A stretch of DNA of 64,000 nt from Mucilaginibacter terrenus (GTDB lineage Bacteria > Bacteroidota > Bacteroidia > Sphingobacteriales > Sphingobacteriaceae). Both the position numbers and the translations under genes were made by a program. This document shows, piece after piece, positions 1 through 64,000 of the stretch (position 1 is its first letter; every line of letters begins with the position of its first letter). The stretch spans positions 62,001-126,000 of the forward strand of contig NZ_QWDE01000001.1 in the NCBI RefSeq assembly GCF_003432065.1, written 5' to 3'. Below the pieces are notes generated by a model. The model was not told where the DNA came from, did no database searches, and saw nothing but the letters and a program-made list of their open reading frames with translations.

Positions 1-340
1 CAGCGGCATGTACACCAACAAAGTTGCCGCCCGCTTGCATGTAGCGCTCCAGGTCGGCCTGCTGGTAGTTGTTCAGCATATAACCGGTAGTGTTCAGGAA
101 AACCAGCGCGCTGTATTTACTCAGGTTGCTCTCGGTTATCTTGGCAGCGTCAGAAGTGGTATCTACCAGGAAGCCGTTTTCTGTACCCAGCTTCATAATA
201 GCAGGCGCACCAACAGCAATAGACTCGTGGTGGTAGCCCGAAGTTTTGGTAAAAACAAGTATCCTCGGCTTAACAGGTATCTTGCTGAAGTTGAACAGCA
301 CAACGCATAGCGCAAGCAGGAGGGTAATTTTCAATCTCAT
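1..340 (-). CDS. ThuA-like domain protein, N-terminal part (cut by window edge)
   Basis: The reverse strand is open from an ATG at 338-340 to the window edge, 113 codons. It begins with a hydrophobic signal-like stretch (about residues 4-19), followed by a beta strand and a loop of the type VFTKTSGYHHES, then LVFLNTTGYMLNNYQQ and FVGVHAA. These words are typical of the ThuA/trehalose-utilisation fold, which resembles class I glutamine amidotransferases and is common in exported Bacteroidota proteins, often fused to cytochrome c or PQQ-dehydrogenase-like domains. The downstream domains lie outside the window, so the full architecture and substrate are unknown. It is divergent from the HAD hydrolase gene, with 327 bases between them. 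Confidence 0.8.
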   Translation of the reverse strand, partial: MRLKITLLLALCVVLFNFSKIPVKPRILVFTKTSGYHHESIAVGAPAIMKLGTENGFLVDTTSDAAKITESNLSKYSALVFLNTTGYMLNNYQQADLERYMQAGGNFVGVHAA

Positions 341-667
341 ATAAAGTGTTTAATTGGTAATTCTAATTGGTGGTATAATTCATTGTGTACATTATACGCA
401 ATAAATATAAAGCTTTAAATTGTATACAGCTAAGGTATCTTAAAAAAAATTGTTCTTAAGCCTTTACAAGTGCTTAATATACCGTTGCGTTATATTGTAA
501 TGCAATTTTTACTCAGTAGCTGATTTAACGGGTTATATTTTGTTAACATTGCCTTGCTGATCATTCCCATAGTCTTTCTTTCTGCCTAAACCTTAAAACC
601 ATAAATAAAGCTTTTGGTTGTAACCTCTACAGCCTGTTGACAGCGCTGTGCTAAAAATCAGCAAAGA
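341..667. other. Intergenic region between divergent genes
   Basis: This 327-base AT-rich region separates the ThuA-like gene (leftward) from the HAD hydrolase gene (rightward) and must hold both promoters. I found no exact TAnnTTTG box in either direction; TATATTTTG near 535 is a near miss for the rightward gene. I see no convincing ORF, hairpin terminator or repeat. Confidence 0.5.
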
Positions 668-1441
668 ATGAAACACGGGTTAATGATTGACATGGATGGC
701 GTTATATATGCCGGGGATACGCTGATTGAAGGAGCGGACATATTTATTAAACGCCTGCTCGAGGAGGATGTACCTTTTACTTTCCTGTCTAACAATAGCC
801 AACGCACGCGGACAGAGTCTGTTGAGAAACTGGGCAAGCTGGGTATTGAGGTAACTGAAGAACATATTTACAACAGTGCTATGGCTACCAGTACTTTTCT
901 GAAAGATCAGTACCCAGGGTGCAGTGCTTACGTGCTGGGCGAAGGTGGCTTGCTAACCAGCCTGGAAGAAACTGGAATAGTGCTGGTGGATAAAGACCCA
1001 GACTTTGTTATACTTGGTGAAGGGCACGAATTTACCTTGCAAATGGTGCACAGTGCTGTGGATATGATCTTGGCGGGTGCAAAGTTTATTGCCACTAACC
1101 GCGACCCATCTCCCCGGAAAGCAGGTTGGAACAACCTCGGCATTGCCGCTACAGCCGCCATGATTGAGGAAGCCAGCGGCCGCGAAGCTTTTGTAATAGG
1201 GAAACCAAGCCCCGTGATGATGCGCTCTGCAAGTGCTTACATGCAACTGTTACCCTCGCAGACCACCATAATTGGCGACACGATGGAGACCGATATAAAA
1301 GGTGGTATTTATATGGGCTTTAAAACTGTCCTGGTATTATCCGGCATGGCAGATAAAGAAACTCTTTCTACCTACGCCTATAAACCTAACCTGGTAGTAA
1401 AGGCTGTAAATGAAATAGAGCTGCCCTTAAAATGGTGGTAA
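668..1441 (+). CDS. HAD-IIA family hydrolase (NagD-like phosphatase)
   Basis: This is a 257-residue cytoplasmic phosphatase of the haloacid dehalogenase superfamily, subclass IIA. Motif I is MIDMDGVIYAG near the N-terminus (nucleophile and acid Asp in DMDG), motif II is FLSNNSQRT near residue 40, and the C-terminal motif IV is IIGDTMETDIKGG near residue 200. Between them lies the alpha/beta cap typical of NagD and p-nitrophenylphosphatase-like enzymes. Family members dephosphorylate nucleotides or sugar phosphates, but the physiological substrate cannot be read from sequence. Length matches the family. No signal peptide. It is monocistronic as far as the layout shows, facing the convergent NTF2-like gene. 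Confidence 0.9.
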   Translation: MKHGLMIDMDGVIYAGDTLIEGADIFIKRLLEEDVPFTFLSNNSQRTRTESVEKLGKLGIEVTEEHIYNSAMATSTFLKDQYPGCSAYVLGEGGLLTSLEETGIVLVDKDPDFVILGEGHEFTLQMVHSAVDMILAGAKFIATNRDPSPRKAGWNNLGIAATAAMIEEASGREAFVIGKPSPVMMRSASAYMQLLPSQTTIIGDTMETDIKGGIYMGFKTVLVLSGMADKETLSTYAYKPNLVVKAVNEIELPLKWW

Positions 1442-1476
1442 GCCGCTGAAAGCTTTGCAGCAAAGTTAAGTGTGCC

Positions 1477-1848
1477 TTATTGAGCAGGCGCGTCAAGCAA
1501 TAAATGTAACAACTTTATCTGATGGTTTTCGACAATTGCAATGTCCATACCCGTAGCTACGGGTGTTTGGCCGGGGATGCCCAGTGTCCAGGTAATGTGC
1601 TGCACCTGGTGGTTAACATGCGATGGCCTGCTCAGCTCAAACTTAAATTCCAGTGGCCATTGCGACTGGAGCTTGGAGATTAGCTCGTTTATAGCCTCAT
1701 AACCTTCAATTGCCGGTCCGTCGTTCGACTCATAGAAAACAATGTCGGCAGCGTATATCTCTGCCATAGCTTTTAGCCTTTTTTCCGGATCACGGTCGTT
1801 CCATATTATTAAAAGGCTGTCCTCTAAAAGTTTTGCGCTGCTATCCAT
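1477..1848 (-). CDS. Nuclear transport factor 2 / SnoaL-like protein
   Basis: This is a small (123-residue) NTF2-like cone-fold protein. The order is an N-terminal helix (LLEDSLLIIWNDRD), AEIYAADIVFYE, then a beta-rich C-terminal half with HVNHQVQHITWTLG and TGMDIAIVENHQI, the usual SnoaL-like pattern. Such proteins can be small isomerases, hydrolases or ligand-binding proteins, and nothing here fixes the activity. The open frame extends upstream, but I chose the ATG at 1848 because an exact TAnnTTTG box (TACATTTG, reverse strand, 1867-1874) lies just upstream and a longer start would run into the divergent map gene. It is convergent with the HAD gene. Confidence 0.8.
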   Translation of the reverse strand: MDSSAKLLEDSLLIIWNDRDPEKRLKAMAEIYAADIVFYESNDGPAIEGYEAINELISKLQSQWPLEFKFELSRPSHVNHQVQHITWTLGIPGQTPVATGMDIAIVENHQIKLLHLLLDAPAQ

Positions 1849-1866
1849 TATTGATGTTGTTTGTTT

Positions 1867-1874
1867 CAAATGTA
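1867..1874 (-). promoter_or_regulatory. -7 promoter box of the NTF2-like gene
   Basis: TACATTTG on the reverse strand matches the Bacteroidota -7 consensus TAnnTTTG exactly and sits 18 bases before the chosen ATG. I see no TTTG at the usual -33 spacing, so this is half a promoter by sequence alone. Confidence 0.45.
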
Positions 1875-1926
1875 TCATTTCTGATGAATCTGACATGCGG
1901 CAAACGCAGCCCGATGTATAAATTCT

Positions 1927-1934
1927 TAATTTTG
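1927..1934 (+). promoter_or_regulatory. -7 promoter box of map
   Basis: TAATTTTG matches TAnnTTTG exactly and ends 20 bases before the map start codon, implying a short leader of roughly 15-17 bases. No -33 TTTG is visible at the right distance. With the box at 1867-1874 it makes a compact divergent promoter region. Confidence 0.45.
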
Positions 1935-1954
1935 CGGCAGATAAAAGTTTCACC

Positions 1955-2719
1955 ATGTCTATATCCACCGAAAACGAAAGAACCGGGATGCAGCAGGCCA
2001 GCGATGCGGTTGCCATTACGCTTAAAAAGATGCGGGAGTATGCAAAACCCGGTATATCTACAAAGGAACTTGACGACTACGGCGGCAAATTACTGGCAGA
2101 ACTTGGCGCATCATCGGCACCATTGCTTACCTATAATTTCCCCGGGTATACCTGCATAAGCGTTAACGAAGTAGCCGCGCACGGCATACCATCAGCAAAT
2201 GTGATACTTAAAGAGGGCGACCTGATAAATATCGACGTATCTGCAGAGCTGAACGGCTATTGGGCCGATAACGGTGGGTCATTCGTTATAGGAGAGGACC
2301 TGCACGGCCATGGCAAGCTGGTAGAAGCATCTAAAGAGATATTAAAGAAAGCCATCAGCAACATTAAAGGCGGTGTTAGGATATCTGATATTGGCAAGCT
2401 TATAGAGACCGAAGCTAAAAAGGCAGGGTATACTGTCCTGAAGAACTTAACCGGACACGGCGTGGGCCGCAGCCTGCATGAAGAGCCACACGAAATTGCT
2501 AATTACTGCGACAGGTATAACACCACCCGTTTCAAAAAGAATTCTGTAGTGGCGATAGAGACTTTTATTTCCACAAAGTCGACCATTGCCGAAACACAGG
2601 CCGATGGATGGACACTTATTGGCAACCGCGGCGGGTTTGTTGCACAGCACGAACATACTATAATGGTGACCGGCGGCCAGCCGGTAATTTTTACCGCTGA
2701 GAACGGCATTTGGGATTAA
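1955..2719 (+). CDS. map: Type I methionine aminopeptidase
   Basis: This 254-residue cytosolic metalloprotease removes the initiator methionine from nascent proteins. The five metal ligands of the pita-bread fold are all present at expected spacing: Asp94 (NIDVSAEL), Asp105 (GYWADNGGS), His168 (TGHGVGRSLHEEP), Glu202 (VVAIETF) and Glu233 (AQHEHT). It lacks the N-terminal zinc-finger extension found in some type I enzymes. Bacteroidota often carry a second map beside secY in the ribosomal operon; this copy stands alone, so it could be a paralogue of the housekeeping enzyme. It is convergent with the DUF2200 gene. Confidence 0.93.
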   Translation: MSISTENERTGMQQASDAVAITLKKMREYAKPGISTKELDDYGGKLLAELGASSAPLLTYNFPGYTCISVNEVAAHGIPSANVILKEGDLINIDVSAELNGYWADNGGSFVIGEDLHGHGKLVEASKEILKKAISNIKGGVRISDIGKLIETEAKKAGYTVLKNLTGHGVGRSLHEEPHEIANYCDRYNTTRFKKNSVVAIETFISTKSTIAETQADGWTLIGNRGGFVAQHEHTIMVTGGQPVIFTAENGIWD

Positions 2720-2730
2720 GCCCCGCCAAC

Positions 2731-3081
2731 TTATTTGCGTAATATTTTGTCCATAGCTTTACCTTTTGCCAGTTCGTCTATCAGCTTATCCATATAGCGT
2801 ATCTTCTGCATTAGCTCATCTTCGATGTCTTCTACACGATAGCCGCAAATTACACCAGTTATTTTCGATGCATTTGGGTGCAGCTGAGGCGCTTCTGCAA
2901 AAAAGGCTTCCAGGCTGCATTTATCATCAATTTGCTGCTGTAGCTGCTGTTGGCTATAACCCGTTAGCCAGCAGATAACGGCGTCTGCCTCTTCCTTTGT
3001 ACGGCCTTTCTTCTCTACTTTGTTAATGTAGTGGGGGTACACGCCCGCAAAGGACATTTTGTAAACTTTGGTGTTATCCAT
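2731..3081 (-). CDS. DUF2200 family protein
   Basis: This 116-residue protein matches the DUF2200 family by its opening pattern ([23 protein letters not shown]), the central ICWLTGYSQ segment and the later [35 protein letters not shown]. The family is small, soluble and widespread in bacteria; its function is unknown as far as I know. I used the ATG at 3081 (MDNTKVYKM) because the family begins at this point and the upstream seven codons add nothing recognisable. It ends 12 bases from the map stop codon, convergent. Confidence 0.88.
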
Positions 3082-3213
3082 TGATGCCGGGTTTATACAC
3101 AATTATAGTACTTGTTAATACAACTTAATAATCTATCTGCATCAATTCTCAGTTTTAAAAAATGTAGCAAGCAAGCCCCCGTTTACTTATCTTACGCCCA
3201 ATTATACATCACC

Positions 3214-5076
3214 ATGATCTCATTTCTGCAACGCGCTTTACTCATTGCTGCTTTTACTTTAGCTGGATACAGCATTCACGCCCAGGTCGCCCGTTTTACT
3301 ATTAAGAGCCCTGATAATAAAATATCAGCAACGTTTTTTAACAGTAACGGTGCGTTATATTACAAGGTGCAGTTTAAGGGCCAAGCTGTTATTGAACCAT
3401 CGGCCATGGGTTTGGTGGTAGATAGCAGTGTTTACGCAAAATGCAAGCCGATACATCCATCCAAAATAGCGTTAATAAGAAACACTTTCGCCTGGCGGGG
3501 TGTACACAGCTTGGCTCAACACCACGCAAACTCATCAACAATTAAAATTATGTCCGATGATAAAAGCAAAGCTGACTGGGCCGTTGATGTGCAGGTGTTT
3601 AACAACGGTGTTGCTTTCAGGTACAATATTCCTCATAATGGCGTTGCAGAAGTTAGCCGTGAGCTAACTGAGTTTACTGTTCCTGCGCAGTCTGCCGTTT
3701 GGTGGCAGGGAGATATCCATAACTATGAAGGTGAGTATACCAGGAGCCAGCCATCTGCCATCAAGAAAGGGCAGCCTATTGGTATGCCGCTTACATTAGT
3801 GCTGCCCAATAACTTCGGCTATGCCGCCGTTACAGAGGCTGGTATTAACAACTTTGCCGGGGCACATCTTGTAGCAGGTGGTTTCAATTCGTTTTATACT
3901 GCTCTTGAAGGAAACGTAAAGCTAAGCGGCAGTACCAAAACACCATGGCGGGTGATCAGCATAGGGCAAAACCTTAATGAGCTGGTTAACGCTGATATTG
4001 TGGCCAGCTTATCTGATAAGCCGGACGCAATATTGTTCCCTCAAGGCTTTAATACCCCTTGGATAAAACCGGGCAAAAGTGTATGGTCATGGATGACGGC
4101 TAACCGCGCTGTTACTCCGGAGAACATGCGGAAGTTTTCTGACCTGGCGGCACAATGCGGCATCCCTTACAATCTTGTTGATGATGGCTGGGGAAAGTGG
4201 CGCGAGCCAGGCAAAGACCAATGGCAGATACTCAAGGATCTGGTCGATTACTCTGCTGCTAAAAACGTAAAGATTTGGGTTTGGGCTGCCTATCCCGACA
4301 ACAATGGCTTACCGGGACTTAGGGACTCGGTTTACCTCAAGACATTTCTAACCAAATGCCACGAGATGGGTGTAGCAGGGGTAAAGATTGATTTCATGAG
4401 CAGCGAATCCCAAAATGTGATGGCTTTTTACGAGCGTGCGTGCAGAGAAGCCGCCAGGCTTAAGTTAATGATTGATTTTCATGGTGCAGGTAAACCGTCT
4501 GGACAAAGCCGTACCTGGCCTAACGAGCTTACAAGAGAAGCTGTACGGGGACTTGAATACAGCGACGATACCGATTGGCCTACCCACAATACCATCATCC
4601 CGTTTACCCGTTACTTGGCTGGGCCTGGGGATTATACGCCGCTTAGCACGGCTAAGTTTGTATCGAATACCACGCTTGCTCACCAGGTTGCTACAGTGGT
4701 GACATTTACATCGCCGTTTTTGTGTTTGGGTGTTGACCCGGCCGACTTGCTGAAAAGCGAAGCATTGCCGTTTGTACGGGCTATACCTAGCGTATGGGAC
4801 GAAACAATTGTGTTGCAACCAAGCGCCATAGGTGAAGTGTGCGTAATGGCCCGCCGCAGTGGCACAAAGTGGTTTTTGGCTGTAATAAACAATAAGCAGG
4901 CAAAAGATATTACAGTGCCATTGTCGTTTCTTGGTGATAAAACTTACAGCTGCAAGTCGCTTGGGAATACTACCCTGTCAGGTAAAATAAACGGTGGAGG
5001 CCGGCCCACCAATAAAATGATCAAGGTTGCGCTAAAATCCGGTGACGGCATGGTAGCTATTTTTGAGCCGATGTAA
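3214..5076 (+). CDS. Glycoside hydrolase family 97 enzyme, exported
   Basis: This 620-residue enzyme has a cleavable signal peptide (MISFLQRALLIAAFTLAGYSIHAQ), an N-terminal GH97 beta-sandwich (about 25-290), a TIM barrel (about 300-550) and a short C-terminal beta domain. Asp393 in GVKIDFM lies where retaining GH97 enzymes carry the catalytic nucleophile, and Glu448 in RGLEYSDDTDW is 55 residues later, the Asp-to-Glu spacing I recall for a characterised Bacteroides GH97 alpha-galactosidase. Inverting SusB-type members lack that Asp. I therefore infer a retaining alpha-galactosidase-type enzyme, less likely an alpha-glucosidase. The start at 3214 gives a clean signal peptide; the upstream 34 codons are discarded. 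No SusC/D pair is adjacent. Confidence 0.9.
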   Translation: MISFLQRALLIAAFTLAGYSIHAQVARFTIKSPDNKISATFFNSNGALYYKVQFKGQAVIEPSAMGLVVDSSVYAKCKPIHPSKIALIRNTFAWRGVHSLAQHHANSSTIKIMSDDKSKADWAVDVQVFNNGVAFRYNIPHNGVAEVSRELTEFTVPAQSAVWWQGDIHNYEGEYTRSQPSAIKKGQPIGMPLTLVLPNNFGYAAVTEAGINNFAGAHLVAGGFNSFYTALEGNVKLSGSTKTPWRVISIGQNLNELVNADIVASLSDKPDAILFPQGFNTPWIKPGKSVWSWMTANRAVTPENMRKFSDLAAQCGIPYNLVDDGWGKWREPGKDQWQILKDLVDYSAAKNVKIWVWAAYPDNNGLPGLRDSVYLKTFLTKCHEMGVAGVKIDFMSSESQNVMAFYERACREAARLKLMIDFHGAGKPSGQSRTWPNELTREAVRGLEYSDDTDWPTHNTIIPFTRYLAGPGDYTPLSTAKFVSNTTLAHQVATVVTFTSPFLCLGVDPADLLKSEALPFVRAIPSVWDETIVLQPSAIGEVCVMARRSGTKWFLAVINNKQAKDITVPLSFLGDKTYSCKSLGNTTLSGKINGGGRPTNKMIKVALKSGDGMVAIFEPM

Positions 5077-5130
5077 GGAAAACTATGATCCTGCCGATTG
5101 GTTACAACAGCGTGGTATACGGTAATTACA

Positions 5131-5167
5131 TAAAAAATGAGTAGCCAGTGTTTATCTGCCTACTCAT
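5131..5167 (-). terminator. Intrinsic terminator overlapping the stop codon of the 60-residue gene
   Basis: Arms at 5137-5148 and 5156-5167 pair over 12 bases with one C-C mismatch around a 7-base loop. On the reverse strand the stem is followed by a run of six T (complement of 5132-5137). The stop codon of the small gene (5160-5162) lies inside the first arm. Confidence 0.7.
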
Positions 5168-5342
5168 CCCGCTTTATAATTTCGTTATCTCCTTCTTGCG
5201 GCACTTCATCAACCTGGCTGTCATCGCTTGTTAACAGGCAGTTACTAAGCTGTTGAACTATTGAGGTTAAAGACTCATCGTTTCCTGCCAGTGCAATAAC
5301 TTTCCTGATTTGTTCAGGAGTTGCTTCGATATCTATTTTCAT
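5160..5342 (-). CDS. Small hypothetical protein (60 residues)
   Basis: I do not recognise this protein. From the ATG at 5342 it encodes 60 residues beginning MKIDIEATPEQIRKVIAL, with a helical, charged N-terminal half (Glu, Gln, Lys, Arg) and an acidic C-terminal tail rich in Asp and Glu (DDSQVDEVPQEGDNEI). There is no signal peptide or membrane segment. The frame extends further upstream (18 hydrophobic codons), but those look like non-coding leader. It is supported as a real gene by an intrinsic terminator placed exactly at its stop codon. Confidence 0.65.
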   Translation of the reverse strand: MKIDIEATPEQIRKVIALAGNDESLTSIVQQLSNCLLTSDDSQVDEVPQEGDNEIIKRDE

Positions 5343-5569
5343 GGTGATAACAAAGCAATAAAAAAGCCAGAAAAGTAGAGATAGTTGATTAAGCAACCCG
5401 CATCGGCGAAGCTTACGGCGTGTGTTTTTGGTAGAAAGCTTATAACGTTTGACAATCCCGTTGAGAGCGGCGCTGTGGAAGTAGAAAGGCTTTATGCTTG
5501 AAAGGAAATTTTATAATATTTATTATCTTTTAATAAAGTTGATTAACTTATAGCACATTAAACTTTATC

Positions 5570-6373
5570 ATGAAAAAATTAATACTATTTGTAACACTTG
5601 CAATGTATGTCTTTACCAGTTGCAAGAAAGATGCTGTGAGATCAAATCTTGAACCTGCTAGCACTAACACTGACTCTGTAATCTCCAGAACTATCAAAGT
5701 AAACACCGTAAGCCCTGGTAGTGCAGTGGCTGTTGCATACGAAAACGGCCGTTACATCGCACACCTGGGTTTTGGAGACTTGGATCTGGGAAATATTTAT
5801 TTTCCTTCAGGAGATTTCATAGAAAATGAAGCCGTATTGCAAGTTGATAATTATTCTGCAGGAGGTCCTTATATAGCTGCGCCATATACTTACTTGCTTG
5901 GTAACTCCAAAATAGAATATAGCGCTGATGTTAAGAGTTTTGAAAAAGAATGGAGCAAATTTTTCTCAGGACAGGTAAGCAGCAGCGTTAATCCGTATCC
6001 ACGACCGAACATCGATAACTACGTAAAAAACTATTACGGACAAGTTGGAGTGTACAAAGGCATTTTGGTCAGAAGTCACAGCGTAGCATCAACTGTAATC
6101 ATTCGCGAAAGTACTTTCGTGCCGCCAACAGCATCAAACGATTATGTTGTTCTTGGGGGGATTTTTGACCCGGTTACGAATGAAGTTTGGACATTATACG
6201 GCAAAGGGGGCTTTATAGTGAAAGCCGTGATTTATAGCAATACAGGCCTTATATATCCAATATCTTTAACAGGAACTTACTCAGGTACACAAGCCAATTA
6301 TCATATTGCCGGCTCAATCACCAGGACAGGCTATTCACCATTCTCATTTGACACATATGTGAGTCCAATGTAG
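5570..6373 (+). CDS. Hypothetical lipoprotein
   Basis: This 267-residue protein starts with a lipoprotein signal (MKKLILFVTLAMYVFTSC; lipidated Cys18 followed by KK), so it should sit in the outer or inner membrane facing the periplasm or surface. The mature part has a Ser/Thr-rich linker and then a largely beta-structured region with repeated Tyr and Gly. I recognise no family or catalytic motif. An intrinsic terminator follows. It stands alone between a small gene on the other strand and a transposase, in an AT-rich accessory stretch, so acquired origin is possible. Confidence 0.8.
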   Translation: MKKLILFVTLAMYVFTSCKKDAVRSNLEPASTNTDSVISRTIKVNTVSPGSAVAVAYENGRYIAHLGFGDLDLGNIYFPSGDFIENEAVLQVDNYSAGGPYIAAPYTYLLGNSKIEYSADVKSFEKEWSKFFSGQVSSSVNPYPRPNIDNYVKNYYGQVGVYKGILVRSHSVASTVIIRESTFVPPTASNDYVVLGGIFDPVTNEVWTLYGKGGFIVKAVIYSNTGLIYPISLTGTYSGTQANYHIAGSITRTGYSPFSFDTYVSPM

Positions 6374-6396
6374 TCAAAATGAATTTTTATCACATA

Positions 6397-6428
6397 ACGC
6401 CGATCTATTTAGATCGGCGTTTTTATTT
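6397..6428 (+). terminator. Intrinsic terminator after the lipoprotein gene
   Basis: A perfect 10-bp stem (ACGCCGATCT at 6397-6406 with its complement at 6411-6420) closes a 4-base loop and is followed by TTTTATTTT, 24 bases after the stop codon. Confidence 0.85.
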
Positions 6429-6456
6429 TATAATATCTAGAATGCTTTGCCCCCTT

Positions 6457-6482
6457 GCTGCCGCAAGCGTGCCGCGTGTGTC
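6457..6482 (+). repeat. REP-like element, left flank of the transposase
   Basis: The 26-base sequence beginning GCTGCCGCAAGCGTGCC matches, in inverted orientation, 22 of 26 positions of the element at 7081-7106 on the other side of the transposase gene. The shared core is GCGTGCCGCGTGTG. Such flanking inverted elements are expected for REP sequences and their RAYT transposase. Confidence 0.7.
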
Positions 6483-6523
6483 TTTTTGCCCGCGTTTAAA
6501 TTTAAAAATTTAGATTTACATCA

Positions 6524-7069
6524 ATGAGCAGGAAATACAAATTCTTAAATAAGGAAGGGTTGTACTTTGTAAGTTTCGCTACCGTAAATTGGATAGATGT
6601 ATTTACAAGATCTGTTTATTGTGAAGTAGTGGCAGATAGTTTAAATTACTGCTCAAAGAACTTGGGAATGAACATTTTTTGTTGGTGCATAATGCCGAGC
6701 CATGTTCATTTAATTTTTGCAGCACAAAATAATAATCCTGAATTGCTGTTAGGCCGTTTTAAAGAGTTTACATCGAAACAAATTGTAAAGGAGATTTTAG
6801 GTAACACACAAGAGTCTCGTCGTGAGTGGTTGCTTTGGATGTTTAAACGGGCAGCAGCTAAAAGCAGTAATGTAACCGGGCATCAATTTTGGCAGCACCA
6901 CAATAAACCGATACAACTTTGGAGTGCGGCGGTTATACAACAAAAGGCCGATTATATACATAACAACCCTGTAGAAGCGGGCTTTGTTACCGATTGCTGG
7001 CATTGGAAGTACTCTAGTGCTATCGATTACGCTGATGGCAAGGGGCTGATCGAAATAAGCTTCCTTTAA
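6524..7069 (+). CDS. REP-associated tyrosine transposase (RAYT, Y1/HUH family)
   Basis: This 181-residue single-strand DNA transposase belongs to the IS200/IS605-related Y1 superfamily. It opens with the typical MSRKYKFLNKEGLYFVSFATVNW, carries the HUH motif His60-Val-His62 in IMPSHVHLIF, then GRFKEFTSKQIVKEI, and ends with KADYIHNNPVEAGFV and WHWKYSSA; Tyr144 of YIHNNPV is the likely catalytic tyrosine. RAYTs act on short palindromic REP sequences rather than on a classical insertion sequence, and this gene is flanked by inverted REP-like copies at 6457-6482 and 7081-7106. The frame is intact, so the protein may still be active. Confidence 0.9.
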   Translation: MSRKYKFLNKEGLYFVSFATVNWIDVFTRSVYCEVVADSLNYCSKNLGMNIFCWCIMPSHVHLIFAAQNNNPELLLGRFKEFTSKQIVKEILGNTQESRREWLLWMFKRAAAKSSNVTGHQFWQHHNKPIQLWSAAVIQQKADYIHNNPVEAGFVTDCWHWKYSSAIDYADGKGLIEISFL

Positions 7070-7080
7070 AGGTTAGTTAT

Positions 7081-7106
7081 GGCACACGCGGCACGCGTGC
7101 GCCAGC
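7081..7106 (-). repeat. REP-like element, right flank of the transposase
   Basis: This 26-base element (GGCACACGCGGCACGCGTGC followed by GCCAGC) is the inverted partner of 6457-6482, with 22 of 26 positions identical. It folds on itself: GGCACACGCG and CGCGTGCGCC pair with one mismatch around a 3-base GCA loop, the palindromic form expected for a REP. Confidence 0.72.
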
Positions 7107-7181
7107 GGAGGGTAAATCAAACAAATCTGTTCAGCCATCTTTAAGCGTCATTTAATTGCTTGTTCATATATTTTGAACGCA

Positions 7182-7676
7182 CTAACTCTCTCTTTGAAGC
7201 CTGATTATCCGTGTTAGAATCATAAGACTACGATAGAGAGTAGCAGCTATAATAACCAGTCCTAAGACATTAGAGTAAAACAAAAACTTTTCATAAGCTT
7301 CACTTAGCAGCAGTTTTAATGTAAACCCTAAAACTGAAATAAAAACCAATGAATTAATACAGCCTTTTAAAAGCGTTGTAGTTTGAAAATAAAGCCTTGT
7401 TGAAAAGAAAAGGTCAAATAATGGCACATCGTCATTTTGAGTTCCATTAGGAATTTTAGCCCCAGTTTTAAAGGTAATCAATACCGTAAGTAACGTTAAA
7501 ACAAACCCAGCTAGGGTAAGAGAAATGGTTGATAGGTCTGTAGTTGTTGACAGGCTGGCACCCGGTTCCGGTAAATTGAAATGACCTTTGTGGTTAAGCC
7601 AAAAAAATATAGCACAAACAGAGCAGCCCAATAAATAGTCGTACAACAATGGGCGTTTGAAATAATTGTCTATCAT
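7182..7676 (-). CDS. Four-helix membrane protein, partner of the 325-residue gene
   Basis: This 164-residue protein has four predicted transmembrane helices, at about 11-30, 47-69, 98-122 and 130-155, with short polar loops and a basic C-terminus (RIIRLQRES). I recognise no family. Its ATG overlaps the last codon and stop of the upstream 325-residue gene by 4 bases (7673-7676), which indicates translational coupling and a joint function. Hand counts of single 60-base lines in the cassette give 28-37% G+C against 53-60% in sampled lines of the genes at 9.8 and 12.3 kb. A small multi-helix partner is what membrane-active effectors of two-gene defence systems look like, but this is inference only. 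Confidence 0.8.
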   Translation of the reverse strand: MIDNYFKRPLLYDYLLGCSVCAIFFWLNHKGHFNLPEPGASLSTTTDLSTISLTLAGFVLTLLTVLITFKTGAKIPNGTQNDDVPLFDLFFSTRLYFQTTTLLKGCINSLVFISVLGFTLKLLLSEAYEKFLFYSNVLGLVIIAATLYRSLMILTRIIRLQRES

Positions 7677-8650
7677 GACCTAAATGATTCAATAAATTGA
7701 TCAAATTCTGCTTGTATCAAATTGTAATACTTTGTTGTAGTCATATGAGTTGTTCTATCGACTTGGACGACAATTTCTCTCTTGCCCTTTATAAGGTTAA
7801 ATACATCATTTTCACCTTCATCATTAACAAATTTTAATTCAAACTCATCGAATTGATCAATGTGAAATGGCTTCTCCTTAAATTTTTTAAGGAGCATTTT
7901 AATAAACGAATTTGCCTCCTTGTTCAGGTGCTCACTTTTGATTTTTGCACCTGGTGTCTGGAACATGGCTTCAATGCGTATGAAGCTTGGTTTCAATCTA
8001 TTTCCGATGTTAGCAAAATCAGAAATCAAGCCAGATTTGATATCATCATCCATTTGTGCTATGCTTTGTGGGCGTAGCTTGATTTCGAAATTCAAAACAT
8101 TCCTCAAATGCCCAAGTGTATCATCAATTGGGGCATGCAGGTATGTAGTAATCTGACATCCTTTTGCCAATCCTAATTCTACAGCAAGACTTCTAAAATA
8201 AAACTCAATGTCTGAAACTCTTGGACCTTCGTTGTTGAATTGAGCACAAATTATCGCCGGGCTAACACTGTAATCAATGTAAAAGTGAGTTAAAATGGTG
8301 ATTGATCCTTTAGCTTTGTCATAAGGAACTAATGTAAAAGCATCAGCCGGTTTTACCATTAACGATTTATCATTTATTAACGCGATAGAACATTTGAATT
8401 TTTTGGATTGAGCAACCCTTGCTGCACTATATACGAAAAGCTCACGTTTTTCTAATTCTGGTTTATTTTTGTTTCTATTAATAGCATAAGCTTTACCATT
8501 TAGCTGCTCACGATTAAGAAAAGTAATCACATCAAACAAAATGTCATTAGTATTTTGTTTTGTCGAATTAACATAAGGAATAAAGGTTATCTTATGAAGA
8601 TGGAATTTAACTTCTTGCAAGTTTCCAGAAGCTGAAGCATTTAACGGCAT
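7673..8650 (-). CDS. Hypothetical protein (325 residues), first gene of a two-gene cassette
   Basis: I do not recognise this protein with confidence. It has no signal peptide or membrane segment and looks cytosolic: an N-terminal beta-rich part containing EVKFHLHKITFIPYV, a middle segment with THFYIDYSVSPAIICAQFNNEG and FYFRSLAVELGL, then NFEIKLRPQSIAQMDDDI and a Lys/Glu-rich C-terminal region ending in TKYYNLIQAEFDQFIESF. The overall build recalls DUF4747-type proteins, but that is a weak impression. The stop overlaps the start of a four-helix membrane protein by 4 bases. The gene is AT-rich and sits beside a RAYT transposase, between REP-like elements. Confidence 0.78.
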   Translation of the reverse strand: MPLNASASGNLQEVKFHLHKITFIPYVNSTKQNTNDILFDVITFLNREQLNGKAYAINRNKNKPELEKRELFVYSAARVAQSKKFKCSIALINDKSLMVKPADAFTLVPYDKAKGSITILTHFYIDYSVSPAIICAQFNNEGPRVSDIEFYFRSLAVELGLAKGCQITTYLHAPIDDTLGHLRNVLNFEIKLRPQSIAQMDDDIKSGLISDFANIGNRLKPSFIRIEAMFQTPGAKIKSEHLNKEANSFIKMLLKKFKEKPFHIDQFDEFELKFVNDEGENDVFNLIKGKREIVVQVDRTTHMTTTKYYNLIQAEFDQFIESFRS

Positions 8651-9037
8651 TGTAATATAGCTGAGGTTTAGATTGGTTTAAACCGTAAATATATCTCAAA
8701 TTACGTAATATAGTTAACAGAAAGATAAAGTATAAGTTACTTCTAGATTGTGTGTTAATTCGGTAGAGCTTTGTAAACACAAGTAATTGACTTTTTACAA
8801 AGCTAAGTGTACATTTAGCAATTTCAAGGAAACATGTTAAATGGCAGATTATAAACTGTCGACGCTAAGCTCATTCTTATTAGATCAACTTAAGGTACTG
8901 GCATCATTTTACCACATCATTACTCCCCAACCGCCCCTAAGCTGGCGCAAGTATGCAGCTCAGGAATGTGGGTTGAGTACTTGGTCTAGACGTTAGGTTA
9001 GGTACCATCAACTAAATTACCCTTGTAACTGGCAGAT
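8651..9037. other. Intergenic region with a REP-like remnant
   Basis: This 387-base AT-rich region lies between the divergent two-gene cassette and a lipoprotein gene. I see no ORF or terminator. Its distinct content is a GC-richer patch at about 8930-9000 that contains the REP-like segment at 8941-8959. Confidence 0.5.
8941..8959 (+). repeat. Degenerate REP-like segment
   Basis: GCTGGCGCAAGTATGCAGC matches 15 of 19 positions of the left REP-like element at 6457 (GCTG.CGCAAG..TGC.GC). It places a third copy on the far side of the low-GC two-gene cassette. The match is short and could be partly chance. Confidence 0.35.
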
Positions 9038-9556
9038 ATGCAAATGAACAAAATGCTACTTATTATAATTTTGGTTTTTATTAGCTCCTGCCAACAGAAG
9101 AGTGATAAACTTGAAATGATTACCGTAGCAATTGGCTATTGCCCTGGTGGGTGCGTTTCGTCTGCAACAGAAATAACACTGCACACTTACCACTATTATG
9201 AAGGCAACAATTCCACTAAGCCTGGGTACTACGAAGGTAAACTCCCGGCCAGCGATTGGGATAGGATATCAGCAGAAGTAGACAAGATCGATATTAACTC
9301 TTTGCATACAGAAGACACCCCGGTAGCTGATGATACTTGGATAGAAGTACTTATTAAAAGCGAGGGAAGGATTACTCACTTAAAAAGTGTGACTTATAAA
9401 AAGATGCCTGCCAAGCTAATGAAGGTTATCAACCTGGTTTTAGGAACCTCCAAAAAGGTTAAGTTGACCAAGTCTGACGAGAGCTATCCATTTAAAACCA
9501 CTTATCAACAAACAAATATCGTAGTTAAGCCTAAGTTTGCTCCGGTAAACCGTTAA
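9038..9556 (+). CDS. Lipoprotein with a DUF6438-like domain
   Basis: This 172-residue protein has a lipoprotein signal (MNKMLLIIILVFISSC, lipidated Cys followed by QQ). The mature part begins with MITVAIGYCPGGCVSSATEITLH, then HYYEGN, GYYEGKLPASDWDRISAEVDKID and DDTWIEVLIKSEG. A cysteine-containing opening followed by a Tyr/Gly strand and a loop ending near TDDP-like acidic residues resembles the DUF6438 domain of Bacteroidota lipoproteins; function unknown. The first two codons could be skipped in favour of the internal ATG at 9044. No partner gene is evident. Confidence 0.75.
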   Translation: MQMNKMLLIIILVFISSCQQKSDKLEMITVAIGYCPGGCVSSATEITLHTYHYYEGNNSTKPGYYEGKLPASDWDRISAEVDKIDINSLHTEDTPVADDTWIEVLIKSEGRITHLKSVTYKKMPAKLMKVINLVLGTSKKVKLTKSDESYPFKTTYQQTNIVVKPKFAPVNR

Positions 9557-9589
9557 TGTGCATTGACCTTGCTTTAACTTAAGCCAAAA

Positions 9590-10696
9590 CTAAGCAGTAT
9601 GTTCGCTTAACCGCCTTACCATCCTCGCCACCGACGCATGTGATAACCCGGTTTGTGCCGCTATCTTCCGGAGCGTAACACCGGAGTTGTGCAGCTGCAT
9701 TACGCGGTCTTCGGTGGCTTTGCGCTGCTGCTCGGTATAGTGCAGCAGGTGTTCGGCTTCGGTGCCTTCGCCGGTAAATTCAAATTTTAAAAAGTTGTCG
9801 TGTTTTTGTATGCGGCACAGGCATACGTTATCGGCACCGTGGGTAAGTGTGCCGGTACGCTGCTTTATCTGCTTGAGGTAGCGCAGGCCGGGCGTGGTTT
9901 GGCTTTCGCCTATGGCAAAGGCGCTGTCGGCAAAGTTGAGCAGCATTTTGCTTCCCTGCAAATCGTTACGGGTAATGGGCCGGGCCACATTGCGCTTGGG
10001 CGTATGGGCCAGCACCAGTACAGACAGTTTGTACTTGCTCCGGAGCATCTTGAGGCTCTGCATCAGCTTTACGGCCCCGGCTGCCGACTCGGTACTGGTA
10101 CGCAGGCAGGTAATGTTGTCAATAATAATGGTGCTGGCGTTGGTGCTTACCAGCACGTTCTCGAAGGCGTTGATAATATAATCGTGAAAGCTGGCAAACT
10201 TGCGCTCGCGCCCGGCATCAGGATTGATCATGAGCCGGTGAAAGTTGGGCGCAAAGCCGTAGCGGTTGTTAATGTAGGTGTACCGCTCGGCAAACTGCTG
10301 AGCGGTAAGTTCAAAGTCGAAGTACAGCACGGCCTCGTCCTGCTTAGTGGTCGTGTAATTGCCTATGTGCCTGCCGGCGCTAATGGCATCGCCTATTTGT
10401 ACGGCCAGGATAGATTTGCCTACGTTGGTATCTGCAAACATAATGCATAGTTCGTCCTTGCGCCAAAACTCCCCAAACAGGCGCTGGTAGCGCGGCTGGT
10501 CCTTAGGTTGTATCAGCCAGTCGGCAGCGGTTTTACTAATAAAGGCATCGTCGGTGTTGGGGTGCAGGTCGTCGTCGTGCTCGCGTTTCAGCTTAAAGGC
10601 CTCGTCTTCGGTAATTTCGCCACGGATCATCGAGCGCAGTAATTCAATTTCATAGGGGCGCTCGCCACCCGGGAGGTAGCTATTGTATTGTGTCAT
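9590..10696 (-). CDS. RepA/RecA-like AAA ATPase with C-terminal helix-turn-helix
   Basis: This 368-residue cytosolic ATPase has a Walker A of the form FADTNVGKS (Lys94), a Walker B strand TIIIDNI (Asp193) and a following NDLQGSKMLLNFADSAFAIG segment, typical of the hexameric RepA/DnaB-like helicases of plasmids and integrative elements. The C-terminus carries a helix-turn-helix (VTLRKIAAQTGLSHASVARMV), as in recombinase-type DNA-binding domains. I used the ATG at 10696; the longer frame begins with TTG inside the promoter box. One sampled line (9841-9900) is 60% G+C, far above the low-GC cassette nearby. No primase, integrase or mobilisation gene is beside it, so it may be a remnant of a mobile replicon or a domesticated gene. 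Confidence 0.82.
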   Translation of the reverse strand: MTQYNSYLPGGERPYEIELLRSMIRGEITEDEAFKLKREHDDDLHPNTDDAFISKTAADWLIQPKDQPRYQRLFGEFWRKDELCIMFADTNVGKSILAVQIGDAISAGRHIGNYTTTKQDEAVLYFDFELTAQQFAERYTYINNRYGFAPNFHRLMINPDAGRERKFASFHDYIINAFENVLVSTNASTIIIDNITCLRTSTESAAGAVKLMQSLKMLRSKYKLSVLVLAHTPKRNVARPITRNDLQGSKMLLNFADSAFAIGESQTTPGLRYLKQIKQRTGTLTHGADNVCLCRIQKHDNFLKFEFTGEGTEAEHLLHYTEQQRKATEDRVMQLHNSGVTLRKIAAQTGLSHASVARMVRRLSEHTA

Positions 10697-10720
10697 AAAA
10701 GAAAGTGTTGGGATTGTATA

Positions 10721-10728
10721 CAAAGATA
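10721..10728 (-). promoter_or_regulatory. -7 promoter box of the ATPase gene
   Basis: TATCTTTG on the reverse strand matches TAnnTTTG exactly, 25 bases before the chosen ATG. It overlaps the TTG that opens the longer frame, which argues for the ATG at 10696. The -33 position carries CTTTAC rather than TTTG. Confidence 0.5.
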
Positions 10729-11062
10729 CCCAACAGGCGGCAGTAAAGTGCTGACAGTGTTTTGTCAGTAAGATAGGGAGAGAGTTAGGAGTTAAGAATC
10801 AAGAGTCAAGAAAGGGGATGGTCTGAACTCGAATTTAGGGAATTTCGGAATCGGCAGAATGGAGCGTTGAGAATCCTCTACTTTGGAATAATTAGGTGTA
10901 TCACCATTTAAAAATTGCCGAAAAACTGTATCATGGTTGCGAAAACTGTAACACGGGTTTTTGTTAAGTTTTTGATAAACAGCTAAATGACTGTTTTTGG
11001 GGGTAAAAAAGTGTAACAGGTGTAACACGTTGTCGTGATACACCTGTTATAGCTTGGGGGTA
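10724..11062. other. Intergenic region with repeated TGTAWCA words
   Basis: This 339-base gap lies between the ATPase gene and the DUF4965 gene, both leftward. The word TGTAWCA occurs at 10897, 10927 and 10947 (spacings 30 and 20), with longer identity AAACTGTAWCAYGG between the last two, and again at 11012 and 11021 where it forms one arm of a terminator hairpin. A short AG-rich run with repeated TCAAGA lies near 10796-10816. No ORF is credible. Confidence 0.5.
11005..11049 (-). terminator. Intrinsic terminator of the DUF4965 gene
   Basis: Arms 11014-11029 and 11034-11049 pair over 16 bases with one mismatch around a 4-base loop. On the reverse strand the stem is followed by CAC and six T (complement of 11005-11010), 13 bases after the DUF4965 stop codon. 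Confidence 0.75.
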
Positions 11063-13555
11063 TTATTTGGCGCGTTTGGCGGCCATTTTATCTTTAAACA
11101 CTTTCATGTAGTAGCCGCCCACAACGCTGCGCGCCTGGAAGCCTACCATTTTACCGTTGGTGGTTTCGTGCCAGTCGCTAAGCGGAACGCGGCTGCTGGT
11201 TTCCTGTACGTACTTGTACACGGGGTTAACCAGTCCTTCGAAATCTTTGCGGGAGTTGGCCATAGATGCGGTCCAGATGATCCAGTCGCTCTTGGTGTAG
11301 GTTTTGCGGCTATCCAGCGGCAAACCGTATTCTTCCTGGTGCGACAGGTAGTATTTCATCTCCTTTTCGTACACCCCGGCAGGGAATAGCTTAAGGCCGA
11401 GTACCTTGTCCCAAACCATGTTATACTTCTGGCTCCAGGTCTTAGGGTTCTCGAACACCAGGCCGTAGTGGTCGCCGGCATCGTCCTTCTCCATCCATTT
11501 AGCAGCCATTACAGCAGCCATCTCGCGGTACTTCTTAGCTGCAGGTGCATCGCCCATCATGGCAGCCATCTTAGCGTAGGCACCAATAGCCACAATAGCT
11601 TTTACAGACAAGTTTGCATTACGCGCCAGGTGACCCGCAAAGTCGTCGGTACACAATTGGTTGCTCGGGTCAAAGCCAGCTTCGGCCAGGAAGTGGGTCC
11701 ACTTGGTTAGGGTAGCCCAGTGCTTTTTAGCGTAAGCAGGGTTGTTCTCGGCAGCAACAATAGCCGCGGTGAGGATAACCATGTTACCGCACTCTTCTAC
11801 CGGCATGTCTTCGCCGTAGGTTTGGCCGTTGGCAATAGGATAGGTGCCCAGGTCATGCGCCGCGAAAGGTTTGGTCCACTTGCCGCTCTCGCTGTAGTAG
11901 AAGATACCGTTAAGCATGCCCTTAAGCAGCTCAGGGTTATAAGTAAGGTACAACGGTGCGGACGGGTAGGTAACGTCTACCGTATTTATAGAGCCATTGC
12001 TGAAGTTCTCTTTAGACAGGAACAGCAGTTCGCCTTTAGGGCTTTTAACCAGCTGATGCGCTGCAATACTCTGGCGATAGGCCAGCACGCAAAGCTTGGC
12101 ATACTTCTCGCCGCCGGCTTTCAGCGCGTCGTTGTAAATCTTTGTATCTGTAGCTTTGCATTTGGCAATAACGGCAGCATAGTTCTTTAACGAAGAGCTT
12201 AATACGCCTTCAATAGTGGTGCCTTTGGCTTCCTTCCACAACGGGCGCAGGTTGGTTTTGAAGTACTGTACCGAGTAGTCCTCGTCATAACCAATGGCGA
12301 TGTGTTTCTCGGTAGCAGCACTTCCCACACGACCGAACGGCAGCATGGTGTTCAGCATTAGCTGTTTGCCGGTAAGGGTAGATAGTGCGCCAGGAGATAG
12401 CGCGTAGCTATCCAAAGCGTTGTCTTGTGTGCTGATGTACTGTTTAGCGTTGTAAGTAGGAGAGGCCACGTACACGTAACCCCAGTCGATGCGTACGTCG
12501 TCGCCTTTCTTTTCTAGCACCGGCTGCTCGGTGGTACCGGCTTTCATTATCTGGATACCGTTTGAAGTATAGGCCGTGGCTTTTACCTGCTGTGTAGGTT
12601 TGTTCACCGCAAGGTCGGTAGATACGCCTTGGTAGATATCTACAGCGTGGGTCTTGCTATCTGACGATTGAACCTCGTAGCTGATGTAAGATACAGGAGT
12701 AACCAGAGTTTTTATGTCAGTCAATATCAACGGTGAGCTGAAAGTCACTTTGAGCTTCACCGGACCGCAATTGAAGTTGTAGATGGTTTGCGTTGCGGTT
12801 ACCTGTACGTTGGTTTGCCTGGCAACCTTTATGTTCTCGTTGGTTTTATCTTCCAGTTGTACAGATAAACCAGCATCCAGTGCTGCAAGGCCGCCGGTAT
12901 TTGTGCAATGGATAGCCAGCACGTTTTCGCCCACCTTAAGGTTTCCGTTGTCTTTCAAGGGAAACATTTGCAAGTCGCCGTTTGCGCCTGATTGACTGCT
13001 AACCTTTTTGCCGTTGATGAAAACCTCTGCATCATCATCATGATAAAGGCGTAAGATAAGAGGAAGTACAGGTAATTCGCTTAATGTGAAAGTCCTGCGT
13101 ACGTAGAGTTCTTTGCTGGTCCAGTGGGTGCCAATGGTACGTATAGCATCGCTGAATGGTGCACTACCTGTTTTCCAGCTGTTGTCATTAAACTCCGGTT
13201 TCTCCCAGTCATCAGCAGGTTTTTCAAAGACGTACTTACAGGAATACGGCTGCTCATCGGCAGCGGGCAAGATAGTTTTATAACGCGCAGCAGCCATCCC
13301 CATAAAGCGGTAATACTGCCCGTCAGCTTTTAGCACGCCTATTAACGACTGCGGGCTGCCGGTCCAGTGCATTGTGGCAGATTCATTTAACTTATCGGTT
13401 GGCGACCATACACTTAAATAAGGTGTGTGGGTGATCAATGGGTAAGCAGGGGCACGGTCTTGTGCAGAGACAGTACCGGTTGTAGCAGCAAGTGCAAAAA
13501 CAAGTACGTGGAGCGTCCGTTTTGCACGATTAGCAAAATAATTGTAAATATTCAT
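11063..13555 (-). CDS. DUF4965/DUF5127/DUF1793 protein (glutaminase A-like), exported
   Basis: This 830-residue secreted protein has a signal peptide (LHVLVFALAATTGTVSAQ) and the architecture of fungal glutaminase A relatives: an N-terminal beta domain opening with APAYPLITHTPYLSVWSPTDKLN, a galactose-binding-like insert (LYVRRTFTLSELP, LYHDDDAEVFINGKKV), then a DUF4965/DUF1793 alpha/alpha-type catalytic region (FSNGSINTVDVTYPSAPLY, DLGTYPIANGQTYGEDMPVEECGN, WIIWTASMA). Despite the family name, most bacterial members have unproven substrates and may act on glycans, since the helical barrel resembles those of glycosidases. It has its own terminator and stands alone. Confidence 0.9.
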   Translation of the reverse strand: MNIYNYFANRAKRTLHVLVFALAATTGTVSAQDRAPAYPLITHTPYLSVWSPTDKLNESATMHWTGSPQSLIGVLKADGQYYRFMGMAAARYKTILPAADEQPYSCKYVFEKPADDWEKPEFNDNSWKTGSAPFSDAIRTIGTHWTSKELYVRRTFTLSELPVLPLILRLYHDDDAEVFINGKKVSSQSGANGDLQMFPLKDNGNLKVGENVLAIHCTNTGGLAALDAGLSVQLEDKTNENIKVARQTNVQVTATQTIYNFNCGPVKLKVTFSSPLILTDIKTLVTPVSYISYEVQSSDSKTHAVDIYQGVSTDLAVNKPTQQVKATAYTSNGIQIMKAGTTEQPVLEKKGDDVRIDWGYVYVASPTYNAKQYISTQDNALDSYALSPGALSTLTGKQLMLNTMLPFGRVGSAATEKHIAIGYDEDYSVQYFKTNLRPLWKEAKGTTIEGVLSSSLKNYAAVIAKCKATDTKIYNDALKAGGEKYAKLCVLAYRQSIAAHQLVKSPKGELLFLSKENFSNGSINTVDVTYPSAPLYLTYNPELLKGMLNGIFYYSESGKWTKPFAAHDLGTYPIANGQTYGEDMPVEECGNMVILTAAIVAAENNPAYAKKHWATLTKWTHFLAEAGFDPSNQLCTDDFAGHLARNANLSVKAIVAIGAYAKMAAMMGDAPAAKKYREMAAVMAAKWMEKDDAGDHYGLVFENPKTWSQKYNMVWDKVLGLKLFPAGVYEKEMKYYLSHQEEYGLPLDSRKTYTKSDWIIWTASMANSRKDFEGLVNPVYKYVQETSSRVPLSDWHETTNGKMVGFQARSVVGGYYMKVFKDKMAAKRAK

Positions 13556-13649
13556 AGATAGTATGTAGGTAAACAGAACTGCAATAATATCAAATAGGAT
13601 TTGTTGTATGAATTTTATTATGCAAATTCATCAGTTTAATGCCCTACTT

Positions 13650-14204
13650 ATGGATACCTACAAAACTGTGGCCGACTCGCAGGTGACACTTACAGAATTG
13701 ATGATCCCATCGTATGCCAACTTTGGAGGCAAAATACATGGTGGAATAATTATGGGTCTGATGGATAAGGTTGCGTACGTGTGTGCCGCAAAGCACGCCG
13801 GCGGTTATTGCGTGACCGCATCTGTCGACGACATCGACTTTTTGGCGCCTGTTGAAGTAGGCGAACTGGTCTCTCTTATGGCCTCTGTCAACTATGTTGG
13901 CAAAACCTCGCTGGTAGTAGGTATAAGGGTGATATCGGAAAATGTTAGGACTAAAGAAATAAAACACACCAATACCAGCTACTTCACCATGGTAGCCATG
14001 AACGAGGATCGGACACCACTTACTGTACCAGCCTTGATACTGCAAAATGATGATGACATTCGCAGGTTTTTTCAGGCTTATCACCGAAAGCAACTCAAAA
14101 AGTACTATCGTACAGAAGAGACCCGAATTAAATCAGATTTTGAGATGAACGAAACTATAGAACTGCTCAGGACGGAGAGGTGCAAGATTGAAAAGGCAAA
14201 GTAA
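13650..14204 (+). CDS. Hotdog-fold acyl-CoA thioesterase
   Basis: This is a 184-residue cytosolic hotdog enzyme expected to hydrolyse acyl-CoA to free fatty acid and CoA. The ACOT-type core is seen in TELMIPSYANFGGKIHGGIIMGLMDKVAYVCAAKHAG (asparagine/glycine-rich loop and the helix start that forms the active site), then VTASVDDIDFLAPVEVGELV and a central strand pair. A basic, helical C-terminal extension of about 50 residues (RKQLKKYYRTEETRIK) is longer than the minimal domain. The start is uncertain: ATGs at 13608, 13620 and 13650 are in frame, and I prefer 13650 because the family aligns from MDTYKTV. Confidence 0.88.
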   Translation: MDTYKTVADSQVTLTELMIPSYANFGGKIHGGIIMGLMDKVAYVCAAKHAGGYCVTASVDDIDFLAPVEVGELVSLMASVNYVGKTSLVVGIRVISENVRTKEIKHTNTSYFTMVAMNEDRTPLTVPALILQNDDDIRRFFQAYHRKQLKKYYRTEETRIKSDFEMNETIELLRTERCKIEKAK

Positions 14205-14234
14205 TTACGTCAGTATATCAGTGTACCAGCTTGA

Positions 14235-15266
14235 TTACTGCCCAAGTTCTTTCCTAACCGCCGGTGCCACCTTGGTGCCAAACAACTCTATGGCCTTTAA
14301 TATACCAGTATGGGAGGTATGACCTGTTACCAGTTGGGCTAAAAAGCGTGTATTATTAAATAGGCTGTGTTGCTCCAGTATTTTATCTATCGCCATCTGC
14401 GGATCACCAACTACCAGTGGGCCATCTGCCCGCAGGTACTCAAATTGTTCCCTGCTCATTGGCGACCAGCCTCGTTCGCGGCCAACTCGGTTCATTAAGG
14501 CTTCGTAAGACGGATAAAAGTCCTTTACTGCTGTTCGCTCGTCTTCAGCTATGTAAAACTGCGAACTTATACCTAATTGCAATTGGCTTACATCATGCCC
14601 GGCTTTTGCGGCAGCTTCGCGATATAGTTCTGCAAACGATACAAAATGCCTGGGCGCACTCCCCAATATAGCTATCATCATGGGTAAGTTAAGGGTTCCT
14701 GCGCGCTTTGCAGATGCAGGTGTGCCGCCCACGCCTAGCCAAACCGGTAATTGTTCCTGCAAAGGGCGGGGATAAACGCCGCGGTTAGCTATAGGTGCCC
14801 TAAACTCACCTTTCCAGTTCACTATCTCTTCTTTGTTTATCTGCAGCAATAGCGCAAGCTTCTCACTAAACAACTCATCATAATCATTAAGATCATAGCC
14901 AAAGAGCGGGAACGTTTCTATAAATGATCCACGTCCGGCAAGTATCTCGGCACGACCACCTGAAAGTAAATCTACCGTTGCAAAGTTTTGAAAGGTGCGC
15001 ACAGGGTCCGCTGAACTCAGCACCGTTACAGAACTTGATAGGCGGATGTTTTTGGTAATAGATGCTGCTGCTGCCATAAACACCTCCGGTGCTGATATCA
15101 CAAAATCGGGTCTGTGATGTTCACCAAAGCAGAAAACGTCAAGGCCCACCTCATCAGCCAGCTTCACTTCTTCCAATAGCTGCTGAGCACGCAAATGGGC
15201 ATTCACTGCGTTACCTGGCTTTCCGTCGGGCTGTACTTCGCCAAAGGTGCTTATGCCTAATTCCAT
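14235..15266 (-). CDS. LLM class flavin-dependent oxidoreductase (luciferase-like)
   Basis: This 343-residue enzyme has the bacterial luciferase-like TIM barrel: MELGISTFGEV at the start, FCFGEHHRPDF, the strand SSSVTVLSSADPVRTFQNFATVDLLSGGRAEILAGRGSF, then PVWLGVGGTPASAKRAG and a C-terminal RFLAQLVTGHTSHTG. Members use reduced FMN (or F420) to oxidise organic substrates; the specific substrate is unknown. The start is two bases after the stop of the upstream 108-residue gene, so the two are co-transcribed leftward and probably share the promoter box at 15626-15633. Confidence 0.9.
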   Translation of the reverse strand: MELGISTFGEVQPDGKPGNAVNAHLRAQQLLEEVKLADEVGLDVFCFGEHHRPDFVISAPEVFMAAAASITKNIRLSSSVTVLSSADPVRTFQNFATVDLLSGGRAEILAGRGSFIETFPLFGYDLNDYDELFSEKLALLLQINKEEIVNWKGEFRAPIANRGVYPRPLQEQLPVWLGVGGTPASAKRAGTLNLPMMIAILGSAPRHFVSFAELYREAAAKAGHDVSQLQLGISSQFYIAEDERTAVKDFYPSYEALMNRVGRERGWSPMSREQFEYLRADGPLVVGDPQMAIDKILEQHSLFNNTRFLAQLVTGHTSHTGILKAIELFGTKVAPAVRKELGQ

Positions 15267-15268
15267 TA

Positions 15269-15595
15269 TTATTGTTCTCCATTTTTTTGCTGATACTTGT
15301 AATGCAACTGTTTCAAAACGTCTTCGGCCTGTGCATCAGCCGAGTAGCCGTATCCGGTAACCAGAATTCCTTTCTGTCCGGCTGCCGAGGCCAAGGCGTA
15401 AACGGTAGCCTCATCCGCAGGGTCGGTAACACCTTCGTAGCGGTATAAATCAACAATCTCAAAATCTTCGGCAGGATAAGCTTCATTATCAGCTTTTAAG
15501 TGATTGCCTTCCAAACTAAAGTTTAAATCAAAGCCTTGTTCCTGTAGTTTTTCTGTTGCCTCTGTAACGGTAGCGTAGTGAAATTTCTGTTTCAT
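15269..15595 (-). CDS. Small conserved Bacteroidota protein (108 residues)
   Basis: This 108-residue soluble protein belongs to a family recognisable by YATVTEATEKLQEQGFDLNF, then YPAEDFEIVDLYRYEG, DPADEATVYALAS and KGILVTGYGYSADA. In databases such proteins are sometimes called phosphoribosylpyrophosphate synthetase, but at this length they lack the PRPP synthetase domains and that name should not be used. Function unknown. I use the ATG at 15595; the longer frame adds 11 hydrophobic codons that overlap the leader. First gene of a two-gene operon with the luciferase-like oxidoreductase. Confidence 0.85.
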   Translation of the reverse strand: MKQKFHYATVTEATEKLQEQGFDLNFSLEGNHLKADNEAYPAEDFEIVDLYRYEGVTDPADEATVYALASAAGQKGILVTGYGYSADAQAEDVLKQLHYKYQQKNGEQ

Positions 15596-15625
15596 CGGTG
15601 TGATAAATGAGGTGTATATAAAGAA

Positions 15626-15633
15626 CAAACTTA
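15626..15633 (-). promoter_or_regulatory. -7 promoter box of the two-gene operon
   Basis: TAAGTTTG on the reverse strand fits TAnnTTTG exactly, 31 bases before the ATG at 15595. No -33 TTTG is visible at the expected distance. Confidence 0.45.
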
Positions 15634-15722
15634 TAAAATAGCCTTTGGTTTGCTGCTGCGTTCATATCAGTGGTTTGTAAAGATAAAAGGCGCTTTGCCT
15701 CACCCGATAAGTATACATCATT

Positions 15723-15730
15723 TATCTTTG
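15723..15730 (+). promoter_or_regulatory. -7 promoter box at the start of the GH25 gene
   Basis: TATCTTTG matches TAnnTTTG exactly and ends only 4 bases before the GTG start codon at 15735. If functional it would give an mRNA starting at or next to the start codon. The nearest upstream TTTG (15694-15697) is 25 bases away, longer than the usual 17-23. Confidence 0.4.
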
Positions 15731-15734
15731 TGCC

Positions 15735-16607
15735 GTGCCTACTGCTAAACCAACCAAGCCGTCTCCCAAGCGTTCCCCCCGAAAACCTGCAACACGCAAG
15801 AAGAAAGCCGCGCCTGTTTCTAACAAGTGGTGGAAGGTGGCGCTTGCCGGATTGATATTAATATTGCTATCTCCGTTTTACTATGGATACATTCTTAACG
15901 GCTTTACCGGAGCATGGCGTTGGATAAAGGACATAGGGGAGGATGAGCACTATCGCACGTACAAAAGCTTTAAAATACGGATACCGTCAGGATATAAGAT
16001 TCACGGTATAGACGTTTCTTACGCGCAAGGCAAAATCGACTGGGCTAAGGTAAGAGCTATGGAGGAGGACAGTGTCCGCATTAATTTCGCTTTTGTAAAA
16101 GCCACCGAGGGGTTACTGATTGTAGACTCCTACTTTAAACGCAATTGGCGCGAAGCGCCAAAAGTGGGCATAGCTTGCGGTGCTTACCACTTTTTTCGTC
16201 CACGTAAAAATGGGCTGTGGCAGGCGCGTTTTTTTCTGCAGAACGTAAAAATGGAAAAAGGAGACCTCCCCCCGGTAGTTGATATTGAAGTACTGGATGG
16301 TACCACTCCGGAAAAAATGCGTAAAGAGCTTACCACTTTTGTAAAGCATGTTGAGAACAAAACAGGTGTACGGCCCATTATTTACGCAAATATTCAATTC
16401 TACAAAGACTACCTCGACGGGTATTTTGATGATTACCCTTTGTGGATAGCGCACTATTATCAGCCTAAATTGAAGTTAAGTAACAACACCAAGTGGCGTT
16501 TTTGGCAGCACTCAGATAAAGGGCGAGTTACCGGCATTAATCATGCAGTAGATTTTAACGTTTATAAGGGAGATAGCGTTGCCTTTCAAAACCTACTGAT
16601 ACACTGA
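15735..16607 (+). CDS. Membrane-anchored GH25 lysozyme-like muramidase
   Basis: This 290-residue protein has a very basic, proline-rich cytoplasmic tail (residues 1-32), one transmembrane helix (about 34-53) and a periplasmic GH25 domain (about 88-288). GH25 enzymes cleave the MurNAc-GlcNAc bond of peptidoglycan. Catalytic-type residues are present: Asp93 in HGIDVSYAQG and the Asp183-x-Glu185 pair in PPVVDIEV, with IIYANIQFY and PLWIAHYYQP further on. The start is GTG at 15735, the only reasonable one in frame, since an in-frame stop lies at 15708 and the next Met is inside the catalytic domain. It probably acts in cell-wall remodelling as an anchored, not secreted, muramidase. Confidence 0.9.
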   Translation: MPTAKPTKPSPKRSPRKPATRKKKAAPVSNKWWKVALAGLILILLSPFYYGYILNGFTGAWRWIKDIGEDEHYRTYKSFKIRIPSGYKIHGIDVSYAQGKIDWAKVRAMEEDSVRINFAFVKATEGLLIVDSYFKRNWREAPKVGIACGAYHFFRPRKNGLWQARFFLQNVKMEKGDLPPVVDIEVLDGTTPEKMRKELTTFVKHVENKTGVRPIIYANIQFYKDYLDGYFDDYPLWIAHYYQPKLKLSNNTKWRFWQHSDKGRVTGINHAVDFNVYKGDSVAFQNLLIH

Positions 16608-16697
16608 CCTTTTAACTCGAAAGTTTAAATGGTATTTTAAATTAAATTCTTCGCTATTGTCATAGTTGTGTAAATTACAAAATCAATTATCGACTAC

Positions 16698-17585
16698 ATG
16701 GCCGGAAGACAATCATGCGCTGGGAACTACATTAAGGTATTTGTTTTTGCATTAGCAGCTTTTGTAAGCACCTCTGTTTGCGCACAAAAAACAACAATGC
16801 TCAATGCTTTTGCACACAACGACTACTTTCATAAACGCCCTTTATACGATGCCCTGGATAATGGGTTTACCAATTTAGAAGCAGATATATTTTTGCGGAA
16901 CGGTAAGCTTGTGGTAGCACATATACTGCCCATGGTAGATAATAAAGGTACTCTTGAAGATTTGTACCTTAAGCCCTTACTTGCAAGCGTAAATGGCAGC
17001 AGTAACCTTGCTGCACGGCCATTAGGGCCGGTTACGCTGATGATTGACATTAAATCGAACGCAGAGAAAACTTACCAGGCGTTGAACATACTTTTAAACA
17101 AATACAGCTCGATAATTTCAGGTTACGAAAACGGGAAGATTGTGCAACGCCCGGTAACAGTAGTAATTACCGGTAACAAGCCATTTAAGATTATTAAGGA
17201 ACAAAAAAGCCGACTGGCTTTTATTGATGAAGACCTTACAAAAACCTACAAGGATACTCTCTCTACCAATGTTTATCAAACAGCAAGCTGCAAGTACTCT
17301 AAAATGCTGAAGTGGAACGGAAAGGGAAGTTTACCTCTAAAGCAGCGCCAGCATCTATCTGCTTACGTAAAAATGGCGCATAAATATGGTAAAAAGGTAA
17401 GATTATGGGCTTCGCCGGAAAACGAAAACGTTTGGAGAGAGCTATTAAGTTGTGGTGTAGACCTTATTAATACAGATCAATTACCCCGCCTGAGAAACTT
17501 TTTGCTTGCACGGGCTGATGCTTATGCCGCAATGACCGACTTGAACGAGCAAAGCATCACTCTGGACGGTGTGGATTTTCCTTAA
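16698..17585 (+). CDS. Exported PI-PLC / GDPD-superfamily protein
   Basis: This 295-residue protein has a signal peptide (VFVFALAAFVSTSVCAQ) and a TIM-barrel phosphodiesterase fold. The characteristic first motif is LNAFAHNDYFHKRPLYDALDNGFTNLEADIF (His and Asn-Asp pair, then the Glu-x-Asp metal site), with LVVAH for the second histidine, VTLMIDIKS, and the closing VDLINTDQLP. It resembles the family annotated as phosphatidylinositol-specific phospholipase C or glycerophosphodiester phosphodiesterase, sharing the AHNDY opening. The substrate is unknown. Its stop overlaps that of the convergent SDR gene by 4 bases. Confidence 0.87.
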   Translation: MAGRQSCAGNYIKVFVFALAAFVSTSVCAQKTTMLNAFAHNDYFHKRPLYDALDNGFTNLEADIFLRNGKLVVAHILPMVDNKGTLEDLYLKPLLASVNGSSNLAARPLGPVTLMIDIKSNAEKTYQALNILLNKYSSIISGYENGKIVQRPVTVVITGNKPFKIIKEQKSRLAFIDEDLTKTYKDTLSTNVYQTASCKYSKMLKWNGKGSLPLKQRQHLSAYVKMAHKYGKKVRLWASPENENVWRELLSCGVDLINTDQLPRLRNFLLARADAYAAMTDLNEQSITLDGVDFP

Positions 17586-19015
17586 GTTTTACTTTTTTCA
17601 GCTATTTTGTCCAGCATTCCCTTAAAAATAAAAAAGTGGAATGGCAACATAGCGTACCAATACAAACGCCCGGCGAGCCCAAGCGGCCTGAATGTTGCGG
17701 TCTGACTAATGCAATTGTCTTTATCCATTTTAAATTCCAGCCAGGCCTCGCCGGGCAACTTCATTTCTGCATAAAGTAGAAGCCTTTTCTCTTCCTTGCT
17801 GGCTAAAATTACGCGCCAAAAATCTAATGCATCACCGGGAGAGACTTCTGCTGCGTTTTTTCTGCCTCTGCGCAGACCTACACCGCCAAAAAGCCTGTCA
17901 AAAAATCCTCTAAAGCCCCAAAGCCAATTGGCATAGTACCAGCCGTTACGGCCACCAATGGAAAATATCCTTTCCAGTGATTTTTGCGGATCGCTAGCCT
18001 TTTTGGTCTGGGCGTTTTTAAACACGCCATATTTTGGTATTTCTATATGTTTAGAAAGTCCTCTTGCAAAAATCTTGTTGTCGCCTGCATCGTTCCAACT
18101 GGAAAGAACCAGGTTTTGCTCAATTTTTTCGAATGCTATAGCAATTGCCTGTTTATAGGGAATCAGCTTAATACCCAACCTTTGCGGCAATTCATTTTCT
18201 TTTGCTATTACATCAATCTTCATGCTATCTACCAAGTTCTTAGCAAGTGGGTAGGAGGTTGAAGTTACAAAGTACAGCCAGTAGGAAGAGAGCTTTGGCG
18301 AAAAGAAAGGCACCGTTATAATTTTGCGTTTTAGCTTTCTTACTTCTCCAAACTGCATTAGCATTTGCTTGTAGGTCAGTGTATCCGGGCCGTAAATGTC
18401 GAAATGTTTATTGTAAGTATATTCGTCAAGCAGTACGCCTGATAGAAATTGCACTACATTGCGGATAGCCACCGGCTGGCACTTCGTTTCGAGCCATTTG
18501 GGCGCGATCATTACGGGTAGTTTTTCCACCAAATCGCGGATGATCTCGAAAGACGCGCTTCCCGATCCAACTATAATGCCTGCCCTTAATGCAGTTACCG
18601 GTACTTTGCTCTTACGCAGTTCTTCTTCAACCGCCTTGCGTGACGCTAGGTGCTTGCTTAATTTGTCCTCGTTAACAATGCCACCCATGTATATGATCTG
18701 CTTAGCAGTGGTACTATCGGCGTAGGCAACGAAGTTCTCCGCAGAGAGCTTTTCTTCCTTACTGAAATCGCCACCACTCATGCTCATGGAGTGAACCAGG
18801 TAATATGCTGCATCTATATCTTTAGGGAGTTGATCCAGCGTCTCCCTTTTTTGCAGGTCTGCTTCAACTATCGTTACAAGTTCGGGTTTGTATTTTTTTA
18901 TATCTAACCGTGCCTTGTCACGTACGGCGCAAACTACATTGTGCCCTGCTTCCAGCAGTACTGGTAATAATCGTTTGCCTATGTAACCGGTAGCACCAGT
19001 AAGTAGAATCTTCAT
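17582..19015 (-). CDS. SDR family oxidoreductase with DUF2867 domain
   Basis: This 477-residue protein has an N-terminal atypical short-chain dehydrogenase Rossmann domain (MKILLTGATGYIGKRLLPVLLEAGH, then VEADLQKRETL, AAYYLVHSM and IYMGGIV) spanning about 1-290, and a C-terminal DUF2867 domain (about 330-477: GGRNGWYYANWLW, GDALDFWRVI, AWLEFKMD, GLAGRLYWYAMLPFHFFIF) with a hydrophobic end that may touch the membrane. It resembles NmrA/YcfI-type NAD(P)-binding proteins with an unknown substrate. The stop codon overlaps the convergent PI-PLC-like gene; upstream lies the promoter region of the kelch regulator, divergent. Confidence 0.88.
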   Translation of the reverse strand: MKILLTGATGYIGKRLLPVLLEAGHNVVCAVRDKARLDIKKYKPELVTIVEADLQKRETLDQLPKDIDAAYYLVHSMSMSGGDFSKEEKLSAENFVAYADSTTAKQIIYMGGIVNEDKLSKHLASRKAVEEELRKSKVPVTALRAGIIVGSGSASFEIIRDLVEKLPVMIAPKWLETKCQPVAIRNVVQFLSGVLLDEYTYNKHFDIYGPDTLTYKQMLMQFGEVRKLKRKIITVPFFSPKLSSYWLYFVTSTSYPLAKNLVDSMKIDVIAKENELPQRLGIKLIPYKQAIAIAFEKIEQNLVLSSWNDAGDNKIFARGLSKHIEIPKYGVFKNAQTKKASDPQKSLERIFSIGGRNGWYYANWLWGFRGFFDRLFGGVGLRRGRKNAAEVSPGDALDFWRVILASKEEKRLLLYAEMKLPGEAWLEFKMDKDNCISQTATFRPLGLAGRLYWYAMLPFHFFIFKGMLDKIAEKSKT

Positions 19016-19132
19016 AACTGTTTAACGTACAGCGTCGGCTATTGTTCCAACCTTATAAGTTGAATGCTCCTTTTCCAAAAAAGGAATAGTGTAATTGCCA
19101 AAGAAATGATGTTTACTACGCGTTGGATTGCC

Positions 19133-19162
19133 TTTGTTACTGTTGTAAAAACGCTAAATTTG
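19133..19162 (+). promoter_or_regulatory. Full Bacteroidota promoter of the kelch regulator gene
   Basis: TTTG at 19133-19136, an 18-base spacer and TAAATTTG at 19155-19162 fit the -33 TTTG and -7 TAnnTTTG consensus at normal spacing. Transcription would start near 19166, so translation must begin after that. This rules out the upstream part of the long frame and fixes the ATG at 19204. Confidence 0.7.
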
Positions 19163-19203
19163 TCTTCTTGTTTAAGTCAATACGCCGTCCTCTTGGTATT
19201 CTG

Positions 19204-21759
19204 ATGAAAGTAACTGGTAGATTTATATCGCCGTTTACGCCGGTACATAATGCTATTTGTACTCTGTTGCTGTTGGTGGTTAGTGTGTGGAATTGCAAAG
19301 CGCAGAGCCTGCAGTTTAATTCTAACGACAGCTTAATGAGCAAGCGCACCTCTTACGTAGTGTTTGCCAACAAGCCACCCACCTTTAAAGACCGCTTCAT
19401 TATCAGTTTTGATTTGTCGTTATGGGATAACGACCACCTGGGCTACGTTTTTAACATTACCGACACGCATAATAACTCGTATAGCCTGACCTATATCTAC
19501 AATCATAATGGCTCGCCAACACTTAATTTTAACATTGATAGTAAGAGCAATAAGATAGAGATACCCCTGCAGCTTTCTCAATTGAAGAAACGGCACTGGA
19601 TACCTGTAAAGGTGGACATAAACTTAACGGCCAATACTGTTGCCTTTTTAGTTAATGGCAAATGGTATAAAGCAAAAGAGTTTGGTTTTGAACAGGAGAT
19701 AACACCCACGATCACGTTTGGCCGCAATCCGCATTACTCTGATGTGCCTAAAATGGCGCTGAAGGACCTTGAAATTGGCAATGAAGATGAGAAATACTTT
19801 TTTCCATTAAACGAATGGAAAGGCAGCGCCGTGCACGACAAGGAAGGTGACGCTATCGGCTATGTAGATCACCCTTCGTGGCTCATCAACGAATCTTATT
19901 TCTGGACACCTAAATTTCAGCGCACGTTTAATGATGTTGCAGGGCTGAATTTTGATGCGGAGAAGCAAAACCTGTTTGTGTTCGAGAAAGATCGACTACT
20001 GCAATATAATGTGCAAGATGGTGTCGTTTCAGAAAAGTCTTACAAGAACACTTTACCAATAAAGCTGGTACTGGGCAAAAGTGTTGTAAATACAAATCAG
20101 CATAAGGTATATGCCTATGAGGCTTTGCCGGCAGATAGTAATCAAAGCATTGCCGCTCTTGACCTGAGCACACTTACCTGGCAGCTTTTAGGTAAAGGCT
20201 CCATCCGCGACCAAAGACATCATCATAATTCTTTTTTCGACCGGGATCAGAAAGAACTTTATCTTTTTGGGGGATATGGTTCATTCCAGTACCACAAAGA
20301 CCTTTTTAAGTACGACCAGGCGCTAGACAAATGGCAAAAACTTGAATTTAAAGGTGATACTATAACACCTCGTTTTTTCTCGGGCAGCAGCCAGGCTGAT
20401 AACAACAATGAGGTTTATGTGTTTGGCGGCTATGGCAACCAGTCGGGTAATCAAATAGTTGGTGGTACGCACTATTACGATTTATACAGGCTCAATTTAA
20501 CTACCCATACAATTAAAAAGCTTTGGCAGATAACACCTGCAGAAGAGCCTTTTGTATCCGCTAATAACCTCATTATTTCTAAGGATAAGAAATATTTTTA
20601 CGCATTGTGTTATCCGCACGAAAAACCGAAAACCAATCTTGGGCTGTATAAATTTTCAATCAAGGATGGATCATACGAGATTGTTAGCGGAACTATCCCG
20701 GTCACTTCGGAACGTATAGAAAGTGACTTCAACCTTTTCTACGATGCCACGCAGGATATTTTTATTTGTACTGCCCAGGAGTTTACATCGCCAACGCAAT
20801 CAACCATACGTATCCTTACGCTTTCCGGTCCGCCTGTAACTACACAGGCTTACCTTGAGGCGCAAAAACCCGAAGAAGCCAGCACAGGTAAATACTGGTG
20901 GTATGCAGTAGCCGCGGCGGCTACTGCAGGTGGTGTGGCTTATTTGCTTTGGAAGAAGAAATCAAAACCTGCTGTTGCTGATGCTGAGGAACAATTGGTA
21001 TTTGATCCTTCTTCTAGAAAAAAGGCCGAAAAAAAACCAAACGCGGTGTATCTGCTAGGCGAGTTTAATGCATATAACAAAGCTGGGAAGGATATAACTT
21101 ACCTTTTCAGCCCGAAAATAAAACAGTTATTTATACTGATATTACTGAACAGCCGGGAAGGCGAAGGGGTGATTTCCAAAAAAATATCATTTACACTTTG
21201 GCCGGAGAAAGATGTTACAAAAACCAAGAACATCCGGGGCGTAACGCTCAATCACCTAAGGAACATCCTTGCCGATTTTGATGGTATTGAGCTTACCTTT
21301 ATAAATGATACCTACCGTTTCCAGATCAATGAAGGTTTTTATTGCGATTACTTTGTAATCAGTTCTGCAATCGATCAAGTGCATCAGCACGACCTTACTA
21401 CAGAGGCGTTTGTTAACGGATACTTCGACTTGTTTAGCCGTGGCAGCCTTTTGAAGGAGCTGCCCGAGACGTGGCTGGACAATATTAAACTCGAATTTGA
21501 AGAATTGTTGTTACAAGTACTGCTGCCCGAAGTAAAACGAATATATGAAGCTGGAGACCACAAGCGCGCGCTGGAGCTCTCTCGCATTGCCTTGACGATA
21601 GATCCGTTTAATGACGTTGCATTAAAATATAAACTCAAGTCTCTTCGCCGGATTAAAGGTGTTGACACTGCTCGCAGGGTTTACGACGAATTTGCAGCAG
21701 AGTATCAAAAATCGCTCGATAGTGAATATCATGTTCCTTTCGAGAAGATCTGCCGGTAG
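19204..21759 (+). CDS. Membrane-spanning kelch-sensor / winged-helix regulator of the adjacent locus
   Basis: This 851-residue protein starts with a membrane-targeting segment (NAICTLLLLVVSVWNCKAQ). The periplasmic part has a concanavalin/LamG-like beta sandwich (about 35-225) and kelch repeats (about 260-530; two FGGYG words in ELYLFGGYG and EVYVFGGYG). One transmembrane helix at about 563-583 (WYAVAAAATAGGVAYLLW) is followed by basic residues, and the cytoplasmic part carries a winged-helix DNA-binding domain (about 612-715: SKKISFTLWPEKDVTKTKN, GVTLNHLRNIL) and a helical TPR/BTAD-like tail. I infer a one-component regulator that senses a glycan outside and acts on DNA inside. It lies 187 bases before the SusC gene, with repeated GGTTAA words between. 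Confidence 0.85.
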   Translation: MKVTGRFISPFTPVHNAICTLLLLVVSVWNCKAQSLQFNSNDSLMSKRTSYVVFANKPPTFKDRFIISFDLSLWDNDHLGYVFNITDTHNNSYSLTYIYNHNGSPTLNFNIDSKSNKIEIPLQLSQLKKRHWIPVKVDINLTANTVAFLVNGKWYKAKEFGFEQEITPTITFGRNPHYSDVPKMALKDLEIGNEDEKYFFPLNEWKGSAVHDKEGDAIGYVDHPSWLINESYFWTPKFQRTFNDVAGLNFDAEKQNLFVFEKDRLLQYNVQDGVVSEKSYKNTLPIKLVLGKSVVNTNQHKVYAYEALPADSNQSIAALDLSTLTWQLLGKGSIRDQRHHHNSFFDRDQKELYLFGGYGSFQYHKDLFKYDQALDKWQKLEFKGDTITPRFFSGSSQADNNNEVYVFGGYGNQSGNQIVGGTHYYDLYRLNLTTHTIKKLWQITPAEEPFVSANNLIISKDKKYFYALCYPHEKPKTNLGLYKFSIKDGSYEIVSGTIPVTSERIESDFNLFYDATQDIFICTAQEFTSPTQSTIRILTLSGPPVTTQAYLEAQKPEEASTGKYWWYAVAAAATAGGVAYLLWKKKSKPAVADAEEQLVFDPSSRKKAEKKPNAVYLLGEFNAYNKAGKDITYLFSPKIKQLFILILLNSREGEGVISKKISFTLWPEKDVTKTKNIRGVTLNHLRNILADFDGIELTFINDTYRFQINEGFYCDYFVISSAIDQVHQHDLTTEAFVNGYFDLFSRGSLLKELPETWLDNIKLEFEELLLQVLLPEVKRIYEAGDHKRALELSRIALTIDPFNDVALKYKLKSLRRIKGVDTARRVYDEFAAEYQKSLDSEYHVPFEKICR

Positions 21760-21787
21760 CATTTCCAATTAAACTTCTTAATAATTA

Positions 21788-21883
21788 GGTTAATTATGCT
21801 CGGTTAACAAAGTTTTAAGCGGGTTAACCCTTTTTTTAACCCCCATTTTAATACATCCCCATCTATACTTGCTTGCCGGTTAA
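21788..21883 (+). promoter_or_regulatory. Cluster of GGTTAA words upstream of susC (candidate operator)
   Basis: GGTTAA occurs at 21788, 21802, 21822 and 21878 on the forward strand. The second and third sit exactly 20 bases apart (CGGTTAAC and GGGTTAAC), and the third is part of the palindrome GGGTTAACCC at 21821-21830, with TTAACCC repeated at 21836-21842. The GGGTTAA/TTAACCC pair could also form a weak hairpin. The position between the regulator and the operon it probably controls makes an operator likely. Confidence 0.45.
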
Positions 21884-21946
21884 AGGAGGACTTACCAATT
21901 ACTTCTTTGCAAACCGGCATCAAAAACCAATTATAACCAACAACCT

Positions 21947-24900
21947 ATGGATGAAAATTTTACCAATTATGGTGTACACCCCCGTGGTATACGCTATGGT
22001 GTGAAGATGGGGAGGGCGGTGCAATGTTGCATTATATCCGTCTTGCTGGTACTTCTATGGAGTACATCCTTTGCACAAACAAACACTATCACCGGGAAAG
22101 TGTCTGACAATGCCGGTCCGCTGCCCGGCGTTACCGTTAAAGTTAAAGGGACAAACACCGCTACTGTAACAGATGTAAATGGCAAGTACACCATTGCAGT
22201 AAGTTCCGGTCAAACATTGCAATTTTCCTTTTTAGGGTACGCAGCGCAGGAAGTCCCTATTACTAACCAGCCTTCAGTTAACATCACACTAACGCAAGCA
22301 TCCTCTACACTCAATGAGGTTGTAGTAGTAGGTTACGGTACACAAAAGAAAGTTACGGTAACAGGTTCTGTTGCCACCGTAAACAGTAGCGAGATAGTAA
22401 CCACCAAGAACGAGAACGTGCTGAACTCGCTAACCGGTAAGGTAGCCGGTTTACGCGTTACGCAAAACTCAGCTGAACCGGGCTCCTTCGACAACTCCTT
22501 CAGTATTCGTGGGTTTGGCGATCCGCTGGTGATCATAGACGGGGTACCACGGGATAACATCACCAGGCTTGACCCAAATGATATCGAAAGCGTGTCAGTA
22601 CTGAAAGACGCTGCGGCTGCTATTTACGGCGTGCGCGCGGCAAACGGTGTAGTCTTGGTTACTACCAAAAAAGGTAAAAAAGGATCAATGGAACTTAACT
22701 ACTCCGGTACGTATGGTTTCCAGGTACCATCAGGCTTGCCGAAGCCGGTTGAAGCAATTGATTACATGACACTGGTGAATGAGCAGCTATTGCATAATGT
22801 GAACGGTGGCCAGGTAAAATATTCTCAAGCCGATTTTGACGCTTACACCAGCGGCCAGCGTGTAACTACCGACTGGTATACGCCTGTAATTAAGAATAAA
22901 GTACCCCAGTCACAGCACAATTTAAATGCTATTGGCGGAAGCGAAAATACCAACTACTTCATCAGTGCGGGTATAACCAATCAGGATGGTTTTCTTCGCA
23001 GCGGCGACCTTAACTATAAGCGTTACAACCTACGGTCGAACCTTTCTGCTAAAGTAAATAAAAACCTTACGGTAGATGTGAACCTGAATGGTACTATGGA
23101 TCAAAAGAACCAGCCTTACCAGGATGCGTGGTGGATAATTCGTTCGTTCTGGAGACAAGTACCTACACAATCTATTTACGCAAACAACAATCCAGATTAT
23201 CTTAATGTTGGCCAGGTTGACGGCTCTAACCCGGTGGCACTTGCTGATGCCGATGTTGATGGATACCGGGTTTATAACAACAAGTGGTTCCAATCGCAGC
23301 TTTCGGCTACGTACGTGGTGCCCTTCGTACCAGGGCTTAGCGCTAAGGGGTTGTTTAGTTATGACTATTACAGCTCCAGCAACCGCATCTACCAAAAATC
23401 TTACAACCAGTATAACTACGATGCAAATAGCGACAGCTATCAGGCTGTGCCAAACCAAACACCTGCTACTTTCCGCAGAGAGTTTTTCGAGCGTCCGGGC
23501 ACGCTAATGCAATTGTCGCTTAATTACGACCGTAGCTTTGGTGATCATAGTTTTACGGGCTTATTATTATATGAAGAGAATAACCGCCAGCAAGATAATT
23601 TCTATGCACAGCGTGAACTCTCTTTAGCTGTAGATCAACTATTTTCAGGAAGTGCCCAAAACCAGCTAGGTTCTGCAAACTCCGGCGATATATATAACTA
23701 CACCAATAAGTCTGTTGTAGGTCGTATCAACTACAATTACAAAAGTAAGTACCTGGCAGAATTTAGTTTTCGTAACGATGGCTCCTCAAGGTTCTCGCCT
23801 TTGAAACGCTGGGGATTTTTCCCGGCCGGTTCATTAGGCTGGAGAATATCTCAGGAAGGATTCTGGAAAAATTCAACAGCGCTATCATTCATCAACGATC
23901 TGAAATTAAGGGCATCTTATGGTAAAGTAGGGGATGACTCCGCACTGGCTTACCAGTTCCTTACAGGTTACCGCTACCCTGCAAATGGGTCTAACAACCA
24001 GCTGCCTCCGGGTTCAGTGTTCGACGGTACGTTTGTTAATGGTACTGAGAATCTGGGTATAGCTAACCCTAACCTTACCTGGTTCAACGCCGAAACTTAC
24101 AATATCGGTATGGACTTGGAAGCATGGAACGGCCTATTAGGTGCTACCGTCAACGTTTTTCGTCGTGACCGCACCGGTTTGCTTGCAACACAAATATTGA
24201 ATTTGCCAGGCGTTGTTGGTGCAGACCTTCCGCAGGAGAACTTAAATAGCGATCGCACTCAGGGGTTCGAATTAGAGCTTAGCCATCGCAATCATCTCGG
24301 TGCGTTTAGCTATTTCTTAAGAGGTAACGTATCATGGGCACGAACCCAAAACCGTACGGTTGTGCAGTCTCGCTTTGGCAACTCTCAACTAAACTGGCAT
24401 AACAATCAAAACAATCGCTGGAATAACATTTATTGGGGCTACGGCGAAGGTGGAAGGTACACCAGCTATCAGGATATCCTGAACAGCGGACAGTTTGTAT
24501 CTCGTAATGCAGTAGTGGGTGATTATATCTACGAGGATTGGAACGGCGACGGGCAGATCAACAACGACGACGTGCACCCGATAGCTTACAACAGCGCGCC
24601 ATTAACCAACTTTGGTTTAACACTTGGTGGCGCTTACAAAGGGTTCGACTTCAATACCGTGTGGCAGGGTGCAAGCGGTGTAAGTGTTTCTTATCAGGAA
24701 CAGTTGAACATACCTCTTTGGGGTGGTGGCAGCGCGTTGGGTATGTTCCTGGACAGATATCATCCGGCAGATGCAAATGCTGATCCTTACAATCCTAATA
24801 CAGTTTGGATACCTGGTAACTACGCGCTTACTGGTACCACTGCAGATGTAAACTCCATGTTTAACATTCAGGATGCCAAATACATCAGGCTAAAATCTGC

Positions 24901-25096
24901 CGAACTGGGTTACAGCATCAGTTCAGGTTTTGCGAAAAAGATAGGCATTAAAGGTGCCAGGATATTTGTGAATGGCTACAACCTGCTAACCTTCACCGGG
25001 GTTAAGTACCTGGACCCGGAACATCCTTCCAGCACTTATGGGTACCTCTACCCACTTAACAAAACTTACTCACTTGGCGTAAATGTTAAGCTATAA
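21947..25096 (+). CDS. SusC/RagA-type TonB-dependent outer-membrane transporter (mannan-type locus)
   Basis: This 1049-residue protein has a signal peptide ending near TSFAQ, a carboxypeptidase-like N-terminal domain (ITGKVSDNAGPLPGVTVKVKGTN), a TonB box region and plug (EVVVVGYGTQKKVTVTGS, SIRGFGDPLVIIDGVPRD, SVLKDAAAAIYGVRAANGVVLVTTKKG), and a 22-strand barrel to the end. It imports oligosaccharides delivered by its SusD partner, powered by TonB. It is first gene of an operon with SusD (11 bases), DUF3823, an unclassified enzyme, GH92 and GH76, so the substrate is probably mannose-containing. I see no STN domain, so it is controlled by the kelch regulator rather than by a sigma/anti-sigma pair. 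Confidence 0.95.
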   Translation: MDENFTNYGVHPRGIRYGVKMGRAVQCCIISVLLVLLWSTSFAQTNTITGKVSDNAGPLPGVTVKVKGTNTATVTDVNGKYTIAVSSGQTLQFSFLGYAAQEVPITNQPSVNITLTQASSTLNEVVVVGYGTQKKVTVTGSVATVNSSEIVTTKNENVLNSLTGKVAGLRVTQNSAEPGSFDNSFSIRGFGDPLVIIDGVPRDNITRLDPNDIESVSVLKDAAAAIYGVRAANGVVLVTTKKGKKGSMELNYSGTYGFQVPSGLPKPVEAIDYMTLVNEQLLHNVNGGQVKYSQADFDAYTSGQRVTTDWYTPVIKNKVPQSQHNLNAIGGSENTNYFISAGITNQDGFLRSGDLNYKRYNLRSNLSAKVNKNLTVDVNLNGTMDQKNQPYQDAWWIIRSFWRQVPTQSIYANNNPDYLNVGQVDGSNPVALADADVDGYRVYNNKWFQSQLSATYVVPFVPGLSAKGLFSYDYYSSSNRIYQKSYNQYNYDANSDSYQAVPNQTPATFRREFFERPGTLMQLSLNYDRSFGDHSFTGLLLYEENNRQQDNFYAQRELSLAVDQLFSGSAQNQLGSANSGDIYNYTNKSVVGRINYNYKSKYLAEFSFRNDGSSRFSPLKRWGFFPAGSLGWRISQEGFWKNSTALSFINDLKLRASYGKVGDDSALAYQFLTGYRYPANGSNNQLPPGSVFDGTFVNGTENLGIANPNLTWFNAETYNIGMDLEAWNGLLGATVNVFRRDRTGLLATQILNLPGVVGADLPQENLNSDRTQGFELELSHRNHLGAFSYFLRGNVSWARTQNRTVVQSRFGNSQLNWHNNQNNRWNNIYWGYGEGGRYTSYQDILNSGQFVSRNAVVGDYIYEDWNGDGQINNDDVHPIAYNSAPLTNFGLTLGGAYKGFDFNTVWQGASGVSVSYQEQLNIPLWGGGSALGMFLDRYHPADANADPYNPNTVWIPGNYALTGTTADVNSMFNIQDAKYIRLKSAELGYSISSGFAKKIGIKGARIFVNGYNLLTFTGVKYLDPEHPSSTYGYLYPLNKTYSLGVNVKL

Positions 25097-25106
25097 CATC
25101 AACAAC

Positions 25107-27017
25107 ATGAAAAAGACCATATACATAATCATATGCTTTTTGGTGTGCTTTACAACAGCATGCAAAAAGCTGGATGTACCTCCTATCAATATCATACAGG
25201 ATAAAGACGTATTTACTAGCACCGGTGGCATACAGGCCTACATGGCACGTATTTACAGCCAGTTGCCGATAGAAGATTTCCGTTATTCACCGCAGCGCGG
25301 CCTAAATTTCTTCTGGATCATCAGTCCGTTCCCGGCCGTAACAGGCGAAGCATTAAGCCGCGATCAGAATGGTGCCATGCAGGAGAACGTGGGCGAATCG
25401 CCATGGAGTGATTGTTATAAGCTGATTAGGGATGCTAATTACTTTCTGGAGAATATGCCTAAGTATAAAAGCACTTACAGCGATGCTCAGGTTAACGCTT
25501 GGTTAGGCGAGGCACGTTTCATACGCGCACTTACGTACTTTGCGCTGGTAAAGCGCTATGGAGGTGTACCGCTGGTAGATAAGGTGCTGGAATATCCAAC
25601 CACCAATGTTGAGGATCTTAATATAGCTCGCGCATCAGAGGAAGCTGTTTACGATTTTATAGCAGCCGACCTTGACTACGCATACACCAACATGTCCGAG
25701 TCTAATCAGTCTGGCCGTGCCAACAAGTATGCAGCGGCAGCTTTTAAATCGCGGGCAATGCTTTACGCCGGCTCAATAGCTAAATACAACACAACAACGT
25801 TGGTTGATGCAGCGGGCAACAGGGTATGTGGTATACCTGTCAATAAAGCTGTTACCTATTTTAAAGCCGCTTACGATGCAGCTTTATTAGTGGCACCGAA
25901 GTACAGCCTGTATAAAAAAGCCTGGGCAGCTGGCGATAAGGAAGCTCAGTTTCAAAACTATGTAAACATGTTTTTTGATGAGACAAGCCCGGAGAACGTG
26001 TTTGTAAAAGAATACCACTATCCTGAGTCTGTTCACGGGTACGATGCTTACAATGTGCCTCGACAGCTGATGGGTGCGAACGGGTATTCTTCGGAAGTGA
26101 ACCCTACGCTAAATTACGTAGAGCTGTTTGACGGATTGCCCAGGAACCCCGATGGTACAATCAAAACTACAACAGCCGGCAAATATGATTTATATTCCAA
26201 TACCATGGACCTGTTTGCCAATGCCGAACCAAGGCTTCGTGCAACCGTGATACTTCCTGGTGATCAGTTCAAGGGACAGAGTATAGAAATTCGTCGCGGT
26301 ATTTACACAGGGCCATCAAACGGCGGTATCAGTCCGCTGCTTCCTCCTGGTTCTACGTCTAATTACCCAACAAGTAATATTGTGCAATCATCTAATGCCA
26401 ACCAAACTCCATATAAGTTACCTGATGGTAGCACACTTAATCCTGCTGGCTTAAGCGGCGTGTTCACCGGTGATGGTACATGTGCTATTTCAGGTTTCTC
26501 TATCCGTAAATGGCTTGTGCCAGATAAACCAACATCAGAAGTGCTGGAAAACCGTTCTGACCAAACCTGGATCGAAATGCGTTACGCTGAAGTATTGCTA
26601 AACCGTGCCGAAGCAGCCTTTGAACTAAGTAGTTTAGGCCAGAACGATAAAGATTACCAACAGGATGCCTATATGGACATCAACCAAATTCGTGAAAGGG
26701 CGGGAGCTACCTTACTCACAGGGCCCGGCCAGTTAACAACAGATATTATCCGTAAAGAAAGAAGAAAAGAACTTGGTTTTGAAAATAAGATATGGTGGGA
26801 TATGCGCAGGTGGAGAACTGCTGATAAAGAACAAAACTCGACTATATATCGTGTGTTGATGCCATTTTACTCGGCGGCTGACAAAAAGTACTTTTTTGAT
26901 GCGCGAACCGATGAGCGCAACGTTCGGTACACCTTTGATGTACGTTGGTACTACGAGGAGATACCAGGCGGTGAGATACAGAAAAGCCAGAAGTTAATAC
27001 AAAACCCAGGTTATTAA
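25107..27017 (+). CDS. RagB/SusD family glycan-binding lipoprotein
   Basis: This 636-residue outer-membrane lipoprotein has a signal MKKTIYIIICFLVCFTTAC and Lys-rich residues after the lipidated Cys (CKKLD), consistent with surface export. The SusD TPR-like N-terminal region (AWLGEARFIRALTYFALVKRYGGVPLVD) and the conserved C-terminal core (VLLNRAEAAFEL, IRERAG, IRKERRKELGFENKIWWDMRRW) are complete, ending in QNPGY as SusD proteins often do. It captures oligosaccharides as the lid of the SusC channel. The ATG at 25107 follows the SusC stop by 10 bases and gives the clean lipoprotein signal. Confidence 0.95.
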   Translation: MKKTIYIIICFLVCFTTACKKLDVPPINIIQDKDVFTSTGGIQAYMARIYSQLPIEDFRYSPQRGLNFFWIISPFPAVTGEALSRDQNGAMQENVGESPWSDCYKLIRDANYFLENMPKYKSTYSDAQVNAWLGEARFIRALTYFALVKRYGGVPLVDKVLEYPTTNVEDLNIARASEEAVYDFIAADLDYAYTNMSESNQSGRANKYAAAAFKSRAMLYAGSIAKYNTTTLVDAAGNRVCGIPVNKAVTYFKAAYDAALLVAPKYSLYKKAWAAGDKEAQFQNYVNMFFDETSPENVFVKEYHYPESVHGYDAYNVPRQLMGANGYSSEVNPTLNYVELFDGLPRNPDGTIKTTTAGKYDLYSNTMDLFANAEPRLRATVILPGDQFKGQSIEIRRGIYTGPSNGGISPLLPPGSTSNYPTSNIVQSSNANQTPYKLPDGSTLNPAGLSGVFTGDGTCAISGFSIRKWLVPDKPTSEVLENRSDQTWIEMRYAEVLLNRAEAAFELSSLGQNDKDYQQDAYMDINQIRERAGATLLTGPGQLTTDIIRKERRKELGFENKIWWDMRRWRTADKEQNSTIYRVLMPFYSAADKKYFFDARTDERNVRYTFDVRWYYEEIPGGEIQKSQKLIQNPGY

Positions 27018-27029
27018 TTGCGTAAAAAC

Positions 27030-27788
27030 ATGAAGAAGATATTATATGCGATAGCTGTATGCGCCATTACCCTTGCGGGAAGCTCATGCAAGAAACTTGA
27101 CAATTACGATTCGCCTAACGAAACACTTACAGGTAGCGTAATAGATGCTGGCACAGGCAAAACCCTACAAACCGAAAATGGTGGCGGCGGCACCCGTATC
27201 AAATTACTGGAGACCAGCTGGAGTGATAACCCAACGCCTTTCTATATTTCATCAATGCAGGATGGTACGTTTAACTATACAAAGCTATTCCCCGGTACTA
27301 ATAAGATAAGTGCCGAAGGCGCATTTGTACCGATGGTGCAAACCGATGGAAGTGGCGCTACGACGGTTGATAAAAGCCAGACCGTTGAGATAAAAGGCAC
27401 TACAACCGTTAATTTTTCTGTCGACCCATTTTTACGTATCGAGTGGGTAGGAGAGCCAGTGCTTAACAATGATGGAACGGTAACTGTAAACTTTAAAATT
27501 ACAAGAGGTACTAATGATCCTGCTTTTCAGCAGAATATAACTGATGTGCATCTGTTCTTGAATTCTAACAAATTTGTGGGTAATAACAATTATGACAATC
27601 GTTATTCGCCGCAGATAGATTTCAATGGATCATCTGCAAACGCGCAACTGGGTCAAACTATCTCCCTAACCACAAAGGGAGGACCACTACCAACCAAGCG
27701 CGACTATTTCCTGCGTATAGGTGCAAGGACCGATTACGGCTTGAAGTACTACAACTACACAGATGTGAAAACGATAAGTGTTCCTTAA
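27030..27788 (+). CDS. DUF3823 domain lipoprotein
   Basis: This 252-residue protein has a lipoprotein signal (ILYAIAVCAITLAGSSC) and a DUF3823 body: NYDSPNETLTGSVIDAGTGKTLQTENGGGGTRIKLLETSW followed by a beta sandwich with FNYTKLFPGTNKISAEGAFVP and a second Ig-like half ending in RIGARTDYGLKYYNYTD. DUF3823 proteins are known from SusC/D operons, especially with alpha-mannan or related loci, and are thought to be surface glycan-binding proteins; direct evidence here is only position and family. The start ATG at 27030 is 12 bases after the SusD stop. Confidence 0.92.
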   Translation: MKKILYAIAVCAITLAGSSCKKLDNYDSPNETLTGSVIDAGTGKTLQTENGGGGTRIKLLETSWSDNPTPFYISSMQDGTFNYTKLFPGTNKISAEGAFVPMVQTDGSGATTVDKSQTVEIKGTTTVNFSVDPFLRIEWVGEPVLNNDGTVTVNFKITRGTNDPAFQQNITDVHLFLNSNKFVGNNNYDNRYSPQIDFNGSSANAQLGQTISLTTKGGPLPTKRDYFLRIGARTDYGLKYYNYTDVKTISVP

Positions 27789-27857
27789 GAAATATCTGAT
27801 CTGCTTTTTCCCGGAGGACGCGTAAGCACCTCCGGAGAACTGGCTTAAACTACACCT

Positions 27858-30035
27858 ATGAAAAAGATTCTCCTAAGCATTGGCGCAATAGCATTATCTG
27901 CTGGCGTTTATGCACAACCAAAAACTGCTGCGCTACCTCAAAAGACTGCGTTCCAAACCAGCAGCCCATGGATTCCCCAAATAGACGTACGATCGGACAT
28001 CGCTATCGTTTATGGCGTGAACGATAGGCCCGGGATGACCTTTGAGCAACGTGTACAATCCTGGCGCGACCACGGTTACCAAACACAGTTCATGACGGGT
28101 ATTGCCTGGGGCGAATACAAAGACTATTTTCTCGGTAAATGGGATGGTATCAACCACTTAGGCGTAGGCCAGGTTACCGTTAAAGGTGATACTATTTTTC
28201 ATGGAAAGGATATGCCCTATGTGGTGCCGGTGAAATCGTTTGTCGAATACATGAAAACCGCGGTAATAAAAAGGGTTATAGACGCGGGTATAACTGACAT
28301 CTTTTTAGAGGAACCCGAGTTTTGGGCGAGAGCCGGTTATAGCGCGCCGTTTAAAGAAGAGTGGCAAAAGTACTACGGATTTCCATGGAAACCCCAGCAC
28401 GAATCTGCAGAAAACACATATTTATCCAGTAAACTCAAGTACCATTTATATTACGAGGCGATTAAAGAAACATCTAATTACGCCAAGGCTTACGGCAGGA
28501 GCAAAGGCAAAAGCATAAAAGTTTACATAGCCACCCACTCACTGGTAAATTATTCATCGTGGCAAATTGTTAGTCCGGAGGCGAGCCTTGCATCGCTGCC
28601 TGGTATAGATGGCTACATAGCACAGGTTTGGACAGGCACCTCCCGCGAGCCGACTTTTTACGACGGACAAAAGAAAGAGCGCGTGTTCGAGAACGCTTTC
28701 CTGGAATATGGTTCAATGGTGTCTATGACGGCTCCTACCGGTCGTAAGATGTACTTCCTGACGGATCCTATTGAAGATTGGCCGCGCGATTGGGCCGATT
28801 ATAAAAAAAATTACCAGGCAACATTTACTGCCAAACTGCTATACCCGATGGTTGCAGATTACGAAGTAATGCCATGGCCGGAACGTATTTACACCCACCC
28901 GTATAAAGTTGCTAACAGCAACGAAAAGGTATTAATACCGCAATACTATTCCACTCAAATGCAGATAATGGTGAATGCGCTTAACAGCATGCCAAAATCA
29001 CCTACTCGTGTCAGCGGAGTAAACGGAATTGGTGTGTTGATGAGTAACACGCTGATGTTTCAGCGGTTTCCTACTCATAACGGCTACGATGATCCCCAGT
29101 TCTCTAACTTCTATGGGCAGACACTGCCGTTACTTAAGCGCGGCGTGCCGGTGCAAACCGTTCACATGGAAAACCTGCAGTATGCTGCTACTTTAAAAGG
29201 TATCAAAGTACTGGTGGTAAGCTATTCTAATATGAAGCCGGTTTCTGCCGATGTGCATGCGGCTTTGGCTAAATGGGTGAAAGCGGGTGGTGTGCTTATT
29301 TACTGCGGCCGCGACGACGATCCTTATCAAACTGTGATGGACTGGTGGGATACAAAGGGTAACAAGTTTACCGCGCCCTCTCAACACTTATTTAAGCTAA
29401 TGAACATCAATGCTGCATCAGCAAAGCAGAAGTACAGCTACGGTAAAGGTACGGTATACATCATCAGGCAAAACCCCAAAGAGTTTGTGCTGGATGCCAA
29501 CGCCGATCCGAAATTCATCGATGTAGTGAAAGCCGGGTATGAACAGGACGCTAAAGCCGGTACGCTGCTGTTCAAAAACAGTCTTTACCTCGAAAGAGGG
29601 CCTTACGACGTAGTGTCTGTAATGGATGAGAACGCCGACAGTAAGCCTTACAACATTAAAGGGCCCGTGATAGATCTGTTCGATCCACAGTTGCCGGTGT
29701 TAGCCGAAAAGGTGGTAAACCCTGGCGAGCAGTCGCTGCTGTATAACGTGAACCGGATCGTTAACAAAACAAAACCACAGGTGCTGGCCGCTGCGGCACG
29801 CGCTTACGAAGAAAAGGTACAAGGCGCCAGGTACTCTTTTGTGGTGAAAAGCCCAATACAAACCCTGAACAGTATGCGTGTACTATTGCCCGGGAAACCC
29901 AATGTTATCAAGGTGACAGACAGCAAAGGGCAGCCGGTTGCTGATGTAAAAACGTCCTGGGATGCATCGTCCAAAACCGTGTTCCTGGGCTTTGCAAATG
30001 ATCCTGAAGGAATAAAGGTTGAATTAAGTTGGTAA
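27858..30035 (+). CDS. Unclassified exported enzyme-like protein with TIM-barrel and A4-type domains
   Basis: I cannot place this 725-residue protein in a glycoside hydrolase family. A signal peptide (ILLSIGAIALSAGVYAQ) precedes a probable TIM barrel (about 40-330) with strand-like segments DIAIVYGVNDRPG and ITDIFLEEPEFWARAG, in which Glu151, Glu152 and Glu154 are candidate catalytic acids. At about 385-505 a flavodoxin-like region (IGVLMSNTLMFQRFP, LKGIKVLVVSYSN, LAKWVKAGGVLIYCGRDDD) resembles the trimerisation domain of GH42-type beta-galactosidases, and a beta domain closes the protein. It sits between DUF3823 and GH92 in one operon, so it should act on the same glycan; I infer a new or divergent glycosidase. 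Confidence 0.8.
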   Translation: MKKILLSIGAIALSAGVYAQPKTAALPQKTAFQTSSPWIPQIDVRSDIAIVYGVNDRPGMTFEQRVQSWRDHGYQTQFMTGIAWGEYKDYFLGKWDGINHLGVGQVTVKGDTIFHGKDMPYVVPVKSFVEYMKTAVIKRVIDAGITDIFLEEPEFWARAGYSAPFKEEWQKYYGFPWKPQHESAENTYLSSKLKYHLYYEAIKETSNYAKAYGRSKGKSIKVYIATHSLVNYSSWQIVSPEASLASLPGIDGYIAQVWTGTSREPTFYDGQKKERVFENAFLEYGSMVSMTAPTGRKMYFLTDPIEDWPRDWADYKKNYQATFTAKLLYPMVADYEVMPWPERIYTHPYKVANSNEKVLIPQYYSTQMQIMVNALNSMPKSPTRVSGVNGIGVLMSNTLMFQRFPTHNGYDDPQFSNFYGQTLPLLKRGVPVQTVHMENLQYAATLKGIKVLVVSYSNMKPVSADVHAALAKWVKAGGVLIYCGRDDDPYQTVMDWWDTKGNKFTAPSQHLFKLMNINAASAKQKYSYGKGTVYIIRQNPKEFVLDANADPKFIDVVKAGYEQDAKAGTLLFKNSLYLERGPYDVVSVMDENADSKPYNIKGPVIDLFDPQLPVLAEKVVNPGEQSLLYNVNRIVNKTKPQVLAAAARAYEEKVQGARYSFVVKSPIQTLNSMRVLLPGKPNVIKVTDSKGQPVADVKTSWDASSKTVFLGFANDPEGIKVELSW

Positions 30036-30137
30036 ACTTTTGAGGTTGGTTTAAGTGCGGCCACTGCTACCATACACGGGCTTACCTGTGTATGGCTAGT
30101 ATGGTCGTAAATACTATAACCGTCTACATCTATATAA

Positions 30138-32411
30138 ATGAAAAGAACACTTTTAATTGTACTTGCTTTGCTGCCATTGTTGTCATCGGCACAAACCAAC
30201 ACCGCTAGCCTTGCCGATCTGGTAAATCCGTTGATGGGTACTGATTCCAAGCCCTCATTATCTAATGGGAATACGTACCCGGCAATTGCTTTGCCCTGGG
30301 GCATGAACACCTGGACACCACAAACAGGCAAGATGGGGAGTGGCTGGCAATACACGTACAACGCCGACAAGATTGTCGGCTTTAAGCAAACACACCAGCC
30401 TTCACCCTGGATGAATGATTATGGTCAGTTCTCCATCTTTCCGGAAGTTGGCAAGATCAAGCTGGAAGATGCTGAACGTGCCAGCTGGTTCTCGCATAAG
30501 GCAGAGGTATCCCGGCCTTATTACTACAGCGTGTACCTGGCAGACTACGACATTACCACAGAGATTACACCTACGGAGCGTGCGGCAAGTTTCCGGTTCA
30601 CGTTCCCAAAGAGTGACAGCTCACACATTGTGATCGATGCGTTTGACAAAGGTTCTTATGTCAAAATCATTCCTGGCGAAAACAAGATAGTAGGTTATAG
30701 TACACGCAACAGCGGTTCTGTCCCTGCAAATTTTAAAAATTACTTTGTCATCTACCTTGATAAACCGTTTACGGCATCGGCCTGGCATAATAAAGATGTT
30801 GACGAAGGTAAGCTGGAGTATACAGGCGATCACGCAGGGGCTGTGCTCAACTTTAAAACCACTAAGGGCGAAAAGGTTCATCTGCGCGTTGCATCATCGT
30901 TCATCAGTATAGAGCAGGCCGAACTTAACCTCAAGCGCGAGATCGGAACCGAAAGTTTCGCATCCACCCAACAAAAAGCGAAAGACACCTGGAACAAAAC
31001 GCTGAGCCGCTTGAAAGTGGACGGCGGCACTACCGACCAGATTAGAACTTTTTACTCCTGCCTGTACCGGATGCTGTTTTTCCCGAATCGGTTGTACGAG
31101 TTTGATGCTAAAAACCAAATTGTACACTACAGCCCTTACACCGGGAAGATTACACCCGGGTATATGTTTGCAGGTACTGGTTTTTGGGACACGTTCAGGG
31201 CGTTATACCCCTTCCTAAATCTGGTTTACCCATCCATGAGCAAAGAAATGCAGGAAGGCCTCATCAACGATTACAAAGAAGGCGGCTGGCTGCCCGAGTG
31301 GAGCAGTCCGGGTTATGCAGATATTATGGTTGGTAACAACTCTGCTTCTGTTGTAGCAGAGGCTTACCTGAAAGGCGGAAGGGGATATGATATTAACACC
31401 TTATATCAAGCCCTGCTACATGGTGCCAATAACACAGGTCCGGACGCTACAGGCCGCAGAGGAGTGGAGTTTTACAACTCGATCGGCTATGTGCCATACG
31501 ATGTAAAGATTAATGAGAACGCAGCACGTACGCTCGAATATGCTTATGACGACTTCGCGATCTACAAATTGGGTAAAGCACTTGGTCGGCCTGCATCTGA
31601 AACTGAAATCTATCGGAAACGAGCAACGAATTATAAAAATCTGTTCGACCCGCAAACCGGGTTGATGCGCGGCAAAAATAAGGATGGCAGTTTTGCAACA
31701 CCTTTTAATCCATTTAAATGGGGCGATGCTTTTACCGAGGGAAACAGCTGGCATTACACTTGGAGCGTTTTTCATGACGTACAAGGTATTATCAACCTGA
31801 TGGGTGGTAATCAAAAATTTGTAACTAAGCTCGATTCGGTATTTACATTGCCGCCCGTGTTCGATGATAGCTATTATCACTCAGTGATTCACGAAATACG
31901 AGAGATGCAGATTGCAGGTATGGGCCAGTACGCACATGGCAATCAACCTATACAGCACATGACGTACCTGTACAATTACGCAGGCCAGCCCTGGAAGACA
32001 CAACAGCACGTTCGTGATGTGATGGATAAGATGTATAAACCGACTCCTGACGGTTACTGCGGCGACGAAGATAACGGCCAAACCTCCGCATGGTACGTGT
32101 TCTCTGCAATGGGCTTTTATCCGGTAACTCCCGCAAGCGATCAGTATGTCATTGGTGCGCCGTTGTTTAAAAAAGTAACACTTATCCTGGAGAATGGTAA
32201 AACTATCAACATTAACGCGCCTCAAAACAGTATCGACAACCGGTATGTAAACAGCCTTAATGTTAATGGTAAACCGTACACCTATAATTGGTTAAGCCAC
32301 TCCGCATTGCTGAAAGGTGCTGTACTCAACTTTGGTATGTCGTCTCAGCCTAACAAACAACGCGGTACCAAGCCAACCAACGCACCTTACTCACTCACAA
32401 ACGATAAATAA
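30138..32411 (+). CDS. GH92 alpha-mannosidase
   Basis: This 757-residue exported enzyme (signal peptide LLIVLALLPLLSSAQ) is a calcium-dependent exo-alpha-mannosidase of family GH92. The N-terminal beta sandwich begins LADLVNPLMGTDSKPSLSNGNTYPAIALPWGMN; the helical barrel carries FTEGNSWHY with Glu534 and GDEDNGQTSAWY with Asp643 and Asp645. These fall one residue from the positions I recall for the acid (Glu533) and base pair (Asp642/Asp644) of the Bacteroides enzyme BT3990. Specificity (alpha-1,2, -1,3 or -1,4) cannot be read here. Operon position with GH76 supports alpha-mannan degradation. Confidence 0.95.
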   Translation: MKRTLLIVLALLPLLSSAQTNTASLADLVNPLMGTDSKPSLSNGNTYPAIALPWGMNTWTPQTGKMGSGWQYTYNADKIVGFKQTHQPSPWMNDYGQFSIFPEVGKIKLEDAERASWFSHKAEVSRPYYYSVYLADYDITTEITPTERAASFRFTFPKSDSSHIVIDAFDKGSYVKIIPGENKIVGYSTRNSGSVPANFKNYFVIYLDKPFTASAWHNKDVDEGKLEYTGDHAGAVLNFKTTKGEKVHLRVASSFISIEQAELNLKREIGTESFASTQQKAKDTWNKTLSRLKVDGGTTDQIRTFYSCLYRMLFFPNRLYEFDAKNQIVHYSPYTGKITPGYMFAGTGFWDTFRALYPFLNLVYPSMSKEMQEGLINDYKEGGWLPEWSSPGYADIMVGNNSASVVAEAYLKGGRGYDINTLYQALLHGANNTGPDATGRRGVEFYNSIGYVPYDVKINENAARTLEYAYDDFAIYKLGKALGRPASETEIYRKRATNYKNLFDPQTGLMRGKNKDGSFATPFNPFKWGDAFTEGNSWHYTWSVFHDVQGIINLMGGNQKFVTKLDSVFTLPPVFDDSYYHSVIHEIREMQIAGMGQYAHGNQPIQHMTYLYNYAGQPWKTQQHVRDVMDKMYKPTPDGYCGDEDNGQTSAWYVFSAMGFYPVTPASDQYVIGAPLFKKVTLILENGKTININAPQNSIDNRYVNSLNVNGKPYTYNWLSHSALLKGAVLNFGMSSQPNKQRGTKPTNAPYSLTNDK

Positions 32412-32423
32412 ATTCATCTATCT

Positions 32424-33557
32424 ATGAGAAAAGTACTTTATATTTTTGCAATAAGCATGTTTATTACAGCACTAGGGTGCAGTAAGGGAAACGAGGGCAC
32501 TAAACCAGCAGGGGATAAGCCAGTTAATCCACCACCTGTTATAACACCAACCAGCTTCACTGCCGCTGATGCAACCGCTGCTTATACCGCATTTAACCGT
32601 TACTTCTACGATGCATCAAAAAAGCTCTATTATGGCAGTACCAGGCGGGATGGTGTAGCAGCTATTTGGACACAGGCCATTTACTGGGACATGGCCATGA
32701 ACGTATACGAGCGTACCAAAGATCCAGCGCAACTGACCATGATCAACGACATTTACCAGGGTAATTATAACCAGTACGATGGTTATAACTGGGATAATAC
32801 CACTACCTGGTTCATCTACGACGATATGATGTGGTGGGTAATGGCGCTGGCCCGTGCCAAACAGCTTACGGGTAACGACGTATACCTGCAAAAAGCAAAA
32901 TCTGGTTTTGAACGAGTATGGAATGGCTCATACGACGCGGTTGATGGCGGCATGTTTTGGGATTTTAAGCATAGCGGCAAAAACGCTTGTATCAACTATC
33001 CAACCGTAATAGCGGCAGTGCGCTTGTACAAGCTTACCGGCGATGCAACTTATTTAACTAAAGCAAAATCTGTGTACGCATGGGCTAAAGCTAACCTAAT
33101 GGATGCCAGCGGCCGTATAGCCGACCATAAAATCGGCAACAACCCGGCAGGTTACGAAGATTATACCTATAATCAGGGTACTGCTATAGGTGCTGCGGTT
33201 ACGCTCTTTAAAGAAACTAATGACCAAAGTTATCTAAACGATGCGAAGCTTGTTGCCGATTACACCAGGAACAAAATGGGCACCAATGGCCTGTTGCCTG
33301 CTGAGGGTGACTTTAATGAGCAAGGAGTGCTGAAAACGATCTTCGCCCAATATATTATGCAGCTGATAAATGATGGTGGCCAACCGCAGTATATGGATTG
33401 GATACAAACCAACGTGAACACAGGATGGAAAAACAGGGATACCGAACGCAATTTAACTTTTCGTAACTACGCTATCCATTGCCCAACCGGAGACATACAA
33501 TCTTACGAAGCCAGTAGCATAGTAACCTTTATGCAGTTGGTACCGCCAAAACAATAA
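32424..33557 (+). CDS. GH76 endo-alpha-1,6-mannanase-like lipoprotein
   Basis: This 377-residue surface-type lipoprotein (signal VLYIFAISMFITALGC) carries a GH76 alpha/alpha barrel. The catalytic Asp pair is visible as Asp133-Asp134 in WFIYDDMMWWVMAL, with AIWTQAIYWDMAMN, CINYPTVIAAVRLY and EDYTYNQGTAIGAAV as further signatures. GH76 enzymes cut the alpha-1,6-linked mannan backbone, as in yeast mannan, outside the cell. A proline-rich linker follows the lipidated Cys. It is the last gene of the operon, 12 bases after GH92, and is followed by a probable terminator. Confidence 0.93.
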   Translation: MRKVLYIFAISMFITALGCSKGNEGTKPAGDKPVNPPPVITPTSFTAADATAAYTAFNRYFYDASKKLYYGSTRRDGVAAIWTQAIYWDMAMNVYERTKDPAQLTMINDIYQGNYNQYDGYNWDNTTTWFIYDDMMWWVMALARAKQLTGNDVYLQKAKSGFERVWNGSYDAVDGGMFWDFKHSGKNACINYPTVIAAVRLYKLTGDATYLTKAKSVYAWAKANLMDASGRIADHKIGNNPAGYEDYTYNQGTAIGAAVTLFKETNDQSYLNDAKLVADYTRNKMGTNGLLPAEGDFNEQGVLKTIFAQYIMQLINDGGQPQYMDWIQTNVNTGWKNRDTERNLTFRNYAIHCPTGDIQSYEASSIVTFMQLVPPKQ

Positions 33558-33585
33558 CCAGACTCTACAATACCTATCTATAATC

Positions 33586-33615
33586 GGGCGCTTCCATTTG
33601 GAAAGCGCCTTTGTT
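33586..33615 (+). terminator. Probable terminator of the mannan-type operon
   Basis: GGCGCTTCC and GGAAAGCGCC around 33587-33609 pair with a single-base bulge around a 4-base loop, followed by TTTGTTG. The T-run is weak. Confidence 0.5.
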
Positions 33616-33663
33616 GTAAAATTCGGAGTTGATAAAGTAATTGCAGTTAACGGCCTCTATGTA

Positions 33664-34029
33664 CTAGCTGTTAAACTCGCCAAAATGCCACAGCACTCCT
33701 GCCGGATCGTGCACAAAACACTCGCGGCCCCAATCCAGTATCCTCATAGGAGTAAGCTTTACTCCGGGATATTTCGAAGGTAGGTCAAGAACAACCAATT
33801 CGTCCCAAAAGCGGCTTACATCATCTACCTCCAAAAAGATCATTGTATTTTCGATCCAGTCTTTTTGATAGTAGTCCTGCAGGTAAAAGGCCATTGCCCC
33901 GGTTTTAAATACTGACATGTTGGGGGAAATGACAAATTCCTCGAAACCGAGATCGCGATAGAAGCTGCGTGATGTGTTGAAGTCTTTTGATCCAATGAAA
34001 GGCCGGAGTGACTTAGCTTTATGTTCCAT
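33664..34029 (-). CDS. VOC/glyoxalase-like protein
   Basis: This 121-residue protein has one vicinal-oxygen-chelate fold: LRPFIGSKDFNTSRSFYRDLGFEEFV, MAFYLQDYY, NTMIFLEVDDVSRFWDEL and the closing GRECFVHDPAGVLWHFGEF. The RSFYRDLGF and DPAGVLWHFGE words are typical of glyoxalase/bleomycin-resistance-like proteins, which include dioxygenases, isomerases and drug-binding proteins; activity unknown. The start ATG at 34029 (MEHKAKSL) fits the family; the longer frame is discarded. A perfect 8-bp inverted repeat lies 25 bases upstream. Confidence 0.85.
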   Translation of the reverse strand: MEHKAKSLRPFIGSKDFNTSRSFYRDLGFEEFVISPNMSVFKTGAMAFYLQDYYQKDWIENTMIFLEVDDVSRFWDELVVLDLPSKYPGVKLTPMRILDWGRECFVHDPAGVLWHFGEFNS

Positions 34030-34054
34030 ATGATTAGGCGTATTGCGCAAATTA

Positions 34055-34075
34055 GCAGATAAACATCTTATCTGC
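34055..34075. promoter_or_regulatory. Inverted repeat upstream of the VOC gene
   Basis: GCAGATAA (34055-34062) and TTATCTGC (34068-34075) form a perfect 8-bp inverted repeat with a 5-base centre. It is positioned to act as an operator or a leader hairpin for the leftward VOC gene. There is no T-run in either direction. Confidence 0.35.
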
Positions 34076-34204
34076 ATAACTACTATGCTTATCAACAATA
34101 AAAATAGTTGCGAAAATCAACAAATAAACTAAAAGTTAATAAAGTTTCAAACATCGTTTGCGCTAGCGTTGTTATTCTACATTATTAATCTAACTATAGT
34201 AGCT

Positions 34205-34486
34205 ATGAGCGAGTCAGTAAGAACAACCGATCACAAGAAAATTCAGAAATGGGCTGAATCACGCGGTGGCGTGCCGGCTAAAATAAAGGATACAGGTAAA
34301 GATGACGCGGACGGCGTACTACGAATACACTTTCCAAAGAATAGCGACAATGACGACAAGTTTGAAGAAATTAGCTGGGAAGACTTCTTCGAGAACTTTG
34401 ACGACAACAAACTCGACTTTTTATACCAGGACAAGAAAGCTGATGGAGAGCAAAGCACCTTCCACAAATTTGTAAACAGGGAGTAA
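34205..34486 (+). CDS. Small acidic conserved protein (93 residues)
   Basis: This 93-residue soluble acidic protein has a conserved pattern: TTDHKKIQKWAESRGGVPAKIKDTGKDDADGVLRIHFP, then EEISWEDFFENFDDNKLDFLYQDK. The family is frequent in Bacteroidota and Proteobacteria and is sometimes mislabelled 1,4-alpha-glucan branching enzyme; it is far too short and has no such domain. Function unknown. The ATG at 34205 gives MSESVRTTDHK, the usual family start. A perfect 20-bp stem-loop follows the stop by 10 bases. Confidence 0.82.
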   Translation: MSESVRTTDHKKIQKWAESRGGVPAKIKDTGKDDADGVLRIHFPKNSDNDDKFEEISWEDFFENFDDNKLDFLYQDKKADGEQSTFHKFVNRE

Positions 34487-34496
34487 GTTAAAGTAA

Positions 34497-34542
34497 GAGT
34501 CAACTTATAAAGGGCTAAATTCAGCCCTTTATAAGTTGACTC
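34497..34542 (+). terminator. Very long perfect stem-loop, probable terminator
   Basis: The arms 34497-34516 and 34523-34542 pair perfectly over 20 bases around a 6-base loop. The inner stem AAAGGGCT...AGCCCTTTAT could act as an intrinsic terminator in either direction. There is no T-run after the outer stem. Confidence 0.6.
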
Positions 34543-34629
34543 ATTTGGATAGCTTAGATTTGATACATACCTTGAAAGTTAAATGTTACTTAACAGCAAA
34601 CAGGTAATGTAATTGCAGGTTTAAGTGTA

Positions 34630-35019
34630 ATGGAACTTACCACTCAAATTACCTGGCTTTTTTTGCTCGCTATACCTATCGCCTGCGTTGCGTGGACAGT
34701 AACCCACGAGGAAGTATTTCGCGAACCACGCGACTACTGCATTAAACAAACAAAAGACAAGCGCAGCCTGCTTGCTCGCAAGTTTTTTTATCTATTTACC
34801 TGCGAATATTGCTTTAGTCACTATGTGACTTTTTTCTTTCTTTTTATAACTAAGTTCCATTTACTCCTGCCTGACTGGAGGGGATACCTTATAGCAGGTT
34901 TTGCGCTGGTTTGGATAGCCAACGTTTACATGAGTCTTTTTGGACTGCTGCGGCAGAGCATAGTAGTTGAAAAAGCCGAAGCTGCCATTCTTAAGAAAGA
35001 AGCTGAAGAAGCTAAGTAG
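34630..35019 (+). CDS. Small membrane protein with a CxxC motif
   Basis: This 129-residue protein has three likely transmembrane helices (about 7-24, 65-80 and 85-107) and a charged helical C-terminus (VVEKAEAAILKKEAEEAK). Between helices 1 and 2 a loop carries FTCEYCFSHY, a Cys-x-x-Cys followed by His, which recalls the CPFC-type motif of DUF1360 proteins, though I cannot confirm membership. It might bind a metal or form a disulphide. It stands alone, convergent with a leftward outer-membrane protein gene whose stop is only 4 bases away. Confidence 0.72.
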   Translation: MELTTQITWLFLLAIPIACVAWTVTHEEVFREPRDYCIKQTKDKRSLLARKFFYLFTCEYCFSHYVTFFFLFITKFHLLLPDWRGYLIAGFALVWIANVYMSLFGLLRQSIVVEKAEAAILKKEAEEAK

Positions 35020-35022
35020 TTC

Positions 35023-35856
35023 TTATCTGCCGAGTGCAAACGATGCCTGCACACGTACAGTATAGCCGTTTGATGATGGCAGCTCCCTGATAGCTGCCGA
35101 TGGCGCGACATTGCTGCGTGTTGCGTAGAAAATAGGCCCGCCGCATACCGAAAAGCTAAGCCTGGAACCCACAGGCGCAACGTTAAGCGATGGGCCAATC
35201 AGTAACTTGGCTCCGCCCTCCGCCTCTTCCTGATCCCAAAAACCTTCAAGGTCTTGCCCTACAGCTTCAATACCTGCAAAAAAAGCACCCTTTATCCGGT
35301 GGTGAAAACCAACGCTGCTAATAAGATCTATATTATCTCTGTTCTTGTCAAAAGCTTTTTCAAAACGCATATTACCTCCAATCTTCCATGATGCTGCATC
35401 AAATGACACTGCCAGTCTGCTAAATAAAGATTTTACGTTCGACCAGTCACGGCTGGCGCCCAGGCCCAGTCCTACGCGCGGTCCAAAAGCATTACGGCCA
35501 CCTAAAACGTCGCGCAGTACTTCTACCTGCTGGTAACTGTTCACACCGCCCGAACGCGCAAAGCCGAGCGATGCATTGGCGAACAGCGTAAACCTGTTGC
35601 CCAGGTAACCTTTCACCGCTAGCTGTTGGTCTACACCGTTGAACCCGAACGGTGTAACAGCACGTTCACCATAACTTCCGGAATACTGCATGTTCCATTT
35701 AGTCATTTCAGGAGTAAGGGTATTTACAGAAAATAAAAACGGTTGTGAAGCAACGCGGCCGGAGCTAACGGTTGGCATTCCGAGGGCAGGTGTTTGTTGC
35801 GCTTTAATAGTAACTGTAACCAGCGACAGACAGGATATAAGTAGCAGTTTTTTCAT
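35023..35856 (-). CDS. Hypothetical outer-membrane beta-barrel-like protein
   Basis: This 277-residue protein has a signal peptide (LLLISCLSLVTVTIKAQQ). The mature part shows alternating hydrophobic/polar strands with Gly and aromatic ends (MQYSGSYGERAVTPFGFNG, RFTLFANASLGFARSGG, RLAVSFDAASWKIGGNMRFEKAF, VGFHHRIKGAFFAGIEAVGQ) and ends in an Arg-flanked strand (YTVRVQASFALGR), typical of small outer-membrane barrels. I do not recognise a specific family. The ATG at 35856 gives the best signal peptide. Confidence 0.75.
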   Translation of the reverse strand: MKKLLLISCLSLVTVTIKAQQTPALGMPTVSSGRVASQPFLFSVNTLTPEMTKWNMQYSGSYGERAVTPFGFNGVDQQLAVKGYLGNRFTLFANASLGFARSGGVNSYQQVEVLRDVLGGRNAFGPRVGLGLGASRDWSNVKSLFSRLAVSFDAASWKIGGNMRFEKAFDKNRDNIDLISSVGFHHRIKGAFFAGIEAVGQDLEGFWDQEEAEGGAKLLIGPSLNVAPVGSRLSFSVCGGPIFYATRSNVAPSAAIRELPSSNGYTVRVQASFALGR

Positions 35857-36002
35857 AGCTGCAATAAACATTAACGATGTTAATTGACAGTAAAGAAGAT
35901 ATGAAGGATAGTTAATCTATTTCGAGATATGATAACTAATGTTTGCCTGGAAGATATAATTGCGTATTATTGATTTAATTGTAAACCAGACAAGTATTCC
36001 TT

Positions 36003-38462
36003 ATGAAACGTTTCCTATGTATCACTTTCGGCTTTTTGCCGTTGATAGTCGCTGCACAGCGCCCAATGAAGTTGTGGTACAAACAACCTGCTAAAGTTTG
36101 GACGGAAGCCCTGCCGCTTGGGAACGGGAGGTTAGGAGCGATGGTGTTTGGCGGGGTTGCGAACGAACACCTCCAATTAAATGAAAGCACCTTTTGGACC
36201 GGCGGGCCAATTAAGAGTAATGTGAACCCCGAATCACCAAAGTATCTGGCGCAGGTTAGAGATGCATTGTTAAACAAGCACGATTATAAGGAGGCTAGCC
36301 GGCTAACCAAAAAGATGCAAGGACTGTTTACCGAATCTTACCTGCCGTTAGCGGACATTTTTATAAAACAGCAACTAAAAGATACAAACGCAACCAAATA
36401 CTATCGTGATCTGGACATTACAACAGCTATAGCCAACACTAATTTCACAGCTGATGGGGTGAACTATCATCGTGAGGCTTTCTCCTCATCACCTGATCAG
36501 GTAATGGTACTCAGATTAACAGCAGACAAGCCGGGCAAGTTAAACTTTACAGTAAATTCCAGCAGCCTGGTGCATTTTACTTTATTAAAAGAAGGCTCTG
36601 GTGAGTTGCGGCTGAGTGGTAAAGCACCCGTTCACGCCGACCCTAGTTATTACAATCCTAAGCGGGACCATATAGTTTATCAGGACACAGCTAAGAGCGC
36701 CGGTATGCGCTACGAGTTGTTAATAAAAGCTATAAATGACGGCGGAACTGTTGAAACTAGCAACAATGGGATTGTAGTTAAGAATGCTACAAAGGTAACC
36801 TTGCTGTTGTCGGCTGCTACCAGTTTTAATGGTTTTGACCACAACCAGGATAAAGATGAACACCGCATAGCCAGAGAGTATCTTAATAAAGCAGCAGCAA
36901 AAGGTTATGAAAGTCTGAGAAAAGCACACATCTCAGATTATCAGAAATATTTTAACCGCGTATCGTTAAACATTGCCCCGGGCAAGCCAACGCCTAATGC
37001 CGTATTGCCTACGGATGAACGTATCAACGGCTACACCGCCGGCGCATATGATCCGGATTATGAGACATTATATTTTCAGTATGGGCGTTACCTGCTTATT
37101 TCCAGTTCCCGGCCGGGCGGAACAGCTGCCAACCTGCAAGGCATATGGAATAACGAGATGCGCCCTCCATGGAGCTCTAACTACACCATCAATATCAATA
37201 CGCAGATGAACTACTGGCCTGCTGAGAGCACTAACCTGTCGGAAATGCACCAGCCATTGTTCGGGCTGATAAAGGAACTGGCTATTACTGGCAAGACTAC
37301 GGCAAAGCAGTTTTACAATGCAAACGGCTGGGTGGCACACCACAATTCCGATATCTGGGCGCAATCAAATCCAGTGGGGGACGTAGGCAATGGTGATCCC
37401 AAATGGGCGAACTGGGCTATGGGTGGCAATTGGCTTTGCCAGCACCTTTGGGAGCATTACCAGTTTACCCGGGATCGCGACTTTTTACAAAAACAGGCTT
37501 ATCCTATAATGAAAGAAGCCGCATTGTTTTGTTTTGATTGGCTTGTGGAAGACAAAGATGGGTATTTGGTTACAGCACCATCTGTATCACCGGAGAACGA
37601 TTATATTGACGATGAAGGCCGCCAGGGTGAAGTGTCCGTTGCTACTACCATGGACATGTCCATCATCTATGACCTGTTTACGAACCTGATAGATGCATCA
37701 GAACAATTAGGAAATGATGCCGGGTTCAGAAAGCTGTTAATAGAGAAAAGAAACAAACTGTACCCGCTGCATATTGGCAAAGCTGGTAACCTGCAGGAAT
37801 GGTATAAAGACTTCAAAGACGTAGACCCGCACCACAGGCATGTTTCGCATCTGTTTGGGCTATACCCCGGTAAACAAATTTCGCCGATAGCCACTCCGGA
37901 GTTTGCTAAAGCTGCGCTAAAAACTTTGGAGATCCGGGGTGATGACGGCACCGGATGGAGCCTTGCCTGGAAACTAAACTTTTGGGCGAGGTTATTAAAC
38001 GGCAACCATGCTTACCAGCTTATACGCGAACTGTTGAAGTCCAATTCGGCTGCACAAACAGATATTCATCATGGAGGAGGCGTTTATCCGAACATGTTCG
38101 ACTCTCACCCGCCGTTTCAGATAGATGGCAACTTTGGCGGTACAGCGGGTATGACCGAAATGTTGCTGCAAAGCCAGTTAGGCGATATTTACATGCTGCC
38201 AGCGCTGCCTGATGCCTGGGAAACCGGAACCGTTAGAGGTTTAAAAGCCCGTGGAAACTTCCAGGTAGATATGATTTGGGTCAGGAAGAAGTTACAATCA
38301 GCAACTATTTTATCCTTGAAAGGAGGCATCTGCAAGGTGCGTACCTCCGGAAAGATTAATGTAAAGGGGGTTGCTACTAAAGTGGAAAAGACAGATTTTG
38401 ACTATGTGACTTCATTTGAAACCAGGCCGGGTGTGAAGTATTCTATTACAGCAGTTAACTAG
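36003..38462 (+). CDS. GH95 alpha-L-fucosidase-family enzyme
   Basis: This 819-residue enzyme has a signal peptide (FLCITFGFLPLIVAAQ) and the GH95 order: N-terminal beta domain (MKLWYKQPAKVWTEALPLGNGRLGAMVFGGV, NESTFWTGGP), alpha/alpha barrel with NTQMNYWPAES, SDIWAQSNPVGD and TAPSVSPENDY, and the late HPPFQIDGNFGGTAGM. GH95 enzymes remove terminal alpha-1,2-linked L-fucose (some act on L-galactose) by inversion, with water activated by Asn/Asp residues in these segments. It is followed by a sugar kinase and a GH109 enzyme on the same strand. Its stop overlaps the convergent RRM gene by 4 bases. Confidence 0.93.
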   Translation: MKRFLCITFGFLPLIVAAQRPMKLWYKQPAKVWTEALPLGNGRLGAMVFGGVANEHLQLNESTFWTGGPIKSNVNPESPKYLAQVRDALLNKHDYKEASRLTKKMQGLFTESYLPLADIFIKQQLKDTNATKYYRDLDITTAIANTNFTADGVNYHREAFSSSPDQVMVLRLTADKPGKLNFTVNSSSLVHFTLLKEGSGELRLSGKAPVHADPSYYNPKRDHIVYQDTAKSAGMRYELLIKAINDGGTVETSNNGIVVKNATKVTLLLSAATSFNGFDHNQDKDEHRIAREYLNKAAAKGYESLRKAHISDYQKYFNRVSLNIAPGKPTPNAVLPTDERINGYTAGAYDPDYETLYFQYGRYLLISSSRPGGTAANLQGIWNNEMRPPWSSNYTININTQMNYWPAESTNLSEMHQPLFGLIKELAITGKTTAKQFYNANGWVAHHNSDIWAQSNPVGDVGNGDPKWANWAMGGNWLCQHLWEHYQFTRDRDFLQKQAYPIMKEAALFCFDWLVEDKDGYLVTAPSVSPENDYIDDEGRQGEVSVATTMDMSIIYDLFTNLIDASEQLGNDAGFRKLLIEKRNKLYPLHIGKAGNLQEWYKDFKDVDPHHRHVSHLFGLYPGKQISPIATPEFAKAALKTLEIRGDDGTGWSLAWKLNFWARLLNGNHAYQLIRELLKSNSAAQTDIHHGGGVYPNMFDSHPPFQIDGNFGGTAGMTEMLLQSQLGDIYMLPALPDAWETGTVRGLKARGNFQVDMIWVRKKLQSATILSLKGGICKVRTSGKINVKGVATKVEKTDFDYVTSFETRPGVKYSITAVN

Positions 38463-38809
38463 TTAATAGTCCTTCTTGGGCGCCTTTGGCGGTCATCGCT
38501 GCCGGTAGGGCGCGGAGGACGATTAGGTGCCGGACGGAAATTACCAGGCTTAGGGCGTGTTACAGCAGGTTCTTCTGTTATCTTTACAGATAGCACTTTA
38601 CCTGCGAATGAAGTACCATCCAGCGCTTCCATGGCAGCTTCTGCACCGGCACGATCTACCATCTCAATAAAGGCGTAACCTTTACATACCCTTGTTTTTT
38701 TATCACGAACGATCTTGAGGGTACTTATATCGCCATATACCGCCACTATCTTAGCCAGTTCAAGTTCTTCAATATCCAGCGGAAACCCGCCGACAAATAA
38801 TTTTACCAT
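38459..38809 (-). CDS. RRM-type RNA-binding protein
   Basis: This 116-residue protein carries one RNA recognition motif: RNP2 as KLFVGGFPL at the N-terminus, RNP1 as CKGYAFIEM near residue 45, and a final beta strand (LSVKITEE). The C-terminal 35 residues are basic, rich in Pro and Arg (PNRPPRPTGSDDRQRRPRR), a typical disordered tail. Such small RRM proteins are abundant in Bacteroidota and bind single-stranded RNA broadly. It is embedded between the GH95 and kinase genes on the other strand and is probably unrelated to glycan use. Confidence 0.92.
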   Translation of the reverse strand: MVKLFVGGFPLDIEELELAKIVAVYGDISTLKIVRDKKTRVCKGYAFIEMVDRAGAEAAMEALDGTSFAGKVLSVKITEEPAVTRPKPGNFRPAPNRPPRPTGSDDRQRRPRRTIN

Positions 38810-39203
38810 AAGTAATCACTTTAACGGTAAAAGTACCTAAACCGTTTCCACTAATATAACTTTTTTAACTTGGCGCCACAAGGTCTCAAAAATCTGCAGC
38901 CGTTAGCTGCTCTAAGAGTGTTCATCTGTTCAACTAATTTTGCATTGCCAAATATTGAACAGTTCCGTAACAGGCTATTTACCAGCAATAACCACACTTT
39001 TTCACATCAATAAAAACAGCTATTTTCACCAATATTTGTATTTATCCAAATATTTCTGTATATTGATGCATCTGCTCTTCAAACTTGTTCTACCTGCAAC
39101 ACTCACCAATTACCTGCAAATTATTATCTTGCCATAGCATAGCAGCAGCAAACTGCCTGTAGCTTAGGTGCGCTTACACGCGCAGATCAATTATAAATTA
39201 TAG
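38810..39203. other. Intergenic region between the RRM and kinase genes
   Basis: This 394-base gap separates two divergent genes. It is AT-rich in its middle and contains a perfect 8-bp inverted repeat at 39031-39054. I see no ORF with a recognisable product, no terminator and no exact TAnnTTTG box; TACTTTTA on the reverse strand near 38840 is a near miss for the RRM gene. Confidence 0.5.
39031..39054. promoter_or_regulatory. Inverted repeat upstream of the kinase gene
   Basis: AATATTTG (39031-39038) and CAAATATT (39047-39054) form a perfect 8-bp inverted repeat with an 8-base spacer, 150 bases before the kinase start. The layout fits a dimeric regulator site. Confidence 0.35.
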
Positions 39204-40313
39204 ATGCAGAGTACCGGTAACATTTTGGAGGTTGTAAATTACTTTAAGTGCTCTGCAGATATACAGTCATGCCGCTCATACGGCTCAGGGCACATTAACG
39301 ACACGTACCGCCTCATAAACACCGACGCAGACGGACAAGATTACCTGCTGCAACGTATAAATCATAGCATCTTCGGCAATGTGGAGGAACTGATGCAAAA
39401 CATGAGCAAGGTAACTGCGCATCTTAAATGCAAAATAATTGAACGCGGAGATGGTGATCCTCTTAAAGAGGTAATGACACTTGTGCCGGCGAAAGATGGA
39501 CGGTTCTTTTATAAGGATGGCGACGGCAATTACTGGCGTATGCTGTATTTCTTAAAAAACACCAAAACCTATGATATTGTGGAAACGCCCAAACAGGCAT
39601 TTGAAGGCGGTAAGGCTTTTGGCAGGTTTCAGGAGATGCTTTCAGATATTCCGGCAGGGGAGATGTTTGAGGTAATTCCTGGTTTTCACAATATTCAAAA
39701 ACGTTTGCAGCATTTACAAACGGCTGTTGCGGCAGATGCGTTTAGCCGTGTGAAAAGCGTTGCTGCTGAGCTGGACGTTATTAATGATTATGCTGAGGCA
39801 ATGCAGTACTTTCAGGCACCAGCTCAGGTGGCAGTATTGCCAAAGCGGGTAATCCATAATGATACCAAGTTTAATAATGTGCTGCTTAACAACAATGATG
39901 AGGCGCAATGCGTGATTGATTTAGAAACCGTTATGGACGGCTATGTGGCCTATGACTTTGGCGATGCCATCCGTACCATTATCAACACTTCAGCAGAAGA
40001 TGAGGCTGACTTGAACAAGATTCAACTTAACATGCCGCTGTTTGTCGCCTATACAAAGGGCTATCTTACATGGGCGGCTAAGTTCTTAACAGTTGCCGAA
40101 GTTGACTCTCTTGGAAAAGGCGTTCTTCTGTTGCCTTACATGCAGGCCGTCCGGTTTTTAACAGATCATATTAATGGAGATGTTTACTTTAAAACGAAGT
40201 TTGCGGGGCATAACCTGCAAAGGGCAAAGGCGCAGCTGCAACTCCTGAAATTACTTGATGAGTGTTCGGCTGCTATGCAGGAAATAATAACACAGGAGAT
40301 GAACAACAATTGA
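39204..40313 (+). CDS. APH-fold sugar kinase, N-acetylhexosamine kinase-like
   Basis: This 369-residue cytosolic kinase has the aminoglycoside-phosphotransferase fold: a nucleotide lobe (CRSYGSGHINDTYRLI, YLLQRINHSIFGNVEELMQNM) and a catalytic lobe with Brenner's motif VIHNDTKFNNVLL (Asp as catalytic base) and the metal-binding VIDLETVMDGYVAYDFGDAIR. The opening and spacing resemble N-acetylhexosamine 1-kinase (NahK). With the GH109 gene 46 bases downstream, the likely role is phosphorylation of released GalNAc or GlcNAc after uptake; this substrate assignment is inferred from context. Confidence 0.82.
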   Translation: MQSTGNILEVVNYFKCSADIQSCRSYGSGHINDTYRLINTDADGQDYLLQRINHSIFGNVEELMQNMSKVTAHLKCKIIERGDGDPLKEVMTLVPAKDGRFFYKDGDGNYWRMLYFLKNTKTYDIVETPKQAFEGGKAFGRFQEMLSDIPAGEMFEVIPGFHNIQKRLQHLQTAVAADAFSRVKSVAAELDVINDYAEAMQYFQAPAQVAVLPKRVIHNDTKFNNVLLNNNDEAQCVIDLETVMDGYVAYDFGDAIRTIINTSAEDEADLNKIQLNMPLFVAYTKGYLTWAAKFLTVAEVDSLGKGVLLLPYMQAVRFLTDHINGDVYFKTKFAGHNLQRAKAQLQLLKLLDECSAAMQEIITQEMNNN

Positions 40314-40359
40314 TTATCTACAAACTCATAATATTTATATATTAAAAACAACACACACT

Positions 40360-41709
40360 ATGGATCGCAGACAATTTGTAACTAATTCAGCCATGGCAAT
40401 AGCGGGACTAACCATCTTACCTTCCGGATCGTTATTTGCAAAAAATGCAGACATAGTACGGTTGGGTTATATAGGAGTTGGTCTCCGCGGCCGTAACCAT
40501 ATAGGAGAGGGTTTGCTGCGCGATGATGTAGATATTGTAGCCATTTGCGACATACAGGAAAGTTCGCTGAAGTATTGCAGGGAGCAATTTGTTAAAGCAC
40601 AAAAGAAGTTGCCTGCTGAATACACAGGGGGACTGGATGCTTATAAAAAGCTGCTGGACAGGAAAGATATAGACGGTGTTATTATTGCTACCCCATGGCA
40701 GTTTCATAAAGATCAGGCTATTGATGCCATGCGCTCCGGTAAATACGTTGGCTGTGAAGTTATTGCGGGTATAACAGAGCAGGATCATTGGGATATATTG
40801 AAGGCCTACGATGAAACAAAGATGCCGTACATGACGCTGGAGAATGTTTGCTACCGCCGCGATGTAATGGCCGCTTTAAACATGAGCAGACAAAAACTTT
40901 TTGGAGAACTTATACATCTTGAAGGCGGCTACCAGCACGACCTGCGCGGTATTTTCTTTAACGATGGAAAAAGCTTCTACGGAAAAGGAGGCGAGTTTGG
41001 TCCGGGCACCATGGGCGAATCGCAGTGGCGTACACAATGGAATATAGACCGCGATGGCGATATCTATCCAACTCATGGCGCAGGCCCTGTTATGAATTAT
41101 ATCGACATAAACCGGGGTAACAGCTTTGTAAACCTGGTATCGTTCTCAACTAAATCGCGCGGGCTAAATGCTTACCTGGATAAGGTTGCCCCCAGCAGTA
41201 AAAATTCAAAGATCAAGTTTAAAAATGGTGATGTAACCACAACTACTATCAGCTGTGCTAACGGCGAAACAGTAACACTTAGTCACGATACGCACCTGCC
41301 GCGCCCATATTCTTTAGGTTTTAGGGTGCAAGGAACGGAGGGGATATGGATGGATGTGGCCAACGCGGTTTACATAGAAGGTAAATCAAAAAACACCGAC
41401 CAGTGGGACAAAGCCAGCGAATGGTTCGAGAAATACGACCACCCGCTATGGAAAAAGTACGAGAAGTATGCCGAGGGAGCAGGGCACGGAGGTATGGATT
41501 GGTTTGTATTTAACGGTTTTGTAGAGGCAGTAAAACAGAAGAAACAAACGCCTATAGATGTTTATGATTCATTAACCATGAGCGTGATAACGCCTTTATC
41601 TGAAAAGTCTATTGCAGATGGTAACAAGCCGCAAAAGTTCCCGGATTTTACACGAGGAAAATGGAAAGATCGTAAGAACACCTTTGCTTTAGATGACAGT
41701 GGTTTCTAA
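40360..41709 (+). CDS. GH109 alpha-N-acetylgalactosaminidase (Gfo/Idh/MocA fold)
   Basis: This 449-residue protein starts with a Tat-like signal (MDRRQFVTNSAMAIAGLTILPSGSLFA), then a Rossmann NAD-binding domain (IVRLGYIGVGLRGRNH, VAICDIQ, VIIATPWQFHKDQAIDAM) and the GH109-type catalytic part with HLEGGYQHDLRGIFFNDG, ESQWRTQW and YPTHGAGPVMNYIDINRGN. GH109 enzymes cleave terminal alpha-GalNAc by an NAD-dependent oxidation-elimination mechanism, folding in the cytosol before Tat export with the cofactor bound. It pairs with the upstream kinase. A generic Gfo/Idh/MocA oxidoreductase is the alternative, but the GGYQHDLR and YPTHG words favour GH109. Confidence 0.88.
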   Translation: MDRRQFVTNSAMAIAGLTILPSGSLFAKNADIVRLGYIGVGLRGRNHIGEGLLRDDVDIVAICDIQESSLKYCREQFVKAQKKLPAEYTGGLDAYKKLLDRKDIDGVIIATPWQFHKDQAIDAMRSGKYVGCEVIAGITEQDHWDILKAYDETKMPYMTLENVCYRRDVMAALNMSRQKLFGELIHLEGGYQHDLRGIFFNDGKSFYGKGGEFGPGTMGESQWRTQWNIDRDGDIYPTHGAGPVMNYIDINRGNSFVNLVSFSTKSRGLNAYLDKVAPSSKNSKIKFKNGDVTTTTISCANGETVTLSHDTHLPRPYSLGFRVQGTEGIWMDVANAVYIEGKSKNTDQWDKASEWFEKYDHPLWKKYEKYAEGAGHGGMDWFVFNGFVEAVKQKKQTPIDVYDSLTMSVITPLSEKSIADGNKPQKFPDFTRGKWKDRKNTFALDDSGF

Positions 41710-41883
41710 TAAGAAGGCATCAATTATGATTGTTCTTCTGAGTTACCGCTTTGGCTGAGTTCTCAATCTGTCATTCTCGCTGCTCGCTCAACAACTTACC
41801 CGGTGTTTGAATTGCCGGACAGGAACCACCAACACATGAATTGAAAAATTTTTGTAGTAACGGCAAACCAATTCATATTGACG

Positions 41884-41891
41884 TAGCTTTG
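41884..41891 (+). promoter_or_regulatory. -7 promoter box of the DUF6377 regulator gene
   Basis: TAGCTTTG fits TAnnTTTG exactly and ends 26 bases before the ATG at 41918. No -33 TTTG is seen at the expected spacing. Confidence 0.5.
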
Positions 41892-41917
41892 CATCGTCTA
41901 CCTACGAAGCTTAATTC

Positions 41918-43510
41918 ATGAGAAAGTTTTTGTTGTTTACCCTGATTGGAATAGTCCTTTTAAGCGTTAATGCATCAGCCACAAGCCGGGACAGTTTGCT
42001 TAAGGTACTCAGATCAGAGGTTGCTAAAATAAAAACATACGACTGGCAAAAGGATAAGGAAATAGCCGCACTCAGGTTAAAGCTCAACAGCCATAAATCA
42101 AGTGGACTAGAAGACAGGTACAACGCTGTACTAGGCTTATTTGAAGCTTTTAAAGATTATCGCTTCGACTCTACTTTCTATTACGCGCAGCAACTCGTAT
42201 CAATAAGCCGCCAATTAAATGATAGCAGACGACTTGCAGAGAACCGCCTGCGCCTGGGGCGGACACTTATCAGCTCGGGCATGTTCAAGGAAACCTTTGA
42301 TTGCCTGCGGGAGATTAACCCGGCGGTACTGGACCGGGAGCTTAAAAAATCCTACTACATACTTTACTCCTGGGCCTGGTCAGACCTGTCTAAGTACAAC
42401 GCAGATCGCTTTTACGCACCCGAAGACCGGGGCAAAAAGTTTCGTTACCTTGATTCGGCCATTGCATTAACAGACAACGGCTCGTTTGAGCAACTTATAT
42501 TAAAAGCGCAACAAGATCCCGGAGAAGGGCCACATCCTTCCCGCTTTTACATAGAGCTGATGAACCGTAGGTTATCAGAGCATGAGAAAGCAATGGTAGT
42601 TACCGGGCTAAGCCGTTATCGTAAGGGGGACGAAAAGGTAAGCCTGCTGGCTATTGCAGCTATAAATGATATCCGGACTTCAACTTACCGGGCGCAGGCC
42701 ATGCTGGACCTTGGCAACACATTATTAGAGCAGGGTAAGGTAAATGATGCTTATACATTTTTACAACTGGCAATGGAGCAAGCCAACAAGTTTGGCGCCC
42801 GTATGCAGCGTTACCAGGTTGCCCGTTTACTCTCGGTTGTATCTGCCGAACGCGACATGATGGCGCAGCGTGAAAGGCAGCGCTTCTTAATAGTTCTTTC
42901 ATCGGTAATCGTGATTACTATAATTATCGGTTTAGTTGGGTTCATTGTTTTTGTACAGTTGAAGAAAGTACGCGCCGGCGAACTGGTTATCCGTGAGAAC
43001 AACCGGCTTTTGGCTCAACAGAATACCAAGCTTTGGGAGGAAGGGCGGATAAAAGAAGAATATATTGGCTTCTTTTTCGGCGAGCTCTCCAGGCATATTG
43101 TAAAGCTTGACAAGCTGAAGAACAATTTACAACGGAAGGTTAAATCGGGCAGTGTTGATGAAGCACTACGACAATTGGACAAGGTAGACATTCATGCAGA
43201 ACGGCGGGAACTGTTCCATACTTTTGATCAGATCTTTTTAAAACTCTTCCCGGATTTTGTAGAGGCTGTTAATGCGATGCTGCCCGAAGAGGATCAGCTT
43301 AAACCAAAAACGGCAGGAACGCTTACTACTCAACTGCGTATATTTGCGTTAATGAGATTAGGAATTAGCAATAACGAAATGATTGCTGCAATACTGGAAT
43401 ATACCGTTAGTACCGTTTATACCTACCGGTTTCGCCTTCGCTCGAAGGCTTTAATACCCGCAGATGAGTTTGAACAACGCATTATGGGTATCAAACTTGC
43501 TGCTGATTAG
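41918..43510 (+). CDS. DUF6377 membrane-spanning transcriptional regulator
   Basis: This 530-residue protein has a signal sequence (LLFTLIGIVLLSVNASA), a periplasmic helical TPR-like part (about 25-315), one transmembrane helix (about 323-347, IVLSSVIVITIIIGLVGFIVF), a coiled-coil-like linker (GELVIRENNRLLAQQNTKLWEEGRIKEEYIGFF) and a cytoplasmic domain ending in a LuxR-like helix-turn-helix (about 478-512: MRLGISNNEMIAAILEYTVSTVYTYR). This is the DUF6377 layout, common beside SusC/D genes. It probably senses a breakdown product in the periplasm and activates the SusC/D pair 300 bases downstream. Confidence 0.9.
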   Translation: MRKFLLFTLIGIVLLSVNASATSRDSLLKVLRSEVAKIKTYDWQKDKEIAALRLKLNSHKSSGLEDRYNAVLGLFEAFKDYRFDSTFYYAQQLVSISRQLNDSRRLAENRLRLGRTLISSGMFKETFDCLREINPAVLDRELKKSYYILYSWAWSDLSKYNADRFYAPEDRGKKFRYLDSAIALTDNGSFEQLILKAQQDPGEGPHPSRFYIELMNRRLSEHEKAMVVTGLSRYRKGDEKVSLLAIAAINDIRTSTYRAQAMLDLGNTLLEQGKVNDAYTFLQLAMEQANKFGARMQRYQVARLLSVVSAERDMMAQRERQRFLIVLSSVIVITIIIGLVGFIVFVQLKKVRAGELVIRENNRLLAQQNTKLWEEGRIKEEYIGFFFGELSRHIVKLDKLKNNLQRKVKSGSVDEALRQLDKVDIHAERRELFHTFDQIFLKLFPDFVEAVNAMLPEEDQLKPKTAGTLTTQLRIFALMRLGISNNEMIAAILEYTVSTVYTYRFRLRSKALIPADEFEQRIMGIKLAAD

Positions 43511-43809
43511 CCTGCAGGCCTCTGGATTTTTCTCCTTCTTTTTCGTGGTAAACAACTGTTTAATAAACAGTTAATTTTTTATTGTTTTAGATTTTCTTCT
43601 GATGGCCTGTTGGTGTCTTGTAATTGCCACGCAGGCGAGCTTACTTGCACTGTAAACCAACTGCTCCGGAGCGATCTGGTGTTATCTACCTCAAAAAATC
43701 TTTAAATGAAAAACGCCAACTGTGGAAAGGCGCCGCCTTAAAGCGCCGTGTTTCGCCGGGTCGTATGCAATCGGCTAGTCCCCAATTTATAAACCAATAA
43801 AACCATTTT
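43511..43809. other. Regulatory gap before the second susC
   Basis: This 299-base region follows the DUF6377 gene. It contains a 19-base palindrome with a T-run near its start (43554-43580) and a GC-rich leader hairpin candidate near 43730-43745, where GGCGC and GCGCC flank CGCCTTAAA. I see no exact TAnnTTTG box. Confidence 0.45.
43554..43580 (+). terminator. Possible terminator after the DUF6377 gene
   Basis: AACTGTTTA and TAAACAGTT form a perfect 9-bp palindrome around one base (43554-43572), followed by AATTTTTT. The stem is AT-rich and weak; an operator role is equally possible. Confidence 0.4.
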
Positions 43810-46797
43810 ATGCAAAAGAAATTTCTACTTCGTATAAGTACGTTTATGCTTTTTATGATGCTCAGCAGCATTGTAATGGCTCAAAACAGAACCATAACCG
43901 GCAAGGTTACCGATGCTGCCGATGGCTCGCCAATGCCGGGTGTAAGCATTGTTGTAACAGGCTCATCAATCGGCACCACATCAGATGTGAATGGTGCTTA
44001 TAGCTTGAATGTCCCTCCAACGGCAAAAAGCCTAACTTTCACATTCATCGGGTACGCTACCCGTGAGGTACCCTTAACAGAATCAGCAACGCTAAGCGTT
44101 GGCCTTTCACAATCCAGTAACACACTAAACGAGGTGGTAGTGGTAAGCGTTGGTTACGGCACGCTGGATAAGCGTGAGGTGTCAAGCGCTATTACGCATG
44201 TATCAGGCAGAGACCTGCTTCCTGTATCTGCCAATAACCCGTTAATGTCTTTACAGGGCAAAGTGGCAGGTCTTAACATTACTAATACTTCAAGCGGTGA
44301 TCCAAATTCATCACCGAGTATACAATTGCGGGGTGTATCGTCGCGTAATGCAGGGCTTAGTCCGCTTTATGTGGTAAACGGCATTCCCGGTGGCAACATT
44401 GATAACATCAATCAAAATGATATAGAGAGTATTGATGTGTTAAAAGGTGGCGCAGCATCAGCTATTTACGGTACACGAGGAAGCAACGGCGTTATCATTA
44501 TTACCACAAAAAAAGGCACTTCACAGTCCCGCATGTTTTATGACGGTTATGCAAGTTTTGATTATGTAACTAACCGCCTGGAAAACCTTTCACCAGAAGA
44601 GTTTCTACAAAATCGTGTTCAGAATAAGCAAGGGCAGGATTATGGTGCACGTACCAATTGGCTTGGTGCGGTAACCAATTCGCCGGCTTTCAGCCAAAAG
44701 CACACCATGCAGCTTTCCGGCGGATCGGCTAAAACCAACTACTTTGCATCGGCAGATTACCGTAATGCAGATGGTATTGACCTCCGGGCACGCAAAAAAG
44801 AATACGGTGCAAGGATAAACATAAGCCACACTACAGACGACAATATCTTTGTAGGTACGCTTAGTATTGCGCCACGGTACATGAATACCAGCAATTCAGA
44901 TCAGGGTAACTTTAACAATGCTTTGACACTGAACCCAACTTATCCTATTTTCGATGAAACAGGTGCCTATAATTACATCAATACGGGTTTCTTCTCCAAC
45001 AATCCCGTAGAGAATGGTAAGCTGATAAAGTCTGACGCGGAAATAAAAGAGATTGATGTTAACGCTTCATTAAAAGCTAATATCCTGAAGAACCTGAGCA
45101 CTACAGTTACGATCTCTGAAATAAGCCGTTCTGGCCGGAACATGAACTTCAGGCCGTCTACTCTATCCAGCATCGTTCATGCTAACAGAACAACCCAAAC
45201 AAATTTTGCATCGCAGGAACAACAGGAAAACGATCAGAAGAATTTAGAATGGATAGGTAATTATTCGCTGGATGTAAACCGCAATCACTTTAAGTTGCTT
45301 GGTGGTTACTCTTATTCCCTGTATAATTACAAACAGTTCTACGCACAGAACTACGACTTTCCTTTCGACATTTATCAGTGGAACAACCTTGGTTCCGGAC
45401 TATATAACGGCGGTGCGGCAGGGCAGGGGCAATCCGCTGTCGGATCGACCCAAAATGGGTCTACCCTTATCGCTTTTTTTGGAAGGCTGAACTATGATTT
45501 TGACAATAAGTATATCCTGACAGGGAGCTTGCGCCACGAAGGGTCTTCTAAATTTGGAGCCAATAACAAGTGGGGAAATTTCCCGGCGGTATCAGCTGCC
45601 TGGAGGGTATCCGAAGAAGATTTCATTAAAACTTCAGCCCCATGGATCAGCGATTTAAAGGTAAGGGCAGACTATGGTGTAACCGGTAACCAAGATTTTG
45701 GCAACTACCTCTCGTTATTGCTGTATGGCGGCGCAGGTTATTTTCCTTTCAATGGTGTACAATACCAGGTATACGGCCCGTCATCTAACGTAAACCCCGA
45801 CCTGAGCTGGGAACGCTCTATCAATTTCAACGCAGGTGTAGACTTCTCCTTATTCGATAGCCGGATTAGTGGTTCGATAGATTACTACGTACGAAAGAAC
45901 AAAGATTTGCTGGGCTATTACAATGTGCCGCTTCCTCCTAACCCACAATCGCAAACGTTTACTAACGTTGGTACCATGAAAAATACAGGTATCGAGGTTA
46001 CGTTATCCGCAGCGGTAATAAAGCATCGCGATTTTAGCTACAATATCAGCACTGCTTTTTCTTACAACCGCAACAAGTTTATCTCTTTTTCAAACACCTT
46101 ATACAAGGGAGCAACTTTTCAGGATGTAGCAGGTCTGTCTGCTCCGGGATCTCCAGGCGAAATCCAACGTATTGAAGAAGGGCATAGCATTGGCGAATTT
46201 TACACGTTGAAGTCTGCCGGTGTTGATGACTCGGGAGCACTGCTTGTTTACAGAAAAGACGGCAGTATAGTGCCGGCTAATCAGGCATCCAGGGACGACA
46301 GGCAATACGTTGGTAACGGTCTGCCTAAATTCATCGGCTCTTTAAGCAATAACTTCCGGTACAAACGCTTTGATTTGAACATATTCCTGCGCGGTGCTTT
46401 TGGATACAAAGTGTTTAACACACCGGCGTTCTATTTGGGCACGCCGTCAACCCAGGCTGACGCAAATGTGCTTAAATCTGCTTACGACAGCAACAGCAAG
46501 TATTCCAAGCTAAAAAATTCAGCCACAACATCAATCGCGTCTGATTACTTCCTGGAGTCGGGTTCTTTCGTGAAAATTGATAACGTAGCAATGGGTTATA
46601 CACAGCCTTTAAATACCAAGTACTTAAAATCTGTACGGTTTTACGCAGCCGGCAGAAACCTGCACACGTTTACTTCTTATACCGGAGGTGATCCTGACCT
46701 GATAAACAGCAACGGACTTACGCCGGGCGTAAATACGTCGTTAAACTATTATCCATCAACGTTACAATTGATTCTTGGTCTGCAGGCCACATTTTAA
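43810..46797 (+). CDS. SusC/RagA-type TonB-dependent transporter (second glycan locus)
   Basis: This 995-residue protein has a signal peptide (FMLFMMLSSIVMAQ), a carboxypeptidase-like domain (RTITGKVTDAADGSPMPGVSIVVTG), the SusC plug (NEVVVVSVGYGTLDKREVSSAI, IQLRGVSSRNAGLSPLYVVNG, SIDVLKGGAASAIYGTRGSNGVIIITTKKG) and a complete barrel ending in a terminal Phe (LGLQATF), the usual BAM signal. It is first gene of a pair with SusD. Regulation by the adjacent DUF6377 protein is likely; it lacks an STN domain. The glycan is probably the fucose/GalNAc-containing substrate of the GH95 and GH109 enzymes upstream, by proximity only. Confidence 0.95.
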   Translation: MQKKFLLRISTFMLFMMLSSIVMAQNRTITGKVTDAADGSPMPGVSIVVTGSSIGTTSDVNGAYSLNVPPTAKSLTFTFIGYATREVPLTESATLSVGLSQSSNTLNEVVVVSVGYGTLDKREVSSAITHVSGRDLLPVSANNPLMSLQGKVAGLNITNTSSGDPNSSPSIQLRGVSSRNAGLSPLYVVNGIPGGNIDNINQNDIESIDVLKGGAASAIYGTRGSNGVIIITTKKGTSQSRMFYDGYASFDYVTNRLENLSPEEFLQNRVQNKQGQDYGARTNWLGAVTNSPAFSQKHTMQLSGGSAKTNYFASADYRNADGIDLRARKKEYGARINISHTTDDNIFVGTLSIAPRYMNTSNSDQGNFNNALTLNPTYPIFDETGAYNYINTGFFSNNPVENGKLIKSDAEIKEIDVNASLKANILKNLSTTVTISEISRSGRNMNFRPSTLSSIVHANRTTQTNFASQEQQENDQKNLEWIGNYSLDVNRNHFKLLGGYSYSLYNYKQFYAQNYDFPFDIYQWNNLGSGLYNGGAAGQGQSAVGSTQNGSTLIAFFGRLNYDFDNKYILTGSLRHEGSSKFGANNKWGNFPAVSAAWRVSEEDFIKTSAPWISDLKVRADYGVTGNQDFGNYLSLLLYGGAGYFPFNGVQYQVYGPSSNVNPDLSWERSINFNAGVDFSLFDSRISGSIDYYVRKNKDLLGYYNVPLPPNPQSQTFTNVGTMKNTGIEVTLSAAVIKHRDFSYNISTAFSYNRNKFISFSNTLYKGATFQDVAGLSAPGSPGEIQRIEEGHSIGEFYTLKSAGVDDSGALLVYRKDGSIVPANQASRDDRQYVGNGLPKFIGSLSNNFRYKRFDLNIFLRGAFGYKVFNTPAFYLGTPSTQADANVLKSAYDSNSKYSKLKNSATTSIASDYFLESGSFVKIDNVAMGYTQPLNTKYLKSVRFYAAGRNLHTFTSYTGGDPDLINSNGLTPGVNTSLNYYPSTLQLILGLQATF

Positions 46798-46808
46798 CAT
46801 TTAACAAC

Positions 46809-48539
46809 ATGAAAAAATATCAACTATATATAAGCAGTTTGTTCCTGACGGCTGTTTTAGCCGGAAGCTGCACCAAGCTGGACGAACATGTATACGACCG
46901 GGTGGATGCATCAGGTTTTTTAACCAGGCGAGACGATGTGATTAGAGATTTTCTTCGTCCATTCGAACATGGGTATTGGAGCATACAGGGCAATGACTAC
47001 TACGCTGCAAATGAGGATTGTACCGATGAGTACGGAACGTACAATCGCCAGGGGGACTGGCAGGATGGCGGTTACTACCAGCGCATGCATTACCACACCT
47101 GGACCACAAACGACTTTTTTACCAGCGGTGTATGGACAAACCTTTACCAGGGTATTGTGCTTTCTACCAACTCCTTACAGGATATGGAAGGCATCCAGGA
47201 TCCGGCTAAGCTGAGCGTAACACCAGAGGAACTGGCAGACTTTAAGTCGGAGTTGCGTACACTGAGGGCCTGGTTCTACCTAAGAGCATTTGATTTCTAT
47301 CGCAATATTGAAATCGTAACCGATGTAAAAAATTCAACTCAAGGTAACCCACAGTCTACTCCGCAAGAAACATTCGCCTTTATTGAAAAGGAACTGACGG
47401 AAGCTATTCCGGGTTTACCTACGCGCGATCAGCTAGGCGCTAAAGGTATCGGCCGGTGGACAAAAGCAGGCGCGGCTGCATTGCTTGCCAGGCTTTATTT
47501 AAACGCTAAGGTTTATACCGGCGTAGAAAAGTTTACCGAATGTGAAGCAGTATGCAGGGACATTATTGGTGGTAAATATGGTAGCTACGCCCTTGATACA
47601 CGATGGGATGCGCCCTTCGACTATACGAATACGTCCACCAGTTCAGAAGTGATCTATGGCTTTCCCGGAACCCTTGCGCGTACACACTGGCAGTATGATG
47701 GCGGCATGTTCTTTAATGCTATGACGTATGATGCCGCTCCGTTATATTGTGGTTTTACAGACTTTGGACAAGCTAATCCACGTTTTGCGCTTCAACCCGG
47801 ACGTGATGTAGATAGCGTGGAGTACAGCTTCCAATTAGGAAAGCCATTTGTTAAATTCCAAAGGTATCCAGATGACCTGCGCCTGAAAAAGTATCGCAAC
47901 CTGGGTGATAGCAAGCGCGAGGGCATGTTTCTTTACGGATATCTGCCTTTTAAACGTACAGTGAACGGCTCTGAACGTGCAGATACCGTAAGAGGCAATA
48001 AAGGCCCTTATCCGCTGTTTATCCGCGACCAGGTGGGGATGTTCCTGAATGCTAAGCCGGGTACAAAAATATCTGACAAAGAATCGAACATGAACCATGC
48101 TGATCACAATTCGGGTGTGTTCTTACTTAAATACCCGCTTTATCCTACGCCAGACCCTAATCGGATTACCTCCGCGTATGCTGAAGTACGTTTGTCTGAA
48201 ATTTACTATACCCTGGCCGAGTGCCTTTACCGCAAAGGCGACAAATCAGGTGCGGCAGCACAACTAAATCAGGTAAGGCGCCGTAATTACCCGGATGGAT
48301 CTCCAAGCTTATACAAGTTAGATGGCAGCCAATTGACAGATCAGGAAATGCTTGACGAGTGGGGCAGGGAGTTTATTGGCGAAAACAGGCGCAGAACTGA
48401 CCTTATCCGCTGGGGCGTTTTTAGCACCGGAACATGGTGGGACAAACAGCCTGATGGCGATAAGCATACAGAAATATTCCCTATAGGTAAAGATATTCTC
48501 AATGTAAACCCGCAATTGAAACAAAACCCGGGTTATTGA
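46809..48539 (+). CDS. RagB/SusD family glycan-binding lipoprotein
   Basis: This 576-residue lipoprotein has the signal YISSLFLTAVLAGSC and the SusD core: DFKSELRTLRAWFYLRAFDFYRNIEIV, WTKAGAAALLARLYLN, YAEVRLSEIYYTLAECLYRKGDKSGAAAQLNQVRRRNYP, DEWGREFIGENRRRTDLIRWG, ending in QNPGY. It starts 11 bases after the SusC stop. It is expected on the cell surface as the lid of the SusC channel. A strong terminator follows, so no further gene belongs to this pair. Confidence 0.95.
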   Translation: MKKYQLYISSLFLTAVLAGSCTKLDEHVYDRVDASGFLTRRDDVIRDFLRPFEHGYWSIQGNDYYAANEDCTDEYGTYNRQGDWQDGGYYQRMHYHTWTTNDFFTSGVWTNLYQGIVLSTNSLQDMEGIQDPAKLSVTPEELADFKSELRTLRAWFYLRAFDFYRNIEIVTDVKNSTQGNPQSTPQETFAFIEKELTEAIPGLPTRDQLGAKGIGRWTKAGAAALLARLYLNAKVYTGVEKFTECEAVCRDIIGGKYGSYALDTRWDAPFDYTNTSTSSEVIYGFPGTLARTHWQYDGGMFFNAMTYDAAPLYCGFTDFGQANPRFALQPGRDVDSVEYSFQLGKPFVKFQRYPDDLRLKKYRNLGDSKREGMFLYGYLPFKRTVNGSERADTVRGNKGPYPLFIRDQVGMFLNAKPGTKISDKESNMNHADHNSGVFLLKYPLYPTPDPNRITSAYAEVRLSEIYYTLAECLYRKGDKSGAAAQLNQVRRRNYPDGSPSLYKLDGSQLTDQEMLDEWGREFIGENRRRTDLIRWGVFSTGTWWDKQPDGDKHTEIFPIGKDILNVNPQLKQNPGY

Positions 48540-48563
48540 GATTGGTTGAAGTTGGTTTATCGT

Positions 48564-48594
48564 ACGGCGCTCCTGGTAAGGGCGCCGTTTTTTA
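48564..48594 (+). terminator. Intrinsic terminator after the second susD
   Basis: ACGGCGC (48564-48570) pairs with GCGCCGT across a loop of about 12 bases, followed by six T, 25 bases after the stop codon. Confidence 0.8.
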
Positions 48595-48790
48595 TATGCT
48601 GATAAACTTTTTGTGCAGTTGCTGATGTCGGGGAGGTATGTAAACGCGGGAGATTGTAATTTATAAGCAAGAAAATTATATAGATCAGTTCAATCAAAAC
48701 ATTTATAAAGTAACTGATGTAATATCAGTACCTCTCTCTAAACGCCTGTATATATTGCAGCGTTTCCCCTGTAGGCTAATATAAAACATT

Positions 48791-49021
48791 ATGAAAAAGT
48801 TCAGCATTTTTTTAATTGTGATTGGTATAGCTCTAATCATTTTCGGAAACATTTTTTACAAACACCATTTAAATGCCGACGACAGTGGAGGCTCAGCAAA
48901 TATCACAACAATAAACGGCAGTTGGTCAGTTAAGATCCCGGCATTTTTTGGCGGTGTAATGTTGCTCTTTGGATCAATCTTCTACTACGTAGATAGCGAC
49001 GAAAAACGTCTTGCTAAATAA
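48791..49021 (+). CDS. Small two-helix membrane protein (76 residues)
   Basis: This 76-residue protein has two hydrophobic helices (about 4-22, FSIFLIVIGIALIIFGNIF, and 48-66, IPAFFGGVMLLFGSIFYYV) joined by a polar loop with a Ser/Gly/Thr-rich segment, and a charged C-terminus (DSDEKRLAK). I do not recognise a family. The ATG is preceded by an A-rich stretch, and the neighbours are unrelated, so it appears monocistronic. Confidence 0.65.
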   Translation: MKKFSIFLIVIGIALIIFGNIFYKHHLNADDSGGSANITTINGSWSVKIPAFFGGVMLLFGSIFYYVDSDEKRLAK

Positions 49022-49220
49022 TCTTAACAACTACTCACACCTTACATAAGAGTTTTCCGGGATTTGGCTTCTACCAAATTATCGGGAACCTCTGATGTGG
49101 ATTATTTAAAGCCTGCTTTGTAAAAAATCAGGTTGTTTAAGTTTCTACTGACCAAATATCTTCTTTATTGAAGTTTAAAGCATTAACACCTCAGTCGTAT
49201 GCTTTATTATCATTAAATTT

Positions 49221-50963
49221 TTACATGATGAGCCTTACCCCTCCAAGTTCAGAAACATGGTAGGGGAACTTGTTACCGGGCGAGCCGATGAACATAAAAT
49301 TTTTGGGAATTTGCCATTCTTTTGAAAGCCTGTCAATCATCTCCGGGCCAAATTGGCCTTCTATTTCTACGAAGTCGATATCGATGTCCGGATAGGCTCT
49401 GTCCAGTACCTCAATGTCCTTTTTCAAGTTGTTATTGTTGCTTTCGGCGTTAGCAATGTGGACGATCTTTAATCGCTTGGTTGCTTCATTGTCCTCAACA
49501 TACATCATCACCCGATTTAAAATAGCAACGTTGTCACCTCTGGTAAAAAATACCAGTTCCTGCGAACTGATTTTTACCAATGACCGATAGGGCCTGAGCG
49601 TTTTGTTTACCAAACGGCGAATGGGCTTGCCTAAATGTGCGGTGGCGTAAATAAGCCATCTTGTTACCCGCGCTCTGTTTAACATCAGTAAAATGAACAG
49701 CATGGCCGGTATTAGGTAATGAATAAAAACATAAAACGACGCCAGGTTCAGTCGCATATTACCCAAAAAGGCTGCTATTATAAAGCCGATAGCCACCACA
49801 ACCGATAAGACAGGTGCTCTTTCCAACCTCGGTAATTTGTCTCGTTTAGCTTTCAATAGCAGGTTGCCTACGCCAAATAAAGCCATTACCAACAAGAACG
49901 AAAAAGTGTATACACCCGCTAAACTTGCAAGGTCGCCACGGGTTACCAGTAAAATAGAAACGCACAAAATAAAAAAGCCGATTACGATACGATAGTTAAC
50001 GCCCCTTTTGGTTTGGGCAAGAAAAAAGTTTGGCAGTATACGGTCTAAGGTAATACGCTCGGCAAGCCCGGTTACGCCCACATAGGAGGTTAGTACAGCG
50101 CCACTTAATACCAGTACTGCATCCATCGATATAATGTAGCTCAGCCAGCCGCCACTCGCTTTAAGGCCCATATAAGAAAGTAGTGATTCCTGATGATTAT
50201 TAATTGAAGCCATAGGCAATATTGCTAAAGCCAGTAGTGCAATAATGGGATTAAAGAAACTTACTACACGCCACATATTTCGCAGCGTTTTAGGAAATAC
50301 ACCAATCCTTTGTTCTTCCACAAAATTGGCTGAACTCTCAAAGCCCGATATGCCTAGCATTGCCGCTGAAAAACCTAAAAATAGAGCAGTAACAATGCCT
50401 CCTGATGTAACAGGTAAATGCCAGTTGGCAATAAAAATCGCAAGTCCATTATTGAAGAGAAACCAGCAGCAGGTAAGTACCAACAAGGTAAGAGAAGCGA
50501 GATGAGTGATAAATATAATTACAGCTACAATGGCCGATTCTCCAATGCCTATAATAGCCAGCATCATAAATATAGCCAAAACCATTATCGTTGCAGGGAT
50601 CAAGGGAAGGCTGCCTGCAATATCATGAAAATAGAACATTGCCTCGTAAGCCGATATTACCGCCGTAGCCATATACGAAAGAATAGTGAGGCACGCGGCG
50701 AAAGAAGCTGTACGTTTTGATGCCGTATTTAGCAGTACATTGTAAGCACCTCCGTTAAGTGGTAAAGCGCCAACTACTTCACCGTAAATTTTCCTGAACA
50801 GATACAATACAACTGCAACAACCAGCAAAGATATCCAGGCAAACTGGCCTGCATAGGCAATTGTTAGTGCCGAAACATACAGGCAGGAAGAGCTTATATC
50901 GTTACCGCATATAGCAGTGGCTTGCAGTTCGTTAAGCTTGTGCAGCGTCGGATTTTTGTTCAT
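49221..50963 (-). CDS. APC family amino acid permease
   Basis: This 580-residue inner-membrane transporter has about 12 transmembrane helices (first at roughly 22-55) and a cytosolic C-terminal domain of about 110 residues. The first helix carries NELQATAICGNDISSSCLYVSALT, and the loop GEVVGALPLNGGAYNVLLNTASKR is typical of APC-superfamily permeases (substrate-binding glycine-rich stretch). The C-terminal part (AILNRVMMYVEDNEATKRLKIVHIAN, DVEIEGQFGPEMIDRLSKEW) resembles a UspA-like sensor domain. Amino acid or polyamine uptake is likely, exact substrate unknown. It is co-transcribed leftward with the DUF389 gene, 10 bases upstream. Confidence 0.9.
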   Translation of the reverse strand: MNKNPTLHKLNELQATAICGNDISSSCLYVSALTIAYAGQFAWISLLVVAVVLYLFRKIYGEVVGALPLNGGAYNVLLNTASKRTASFAACLTILSYMATAVISAYEAMFYFHDIAGSLPLIPATIMVLAIFMMLAIIGIGESAIVAVIIFITHLASLTLLVLTCCWFLFNNGLAIFIANWHLPVTSGGIVTALFLGFSAAMLGISGFESSANFVEEQRIGVFPKTLRNMWRVVSFFNPIIALLALAILPMASINNHQESLLSYMGLKASGGWLSYIISMDAVLVLSGAVLTSYVGVTGLAERITLDRILPNFFLAQTKRGVNYRIVIGFFILCVSILLVTRGDLASLAGVYTFSFLLVMALFGVGNLLLKAKRDKLPRLERAPVLSVVVAIGFIIAAFLGNMRLNLASFYVFIHYLIPAMLFILLMLNRARVTRWLIYATAHLGKPIRRLVNKTLRPYRSLVKISSQELVFFTRGDNVAILNRVMMYVEDNEATKRLKIVHIANAESNNNNLKKDIEVLDRAYPDIDIDFVEIEGQFGPEMIDRLSKEWQIPKNFMFIGSPGNKFPYHVSELGGVRLIM

Positions 50964-50973
50964 AATACCTAGA

Positions 50974-52293
50974 CTATTGAGCTACGAGTTTTAAACGTGG
51001 TGATTGATATCGCTTTTGCAACCATAACTGTAATTTCTGAACATCTGCACCGCGTAATGGTTTGGTAAACCGGATCAAAGCAACGCGCTGTGTGTCAATT
51101 ATGTTGGTGTCTGGCCTTCTTATAGCCAGTTTACTTACGCCAAATGCAGTAACCGTTGGGTAGAGTATTTTCAATTCCGTAAGCACTGTGCTATCCTTGT
51201 TTAAAGGTTTAGCTGCCAACCTTATCGTATCGGGTTTGTTTTGGCTGTTAAAAACATCCTCCAGTATACTAGCTTTAATCTGGGAGAAATCTATTTCTTG
51301 TTTGGCGTTAAGTCCCTGCCGGATATTCAATTGTACATTACGTAAGCGGTAACCGTTCATCCGGTGTTTTAACGAGTCAATTACGGGTTTATCGAGAACG
51401 GATCCAATTAGCAAAAGATCTATAGTTTTCTTTCCATCCGAGTAAGTATAGGTTTTTGAAACTACTTGTGTGCTATTGAAGTGAAATTCCTGTTCTACAA
51501 ATTTCCGGGCGTTATTTTCAAAGATGCTCTTGTTTACAATGCGATAAGCCATATAGATGCTTGGTATAATGGTTAGCACTACAATAATGATCACATACCG
51601 GGTAACTTTCTTTTGAACTGCCGGATCGTCAAAATGCGTGCGCTGCAGTTGGAGGTAACGTGACATGAGGTAAGTGGCAATAGCAATGAATACGCTATTG
51701 ATGAAGTATAGATAAATGGCTCCAAGCACATATAGCCAATTACCCGTGGCAATGCCAAACCCTGCAGTGCACAGTGGCGGCATTAGTGCTGTTGCTATGG
51801 CTACGCCAGGCACCACGTTGTTTTTTTCTTTACGGGATGCTGCTACCATACCCGCCAAACCACCAAAAAATGCAATGAAGACATCCCATATTGACGGAGA
51901 AGTGCGGGCGAGCAGTTCGGATTGTGCTTCATGTAAAGGGGTGATAGAGAAATATAAAGTTGAAGTAATAACGCTTACCAGTGTGGCAACCAGGAGGTTT
52001 TTGCCTCCTTTTTTAACCATTGAAAGATCATTAATGCCAATGCCTAATCCAATTCCCATTACCGGGCCCATTATAGGTGAAATAAGCATTGCACCAATAA
52101 TCACAGCTGTCGAATTAACATTTAAACCAATAGATGCAATGAAAATAGCAAATATAAGTGCCCAAAGGTTGGTACCACGAAAATCGATATTCTTCCGTAT
52201 GGCAGTAACAATCTCTAATTCGTCGGCCTTATCTTCCTGTAAATTAAAGCGGTTTGTTATAGCGTGGCGTATCTGTTGTAGTAATTCATTCAT
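50974..52293 (-). CDS. DUF389 family membrane protein
   Basis: This 439-residue protein has the DUF389 core in its first 250 residues: RHAITNRFNLQEDKADELEIV, then TNLWALIFAIFIASIGLNVNSTAVIIGAMLISPIMGPVMGIGLGIG, SIWDVFIAFFGGLAGMVAASRKEK and GVAIATALMPPLCTAGFGIATG, with about six membrane helices. The C-terminal 200 residues are soluble and look like a sensing or binding domain (KTIDLLLIGSVLDKP, LRNVQLNIRQGLN). Function unknown; the family is linked to stress and transport. I chose ATG 52293 (MNELLQQ); the longer frame begins with TTG. It sits 10 bases before the permease gene. Confidence 0.88.
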   Translation of the reverse strand: MNELLQQIRHAITNRFNLQEDKADELEIVTAIRKNIDFRGTNLWALIFAIFIASIGLNVNSTAVIIGAMLISPIMGPVMGIGLGIGINDLSMVKKGGKNLLVATLVSVITSTLYFSITPLHEAQSELLARTSPSIWDVFIAFFGGLAGMVAASRKEKNNVVPGVAIATALMPPLCTAGFGIATGNWLYVLGAIYLYFINSVFIAIATYLMSRYLQLQRTHFDDPAVQKKVTRYVIIIVVLTIIPSIYMAYRIVNKSIFENNARKFVEQEFHFNSTQVVSKTYTYSDGKKTIDLLLIGSVLDKPVIDSLKHRMNGYRLRNVQLNIRQGLNAKQEIDFSQIKASILEDVFNSQNKPDTIRLAAKPLNKDSTVLTELKILYPTVTAFGVSKLAIRRPDTNIIDTQRVALIRFTKPLRGADVQKLQLWLQKRYQSPRLKLVAQ

Positions 52294-52873
52294 TAGCAAA
52301 TATTTTTTAGCAAATCCGGTTTCATATGTCAGCCTCTTGCATTCGCAAAATGGTTCGATCTGCCCCTGGAATTTAGCAACAGCAATTAAACTCACCATAA
52401 TACTTTCGTAAGATAACATAAGAGTCGCCAAATACTATGCAACTTAGAAGCCTTAAGTCATAATAGTAGTCGGGTTATCGTCAGTTTATAACTATATCAA
52501 GATAAAGTCATCGATGATAACCAAGTCAACAGCCTATTAGAGCTATTTGTTCCTTAAATGATATTCTTTTCTTACTCAGGGGCGGTTTGTTGACCTAACG
52601 TAATGAAGATGGACCTTTTCCCCGGAGTAGTTCAGGATGTATACTTTCGTACTTTGATGCAAGGTAAATGGTGGATCATTAGCTAGACCTAGTTAGTTGA
52701 ACAGTTAAGAAAGGTGGTCGGCAAACAAATCTGAAAAAATAACGAAAGAGGGGCAAGGTTAGCTGTGTTAAAATAGAAAGATTACTTGACAATTGTGGTT
52801 ATTTTTCCATGCTTTGCAACAAAACTTTTGCAGAAAACAAAAGCATTTTTGTTGATGTTTGTACTTTACTTAA
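52294..52873. other. Intergenic region before the efflux operon
   Basis: This 580-base gap holds the divergent control regions of the DUF389 gene and the efflux operon. GGTTATC (52473-52479) and GATAACC (52516-52522) are a perfect 7-bp inverted pair 36 bases apart; their role is unknown. I see no credible gene, terminator or exact TAnnTTTG box. Confidence 0.4.
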
Positions 52874-53269
52874 ATGAAAAAAACACACCATAGCCAAATA
52901 GTAGATTTTACTGTTCTTACGGTAATGGTGTTTTATTTTCTTGTGGCTACCACACACATTTTTTTCCTTTCCCATAAGCGAGATCAGTTGCAAAATAAGC
53001 AGGTCACCGGTAACTCCATTTTCAAACGAAGAATGGAGATAACTTCCGGAAGCGCTTCTCAACCGACACAAATCAAAAGGCCAGATAAATCAACCTTCGA
53101 GGAGAAAAATAATGTAAGTGATATAATTATTATGGCTGCTCGTTTTTTCGTTTTGCTGCTATTTATCTCATTGACGAGTCCGCTAAATTCTCGGTTCAGC
53201 CTTTTAAAAAAGGATATAACTACTCTGCCTCGTCATACTTTTCTCTCTCTTCAAATCATCCGGATCTGA
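52874..53269 (+). CDS. Small membrane protein preceding the efflux operon
   Basis: I do not recognise this 131-residue protein. It has a hydrophobic N-terminal helix (about 10-32, VDFTVLTVMVFYFLVATTHIFFL), a basic, Gln/Asn/Lys-rich middle and a second hydrophobic segment (about 84-100, IIIMAARFFVLLLFISL) followed by a basic C-terminus. It lies 77 bases upstream of the TolC-like gene on the same strand. The frame is AT-rich and could be fortuitous, but the intact length and upstream position in the transport operon favour a real gene. Confidence 0.55.
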   Translation: MKKTHHSQIVDFTVLTVMVFYFLVATTHIFFLSHKRDQLQNKQVTGNSIFKRRMEITSGSASQPTQIKRPDKSTFEEKNNVSDIIIMAARFFVLLLFISLTSPLNSRFSLLKKDITTLPRHTFLSLQIIRI

Positions 53270-53346
53270 AACTGGTTTAATTCCCTGTTTTAGCTGATTT
53301 AAATTCCTGCACATCTGTGACAGGTTTACTCATATATCCGAATTTT

Positions 53347-54738
53347 ATGCAAAATTTTAAAACACCTGTGCTGGTGTTGCTCTGTCTCTGCCTTGCCCTA
53401 AAAGGCTTTGGCCAGCAATATCTGCAGCCGATTAAGCTAGTCGAACTGCTTAACCGGGTTAATTCAAGCGCACCCACGCTATTGGCAGATTCTGCCGCCA
53501 TTGGAATAAAACAATCGCAAGCTGCCGAAACTCGCAATAATTGGCTTCCTAATTTAAAACTTAACTACCAGGCCGATATCGGCACTAACAATAATACGGC
53601 CGGACCTTACTTTGGCTTTGGCATTGTGCCAAGTAACTCGCGCGGCGTTAGGACCGAAAGCAATACCAATGCGGTATTGACGAACTTAGGAATTGCTGCG
53701 CTCGATTGGGAGATATACAACTTTGGGGCTTACAACGCTCAAAATAAGGTGGCCGAATCAGATGTCTCCGTCGAACAAAGCCAGTTTCAGCAATCAAAAT
53801 ACCGCTTGCAGGCCTATACAATAGGTAACTATCTGCAACTACTCCGCTTGCAGGACTATTTGAACATACAAGCGCGCAATATTGAACGGAATCAACAAAT
53901 TCGCCGTTCTATACAGTCCCTTGCAAAAAGTGGAATAAGGCCGGGCGTAGACACTAGTATCGCTGAAGCGGAATTATCAAAGGCAAGGTTAACTTATCTC
54001 GAACTGAATAACCAGCTCAAACAAACTCAATTGCAGTTAGCTGCACTTAGCGGACTATCATATCAAGCTATGGTGCCGGACACCTTGATTGAAACACGCC
54101 TTATTTTGCAAGAAAACATTCCTGACATCCTTGTTGCAGATACCGCTAATCACCCGATCATTAATTATTATCAGTCAGTTGTACAAAATAGCCGAGAAAG
54201 AGAAAGCTTGGTAAAAAAACAATACAATCCTAAGATTTTGTTAGAAGCTGCAGCCTGGGGACGTGGTGCTAGTATTGATGGCAATGATCGATACAACAGC
54301 TTATCTAACGGTTGGGGCTTTGATCGTAGCAATTACCTGGTAGGTGTTGGAATATCTTATAATCTTTTCGATATGCGCCGGAAACAACTGAAGTTGCGCA
54401 CGCAGAAATCTGCTACTGACTACGCGTTACGCAGGTTGGACGAACAAAAAAATCTGCTGACTTTAAGCGTTAATCAGGCTGATGTAGAATTAAACACCGC
54501 AAAACAGCGCCTTACTGAGATACCCAATCAGTTGAAAGCTGCTAATGCAGGCTATCGTCAGAAGCTGTCCCTTTATAAAAGCGGCTTAACGGATATTATA
54601 GAATTAAACGCGGCCCTTAATATACTGTACCGGGCTGAAACTGATTACGCGCAAGCCCGCTTCGCGTACATAAGTGCTCTATTTCAAAAGGCGGTTACCG
54701 CAAATAACCTGAGTTCTGTTTTAAACCTTTTAAATTAA
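53347..54738 (+). CDS. TolC-family outer-membrane efflux protein
   Basis: This 463-residue protein has a signal peptide (PVLVLLCLCLALKGFGQQ) and the duplicated TolC-type coiled-coil layout: LVELLNRVNSSAPTLLADSAAIGIKQSQAAETRNNWLPNLKLNYQ, IAALDWEIYNFGAYNAQNKVAESDVSVEQSQFQ, and the second half with RKQLKLRTQKSATDYALRRLDEQ and GLTDIIELNAALNILYRAETDYAQARFAYISALF. It forms the outer-membrane exit duct of the RND pump downstream. The start at 53347 gives the clean signal peptide, and the RND gene starts 6 bases after the stop. Confidence 0.92.
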   Translation: MQNFKTPVLVLLCLCLALKGFGQQYLQPIKLVELLNRVNSSAPTLLADSAAIGIKQSQAAETRNNWLPNLKLNYQADIGTNNNTAGPYFGFGIVPSNSRGVRTESNTNAVLTNLGIAALDWEIYNFGAYNAQNKVAESDVSVEQSQFQQSKYRLQAYTIGNYLQLLRLQDYLNIQARNIERNQQIRRSIQSLAKSGIRPGVDTSIAEAELSKARLTYLELNNQLKQTQLQLAALSGLSYQAMVPDTLIETRLILQENIPDILVADTANHPIINYYQSVVQNSRERESLVKKQYNPKILLEAAAWGRGASIDGNDRYNSLSNGWGFDRSNYLVGVGISYNLFDMRRKQLKLRTQKSATDYALRRLDEQKNLLTLSVNQADVELNTAKQRLTEIPNQLKAANAGYRQKLSLYKSGLTDIIELNAALNILYRAETDYAQARFAYISALFQKAVTANNLSSVLNLLN

Positions 54739-54744
54739 ACTAAT

Positions 54745-57700
54745 ATGTCAATGGTTACAACAGCACTAAAACGGCCAATCACCGTAGTAGTTATTACCTT
54801 AAGTTTGATGATTTTTGCCGTGCTTAGTGCGCTCAATATTCCTATAGATATCTTTCCGCAGCTTAACCTTCCTACTATTTATGTTATCGAATCTTACGGC
54901 GGTATGTCTCCCCAGCAAATGGAGGGTTTTTTTAGCACCCGTTTACAAGATCAATTTCTTTACGTAAATGGCATCAAAAATATCACCACAAAAAATATTC
55001 AAGGGCTTACCATGCTTAAGATTAGCTTTTACGAAAGCACTAACATGGCCGAAGCCCAGGCGCAGGTGGCTTTACAGGTAAACCGCGCCATGAAGTTTTT
55101 TCCGCCGGGTGCGTTGCCACCGCAGGTCATCCGTTATGATGCGTCGTCTCTCCCGGTCGGACAATTGGTATTGTCCGCTCCTGGCCGTAGCTTAAAAGAA
55201 ATTTATGATATGGCCGCCACCCGCATCCGGCCTATGTTTGCCTCGGTTCCGGGTTTGTCAGCACCACCACCGTTTGGTGCAAATTCCCGCTCTATCACCG
55301 TAAGTGTTGACCCGGCTAAGATGCGCAGTTATGAACTGACACCCGATGAGGTTGTGCAAGCGTTAGCAAAATTTAATGCTATGTCACCTTCGGGTAACTT
55401 AAGGATTGACAATACCATGTTTACCACCACCATTAATTCGCTAGTAAAAAAGTCTGAAGAGTTTGGTGACATTCCAATTAAAACAAAAAACGGTGTTTCT
55501 GTACTTGTAAAAGATGTTGCCCGTGTAGCCGACGCATCCGACATTACAGTAGATTACGCGCTCATCAATGGCAAACGATCTGTTTACATTCCTATCGTTA
55601 AAACTGCCGATGCGTCTACTTGGTCGGTAGTACAAGGGCTCAAAAGTAAGCTTCCCGAAATGCAAAGTTTGTTGCCCGATGACATTAAGGTATCGTATGA
55701 GTTTGACCAATCTATTTTTGTGATCAATGCTGTTAAAAGCTTAATGACCGAAGGTGGACTGGGTGCCTTGCTAACCGGTTTGATGGTATTGTTATTTCTA
55801 CGCGATTGGCGAAGTAGCTTAATTGTCGTTGTTACTATTCCTGTTTCTATCTTACTAGGTGTAATGTTATTAGGAGCTTTTGGACAAACTATTAATATCA
55901 TGACTTTGAGCGGCCTTGCGTTGGCAATTGGCATCCTTGTTGATCAGGCGACTGTAACGATAGAAAACATTCACCAGCACTTGGAAATGGGAAAGTCGAA
56001 ACGCTTGGCTATCTATGATGCCTGCGAAGAGATTTCGTTCCCGCTTTTGTTAATCTTGCTTTGCATCCTGGCTGTGTTTGCCCCCTCTTTCCTAATGACT
56101 GGGGTACCCAAAGCAATGTTCCTTCCTTTATCAATGTCCATTGGTTTAACCATGATCGTATCCTACATATTGGCGCAAACACTTGTGCCCATCATGAGCA
56201 ACTGGCTGATCAAAGCCGAGCAATATCAGCATTATCATCATGGAGAACTGCATGCTCACGCTGGCGAAGCGTTGGATTGGCAAGAAGAAGATCAGATAAA
56301 CGATCATTTGAAGAATGAGCAGGAAGATCCGGGGAAAAACGATTTTTTCGAACGAGTAAAGTTGCGTTTCATGGACATTATCACGCGGTGGATGCCTAGT
56401 AAGAAATGGATAGTACCGGTATATTTAGTAGTAGTTGTTTTGCTGGCGGGTATTGGTTTCGCGGTTATCGGAAAAGACATGATGCCAAAGCTGAACAACG
56501 GTCAATTTCTAATCCGTATTAAAGCCCCGGATGGAACACGCCTGGAACGTACAGAAGACAAATTCAAACAGGTGCTAAACATCATTGATAAAACAGTTGA
56601 TCATCATGTAGAAATTAGCTCGGGTTATGTAGGTATAATTCCAAGTAGTTACGGCAGCAGTAATCTCTACATTTTTAATACAGGCACTCATGAGGCTGTA
56701 TTACAAGTAAAGCTTGATGAAAGCTATAAGGTGAACATGGACGAGCTAAAAGATGCATTGCGTAAAAACATAGGTGAGAAAATGCCTGACCTGCGTATAA
56801 CCTTCGAGCCGATTGATATGACTGAAAAGATCATGAGTCAGGGTGCTGCCACACCAATCGAAATCCGGGTAGCAGGTAAGGACATGGAACAGATTGAGGC
56901 ATATGCCAATAAAACGGTAGTCAAATTAAAGCAGATATCATACCTCAGAGACGTGCAGATTGTACAGCCATTGAAAATACCTGTAATTGCAATTACGCTT
57001 GACCGCCAAAAAGTTTCGCAATTTGGCCTGAACGTTACAGACATTGCCCGCTCAGTAACTGCAAGCACATCGTCCAGTCGCTTCACTGAAAAGAACCAAT
57101 GGCTGGATGAAGACAAACAATATACCTACCAGGTACAAGTGCAAATTCCGGAGTATACGATGAATACTATGGACGAACTAAAGGAAATACCCTTGCTGAA
57201 GGGACAAAGCACCCCGACATTAGCCGACGTAGCAAATTTTAAAATGACCTACGCACCTGGTGAATATGACCGTGCAGGTCCGCGGCGTTTTCTTACTGTA
57301 AGCGCTAACATCAACAAAATGGATTTGGGAACCGCAACTGCCGACGTGCAACAAGCGCTCGAATCAATAGGTAAGCCGCCAAAAGGCTTACTACCCGAGC
57401 TAAAAGGCATGACCAGCTTACTTACCGAAACAATGAGCAGTTTACAAAGCGGTTTAGGTTTCGCAGTATTAGTGATCTTTTTATTGCTGGCTGCTAATTA
57501 CCAGTCCTTTAAACTTTCCTTTACGGTACTTTCCACAGTACCAGCAGTAATCCTGGGATCGCTAACGGCACTTTTACTTACCGGCTCTACGCTTAATTTG
57601 CAATCTTACATGGGGATGATCATGTCTACGGGTGTATCGGTAGCAAACGCTATCCTTATAGTCACCAACGGAGAAAAACTGAGGATAGAGTTTAAAGATG

Positions 57701-57984
57701 CTACTCGCGCGTCAATTACCAGCGCCGCTATCCGCTTGCGACCCATCCTGATGACAAGTTTGGCTATGATGGCAGGAATGATCCCTATGGCCTCTGGCTT
57801 AGGCGAAGCTGGCGAACAAACCGCACCTTTAGGCCGTGCCGTGATCGGCGGCCTACTGGCGTCAACTTTAGCTGCTTTATTCATCTTGCCATTGGTATTT
57901 GCCTGGGTACAGGATAAAACTTCTTATGAATCACCATCATTAATGCCTAAAGAAAACATGGCTATCGAAACTTCAACATTGTAA
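54745..57984 (+). CDS. RND (HAE1/AcrB-type) efflux transporter with a His-rich loop
   Basis: This 1079-residue inner-membrane pump has the AcrB layout: helix 1 (TVVVITLSLMIFAVLSALNIPIDIFPQLNLPTIYV), two periplasmic porter domains and helices 2-12. Helix 4 reads GILVDQATVTIENIH, so the proton-relay Asp equivalent to AcrB Asp407 is Asp400 but the second position (Asp408 in AcrB) is Gln401. In the cytoplasmic loop after helix 6 lies QYQHYHHGELHAHAG (residues 493-507, five His in ten positions) and an acidic stretch (DWQEEDQINDHLKNEQED). It is flanked by TolC-like and adaptor genes. Drug, metal or small-molecule export is inferred. Confidence 0.92.
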   Translation: MSMVTTALKRPITVVVITLSLMIFAVLSALNIPIDIFPQLNLPTIYVIESYGGMSPQQMEGFFSTRLQDQFLYVNGIKNITTKNIQGLTMLKISFYESTNMAEAQAQVALQVNRAMKFFPPGALPPQVIRYDASSLPVGQLVLSAPGRSLKEIYDMAATRIRPMFASVPGLSAPPPFGANSRSITVSVDPAKMRSYELTPDEVVQALAKFNAMSPSGNLRIDNTMFTTTINSLVKKSEEFGDIPIKTKNGVSVLVKDVARVADASDITVDYALINGKRSVYIPIVKTADASTWSVVQGLKSKLPEMQSLLPDDIKVSYEFDQSIFVINAVKSLMTEGGLGALLTGLMVLLFLRDWRSSLIVVVTIPVSILLGVMLLGAFGQTINIMTLSGLALAIGILVDQATVTIENIHQHLEMGKSKRLAIYDACEEISFPLLLILLCILAVFAPSFLMTGVPKAMFLPLSMSIGLTMIVSYILAQTLVPIMSNWLIKAEQYQHYHHGELHAHAGEALDWQEEDQINDHLKNEQEDPGKNDFFERVKLRFMDIITRWMPSKKWIVPVYLVVVVLLAGIGFAVIGKDMMPKLNNGQFLIRIKAPDGTRLERTEDKFKQVLNIIDKTVDHHVEISSGYVGIIPSSYGSSNLYIFNTGTHEAVLQVKLDESYKVNMDELKDALRKNIGEKMPDLRITFEPIDMTEKIMSQGAATPIEIRVAGKDMEQIEAYANKTVVKLKQISYLRDVQIVQPLKIPVIAITLDRQKVSQFGLNVTDIARSVTASTSSSRFTEKNQWLDEDKQYTYQVQVQIPEYTMNTMDELKEIPLLKGQSTPTLADVANFKMTYAPGEYDRAGPRRFLTVSANINKMDLGTATADVQQALESIGKPPKGLLPELKGMTSLLTETMSSLQSGLGFAVLVIFLLLAANYQSFKLSFTVLSTVPAVILGSLTALLLTGSTLNLQSYMGMIMSTGVSVANAILIVTNGEKLRIEFKDATRASITSAAIRLRPILMTSLAMMAGMIPMASGLGEAGEQTAPLGRAVIGGLLASTLAALFILPLVFAWVQDKTSYESPSLMPKENMAIETSTL

Positions 57985-57988
57985 GAAC

Positions 57989-59071
57989 ATGAAAACCAAA
58001 TTAATCATCATAACGTTTGCACCACTACTTTTCGCAGCCTGCTCAGGTAATCAAAAGCCGGTAGATCTAACCGAACAGAAAATCACAAGTAACAAAAAGT
58101 ATGAGATCGGAACTATAACCCAAAAGGCACTATCCAGCTATGCGCGATTACCAGGCCAGTTGAATCCGTTTAATGAGGTGAATTTATTTCCAAAGGTTAA
58201 CGGTTTCGTCAAAACGGTGTTGGTTGATCGTGGTACGCAGGTACGCAAAGGTCAGCTACTGTTAACGCTGGAAGCACCGGAGATGCAATCACAATTGCAG
58301 GCTGCTAACTCCCGCTATTTACAGGCACAGGAAACGGCTAATGCCAGTAAGGAAAAGTATAGCAGGTTAAAGCAAGCCGCTGCTGAACCCGGTTCTGTTT
58401 CTCCTTTGGAACTTGATAATGCGTTATCGCGTATGAAATCGGATTTGGCTATTGCTAATTCTGAAAAAGCTAATATGGGATCGGTGGAAACTATGCAAGG
58501 CTATTTGCAAATATATGCTCCTTTTAACGGCACAATCGTGCAACGCAATGTTTCCCCCGGTGCGCTGGTCGCGCCAGGTAAGGCAACTGACCAACCCATG
58601 CTGGTATTACAGGACACCCGAAAACTACGGCTTGAAGTGGCAATTCCAGAAGATTATGTAGACAAGTTAGACTTAAGACGGTTGGTTACTTTTACTTTTA
58701 ACGCTATGCCAGGTATTGCACATACTGCTAAGATCAGTCGTACGGCTAATGCACTAGGAAATATGCATTCAGAAGCCATTGAGATTGATGTTGTAAATAA
58801 TGATGGTCAGCTAAAGCCAGGCATGTATGCTGAAGTAAAAATACCCCTGCGTTCAGGAGCTCAGTCACTATTGGTTCCTAATTCCGCCATCGTTCGATCT
58901 ACGGAAAGAAAATATGTGATTGTCGCCAAAAACGGCCACGCAGTTTTAACAGACATAAAGGAGGGTCTCGCCGGGAAGGATTCTACGGAAGTATTTGGCA
59001 ATTTAAAAGCCGCTGACCAAATTGTTTTGAACGCAGGTGATGATTTGAAAAACGGTGACAATCTAAAGTAG
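57989..59071 (+). CDS. RND periplasmic adaptor (membrane-fusion) lipoprotein
   Basis: This 360-residue lipoprotein (signal IIITFAPLLFAAC) is the membrane-fusion subunit linking the RND pump to the TolC duct. It shows LPGQLNPFNEVNLFPKVNGFVKTVLVDRGTQVRKGQLLLTLEAPE (first half of the lipoyl domain), an alpha-hairpin (QLQAANSRYLQAQETANASKEKYSRL), then APFNGTIVQRNVSPGALVAPG (second lipoyl half) and a beta barrel. It starts 4 bases after the RND stop, completing the operon. Confidence 0.93.
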   Translation: MKTKLIIITFAPLLFAACSGNQKPVDLTEQKITSNKKYEIGTITQKALSSYARLPGQLNPFNEVNLFPKVNGFVKTVLVDRGTQVRKGQLLLTLEAPEMQSQLQAANSRYLQAQETANASKEKYSRLKQAAAEPGSVSPLELDNALSRMKSDLAIANSEKANMGSVETMQGYLQIYAPFNGTIVQRNVSPGALVAPGKATDQPMLVLQDTRKLRLEVAIPEDYVDKLDLRRLVTFTFNAMPGIAHTAKISRTANALGNMHSEAIEIDVVNNDGQLKPGMYAEVKIPLRSGAQSLLVPNSAIVRSTERKYVIVAKNGHAVLTDIKEGLAGKDSTEVFGNLKAADQIVLNAGDDLKNGDNLK

Positions 59072-59216
59072 AAAGGCGATTAATAGGCGAGTTTTCAACC
59101 TTCGCAATTACGCTTCACAACATTCACGAAGCCTGATCAACTAGGTGGCAGAGGCTTGCGGCTTGCTGTTATGCCTGCTGATCCGCCAGCGGCTGCTGAG
59201 CGGAAAAGGCCGAGGT

Positions 59217-59254
59217 AGTGCTGCAAAGCTGCTGTATTCCGGCTTTGCAGCACT
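59217..59254. repeat. Perfect 13-bp inverted repeat in the GC-rich patch
   Basis: AGTGCTGCAAAGC (59217-59229) and its exact complement (59242-59254) flank a 12-base spacer. There is no T-run, so it is not a terminator. Confidence 0.6.
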
Positions 59255-59321
59255 CGAGAGGGCGGTGATCAGATCAGAGATGGAGTTTGTGCCCGCCTGA
59301 ACCGGGCCTGAGCTGCTATGT

Positions 59322-59340
59322 ATACTACATAGCTTCAATT
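59322..59340. repeat. Short palindrome near the GC-rich patch end
   Basis: GCTATGTA and TACATAGC form a perfect 8-bp inverted repeat with a 3-base centre (TAC), about 70 bases after the larger hairpin. Position given to within a few bases. Confidence 0.4.
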
Positions 59341-59374
59341 TCTCTACATTTTAGATGGGTCCTAAAATAAAAAT

Positions 59375-59406
59375 GCCTTAAATGATGCATTTAAGGCGTT
59401 TTTTTT
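59375..59406 (+). terminator. Intrinsic terminator in the gene-free stretch
   Basis: GCCTTAAATG (59375-59384) and its complement (59388-59397) close a 3-base loop and are followed by G and eight T. It lies about 300 bases after the adaptor gene stop, so it either ends a long 3' region of the efflux operon or a lost or unrecognised transcript in between. Confidence 0.8.
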
Positions 59407-59421
59407 GTTTAAGATATAATC

Positions 59422-59516
59422 TGCGGAGAGTTAGGGAACAGAATTAAGCAATCAAATCGCTATTAATCAACGCTTTATGTACTTTAAAATTAATCTAGGT
59501 CACCGAATAGGTCACC
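59422..59516. other. Candidate attachment-site scar
   Basis: TGCGGAGAGTTAGGGAACAG at 59422-59441 reads on the reverse strand as CCCTAACTCTCCGCA, like the acceptor and T-arm 3' end of a bacterial tRNA (Ser/Leu-type endings), but no complete tRNA is present. TAGGTCACC is tandemly repeated at 59496-59504 and 59508-59516. Integrases often use tRNA 3' ends as attachment sites. This is a pattern-level suggestion only. Confidence 0.3.
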
Positions 59517-60056
59517 TGAAAATGGTTCAATTATCGCTAATGCTTATTGGGTAAATTTCGCGAAAAATTATCAGAGATCAAACTTTTTTGTCTTGACAAT
59601 TGAGACGCAATAGATTTATATATGTATGCAAAATGTTTTTTAAGTACTCATTTAGCATCTTCGGCGAATAGTTTAATTTGAAAATCAGGATTTCCTATAT
59701 TTTCTAAATAATTCAATAATAATTCTTTTGCAGTTTTAATGACTTATTTTTTTCATTGTTAATGTTATTCTTGCTACAAAAGTGGCGTGCTCAATTAACC
59801 TTTGCTTTGATTTATGATAAGAAATAAGTTGATTATGTCAAGGTTTTTGAAGTAAAAAGGCTCATATATTTCTGCATGTACCCTAATGTAGACTGCCGGA
59901 GTTTGCAGGGGCAAGTGATAAGGCTCTATTTTTATAAAAGTTCTAAAAGCAGTAAGGGTGTTACGGCTTTTGATATACTCTTCTTTGTAGCCGGGATTAT
60001 TATAATCCCGAATGATCAGCGCCAAAAATCAAAATTTAATAACTAGCTATAATCAA

Positions 60057-61010
60057 ATGAAAAAAAGATCTACTAAACTTTATCTGTCACTTGTAACATT
60101 AATGGCTTGTCTTGCGCTATCATGTTCTAAGGAATCCGACAAGAATTACAACTACAAAAATGCCCCTACTTCTGTGGAATTACCCATTGCTGCGCACGCC
60201 GGCCCTGCAATGTTTGATAACGGAGGGTTTAAATATGCAGTATCCAAAAGTATAAGCTCTACTCCGCAGCCTTTAGCTACTACTGTTCTCTTGTCGGGCA
60301 CAAAACCCCTTAACAAAGATGTTACTGTTACTTTAAGCATAGATGCAGCAGCGTTAACCTCATTGAACGCTGAGCATCGCAAGCTTTACGTAGCTGATAG
60401 TTTAGCTGCAGTAAAAGATGGTAACGATTTGCCAAACTCATCAGACTTCAAATATGAGCTGTACGAGAGTCTGCCTGCTGATGCTTATAGTGCACCAACC
60501 TCAACGGTGGTGATACCAGCCAGGCAAACCACAGCAGACTATATTGTTAATATAAACACATCCAAACTTACACTTGGTGTTAAGTACATGCTACCTATAT
60601 CCATTACCGATGCTCAAGGGCAGCAGATAAACTATTACAAATCAGTGTACTACATAGTGGGGATAAAAAGTGCTTATGAGGGCGAAGCAAAAGCAACCGG
60701 AACGATAGAGTTTCCGGATCCATCTATAAACCGCTCTTGGACAAACCGGGACAAAACATTAACAACTGTAAATGGCAATATTATACGTGTTGAAGCAGCT
60801 GATTTGGGAGGTAGCAACTATTACATGTGGTTGATTGTTAATCCTGATAACTCCGTTACTGTAATTTCTGCGCCGGGTTCGGCAAATCCGTCCATACAAA
60901 CAAACGGAAGTTGCACGTATGACCCTGCAACTAAAACTTTTGATCTTCACTACAAGTATGTAGGAGGTACTGGCGACAGAATTATAACGGAAAAGATATT
61001 GCTAAATTAA
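60057..61010 (+). CDS. DUF1735/DUF4361 surface lipoprotein
   Basis: This 317-residue lipoprotein (signal LYLSLVTLMACLALSC) has a DUF1735-type N-terminal Ig-like domain (FKYAVSKSISSTPQPLATTVLLSGTKPLNKDVTVTLSID, AALTSLNAEHRKLY, VVIPARQTTADYIVNINTSKL, KYMLPISITDAQG) and a DUF4361-type C-terminal part (YEGEAKATGTIEFPD, NGSCTYDPATKTFDLHYKYVGG). Such proteins are surface glycan-binding partners of SusC/D systems. No SusC/D gene precedes it here; the nearest SusC is downstream after the sigma and FecR genes. I use the ATG at 60057; the longer frame is discarded. Confidence 0.88.
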   Translation: MKKRSTKLYLSLVTLMACLALSCSKESDKNYNYKNAPTSVELPIAAHAGPAMFDNGGFKYAVSKSISSTPQPLATTVLLSGTKPLNKDVTVTLSIDAAALTSLNAEHRKLYVADSLAAVKDGNDLPNSSDFKYELYESLPADAYSAPTSTVVIPARQTTADYIVNINTSKLTLGVKYMLPISITDAQGQQINYYKSVYYIVGIKSAYEGEAKATGTIEFPDPSINRSWTNRDKTLTTVNGNIIRVEAADLGGSNYYMWLIVNPDNSVTVISAPGSANPSIQTNGSCTYDPATKTFDLHYKYVGGTGDRIITEKILLN

Positions 61011-61020
61011 ATTTAAATTT

Positions 61021-61060
61021 TGCAAAAAGCCGCTTCATAATGATGAAGCGGCTTTTTGCA
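61021..61060 (+). terminator. Intrinsic terminator after the DUF1735 gene
   Basis: An 18-bp perfect stem (61021-61038 with 61043-61060) closes a 4-base loop. The A-run and T-run lie inside the stem, so it can act in both directions. Confidence 0.85.
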
Positions 61061-61175
61061 TTTATGTGATTTGATCTTCGCAATCCCACAAAATGTCTAA
61101 GTGACGGCTAATGCAACAAAAAGTATCTAATGTTAAAAAAATATTAATATTTTAGTGAAAACATTGCCATTCCTG

Positions 61176-61748
61176 ATGAAGTCTGATGTGAAGCTTACTG
61201 ATAGCGAGTTACTTGATCTGTTTGCAAACGGCAATGATAATGCTTTTGCAGATATATATAACAGGTACTGGAAAAGGCTTGTTGCACTAGCTTATAGCTA
61301 TACAAAGGAGAAGTTTGCTGCAGAAGAGATAGTACAGGAGGTTTTTGTTAGCTTGTGGAATAGAAGAGGGCATGTGAAAATAGAAACGCTTAATTCTTAT
61401 TTGGCAACCTCAATTAAGTTTGCCGTATTTAAAGGCATATACACTAAAAGCCGGCACGAGAAATTGCTTGAGAAAATGCCCGGTTCCCCGTCGGCAGATC
61501 TTCCGGAAGATTTATTACACGCAAAATTTTTGGAGGAGTATGTTAACGGCCTTGTGGAGCAACTACCAGAAAAGTGCCGTTTGGTTTATCAATACAGTCG
61601 CCAGAAAGGATTGTCGCCTCAGGAAATTGCAGATGAGATGAACATTGCTAAAAAAACAGTTGAAGCTCATTTGACAAAAGCACTCAAGGTCCTTCGTCTT
61701 AATCTTAAAGAGATGATGATCCTGATCATTTTGCTAAACCAGCACTAA
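61176..61748 (+). CDS. ECF-family RNA polymerase sigma factor
   Basis: This 190-residue sigma factor has region 2 (ALAYSYTKEKFAAEEIVQEVFVSLWNRR) and region 4 (LPEKCRLVYQYSRQKGLSPQEIADEMNIAKKTVEAHLTKALKVLR). It belongs to the Bacteroidota ECF group that works with a FecR-type anti-sigma factor and a TonB-dependent transducer, both downstream here. It should direct transcription of the transporter locus when the signal arrives. The longer frame begins with GTG at 61155; I prefer ATG 61176 (MKSDVKLTDSELL). Confidence 0.92.
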   Translation: MKSDVKLTDSELLDLFANGNDNAFADIYNRYWKRLVALAYSYTKEKFAAEEIVQEVFVSLWNRRGHVKIETLNSYLATSIKFAVFKGIYTKSRHEKLLEKMPGSPSADLPEDLLHAKFLEEYVNGLVEQLPEKCRLVYQYSRQKGLSPQEIADEMNIAKKTVEAHLTKALKVLRLNLKEMMILIILLNQH

Positions 61749-61859
61749 GGCAATACCTCATATTGCCTAATCCATAAAGTAGCTTTATTATTAAAAATAA
61801 ATGTCTCGCCACTAAGGGTAGGCGCGGGCTTATGGTACTTCATATTAATTGCCGTTAGA

Positions 61860-62822
61860 ATGGAAGAGTCGAGAAAAGAGTATTTAGTAAAAGGATATAT
61901 TGAGGGAACTGCCACGACTTCAGAAAGGGAAGAGCTATTATCTTGGTATAGGGCAGAAGGCAATGAAGCGCGCTTATCTCCATATCAAAGCGAATCCGAG
62001 GAGAATGAAGCAAAAAAAAGAATTTTTAATAATATACAGCAGCAAGTAAAAGCCACAGGGCCAAGTAAGTCACTTACCTTGTCCAGGTTAGCTATAGCTG
62101 CATCAGTAATAGTAATTGTTTGTCTTGCCATATTTTGGAGTACCAATAAGGGAAATTCTGCTGTTGAGTTGGCTACCGTTACTACTAAAGCCGGCGAAAG
62201 AAAGATTATTGAATTAACGGATGGCTCAAAAATTTGGCTGAGCGCAAAAAGCTCTCTTATTTACCCGGTGGCTTTCAACGGACGTACTAGAGAAGTAACG
62301 TTTACTGGTGAAGCTTTCTTCGATATAGCTAAAGATAAAAAACATCCTTTTATTGTTCATACAGCTAACACCAGCACTAGAGTACTCGGAACAAGCTTTA
62401 ACATTAGATCTTTTACAGAGCACGAGGATGTAGTCATTGCGTTATTCACCGGCAAGGTTTCCTTTGCCGGCGACAAAAAAGATGTGACTTTATTGCCGAA
62501 CAATCAAATTGTTTATAACAAAAAGACAAACCTTACTAAGGTACTGCCCATACCTGATGTTAGCGCCATCTTAGGCCGGCATAATGGATATTATGAGTAC
62601 AAAAATGTACCCGCTAAGGAGGTAGTGGAAGATATCACCAGATTGTATAATCTCCAGGTAAAAGTGCAAGGTGGAGTAAAAGATTGTACGTTTTTTGGCC
62701 GGATAAAACCAGGTGAAAGTCCTGAAAAATTCCTGAAGAAAATGGCATTCGTGGTTAATGCCAAAATGACTCAAAAAGATAGTGTATGGACGATCAAAGG
62801 AGGAGGGTGCAATTTGAAATAA
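61860..62822 (+). CDS. FecR-family anti-sigma factor
   Basis: This 320-residue inner-membrane protein has a cytoplasmic N-terminal part that binds the sigma factor (MEESRKEYLVKGYIEGTATTSEREELLSWY), one transmembrane helix (about 76-95, LAIAASVIVIVCLAIFW) and a periplasmic FecR domain (AELATVTTKAGERKIIELTDGSKIWLSAKSSLIYP, FTGEAFFDIAKDKKHPFIVHT, TRVLGTSFNIRSF) with a C-terminal DUF4974 domain (YYEYKNVPAKEVVEDITRLYNLQV, DSVWTIKGGG). It transmits the signal from the STN domain of the receptor to the sigma factor. Confidence 0.93.
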   Translation: MEESRKEYLVKGYIEGTATTSEREELLSWYRAEGNEARLSPYQSESEENEAKKRIFNNIQQQVKATGPSKSLTLSRLAIAASVIVIVCLAIFWSTNKGNSAVELATVTTKAGERKIIELTDGSKIWLSAKSSLIYPVAFNGRTREVTFTGEAFFDIAKDKKHPFIVHTANTSTRVLGTSFNIRSFTEHEDVVIALFTGKVSFAGDKKDVTLLPNNQIVYNKKTNLTKVLPIPDVSAILGRHNGYYEYKNVPAKEVVEDITRLYNLQVKVQGGVKDCTFFGRIKPGESPEKFLKKMAFVVNAKMTQKDSVWTIKGGGCNLK

Positions 62823-62844
62823 CGATATACTCTCATCAAAAGAT

Positions 62845-62877
62845 CAGTAGTCGCCCCGTGCGAGGGGGCGCTTACTG
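62845..62877. promoter_or_regulatory. Hairpin between the FecR and SusC genes
   Basis: CAGTA + CGCCCC (62845-62849 and 62852-62857) pair with GGGGCG + TACTG (62865-62870 and 62873-62877), separated by a symmetric 2-base internal bulge and a 7-base loop. No T-run follows, so it is more likely a leader structure of the receptor gene than a terminator. Confidence 0.4.
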
Positions 62878-62966
62878 TATCAAAAAAACATCCAACAAAC
62901 AGCTATACCTCCATGGCGTGCAACCCAGGGTACTTGCTAATTTTTAACGTTTTATTGAGTGAATAT

Positions 62967-64000
62967 ATGAAAAATAATGTATCCCGCTATATGGGACGCA
63001 AGTACATGCTTTTTATGAAGATAAGCACCATTGTTCTGATCATTTTATGTAGTTCAGGTATTCTTGTAGCCGCAACTGACGCTAACGGACAGGATGTACT
63101 CAAGAAGCATGTTACCGTTGAATTTAAAAATATCCTGTTAAGTGAAGCCCTCGAAAATATTTCTGCTGCTTCCGGTGTAAAGTTTACCTATAACGGATCG
63201 GTGGCTAATAGCAATGCCCGCGTGTCTGTTAAGGTAGTTGACAAGGAGCTTGGCACAGTGTTAATTTATGCTCTTGATAAAACACCTTTTACATTTTCGG
63301 TACTTGAAGACGAGATATTGATTAAATATCAGCAGAAAGCTCCGGTTATAAGTAAGCCAAAACAGCTACAGCGCATTGTAACAGGTAAAGTTGTAGACGA
63401 AAAGGGAGAAGCTTTGCCGGGCGTAACTGTACGTGTGAAGGGCACCACAAGGGGCGGCATTACCGATGTTGCGGGAAAATATCAAGTTCAGGTAAACGAC
63501 GAAACAGAGGTTTTGGTTTTTGGGTTTATTGGGTACATAACCCAGGAAATAGCAGTTAACGATCAAAAAGTAATTGATGTTAAACTTGTGCCGCAGCCGC
63601 AAAATGAGTTAAAGGAGGTGGCAGTTGTTGCTTACGGAACTCAGCGGAAAGTTAGTTTGGTAGGTGCGCAATCTACCGTTGATGTAGACGAATTGAAACA
63701 ACCCGTTGCCAATCTTTCTACTTTACTAGCAGGAAGGTTGTCTGGTATAGTTGGTGTACAACGTTCCGGTGAGCCTGGTTCCAACAGCGCAAACATATGG
63801 ATACGCGGTATTTCAACCTTTACTAACAATAGTACAGGACCTTTGGTACTGGTAGATGGTGTTACGCGTTCGATAGACAATCTCGATCCGCAGGACATTC
63901 AATCTTTTACCATCTTAAAGGATGCGTCAGCTACTGCTGTTTACGGCGTAAGGGGCGCTAACGGTGTTATCTTGGTGCAAACCAAGCGTGGGAAATCAGG
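62967..64000 (+). CDS. SusC-type TonB-dependent receptor with STN domain (cut by window edge)
   Basis: The frame is open from the ATG at 62967 to the window end, over 340 codons. It shows a signal region (ISTIVLIILCSSGILVAATDA), an STN secretin/TonB short domain (HVTVEFKNILLSEALENISAASGVKFTYNG), a carboxypeptidase-like domain (IVTGKVVDEKGEALPGVTVRVKGTTRGGITDVAGKYQV) and the SusC plug (KEVAVVAYGTQRKVSLVGAQST, NIWIRGISTFTNNSTGPLVLVDGV, TILKDASATAVYGVRGANGVILVQTKRGKSG). The STN domain marks a transducer that signals through the FecR/ECF pair immediately upstream. The barrel and any SusD partner are outside the window. Confidence 0.93.
   Translation, partial: MKNNVSRYMGRKYMLFMKISTIVLIILCSSGILVAATDANGQDVLKKHVTVEFKNILLSEALENISAASGVKFTYNGSVANSNARVSVKVVDKELGTVLIYALDKTPFTFSVLEDEILIKYQQKAPVISKPKQLQRIVTGKVVDEKGEALPGVTVRVKGTTRGGITDVAGKYQVQVNDETEVLVFGFIGYITQEIAVNDQKVIDVKLVPQPQNELKEVAVVAYGTQRKVSLVGAQSTVDVDELKQPVANLSTLLAGRLSGIVGVQRSGEPGSNSANIWIRGISTFTNNSTGPLVLVDGVTRSIDNLDPQDIQSFTILKDASATAVYGVRGANGVILVQTKRGKS

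Follow-up and report, generated by a model that had tools for sequence, protein, structure and literature searches.

The regulator gene and its neighbourhood

The locus raises the question of how a kelch-containing, membrane-spanning protein could control the susC-susD-type operon that begins just downstream of its gene. We analysed a stretch of 64,000 nucleotides from Mucilaginibacter terrenus (the window) together with related loci and genomes, starting from a preliminary description of the protein as a one-component regulator. The genes concerned are the following.

19133..19162, + strand: promoter-like TTTG-N18-TAAATTTG of the regulator gene, read from the sequence
19204..21759, + strand: kelch/SARP regulator gene, 851 aa, membrane-spanning (ORF, homologues, Pfam and model)
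21947..25096, + strand: SusC-like TonB-dependent transporter, heading the predicted target operon
25083..27017, + strand: SusD-like protein
27018..27788, + strand: DUF3823 protein
27858..30035, + strand: uncharacterised 725-aa protein, Pfam without match
30138..32411, + strand: GH92 glycoside hydrolase
32424..33557, + strand: GH76 glycoside hydrolase

The regulator ORF runs from an ATG at 19204 to a stop at 21759, in a frame that is open upstream from a TTG at 19123. Homologues were detected in 90 of 301 genomes of the family, representing 11 of 25 genera (E 1e-10), and most matches covered about the whole protein length; the recurrence of homologues of similar length across genera rules out a chance ORF. 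A sample of the phylum gave homologues in 11 of 395 genomes (E 1e-20), and the named records include Mucilaginibacter, Puia, Parafilimonas, Bacteroides, Parabacteroides and Tannerella. The M. terrenus genome carries one copy. For comparison across loci we used a 61-locus set, made up of the window and 60 places picked for spread from the family homologue list; alignment A1 omits two short members, L056 and L057.

The gene had been described as having its start fixed by a full -33/-7 promoter. Both elements are indeed present upstream, TTTG at 19133-19136 and TAAATTTG at 19155-19162, and the -7 half is conserved, as judged by eye, in most of six close orthologues. The full pattern TTG-N17-23-TAnnTTTG occurred upstream of none of 20 regulator orthologues, which weakens the promoter as proof of the start, so that the start is supported rather than fixed.

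As to the suggested co-occurrence with susC genes, the next gene on the same strand was susC in 24 of the 61 loci, as against 15 of 604 other ORFs there. GH92 or GH76 genes lay on the piece of about 20 kb in 42/61 loci. Because the operon in the window contains both, and their usual substrates presumably point that way, an alpha-mannan-type glycan is its probable substrate.

A predicted periplasmic sensor and a cytoplasmic module of SARP fold

The AlphaFold2 model of the regulator, built with 59 sequences, had a mean pLDDT of 90. We drew the domain limits from the AlphaFold2 list of structural elements, as follows.

19204..19302, + strand: signal segment, aa 1-33, with a model helix at 9-29
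19306..19899, + strand: periplasmic beta-sandwich, aa 35-232, LamG-like by model only
19906..20826, + strand: kelch beta-propeller, aa 235-541 (Pfam and Foldseek)
20884..20961, + strand: single transmembrane helix, aa 561-586 (model and hydropathy)
21037..21333, + strand: OmpR/SARP-type winged helix, aa 612-710 (model and fold matches)
21346..21753, + strand: BTAD-like helical domain, aa 715-850 (model, fold matches and weak Pfam BTAD)

Modelled alone, the cytoplasmic part reached a pLDDT of 95, and its six Foldseek matches at E ≤0.001 were three AfsR and three EmbR chains, headed by 8hvr_I (E 2.6e-8). The VIA-align scores were Z 16.1 for AfsR 8k60_I (230 residues) and 14.6 for EmbR 2fez, with the next unrelated row at 9.8 and the TcpP complex 9gdr_H ranking low at Z 8.2. 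By the fold of the model, the cytoplasmic part is a complete SARP module of winged helix plus BTAD domain. Structure prediction thus recovered the proposed winged-helix fold, with AfsR and EmbR as the best solved matches, and what had been called a BTAD-like tail is no loose tail but belongs to a whole SARP module. Signals at the sequence level were faint. The Pfam BTAD match of the window protein stayed below threshold (E 0.044 for the whole protein, 0.0067 for the cytoplasmic part), Trans_reg_C was matched in 4 of 50 family members at E up to 0.1 as weak support for the HTH, and a PDB profile search with the cytoplasmic alignment found no SARP chains by sequence, designed TPR or helical proteins making up most of its matches (lowest E 0.00034). 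Among near-relative genomes the SARP module was present in 19 of 60, always within a frame of 847-896 aa, a length that fits a module fused to a sensor.

On the periplasmic side, the N-terminus was hydrophobic in all 59 sequences. The kelch propeller was well supported by Pfam (kelch, E 4.4e-18), by the model and by Foldseek matches to kelch proteins. The part described as a LamG-like sensor is modelled as a beta-sandwich at 35-232, and its family is unproven: Pfam LamG had no match in the window protein even at E 10, and a weak Laminin_G_2 match (E 0.015) appeared in one of 26 relatives. Nearly all of the best 50 Foldseek matches listed for the full model were kelch proteins, and the beta-sandwich was therefore not placed by that search; a LamG-like fold is plausible from the model.

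Locus L105 (G479) holds, beside a full-length relative, a 683-aa frame (1495-3546, − strand) whose N-terminal part is similar and which also has a transmembrane segment and a SARP module. By eye this protein is too short for a propeller; the kelch propeller may be dispensable.

The modelled helix at 561-586, together with an inner flank richer in K/R in 53 of 59 sequences, agrees with the single transmembrane helix and the periplasm-to-cytoplasm topology put forward earlier. In the window protein this segment is weakly hydrophobic, with a mean Kyte-Doolittle value of 1.15 against a family mean of 2.25, a value no higher than that of the best other segments of the same protein; the linker that follows (587-604) was modelled with low confidence. 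Pfam showed no kinase, receiver or sigma domain in the regulator, which sets it apart from hybrid two-component and sigma systems as had been proposed, and the models and the conservation both favour the one-component reading.

A TTAA array between the regulator gene and susC

Aligning the regulator-susC gaps of close orthologues revealed a conserved block between the two genes, a TTAA array that the preliminary description had missed and that we regard as the strongest evidence for the function of the regulator. The predicted operator is the new element of this work.

21802..21808, + strand: extra upstream GGTTAAC element, conserved in close orthologues
21824..21854, + strand: predicted operator TTAACCC N5 TTAACCC N5 TTAATAC, three direct copies at 12-bp spacing
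21864..21871, + strand: TATACTTG, a -7-like element in the susC promoter, 16 nt on from the first base of the third repeat

TTAA triples spaced at 11/12 were found in 36 of 41 regulator-susC gaps, a count that left out two gaps outside 60-700 bp (L038, L148); dinucleotide shuffles gave a mean of 0.28 and a maximum of 2. Across the 61 loci, 34 had the exact triple in the gap adjoining the regulator and 27 did not, and five other spacings yielded it in 0 to 3 of 61, which rules out a period artefact. Per kb, the triple occurred 1.04 times in regulator-adjoining gaps, 0.15 times in other intergenic sequence and 0.002 times in ORFs, and the five other spacings reached 0 to 0.09 in the regulator-adjoining gaps. 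With one mismatch allowed, 49 loci matched and 12 did not, the other spacings then matching 10 to 16 of 61. Locus L037 was scored as a miss solely through a 105-aa ORF, probably spurious, between array and regulator, and the one-mismatch match at the displaced regulator of L042 is likely due to chance. A named set of 17 loci (10/17 at 11/12 spacing, 1 to 4/17 at others) includes loci from apparently repeated genomes (L182, L190 and L195) and was not used as evidence.

A general SusC-promoter motif was ruled out, as the M. terrenus genome has 19 SusD matches and one TTAAYCC-type array. Its 17 other TTAA triples lack TTAAYCC, the nearest being TTAACCA/TTAACCT at C1:1633158. At distant loci the array precedes whichever gene is first, be it GH92, GH76, a LamG-domain protein, GH3 or susC.

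Three loci of a second clade (L067, L066 and L090) each carry at least two TTAA arrays, placed ahead of different genes within the locus, an arrangement that a small regulon would be expected to show. At L242 (G697), positions 2821-2860 hold a TTAATCCCTCAT tandem repeat inside a predicted ORF, matched in G756 too and probably unrelated to the operator; it accounts for two of the three array matches in each of these two genomes.

Repeat sequence was related to the type of recognition helix in a set of 38 arrays, obtained from 42 by removing repeated genomes (L190, L195) and overlapping arrays. With a GVTxN-type helix (23 arrays), 43 of the 46 first and second copies begin TTAACC; with an SxN-type helix (7 arrays), the figure is 0/14. 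The remaining 8 of 38 arrays were unclassed by helix type, and 7 of their 16 copies begin TTAACC. In 23/38 arrays the third TTAA is followed, 15 or 16 nt on, by a TA-N2/3-TTG element, any other single offset accounting for at most 2. The element at 21864 in the window may be the Bacteroidota -7 box, and this susC promoter shows no TTG-type -33 element at the appropriate distance. In the afs box, according to PMC10936776, two 11-bp direct repeats span -40 to -19 and overlap the -35 element; AfsR binds them as a side-by-side dimer that offers sigma region 4 another docking point. If the 21864 element is a -7 box, repeats two and three would be placed relative to the start site much as the AfsR repeats are.

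Co-occurrence, displacement and replacement across genomes

In 41 genomes picked for having (21) or lacking (20) an orthologue, the strict array pattern had a single match in every genome of the first group and no match in the second, and the reversed control gave 0/41. Within the genus (149 genomes), a close orthologue at a threshold of E 1e-230 was present in 55 (that of G779 is cut at residue 821), and the array was carried by precisely these 55; the reversed pattern matched one of 149. The corresponding Fisher p of 3.6e-42 overstates independence, since these related genomes share ancestry and the test counts no independent events. The 94 remaining genomes include 21 in which the family is represented only by distant members or fragments.

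In one further case, G725 (contig C6:20267-22004), the orthologue is split by a stop and matches up to residue 588 only; at the thresholds used this genome has neither the array nor the 725-aa gene.

In 43 of the 55 genomes, array and regulator share a strand and are no more than 2.5 kb apart; in the other 12 the regulator is displaced. The array of 11 displaced cases precedes the 725-aa marker gene of the operon by 6.1 to 8.3 kb, again on the same strand, and the twelfth (G779) is split over contigs. Three displaced cases were read (G131, G231 and G276): the array stays at the operon, directly before an orthologous susC-susD-DUF3823-725-aa operon, and no susC match occurs near the regulator, in the eight ORFs that follow it or the four before it. 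The 12 displaced cases may be of common ancestry and stem from few events.

The 725-aa gene is present in 75 of the 149 genomes, 55 with and 20 without a close orthologue. The sequence before the 725-aa gene was read in 19 of these 20, over as much as some 14 kb, and of the 19 only G255 keeps the orthologous susC. Its operon (L226, 5987-11382), with a susC 60% identical to that of the window, has no array, and the genome has no close orthologue; the place of regulator and array immediately before susC is taken by FecR and ECF sigma genes. Three distant members of the regulator family are still encoded elsewhere in this genome. From the gene order, G255 is an apparent natural swap of control systems.

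A proposed mechanism and its alternatives

From sequence and modelled structure we propose, with a probability of roughly 0.8, that the protein is a membrane-anchored one-component activator of SARP type, which controls the alpha-mannan-type locus through the predicted TTAA operator. The beta-sandwich and kelch propeller would sense a breakdown product of the locus glycan in the periplasm, and the signal would cross the single transmembrane helix to the SARP module. SARP protomers would then bind side by side on the direct TTAA repeats at 11/12 bp, which overlap the missing -33 position of the target promoter, so that the bound module could stand in for it in the manner of AfsR on the afs box and the susC-susD-DUF3823-GH operon would be switched on. 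In this scheme we infer DNA binding, activation rather than repression, the ligand and the oligomeric state.

The array might instead belong to the susC operon and be recognised by a different factor, with the kelch protein a co-inherited neighbour in some other role. Array, operon and close orthologue are inherited together in the one genus, and with a single operon in 19 kept where the close orthologue is missing, the array may be tied to the operon and not to the regulator. We nevertheless find this reading unlikely, because in other clades arrays of the same kind stand before different first genes beside divergent members of the regulator family, because the repeat sequence shifts with the helix type, and because an ECF/FecR system is found in G255 where regulator and array are both missing. 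These divergent loci, the helix-repeat correlation and G255 are what make the regulator the probable reader of an array that is largely co-inherited with its operon. That the module does not bind DNA at all, the periplasmic part being an enzyme or binding protein, is scarcely credible: weak Pfam HTH support, with Trans_reg_C in four of 50 members at E up to 0.1, would allow it, but the whole module matches the fold of two DNA-binding SARPs and a repeat array co-occurs with the gene.

Other alternatives keep protein and site and change the mode of action. As the array adjoins the core promoter, a bound protein could block polymerase and repress the operon until the ligand arrives; we hold this to be very unlikely given that the window promoter has no recognisable TTG-type -33 element where one would be expected, and that AfsR, of the same fold, activates from a similar position (PMC10936776). 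The SARP domain could also be freed as a soluble activator by ligand-triggered proteolysis, a rather unlikely course to which the weakly hydrophobic transmembrane segment of the window protein and the low-confidence linker at 587-604 would be suited, although the segment is more hydrophobic on average in relatives.

Comparison with known regulators

AfsR and EmbR are soluble actinobacterial proteins whose SARP module is N-terminal. The modelled protein shares with them the winged helix plus BTAD fold and, on predicted binding, direct repeats with an 11/12-bp period adjoining the core promoter; it differs in occurring in Bacteroidota and in carrying the module at its C-terminal end, after a periplasmic sensor and a transmembrane helix. 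Regulators of the ToxR/CadC/TcpP type likewise hold an OmpR-type winged helix at the membrane, but their DNA-binding domain is N-terminal and they are not known to have a BTAD domain. Hybrid two-component and ECF sigma/FecR systems resemble the proposed regulator in exerting control from periplasm to promoter over susCD operons, and genes of the latter kind fill the regulator slot in G255. The afs box has two repeats (PMC10936776), compared with mostly three in the TTAA arrays.

A similar overall plan is that of SusR, which the main text of PMC3878776 places in the membrane, with its sensor in the periplasm and a C-terminal DNA-binding domain in the cytoplasm, as a regulator of susCD loci. Compared by that description, SusR-like proteins have the same topology and the same susCD control, so that the statement that the kelch protein is unlike SusR was only partly right: sensor, DNA-binding domain and predicted site differ, the membrane topology does not. 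In the same text the predicted tandem SusR sites are 67 or 77 bp apart, as opposed to an array with an 11/12-bp period, the SusR DNA-binding domain is said to show no significant similarity to others, and the word kelch is absent. On this evidence, and by analogy, the protein would work like AfsR on the promoter and like SusR across the membrane. Among the papers found on kelch, BTAD, SARP and polysaccharide loci, judged mainly by title and the start of the abstract, we recognised no paper describing the kelch/SARP protein.

Systems specific to Bacteroidetes that have been proposed for polysaccharide loci comprise SusR-like, hybrid two-component and ECF/anti-sigma types (PMC3878776); if our reading holds, a further class would stand beside them, and the SARP mechanism would have been carried from soluble actinobacterial proteins to a membrane sensor. 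The DNA signature would then identify the target operon also in genomes that carry the regulator gene at a different place, and how a membrane-held protein finds and activates its promoter could be tested with one gene and one 31-bp site. We lean slightly towards a wider generalisation, namely a Bacteroidota-wide class of membrane-tethered SARPs that would read periplasmic glycan fragments, replace the sigma -33 contact by sigma adaptation from the membrane and turn on polysaccharide loci, with an operator code readable from genome sequence.

Other genes at the locus

The 725-aa protein had no Pfam match, and its best PDB match, an antibody chain at E 0.0094, was unconvincing. The best matches among its relatives in the 75 genus genomes are 54-88% identical, and it possibly represents an undescribed glycosidase-like family. 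In one clade a GH76 gene is divergent to the regulator in 9 of 10 loci, and the ten genomes examined for GH76 had 1 to 5 matches each. Outside the predicted operon, the window encodes a glutaminase A-like six-hairpin protein (PF16335) at 11063-13555 on the − strand, and genes similar to it come after the operon at loci L044 and L048.

What the first reader, a model, noticed from the sequence alone, without database searches (positions are those of the whole stretch)
27858..30035. Unclassified enzyme in a GH92/GH76 operon may be a new glycoside hydrolase
The 725-residue exported protein has a barrel-like region with Glu-rich FLEEPEFW and a region resembling the trimerisation domain of GH42 enzymes, but I cannot match it to a known CAZy family. 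It lies between DUF3823 and GH92 in an operon whose other members point to alpha-mannan.
Basis: partly seen in the sequence, partly recalled or inferred. Interest (0 to 1): 0.62.

Follow-up and report, generated by a model that had tools for sequence, protein, structure and literature searches.

The report
Unclassified enzyme in mannan-degradation operons
This gene makes an exported, probably sugar-cutting enzyme of a family that no database consulted here describes; its predicted shape resembles known beta-galactosidases and beta-mannosidases, and in many Bacteroidota it sits beside a mannose-releasing enzyme, so it is a good lead for a new glycosidase family, but its activity is untested.

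Summary
The 725-aa exported ORF (X) at 27858-30035 lies in a tight SusC-SusD-DUF3823-X-GH92-GH76 operon. X has no Pfam, NCBIfam, PHROG or PDB-sequence match, alone or (for Pfam and PDB) as a 39-member family. A genome scan found 173 stretches encoding relatives. Of 61 loci with full flanks, 48 have DUF3823 immediately upstream and 37 have GH92 within 3 kb downstream. Even the 58%-identical relative L084, with different SusCD genes, keeps GH92. A 39% homologue in Paenibacillus follows sugar ABC-transporter genes. The AlphaFold model (pLDDT 85) is a TIM barrel, a GH42-type middle domain and a C-terminal beta domain; the best solved matches are IaSGT (GH35) and GH42. Profile comparison supports only the middle domain (39.4 against at most 23.8 in 60 shuffles), not the barrel. 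Most likely X is a new glycoside-hydrolase family on a GH42-like scaffold, acting on ends of mannose-containing oligosaccharides together with GH92. Beta-mannosidase is a low-confidence first guess; activity, anomericity and substrate are unknown.

The parts
27858..30035 (+). X: 725-aa exported protein of an undescribed family, candidate glycoside hydrolase
27942..28997 (+). X catalytic-type TIM barrel, aa 29-380 (most conserved part)
   Evidence: AlphaFold2 models; conservation
28308..28319 (+). X Glu151-Glu152-Pro-Glu154 at the end of strand 4; Glu152 is the proposed acid(/base)
   Evidence: invariant in 85 rows and in Paenibacillus; strand; role inferred
28764..28766 (+). X Asp303 at the end of strand 7, proposed nucleophile or base
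   Evidence: invariant; strand; role inferred
29010..29492 (+). X middle domain, aa 385-545, GH42 trimerisation-domain-like
   Evidence: hhalign against GH42 above 60 shuffles; fold search
29580..30032 (+). X C-terminal all-beta region, aa 575-725
   Evidence: DSSP of the model
21947..25096 (+). SusC-like TonB-dependent transporter
   Evidence: TIGR04056
25083..27017 (+). SusD-like surface glycan-binding protein
   Evidence: PF07980
27018..27788 (+). DUF3823 protein, conserved immediately upstream of X (annotated TTG start uncertain)
30138..32411 (+). GH92, close to the solved alpha-1,2-mannosidase 2wvx
32424..33557 (+). GH76, endo-alpha-1,6-mannanase type
19123..21759 (+). Probable membrane-bound regulator (kelch repeats, hydrophobic segment, weak BTAD-like C-terminus), near X in many loci

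Best explanation
X is an exported (periplasmic or lipid-anchored) carbohydrate-active enzyme of a sequence family not described in the libraries consulted, on the GH42/GH164-type scaffold: a catalytic TIM barrel, a trimerisation-type middle domain and a C-terminal beta domain. It most likely hydrolyses glycosidic bonds at chain ends or in short oligosaccharides that contain mannose and are brought in by its SusC/SusD/DUF3823 partners, clearing linkages that the neighbouring GH92 alpha-1,2-mannosidase cannot cut. Glu152 at the end of strand 4 would be the acid(/base) and Asp303 at the end of strand 7 the nucleophile (if retaining) or base (if inverting). First guess for the bond, at about 30%: beta-mannosyl, either a beta-1,2-mannose cap on mannan side chains or the core Man-beta-GlcNAc of N-glycans. 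Shown: sequence, conservation, operon, middle-domain relationship to GH42. Predicted: three-domain fold and barrel. Inferred: catalysis, residues, substrate.
For: Fold search of the whole model led by IaSGT and GH42; middle domain GH42-like by profile; invariant carboxylates and aromatics at strand ends; SusCD-DUF3823-X-GH92 order conserved; X with GH92 kept in L084 although SusCD and the third surface gene differ; Paenibacillus homologue right after an ABC sugar transporter; GH42-type scaffolds house beta-mannosidases GH164 Bs164 (PMC7105311) and Op5Man5 (PMC8233224); beta-1,2-mannose caps are removed in Bacteroides mannan loci to let alpha-mannosidases proceed (PMC4599007).
Against: No activity data. 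The barrel alone matches many barrels only weakly, and its strand-4 and strand-7 segments show no profile similarity to GH42 above shuffles. The strand-7 residue is Asp, not the Glu of clan GH-A. One clade pairs X with GH144 instead of GH92, and isolated loci have GH95, GH127 or sulfatases.
Confidence: 0.5

Rival explanations
1. X is an exo-beta-glycosidase of other specificity (glucosidase, galactosidase or galactofuranosidase) that removes non-mannose decorations from mannans or glycoproteins.
For: Nearest solved folds are GH42 beta-galactosidases and a beta-1,2-glucosyltransferase; four loci pair X with a GH144-type beta-1,2-glucanase gene.
Against: The dominant partner across the tree is GH92; the GH144 pairing is a single clade.
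Confidence: 0.25
2. X cleaves alpha-mannosidic linkages, endo or exo, with GH92 (as GH99/GH195-type enzymes do).
For: Operons rich in alpha-mannan enzymes; GH195 shows that new endo-mannanases still turn up beside GH92 (PMC13063451).
Against: No sequence relation to any solved structure, GH99 included; the scaffold's characterised members mostly cut beta-linkages.
Confidence: 0.12
3. X is a transglycosylase or phosphorylase-like enzyme that rearranges oligosaccharides, as IaSGT (GH35) and GH112 do on this scaffold.
For: IaSGT is the top fold match and GH112 also appears; IaSGT is a transferase (PMC8861115).
Against: X is exported, whereas IaSGT has no signal peptide (PMC8861115) and an exported phosphorylase would lose its sugar phosphate.
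Confidence: 0.08
4. X is a non-catalytic glycan-binding protein on a dead barrel.
For: No activity is known, and the GH-A Asn-Glu and Glu pattern is not kept as such.
Against: Several carboxylates and aromatics at the barrel's strand ends are invariant from Bacteroidota to Paenibacillus, and the barrel is the most conserved part.
Confidence: 0.05

Closest known systems
GH42 beta-galactosidases (e.g. 1kwg, 4uzs, 3tts)
   Same: Barrel, trimerisation-type middle domain, C-terminal beta domain; middle domain related by profile
   Different: No PF02449 match; no barrel sequence similarity; Glu-Glu on strand 4 and Asp on strand 7
IaSGT, GH35 beta-1,2-glucosyltransferase of Ignavibacterium album (7vkz)
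   Same: Best whole-model fold match
   Different: 11% identity; cytosolic; catalytic residues Glu176 and Glu343 (PMC8861115); no sequence match to X
GH164 beta-mannosidase Bs164 and the GH5 enzyme Op5Man5
   Same: The same three- or two-domain GH42-type architecture carrying beta-mannosidase activity (PMC7105311, PMC8233224)
   Different: No sequence match to X, not among the 50 listed fold matches; their strand-7 residue is Glu
BT3780, GH130 beta-1,2-mannosidase of Bacteroides
   Same: The role suggested here: uncapping mannan side chains so that alpha-mannosidases can proceed (PMC4599007)
   Different: Unrelated family; functional analogue at most

Membership tests
GH42 | Match to the GH42 catalytic-domain model PF02449 | tested here: not met
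   No match at E up to 1, alone or member by member
GH42 | Barrel + trimerisation domain + C-terminal beta domain | tested here: met
   Model and fold search; middle domain by profile
GH42 | Clan GH-A Asn-Glu on strand 4 and Glu on strand 7 | tested here: not met
   Model strands plus conservation give Glu-Glu and Asp303; strand numbering inferred, no superposition possible
GH164 | Sequence similarity to Bs164 (solved structure) | tested here: not met
   Not among hits of a 39-row profile against all PDB sequences
GH35 (IaSGT type) | Sequence similarity to GH35 or IaSGT | tested here: not met
   No Pfam or PDB sequence match; hhalign with 14 GH35-like proteins at background
GH14 | Sequence match to GH14 models | tested here: not met
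   No Pfam match; only a weak barrel-only fold match
CAZy families without Pfam model or solved structure | Sequence match to the family | not testable with these tools
   CAZy/dbCAN not available here
Glycoside hydrolase (activity) | Hydrolysis of a glycosidic bond | not testable with these tools
   Needs purified protein
SusCD polysaccharide utilisation locus | SusC/SusD pair with carbohydrate-active enzymes in one operon | tested here: met

The most novel reading that the evidence does not exclude
X founds a new glycoside-hydrolase family on the GH42 scaffold that uses Asp at the strand-7 position and is dedicated to terminal beta-1,2-linked hexosides, which would explain its pairing with GH92 (beta-1,2-mannose-capped mannan) in most loci and with GH144 (beta-1,2-glucan) in one clade.
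Probability: 0.12. Interest if true: 0.7.

Novelty: new variant of a known kind. Interest (0 to 1): 0.45.

Why it matters
A strongly conserved enzyme gene fixed in SusCD operons of many Bacteroidota, with no family model in Pfam or NCBIfam, is a blind spot in predictions of what these bacteria eat. If active, it would add a glycoside-hydrolase family, a missing step in mannan or N-glycan breakdown, and a test of how far the catalytic residues of the GH42 scaffold can vary.

Tried and rejected
Phage and viral homologues: none. Profile search of 396 Bacteroidota genomes for remote paralogues: apart from four full members only fragments of about 15 bits, three of them in the middle domain. GH35-like proteins as hhalign partners: background scores. 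Alignment of strand-4 and strand-7 segments with GH42: not above shuffles, so the tempting match of EEPEFW...YSAPFKEEW to GH42 NEPSHYG...YSPAAQESF is not claimed as homology. The weak antibody and redoxin matches are taken as chance. GH195 (PMC13063451) was considered: it is described as distantly GH99-related, and X shows no such relation. Literature searches for this family, and for GH196 to GH201, gave nothing relevant. Sequence-relatives outside Bacteroidota could be sought only in the plasmid and phage collections after the single genome scan.

Full report
Observation. The window carries a 725-aa ORF (X) at 27858-30035 on the + strand. It starts with a signal-peptide-like stretch and contains FLEEPEFW at aa 149-156. 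It lies in a same-strand run SusC (21947-25096), SusD (25083-27017), DUF3823 (27018-27788), X, GH92 (30138-32411), GH76 (32424-33557) with gaps of -14, 0, 69, 102 and 12 bases, which is what an operon looks like. The window lies in a 4.6-Mb genome; the closest relatives of X are from Mucilaginibacter.

No known family by sequence. Pfam, NCBIfam, PADLOC, PHROGs and PDB sequences give no credible match for X. A 39-row profile gives none against PDB sequences, and scanning each member against Pfam gives nothing consistent. The literature searches returned no paper recognisable as describing this family. CAZy itself could not be searched.

Distribution. A scan of GTDB genome contigs found 173 stretches encoding relatives, of which 80 were kept. 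Nearly all are Bacteroidota (Mucilaginibacter, Pedobacter, Chitinophaga, Puia, Ohtaekwangia, Algoriphagus, Echinicola, Parabacteroides, Maribellus), with one MAG labelled Williamsia. X is patchy: 4 of 396 sampled Bacteroidota genomes, the window's own included. Identity to X goes down to 56-58% in L083 and L084. A Paenibacillus cellulositrophicus plasmid encodes a homologue at 39% identity over 96% of the length. Its reading frame shows no signal peptide to my eye and directly follows ABC-transporter permease and solute-binding-protein genes, which points to action on imported oligosaccharides (inference).

Context. Of 61 loci with at least 9 kb on both sides, 48 have DUF3823 immediately upstream and 37 have GH92 within 3 kb downstream on the same strand. 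With 6 GH92 genes in the 4.6-Mb own genome the chance expectation is roughly 0.2% (my arithmetic). The loci are related, so these are not independent events, but GH92-linked members occur in all large branches of the tree. A GH76 like the window's is in 6 of the 61, and a more divergent gene group, whose L053 member matches the GH76 model, sits in 13 operons. In L084 (58% identity) SusC, SusD and the third surface gene differ (BT_3987-like plus F5/8 type), yet X and GH92 are kept, with a second GH92 further on. Some Mucilaginibacter loci keep X and GH92 side by side without SusCD directly upstream (L008, L015, L017). The window's GH92 is close to the solved alpha-1,2-mannosidase 2wvx (1139 bits), and its GH76 keeps the DD pair aligned with the solved alpha-1,6-mannanases. 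Exceptions matter: in one clade of four Mucilaginibacter loci X follows a gene close to the GH144 endo-beta-1,2-glucanase, and isolated loci have GH95, GH127 or sulfatases. Mannose in the substrate is therefore likely, not secured.

Structure. The AlphaFold2 model from 39 sequences has mean pLDDT 84.7 and pTM 0.87. Its order is a barrel (about aa 30-380), an alpha/beta domain (about 385-545) and a C-terminal all-beta region (about 575-725). Foldseek against the PDB is led by the beta-1,2-glucosyltransferase IaSGT and GH42 beta-galactosidases (E 1e-13 to 1e-9, TM about 0.5), then GH167 and GH112-type enzymes. Modelled alone, the barrel is less certain (pLDDT 78) and matches many barrels weakly: GH14, GH10, GH168, GH42, GH156, GH20 types. 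By profile comparison, X aa 380-560 against GH42 scores 39.4 where 60 column-shuffled controls reach at most 23.8, while the segments around strands 4 and 7 do not exceed controls. A relationship with GH42 is thus supported for the middle domain, and only similarity of shape for the barrel. Bs164 of GH164 and Op5Man5 show that this architecture also houses beta-mannosidases at negligible sequence identity (PMC7105311, PMC8233224).

Active site. Strands in the model put Glu151-Glu152 at the end of strand 4 and Asp303 at the end of strand 7; strand 3 is degenerate, so the numbering is inferred. In 85 aligned rows Glu151, Glu152, Glu154, His227, Gln256, Trp258, Asp303, Asp307, Glu336 and Trp340 never vary, and Glu306 varies once; these invariant residues are also kept in Paenibacillus. 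In clan GH-A the acid/base is a Glu on strand 4 and the nucleophile a Glu on strand 7 (stated for GH164 in PMC7105311; the preceding Asn is general knowledge). If the equivalence holds, X has Glu-Glu and Asp instead. No coordinates were available for superposition, so this remains a proposal.

Mechanism and likelihood. My own estimates: about 85% that X is a carbohydrate-active enzyme, about 70% that it acts on chain ends or short oligosaccharides, about 30% that the bond is beta-mannosyl. The last guess rests on the GH92 partner, the scaffold, and the precedent of BT3780, which removes beta-1,2-mannose caps and lets an alpha-mannosidase proceed (PMC4599007). The own genome holds three GH130 genes outside this operon, so such a role would not be unique to X.

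Verdict. X is a good candidate for a new glycoside-hydrolase family, of a known general kind, with an unusual predicted catalytic set. It has not been shown to be an enzyme.

Noticed in passing
window 19123-21759: 878-aa protein with kelch repeats, a hydrophobic segment and a weak BTAD-like C-terminus; it looks like a one-component membrane regulator and stays near X in 33 of 61 fully flanked loci.
   Followed up: partly
L029, L032, L033, L042 (just upstream of X): GH144-type gene replaces SusCD/GH92 as the neighbour of X in one Mucilaginibacter clade.
   Followed up: partly
L011:12225-13241: 339-aa lipoprotein-like protein between X and GH92 in eight Mucilaginibacter-type loci; no Pfam, NCBIfam or PDB sequence match.
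   Followed up: partly
L079:14573-17074: Glutaminase-A-type six-hairpin protein (PF16335/PF17168/PF16334) downstream of X and GH92 in eight operons; its role in these loci is unclear.
   Followed up: no
window 36003-43510: GH95 (36003-38462), a phosphotransferase-like gene (39204), a GH109-type oxidoreductase (40360) and a DUF6377 protein (41918) follow; a second SusC/SusD pair lies at 43810-48539.
   Followed up: no
L085:11974-14172: A lone Bacillota homologue of X on a 0.9-Mb Paenibacillus plasmid, next to sugar ABC-transporter genes.
   Followed up: partly
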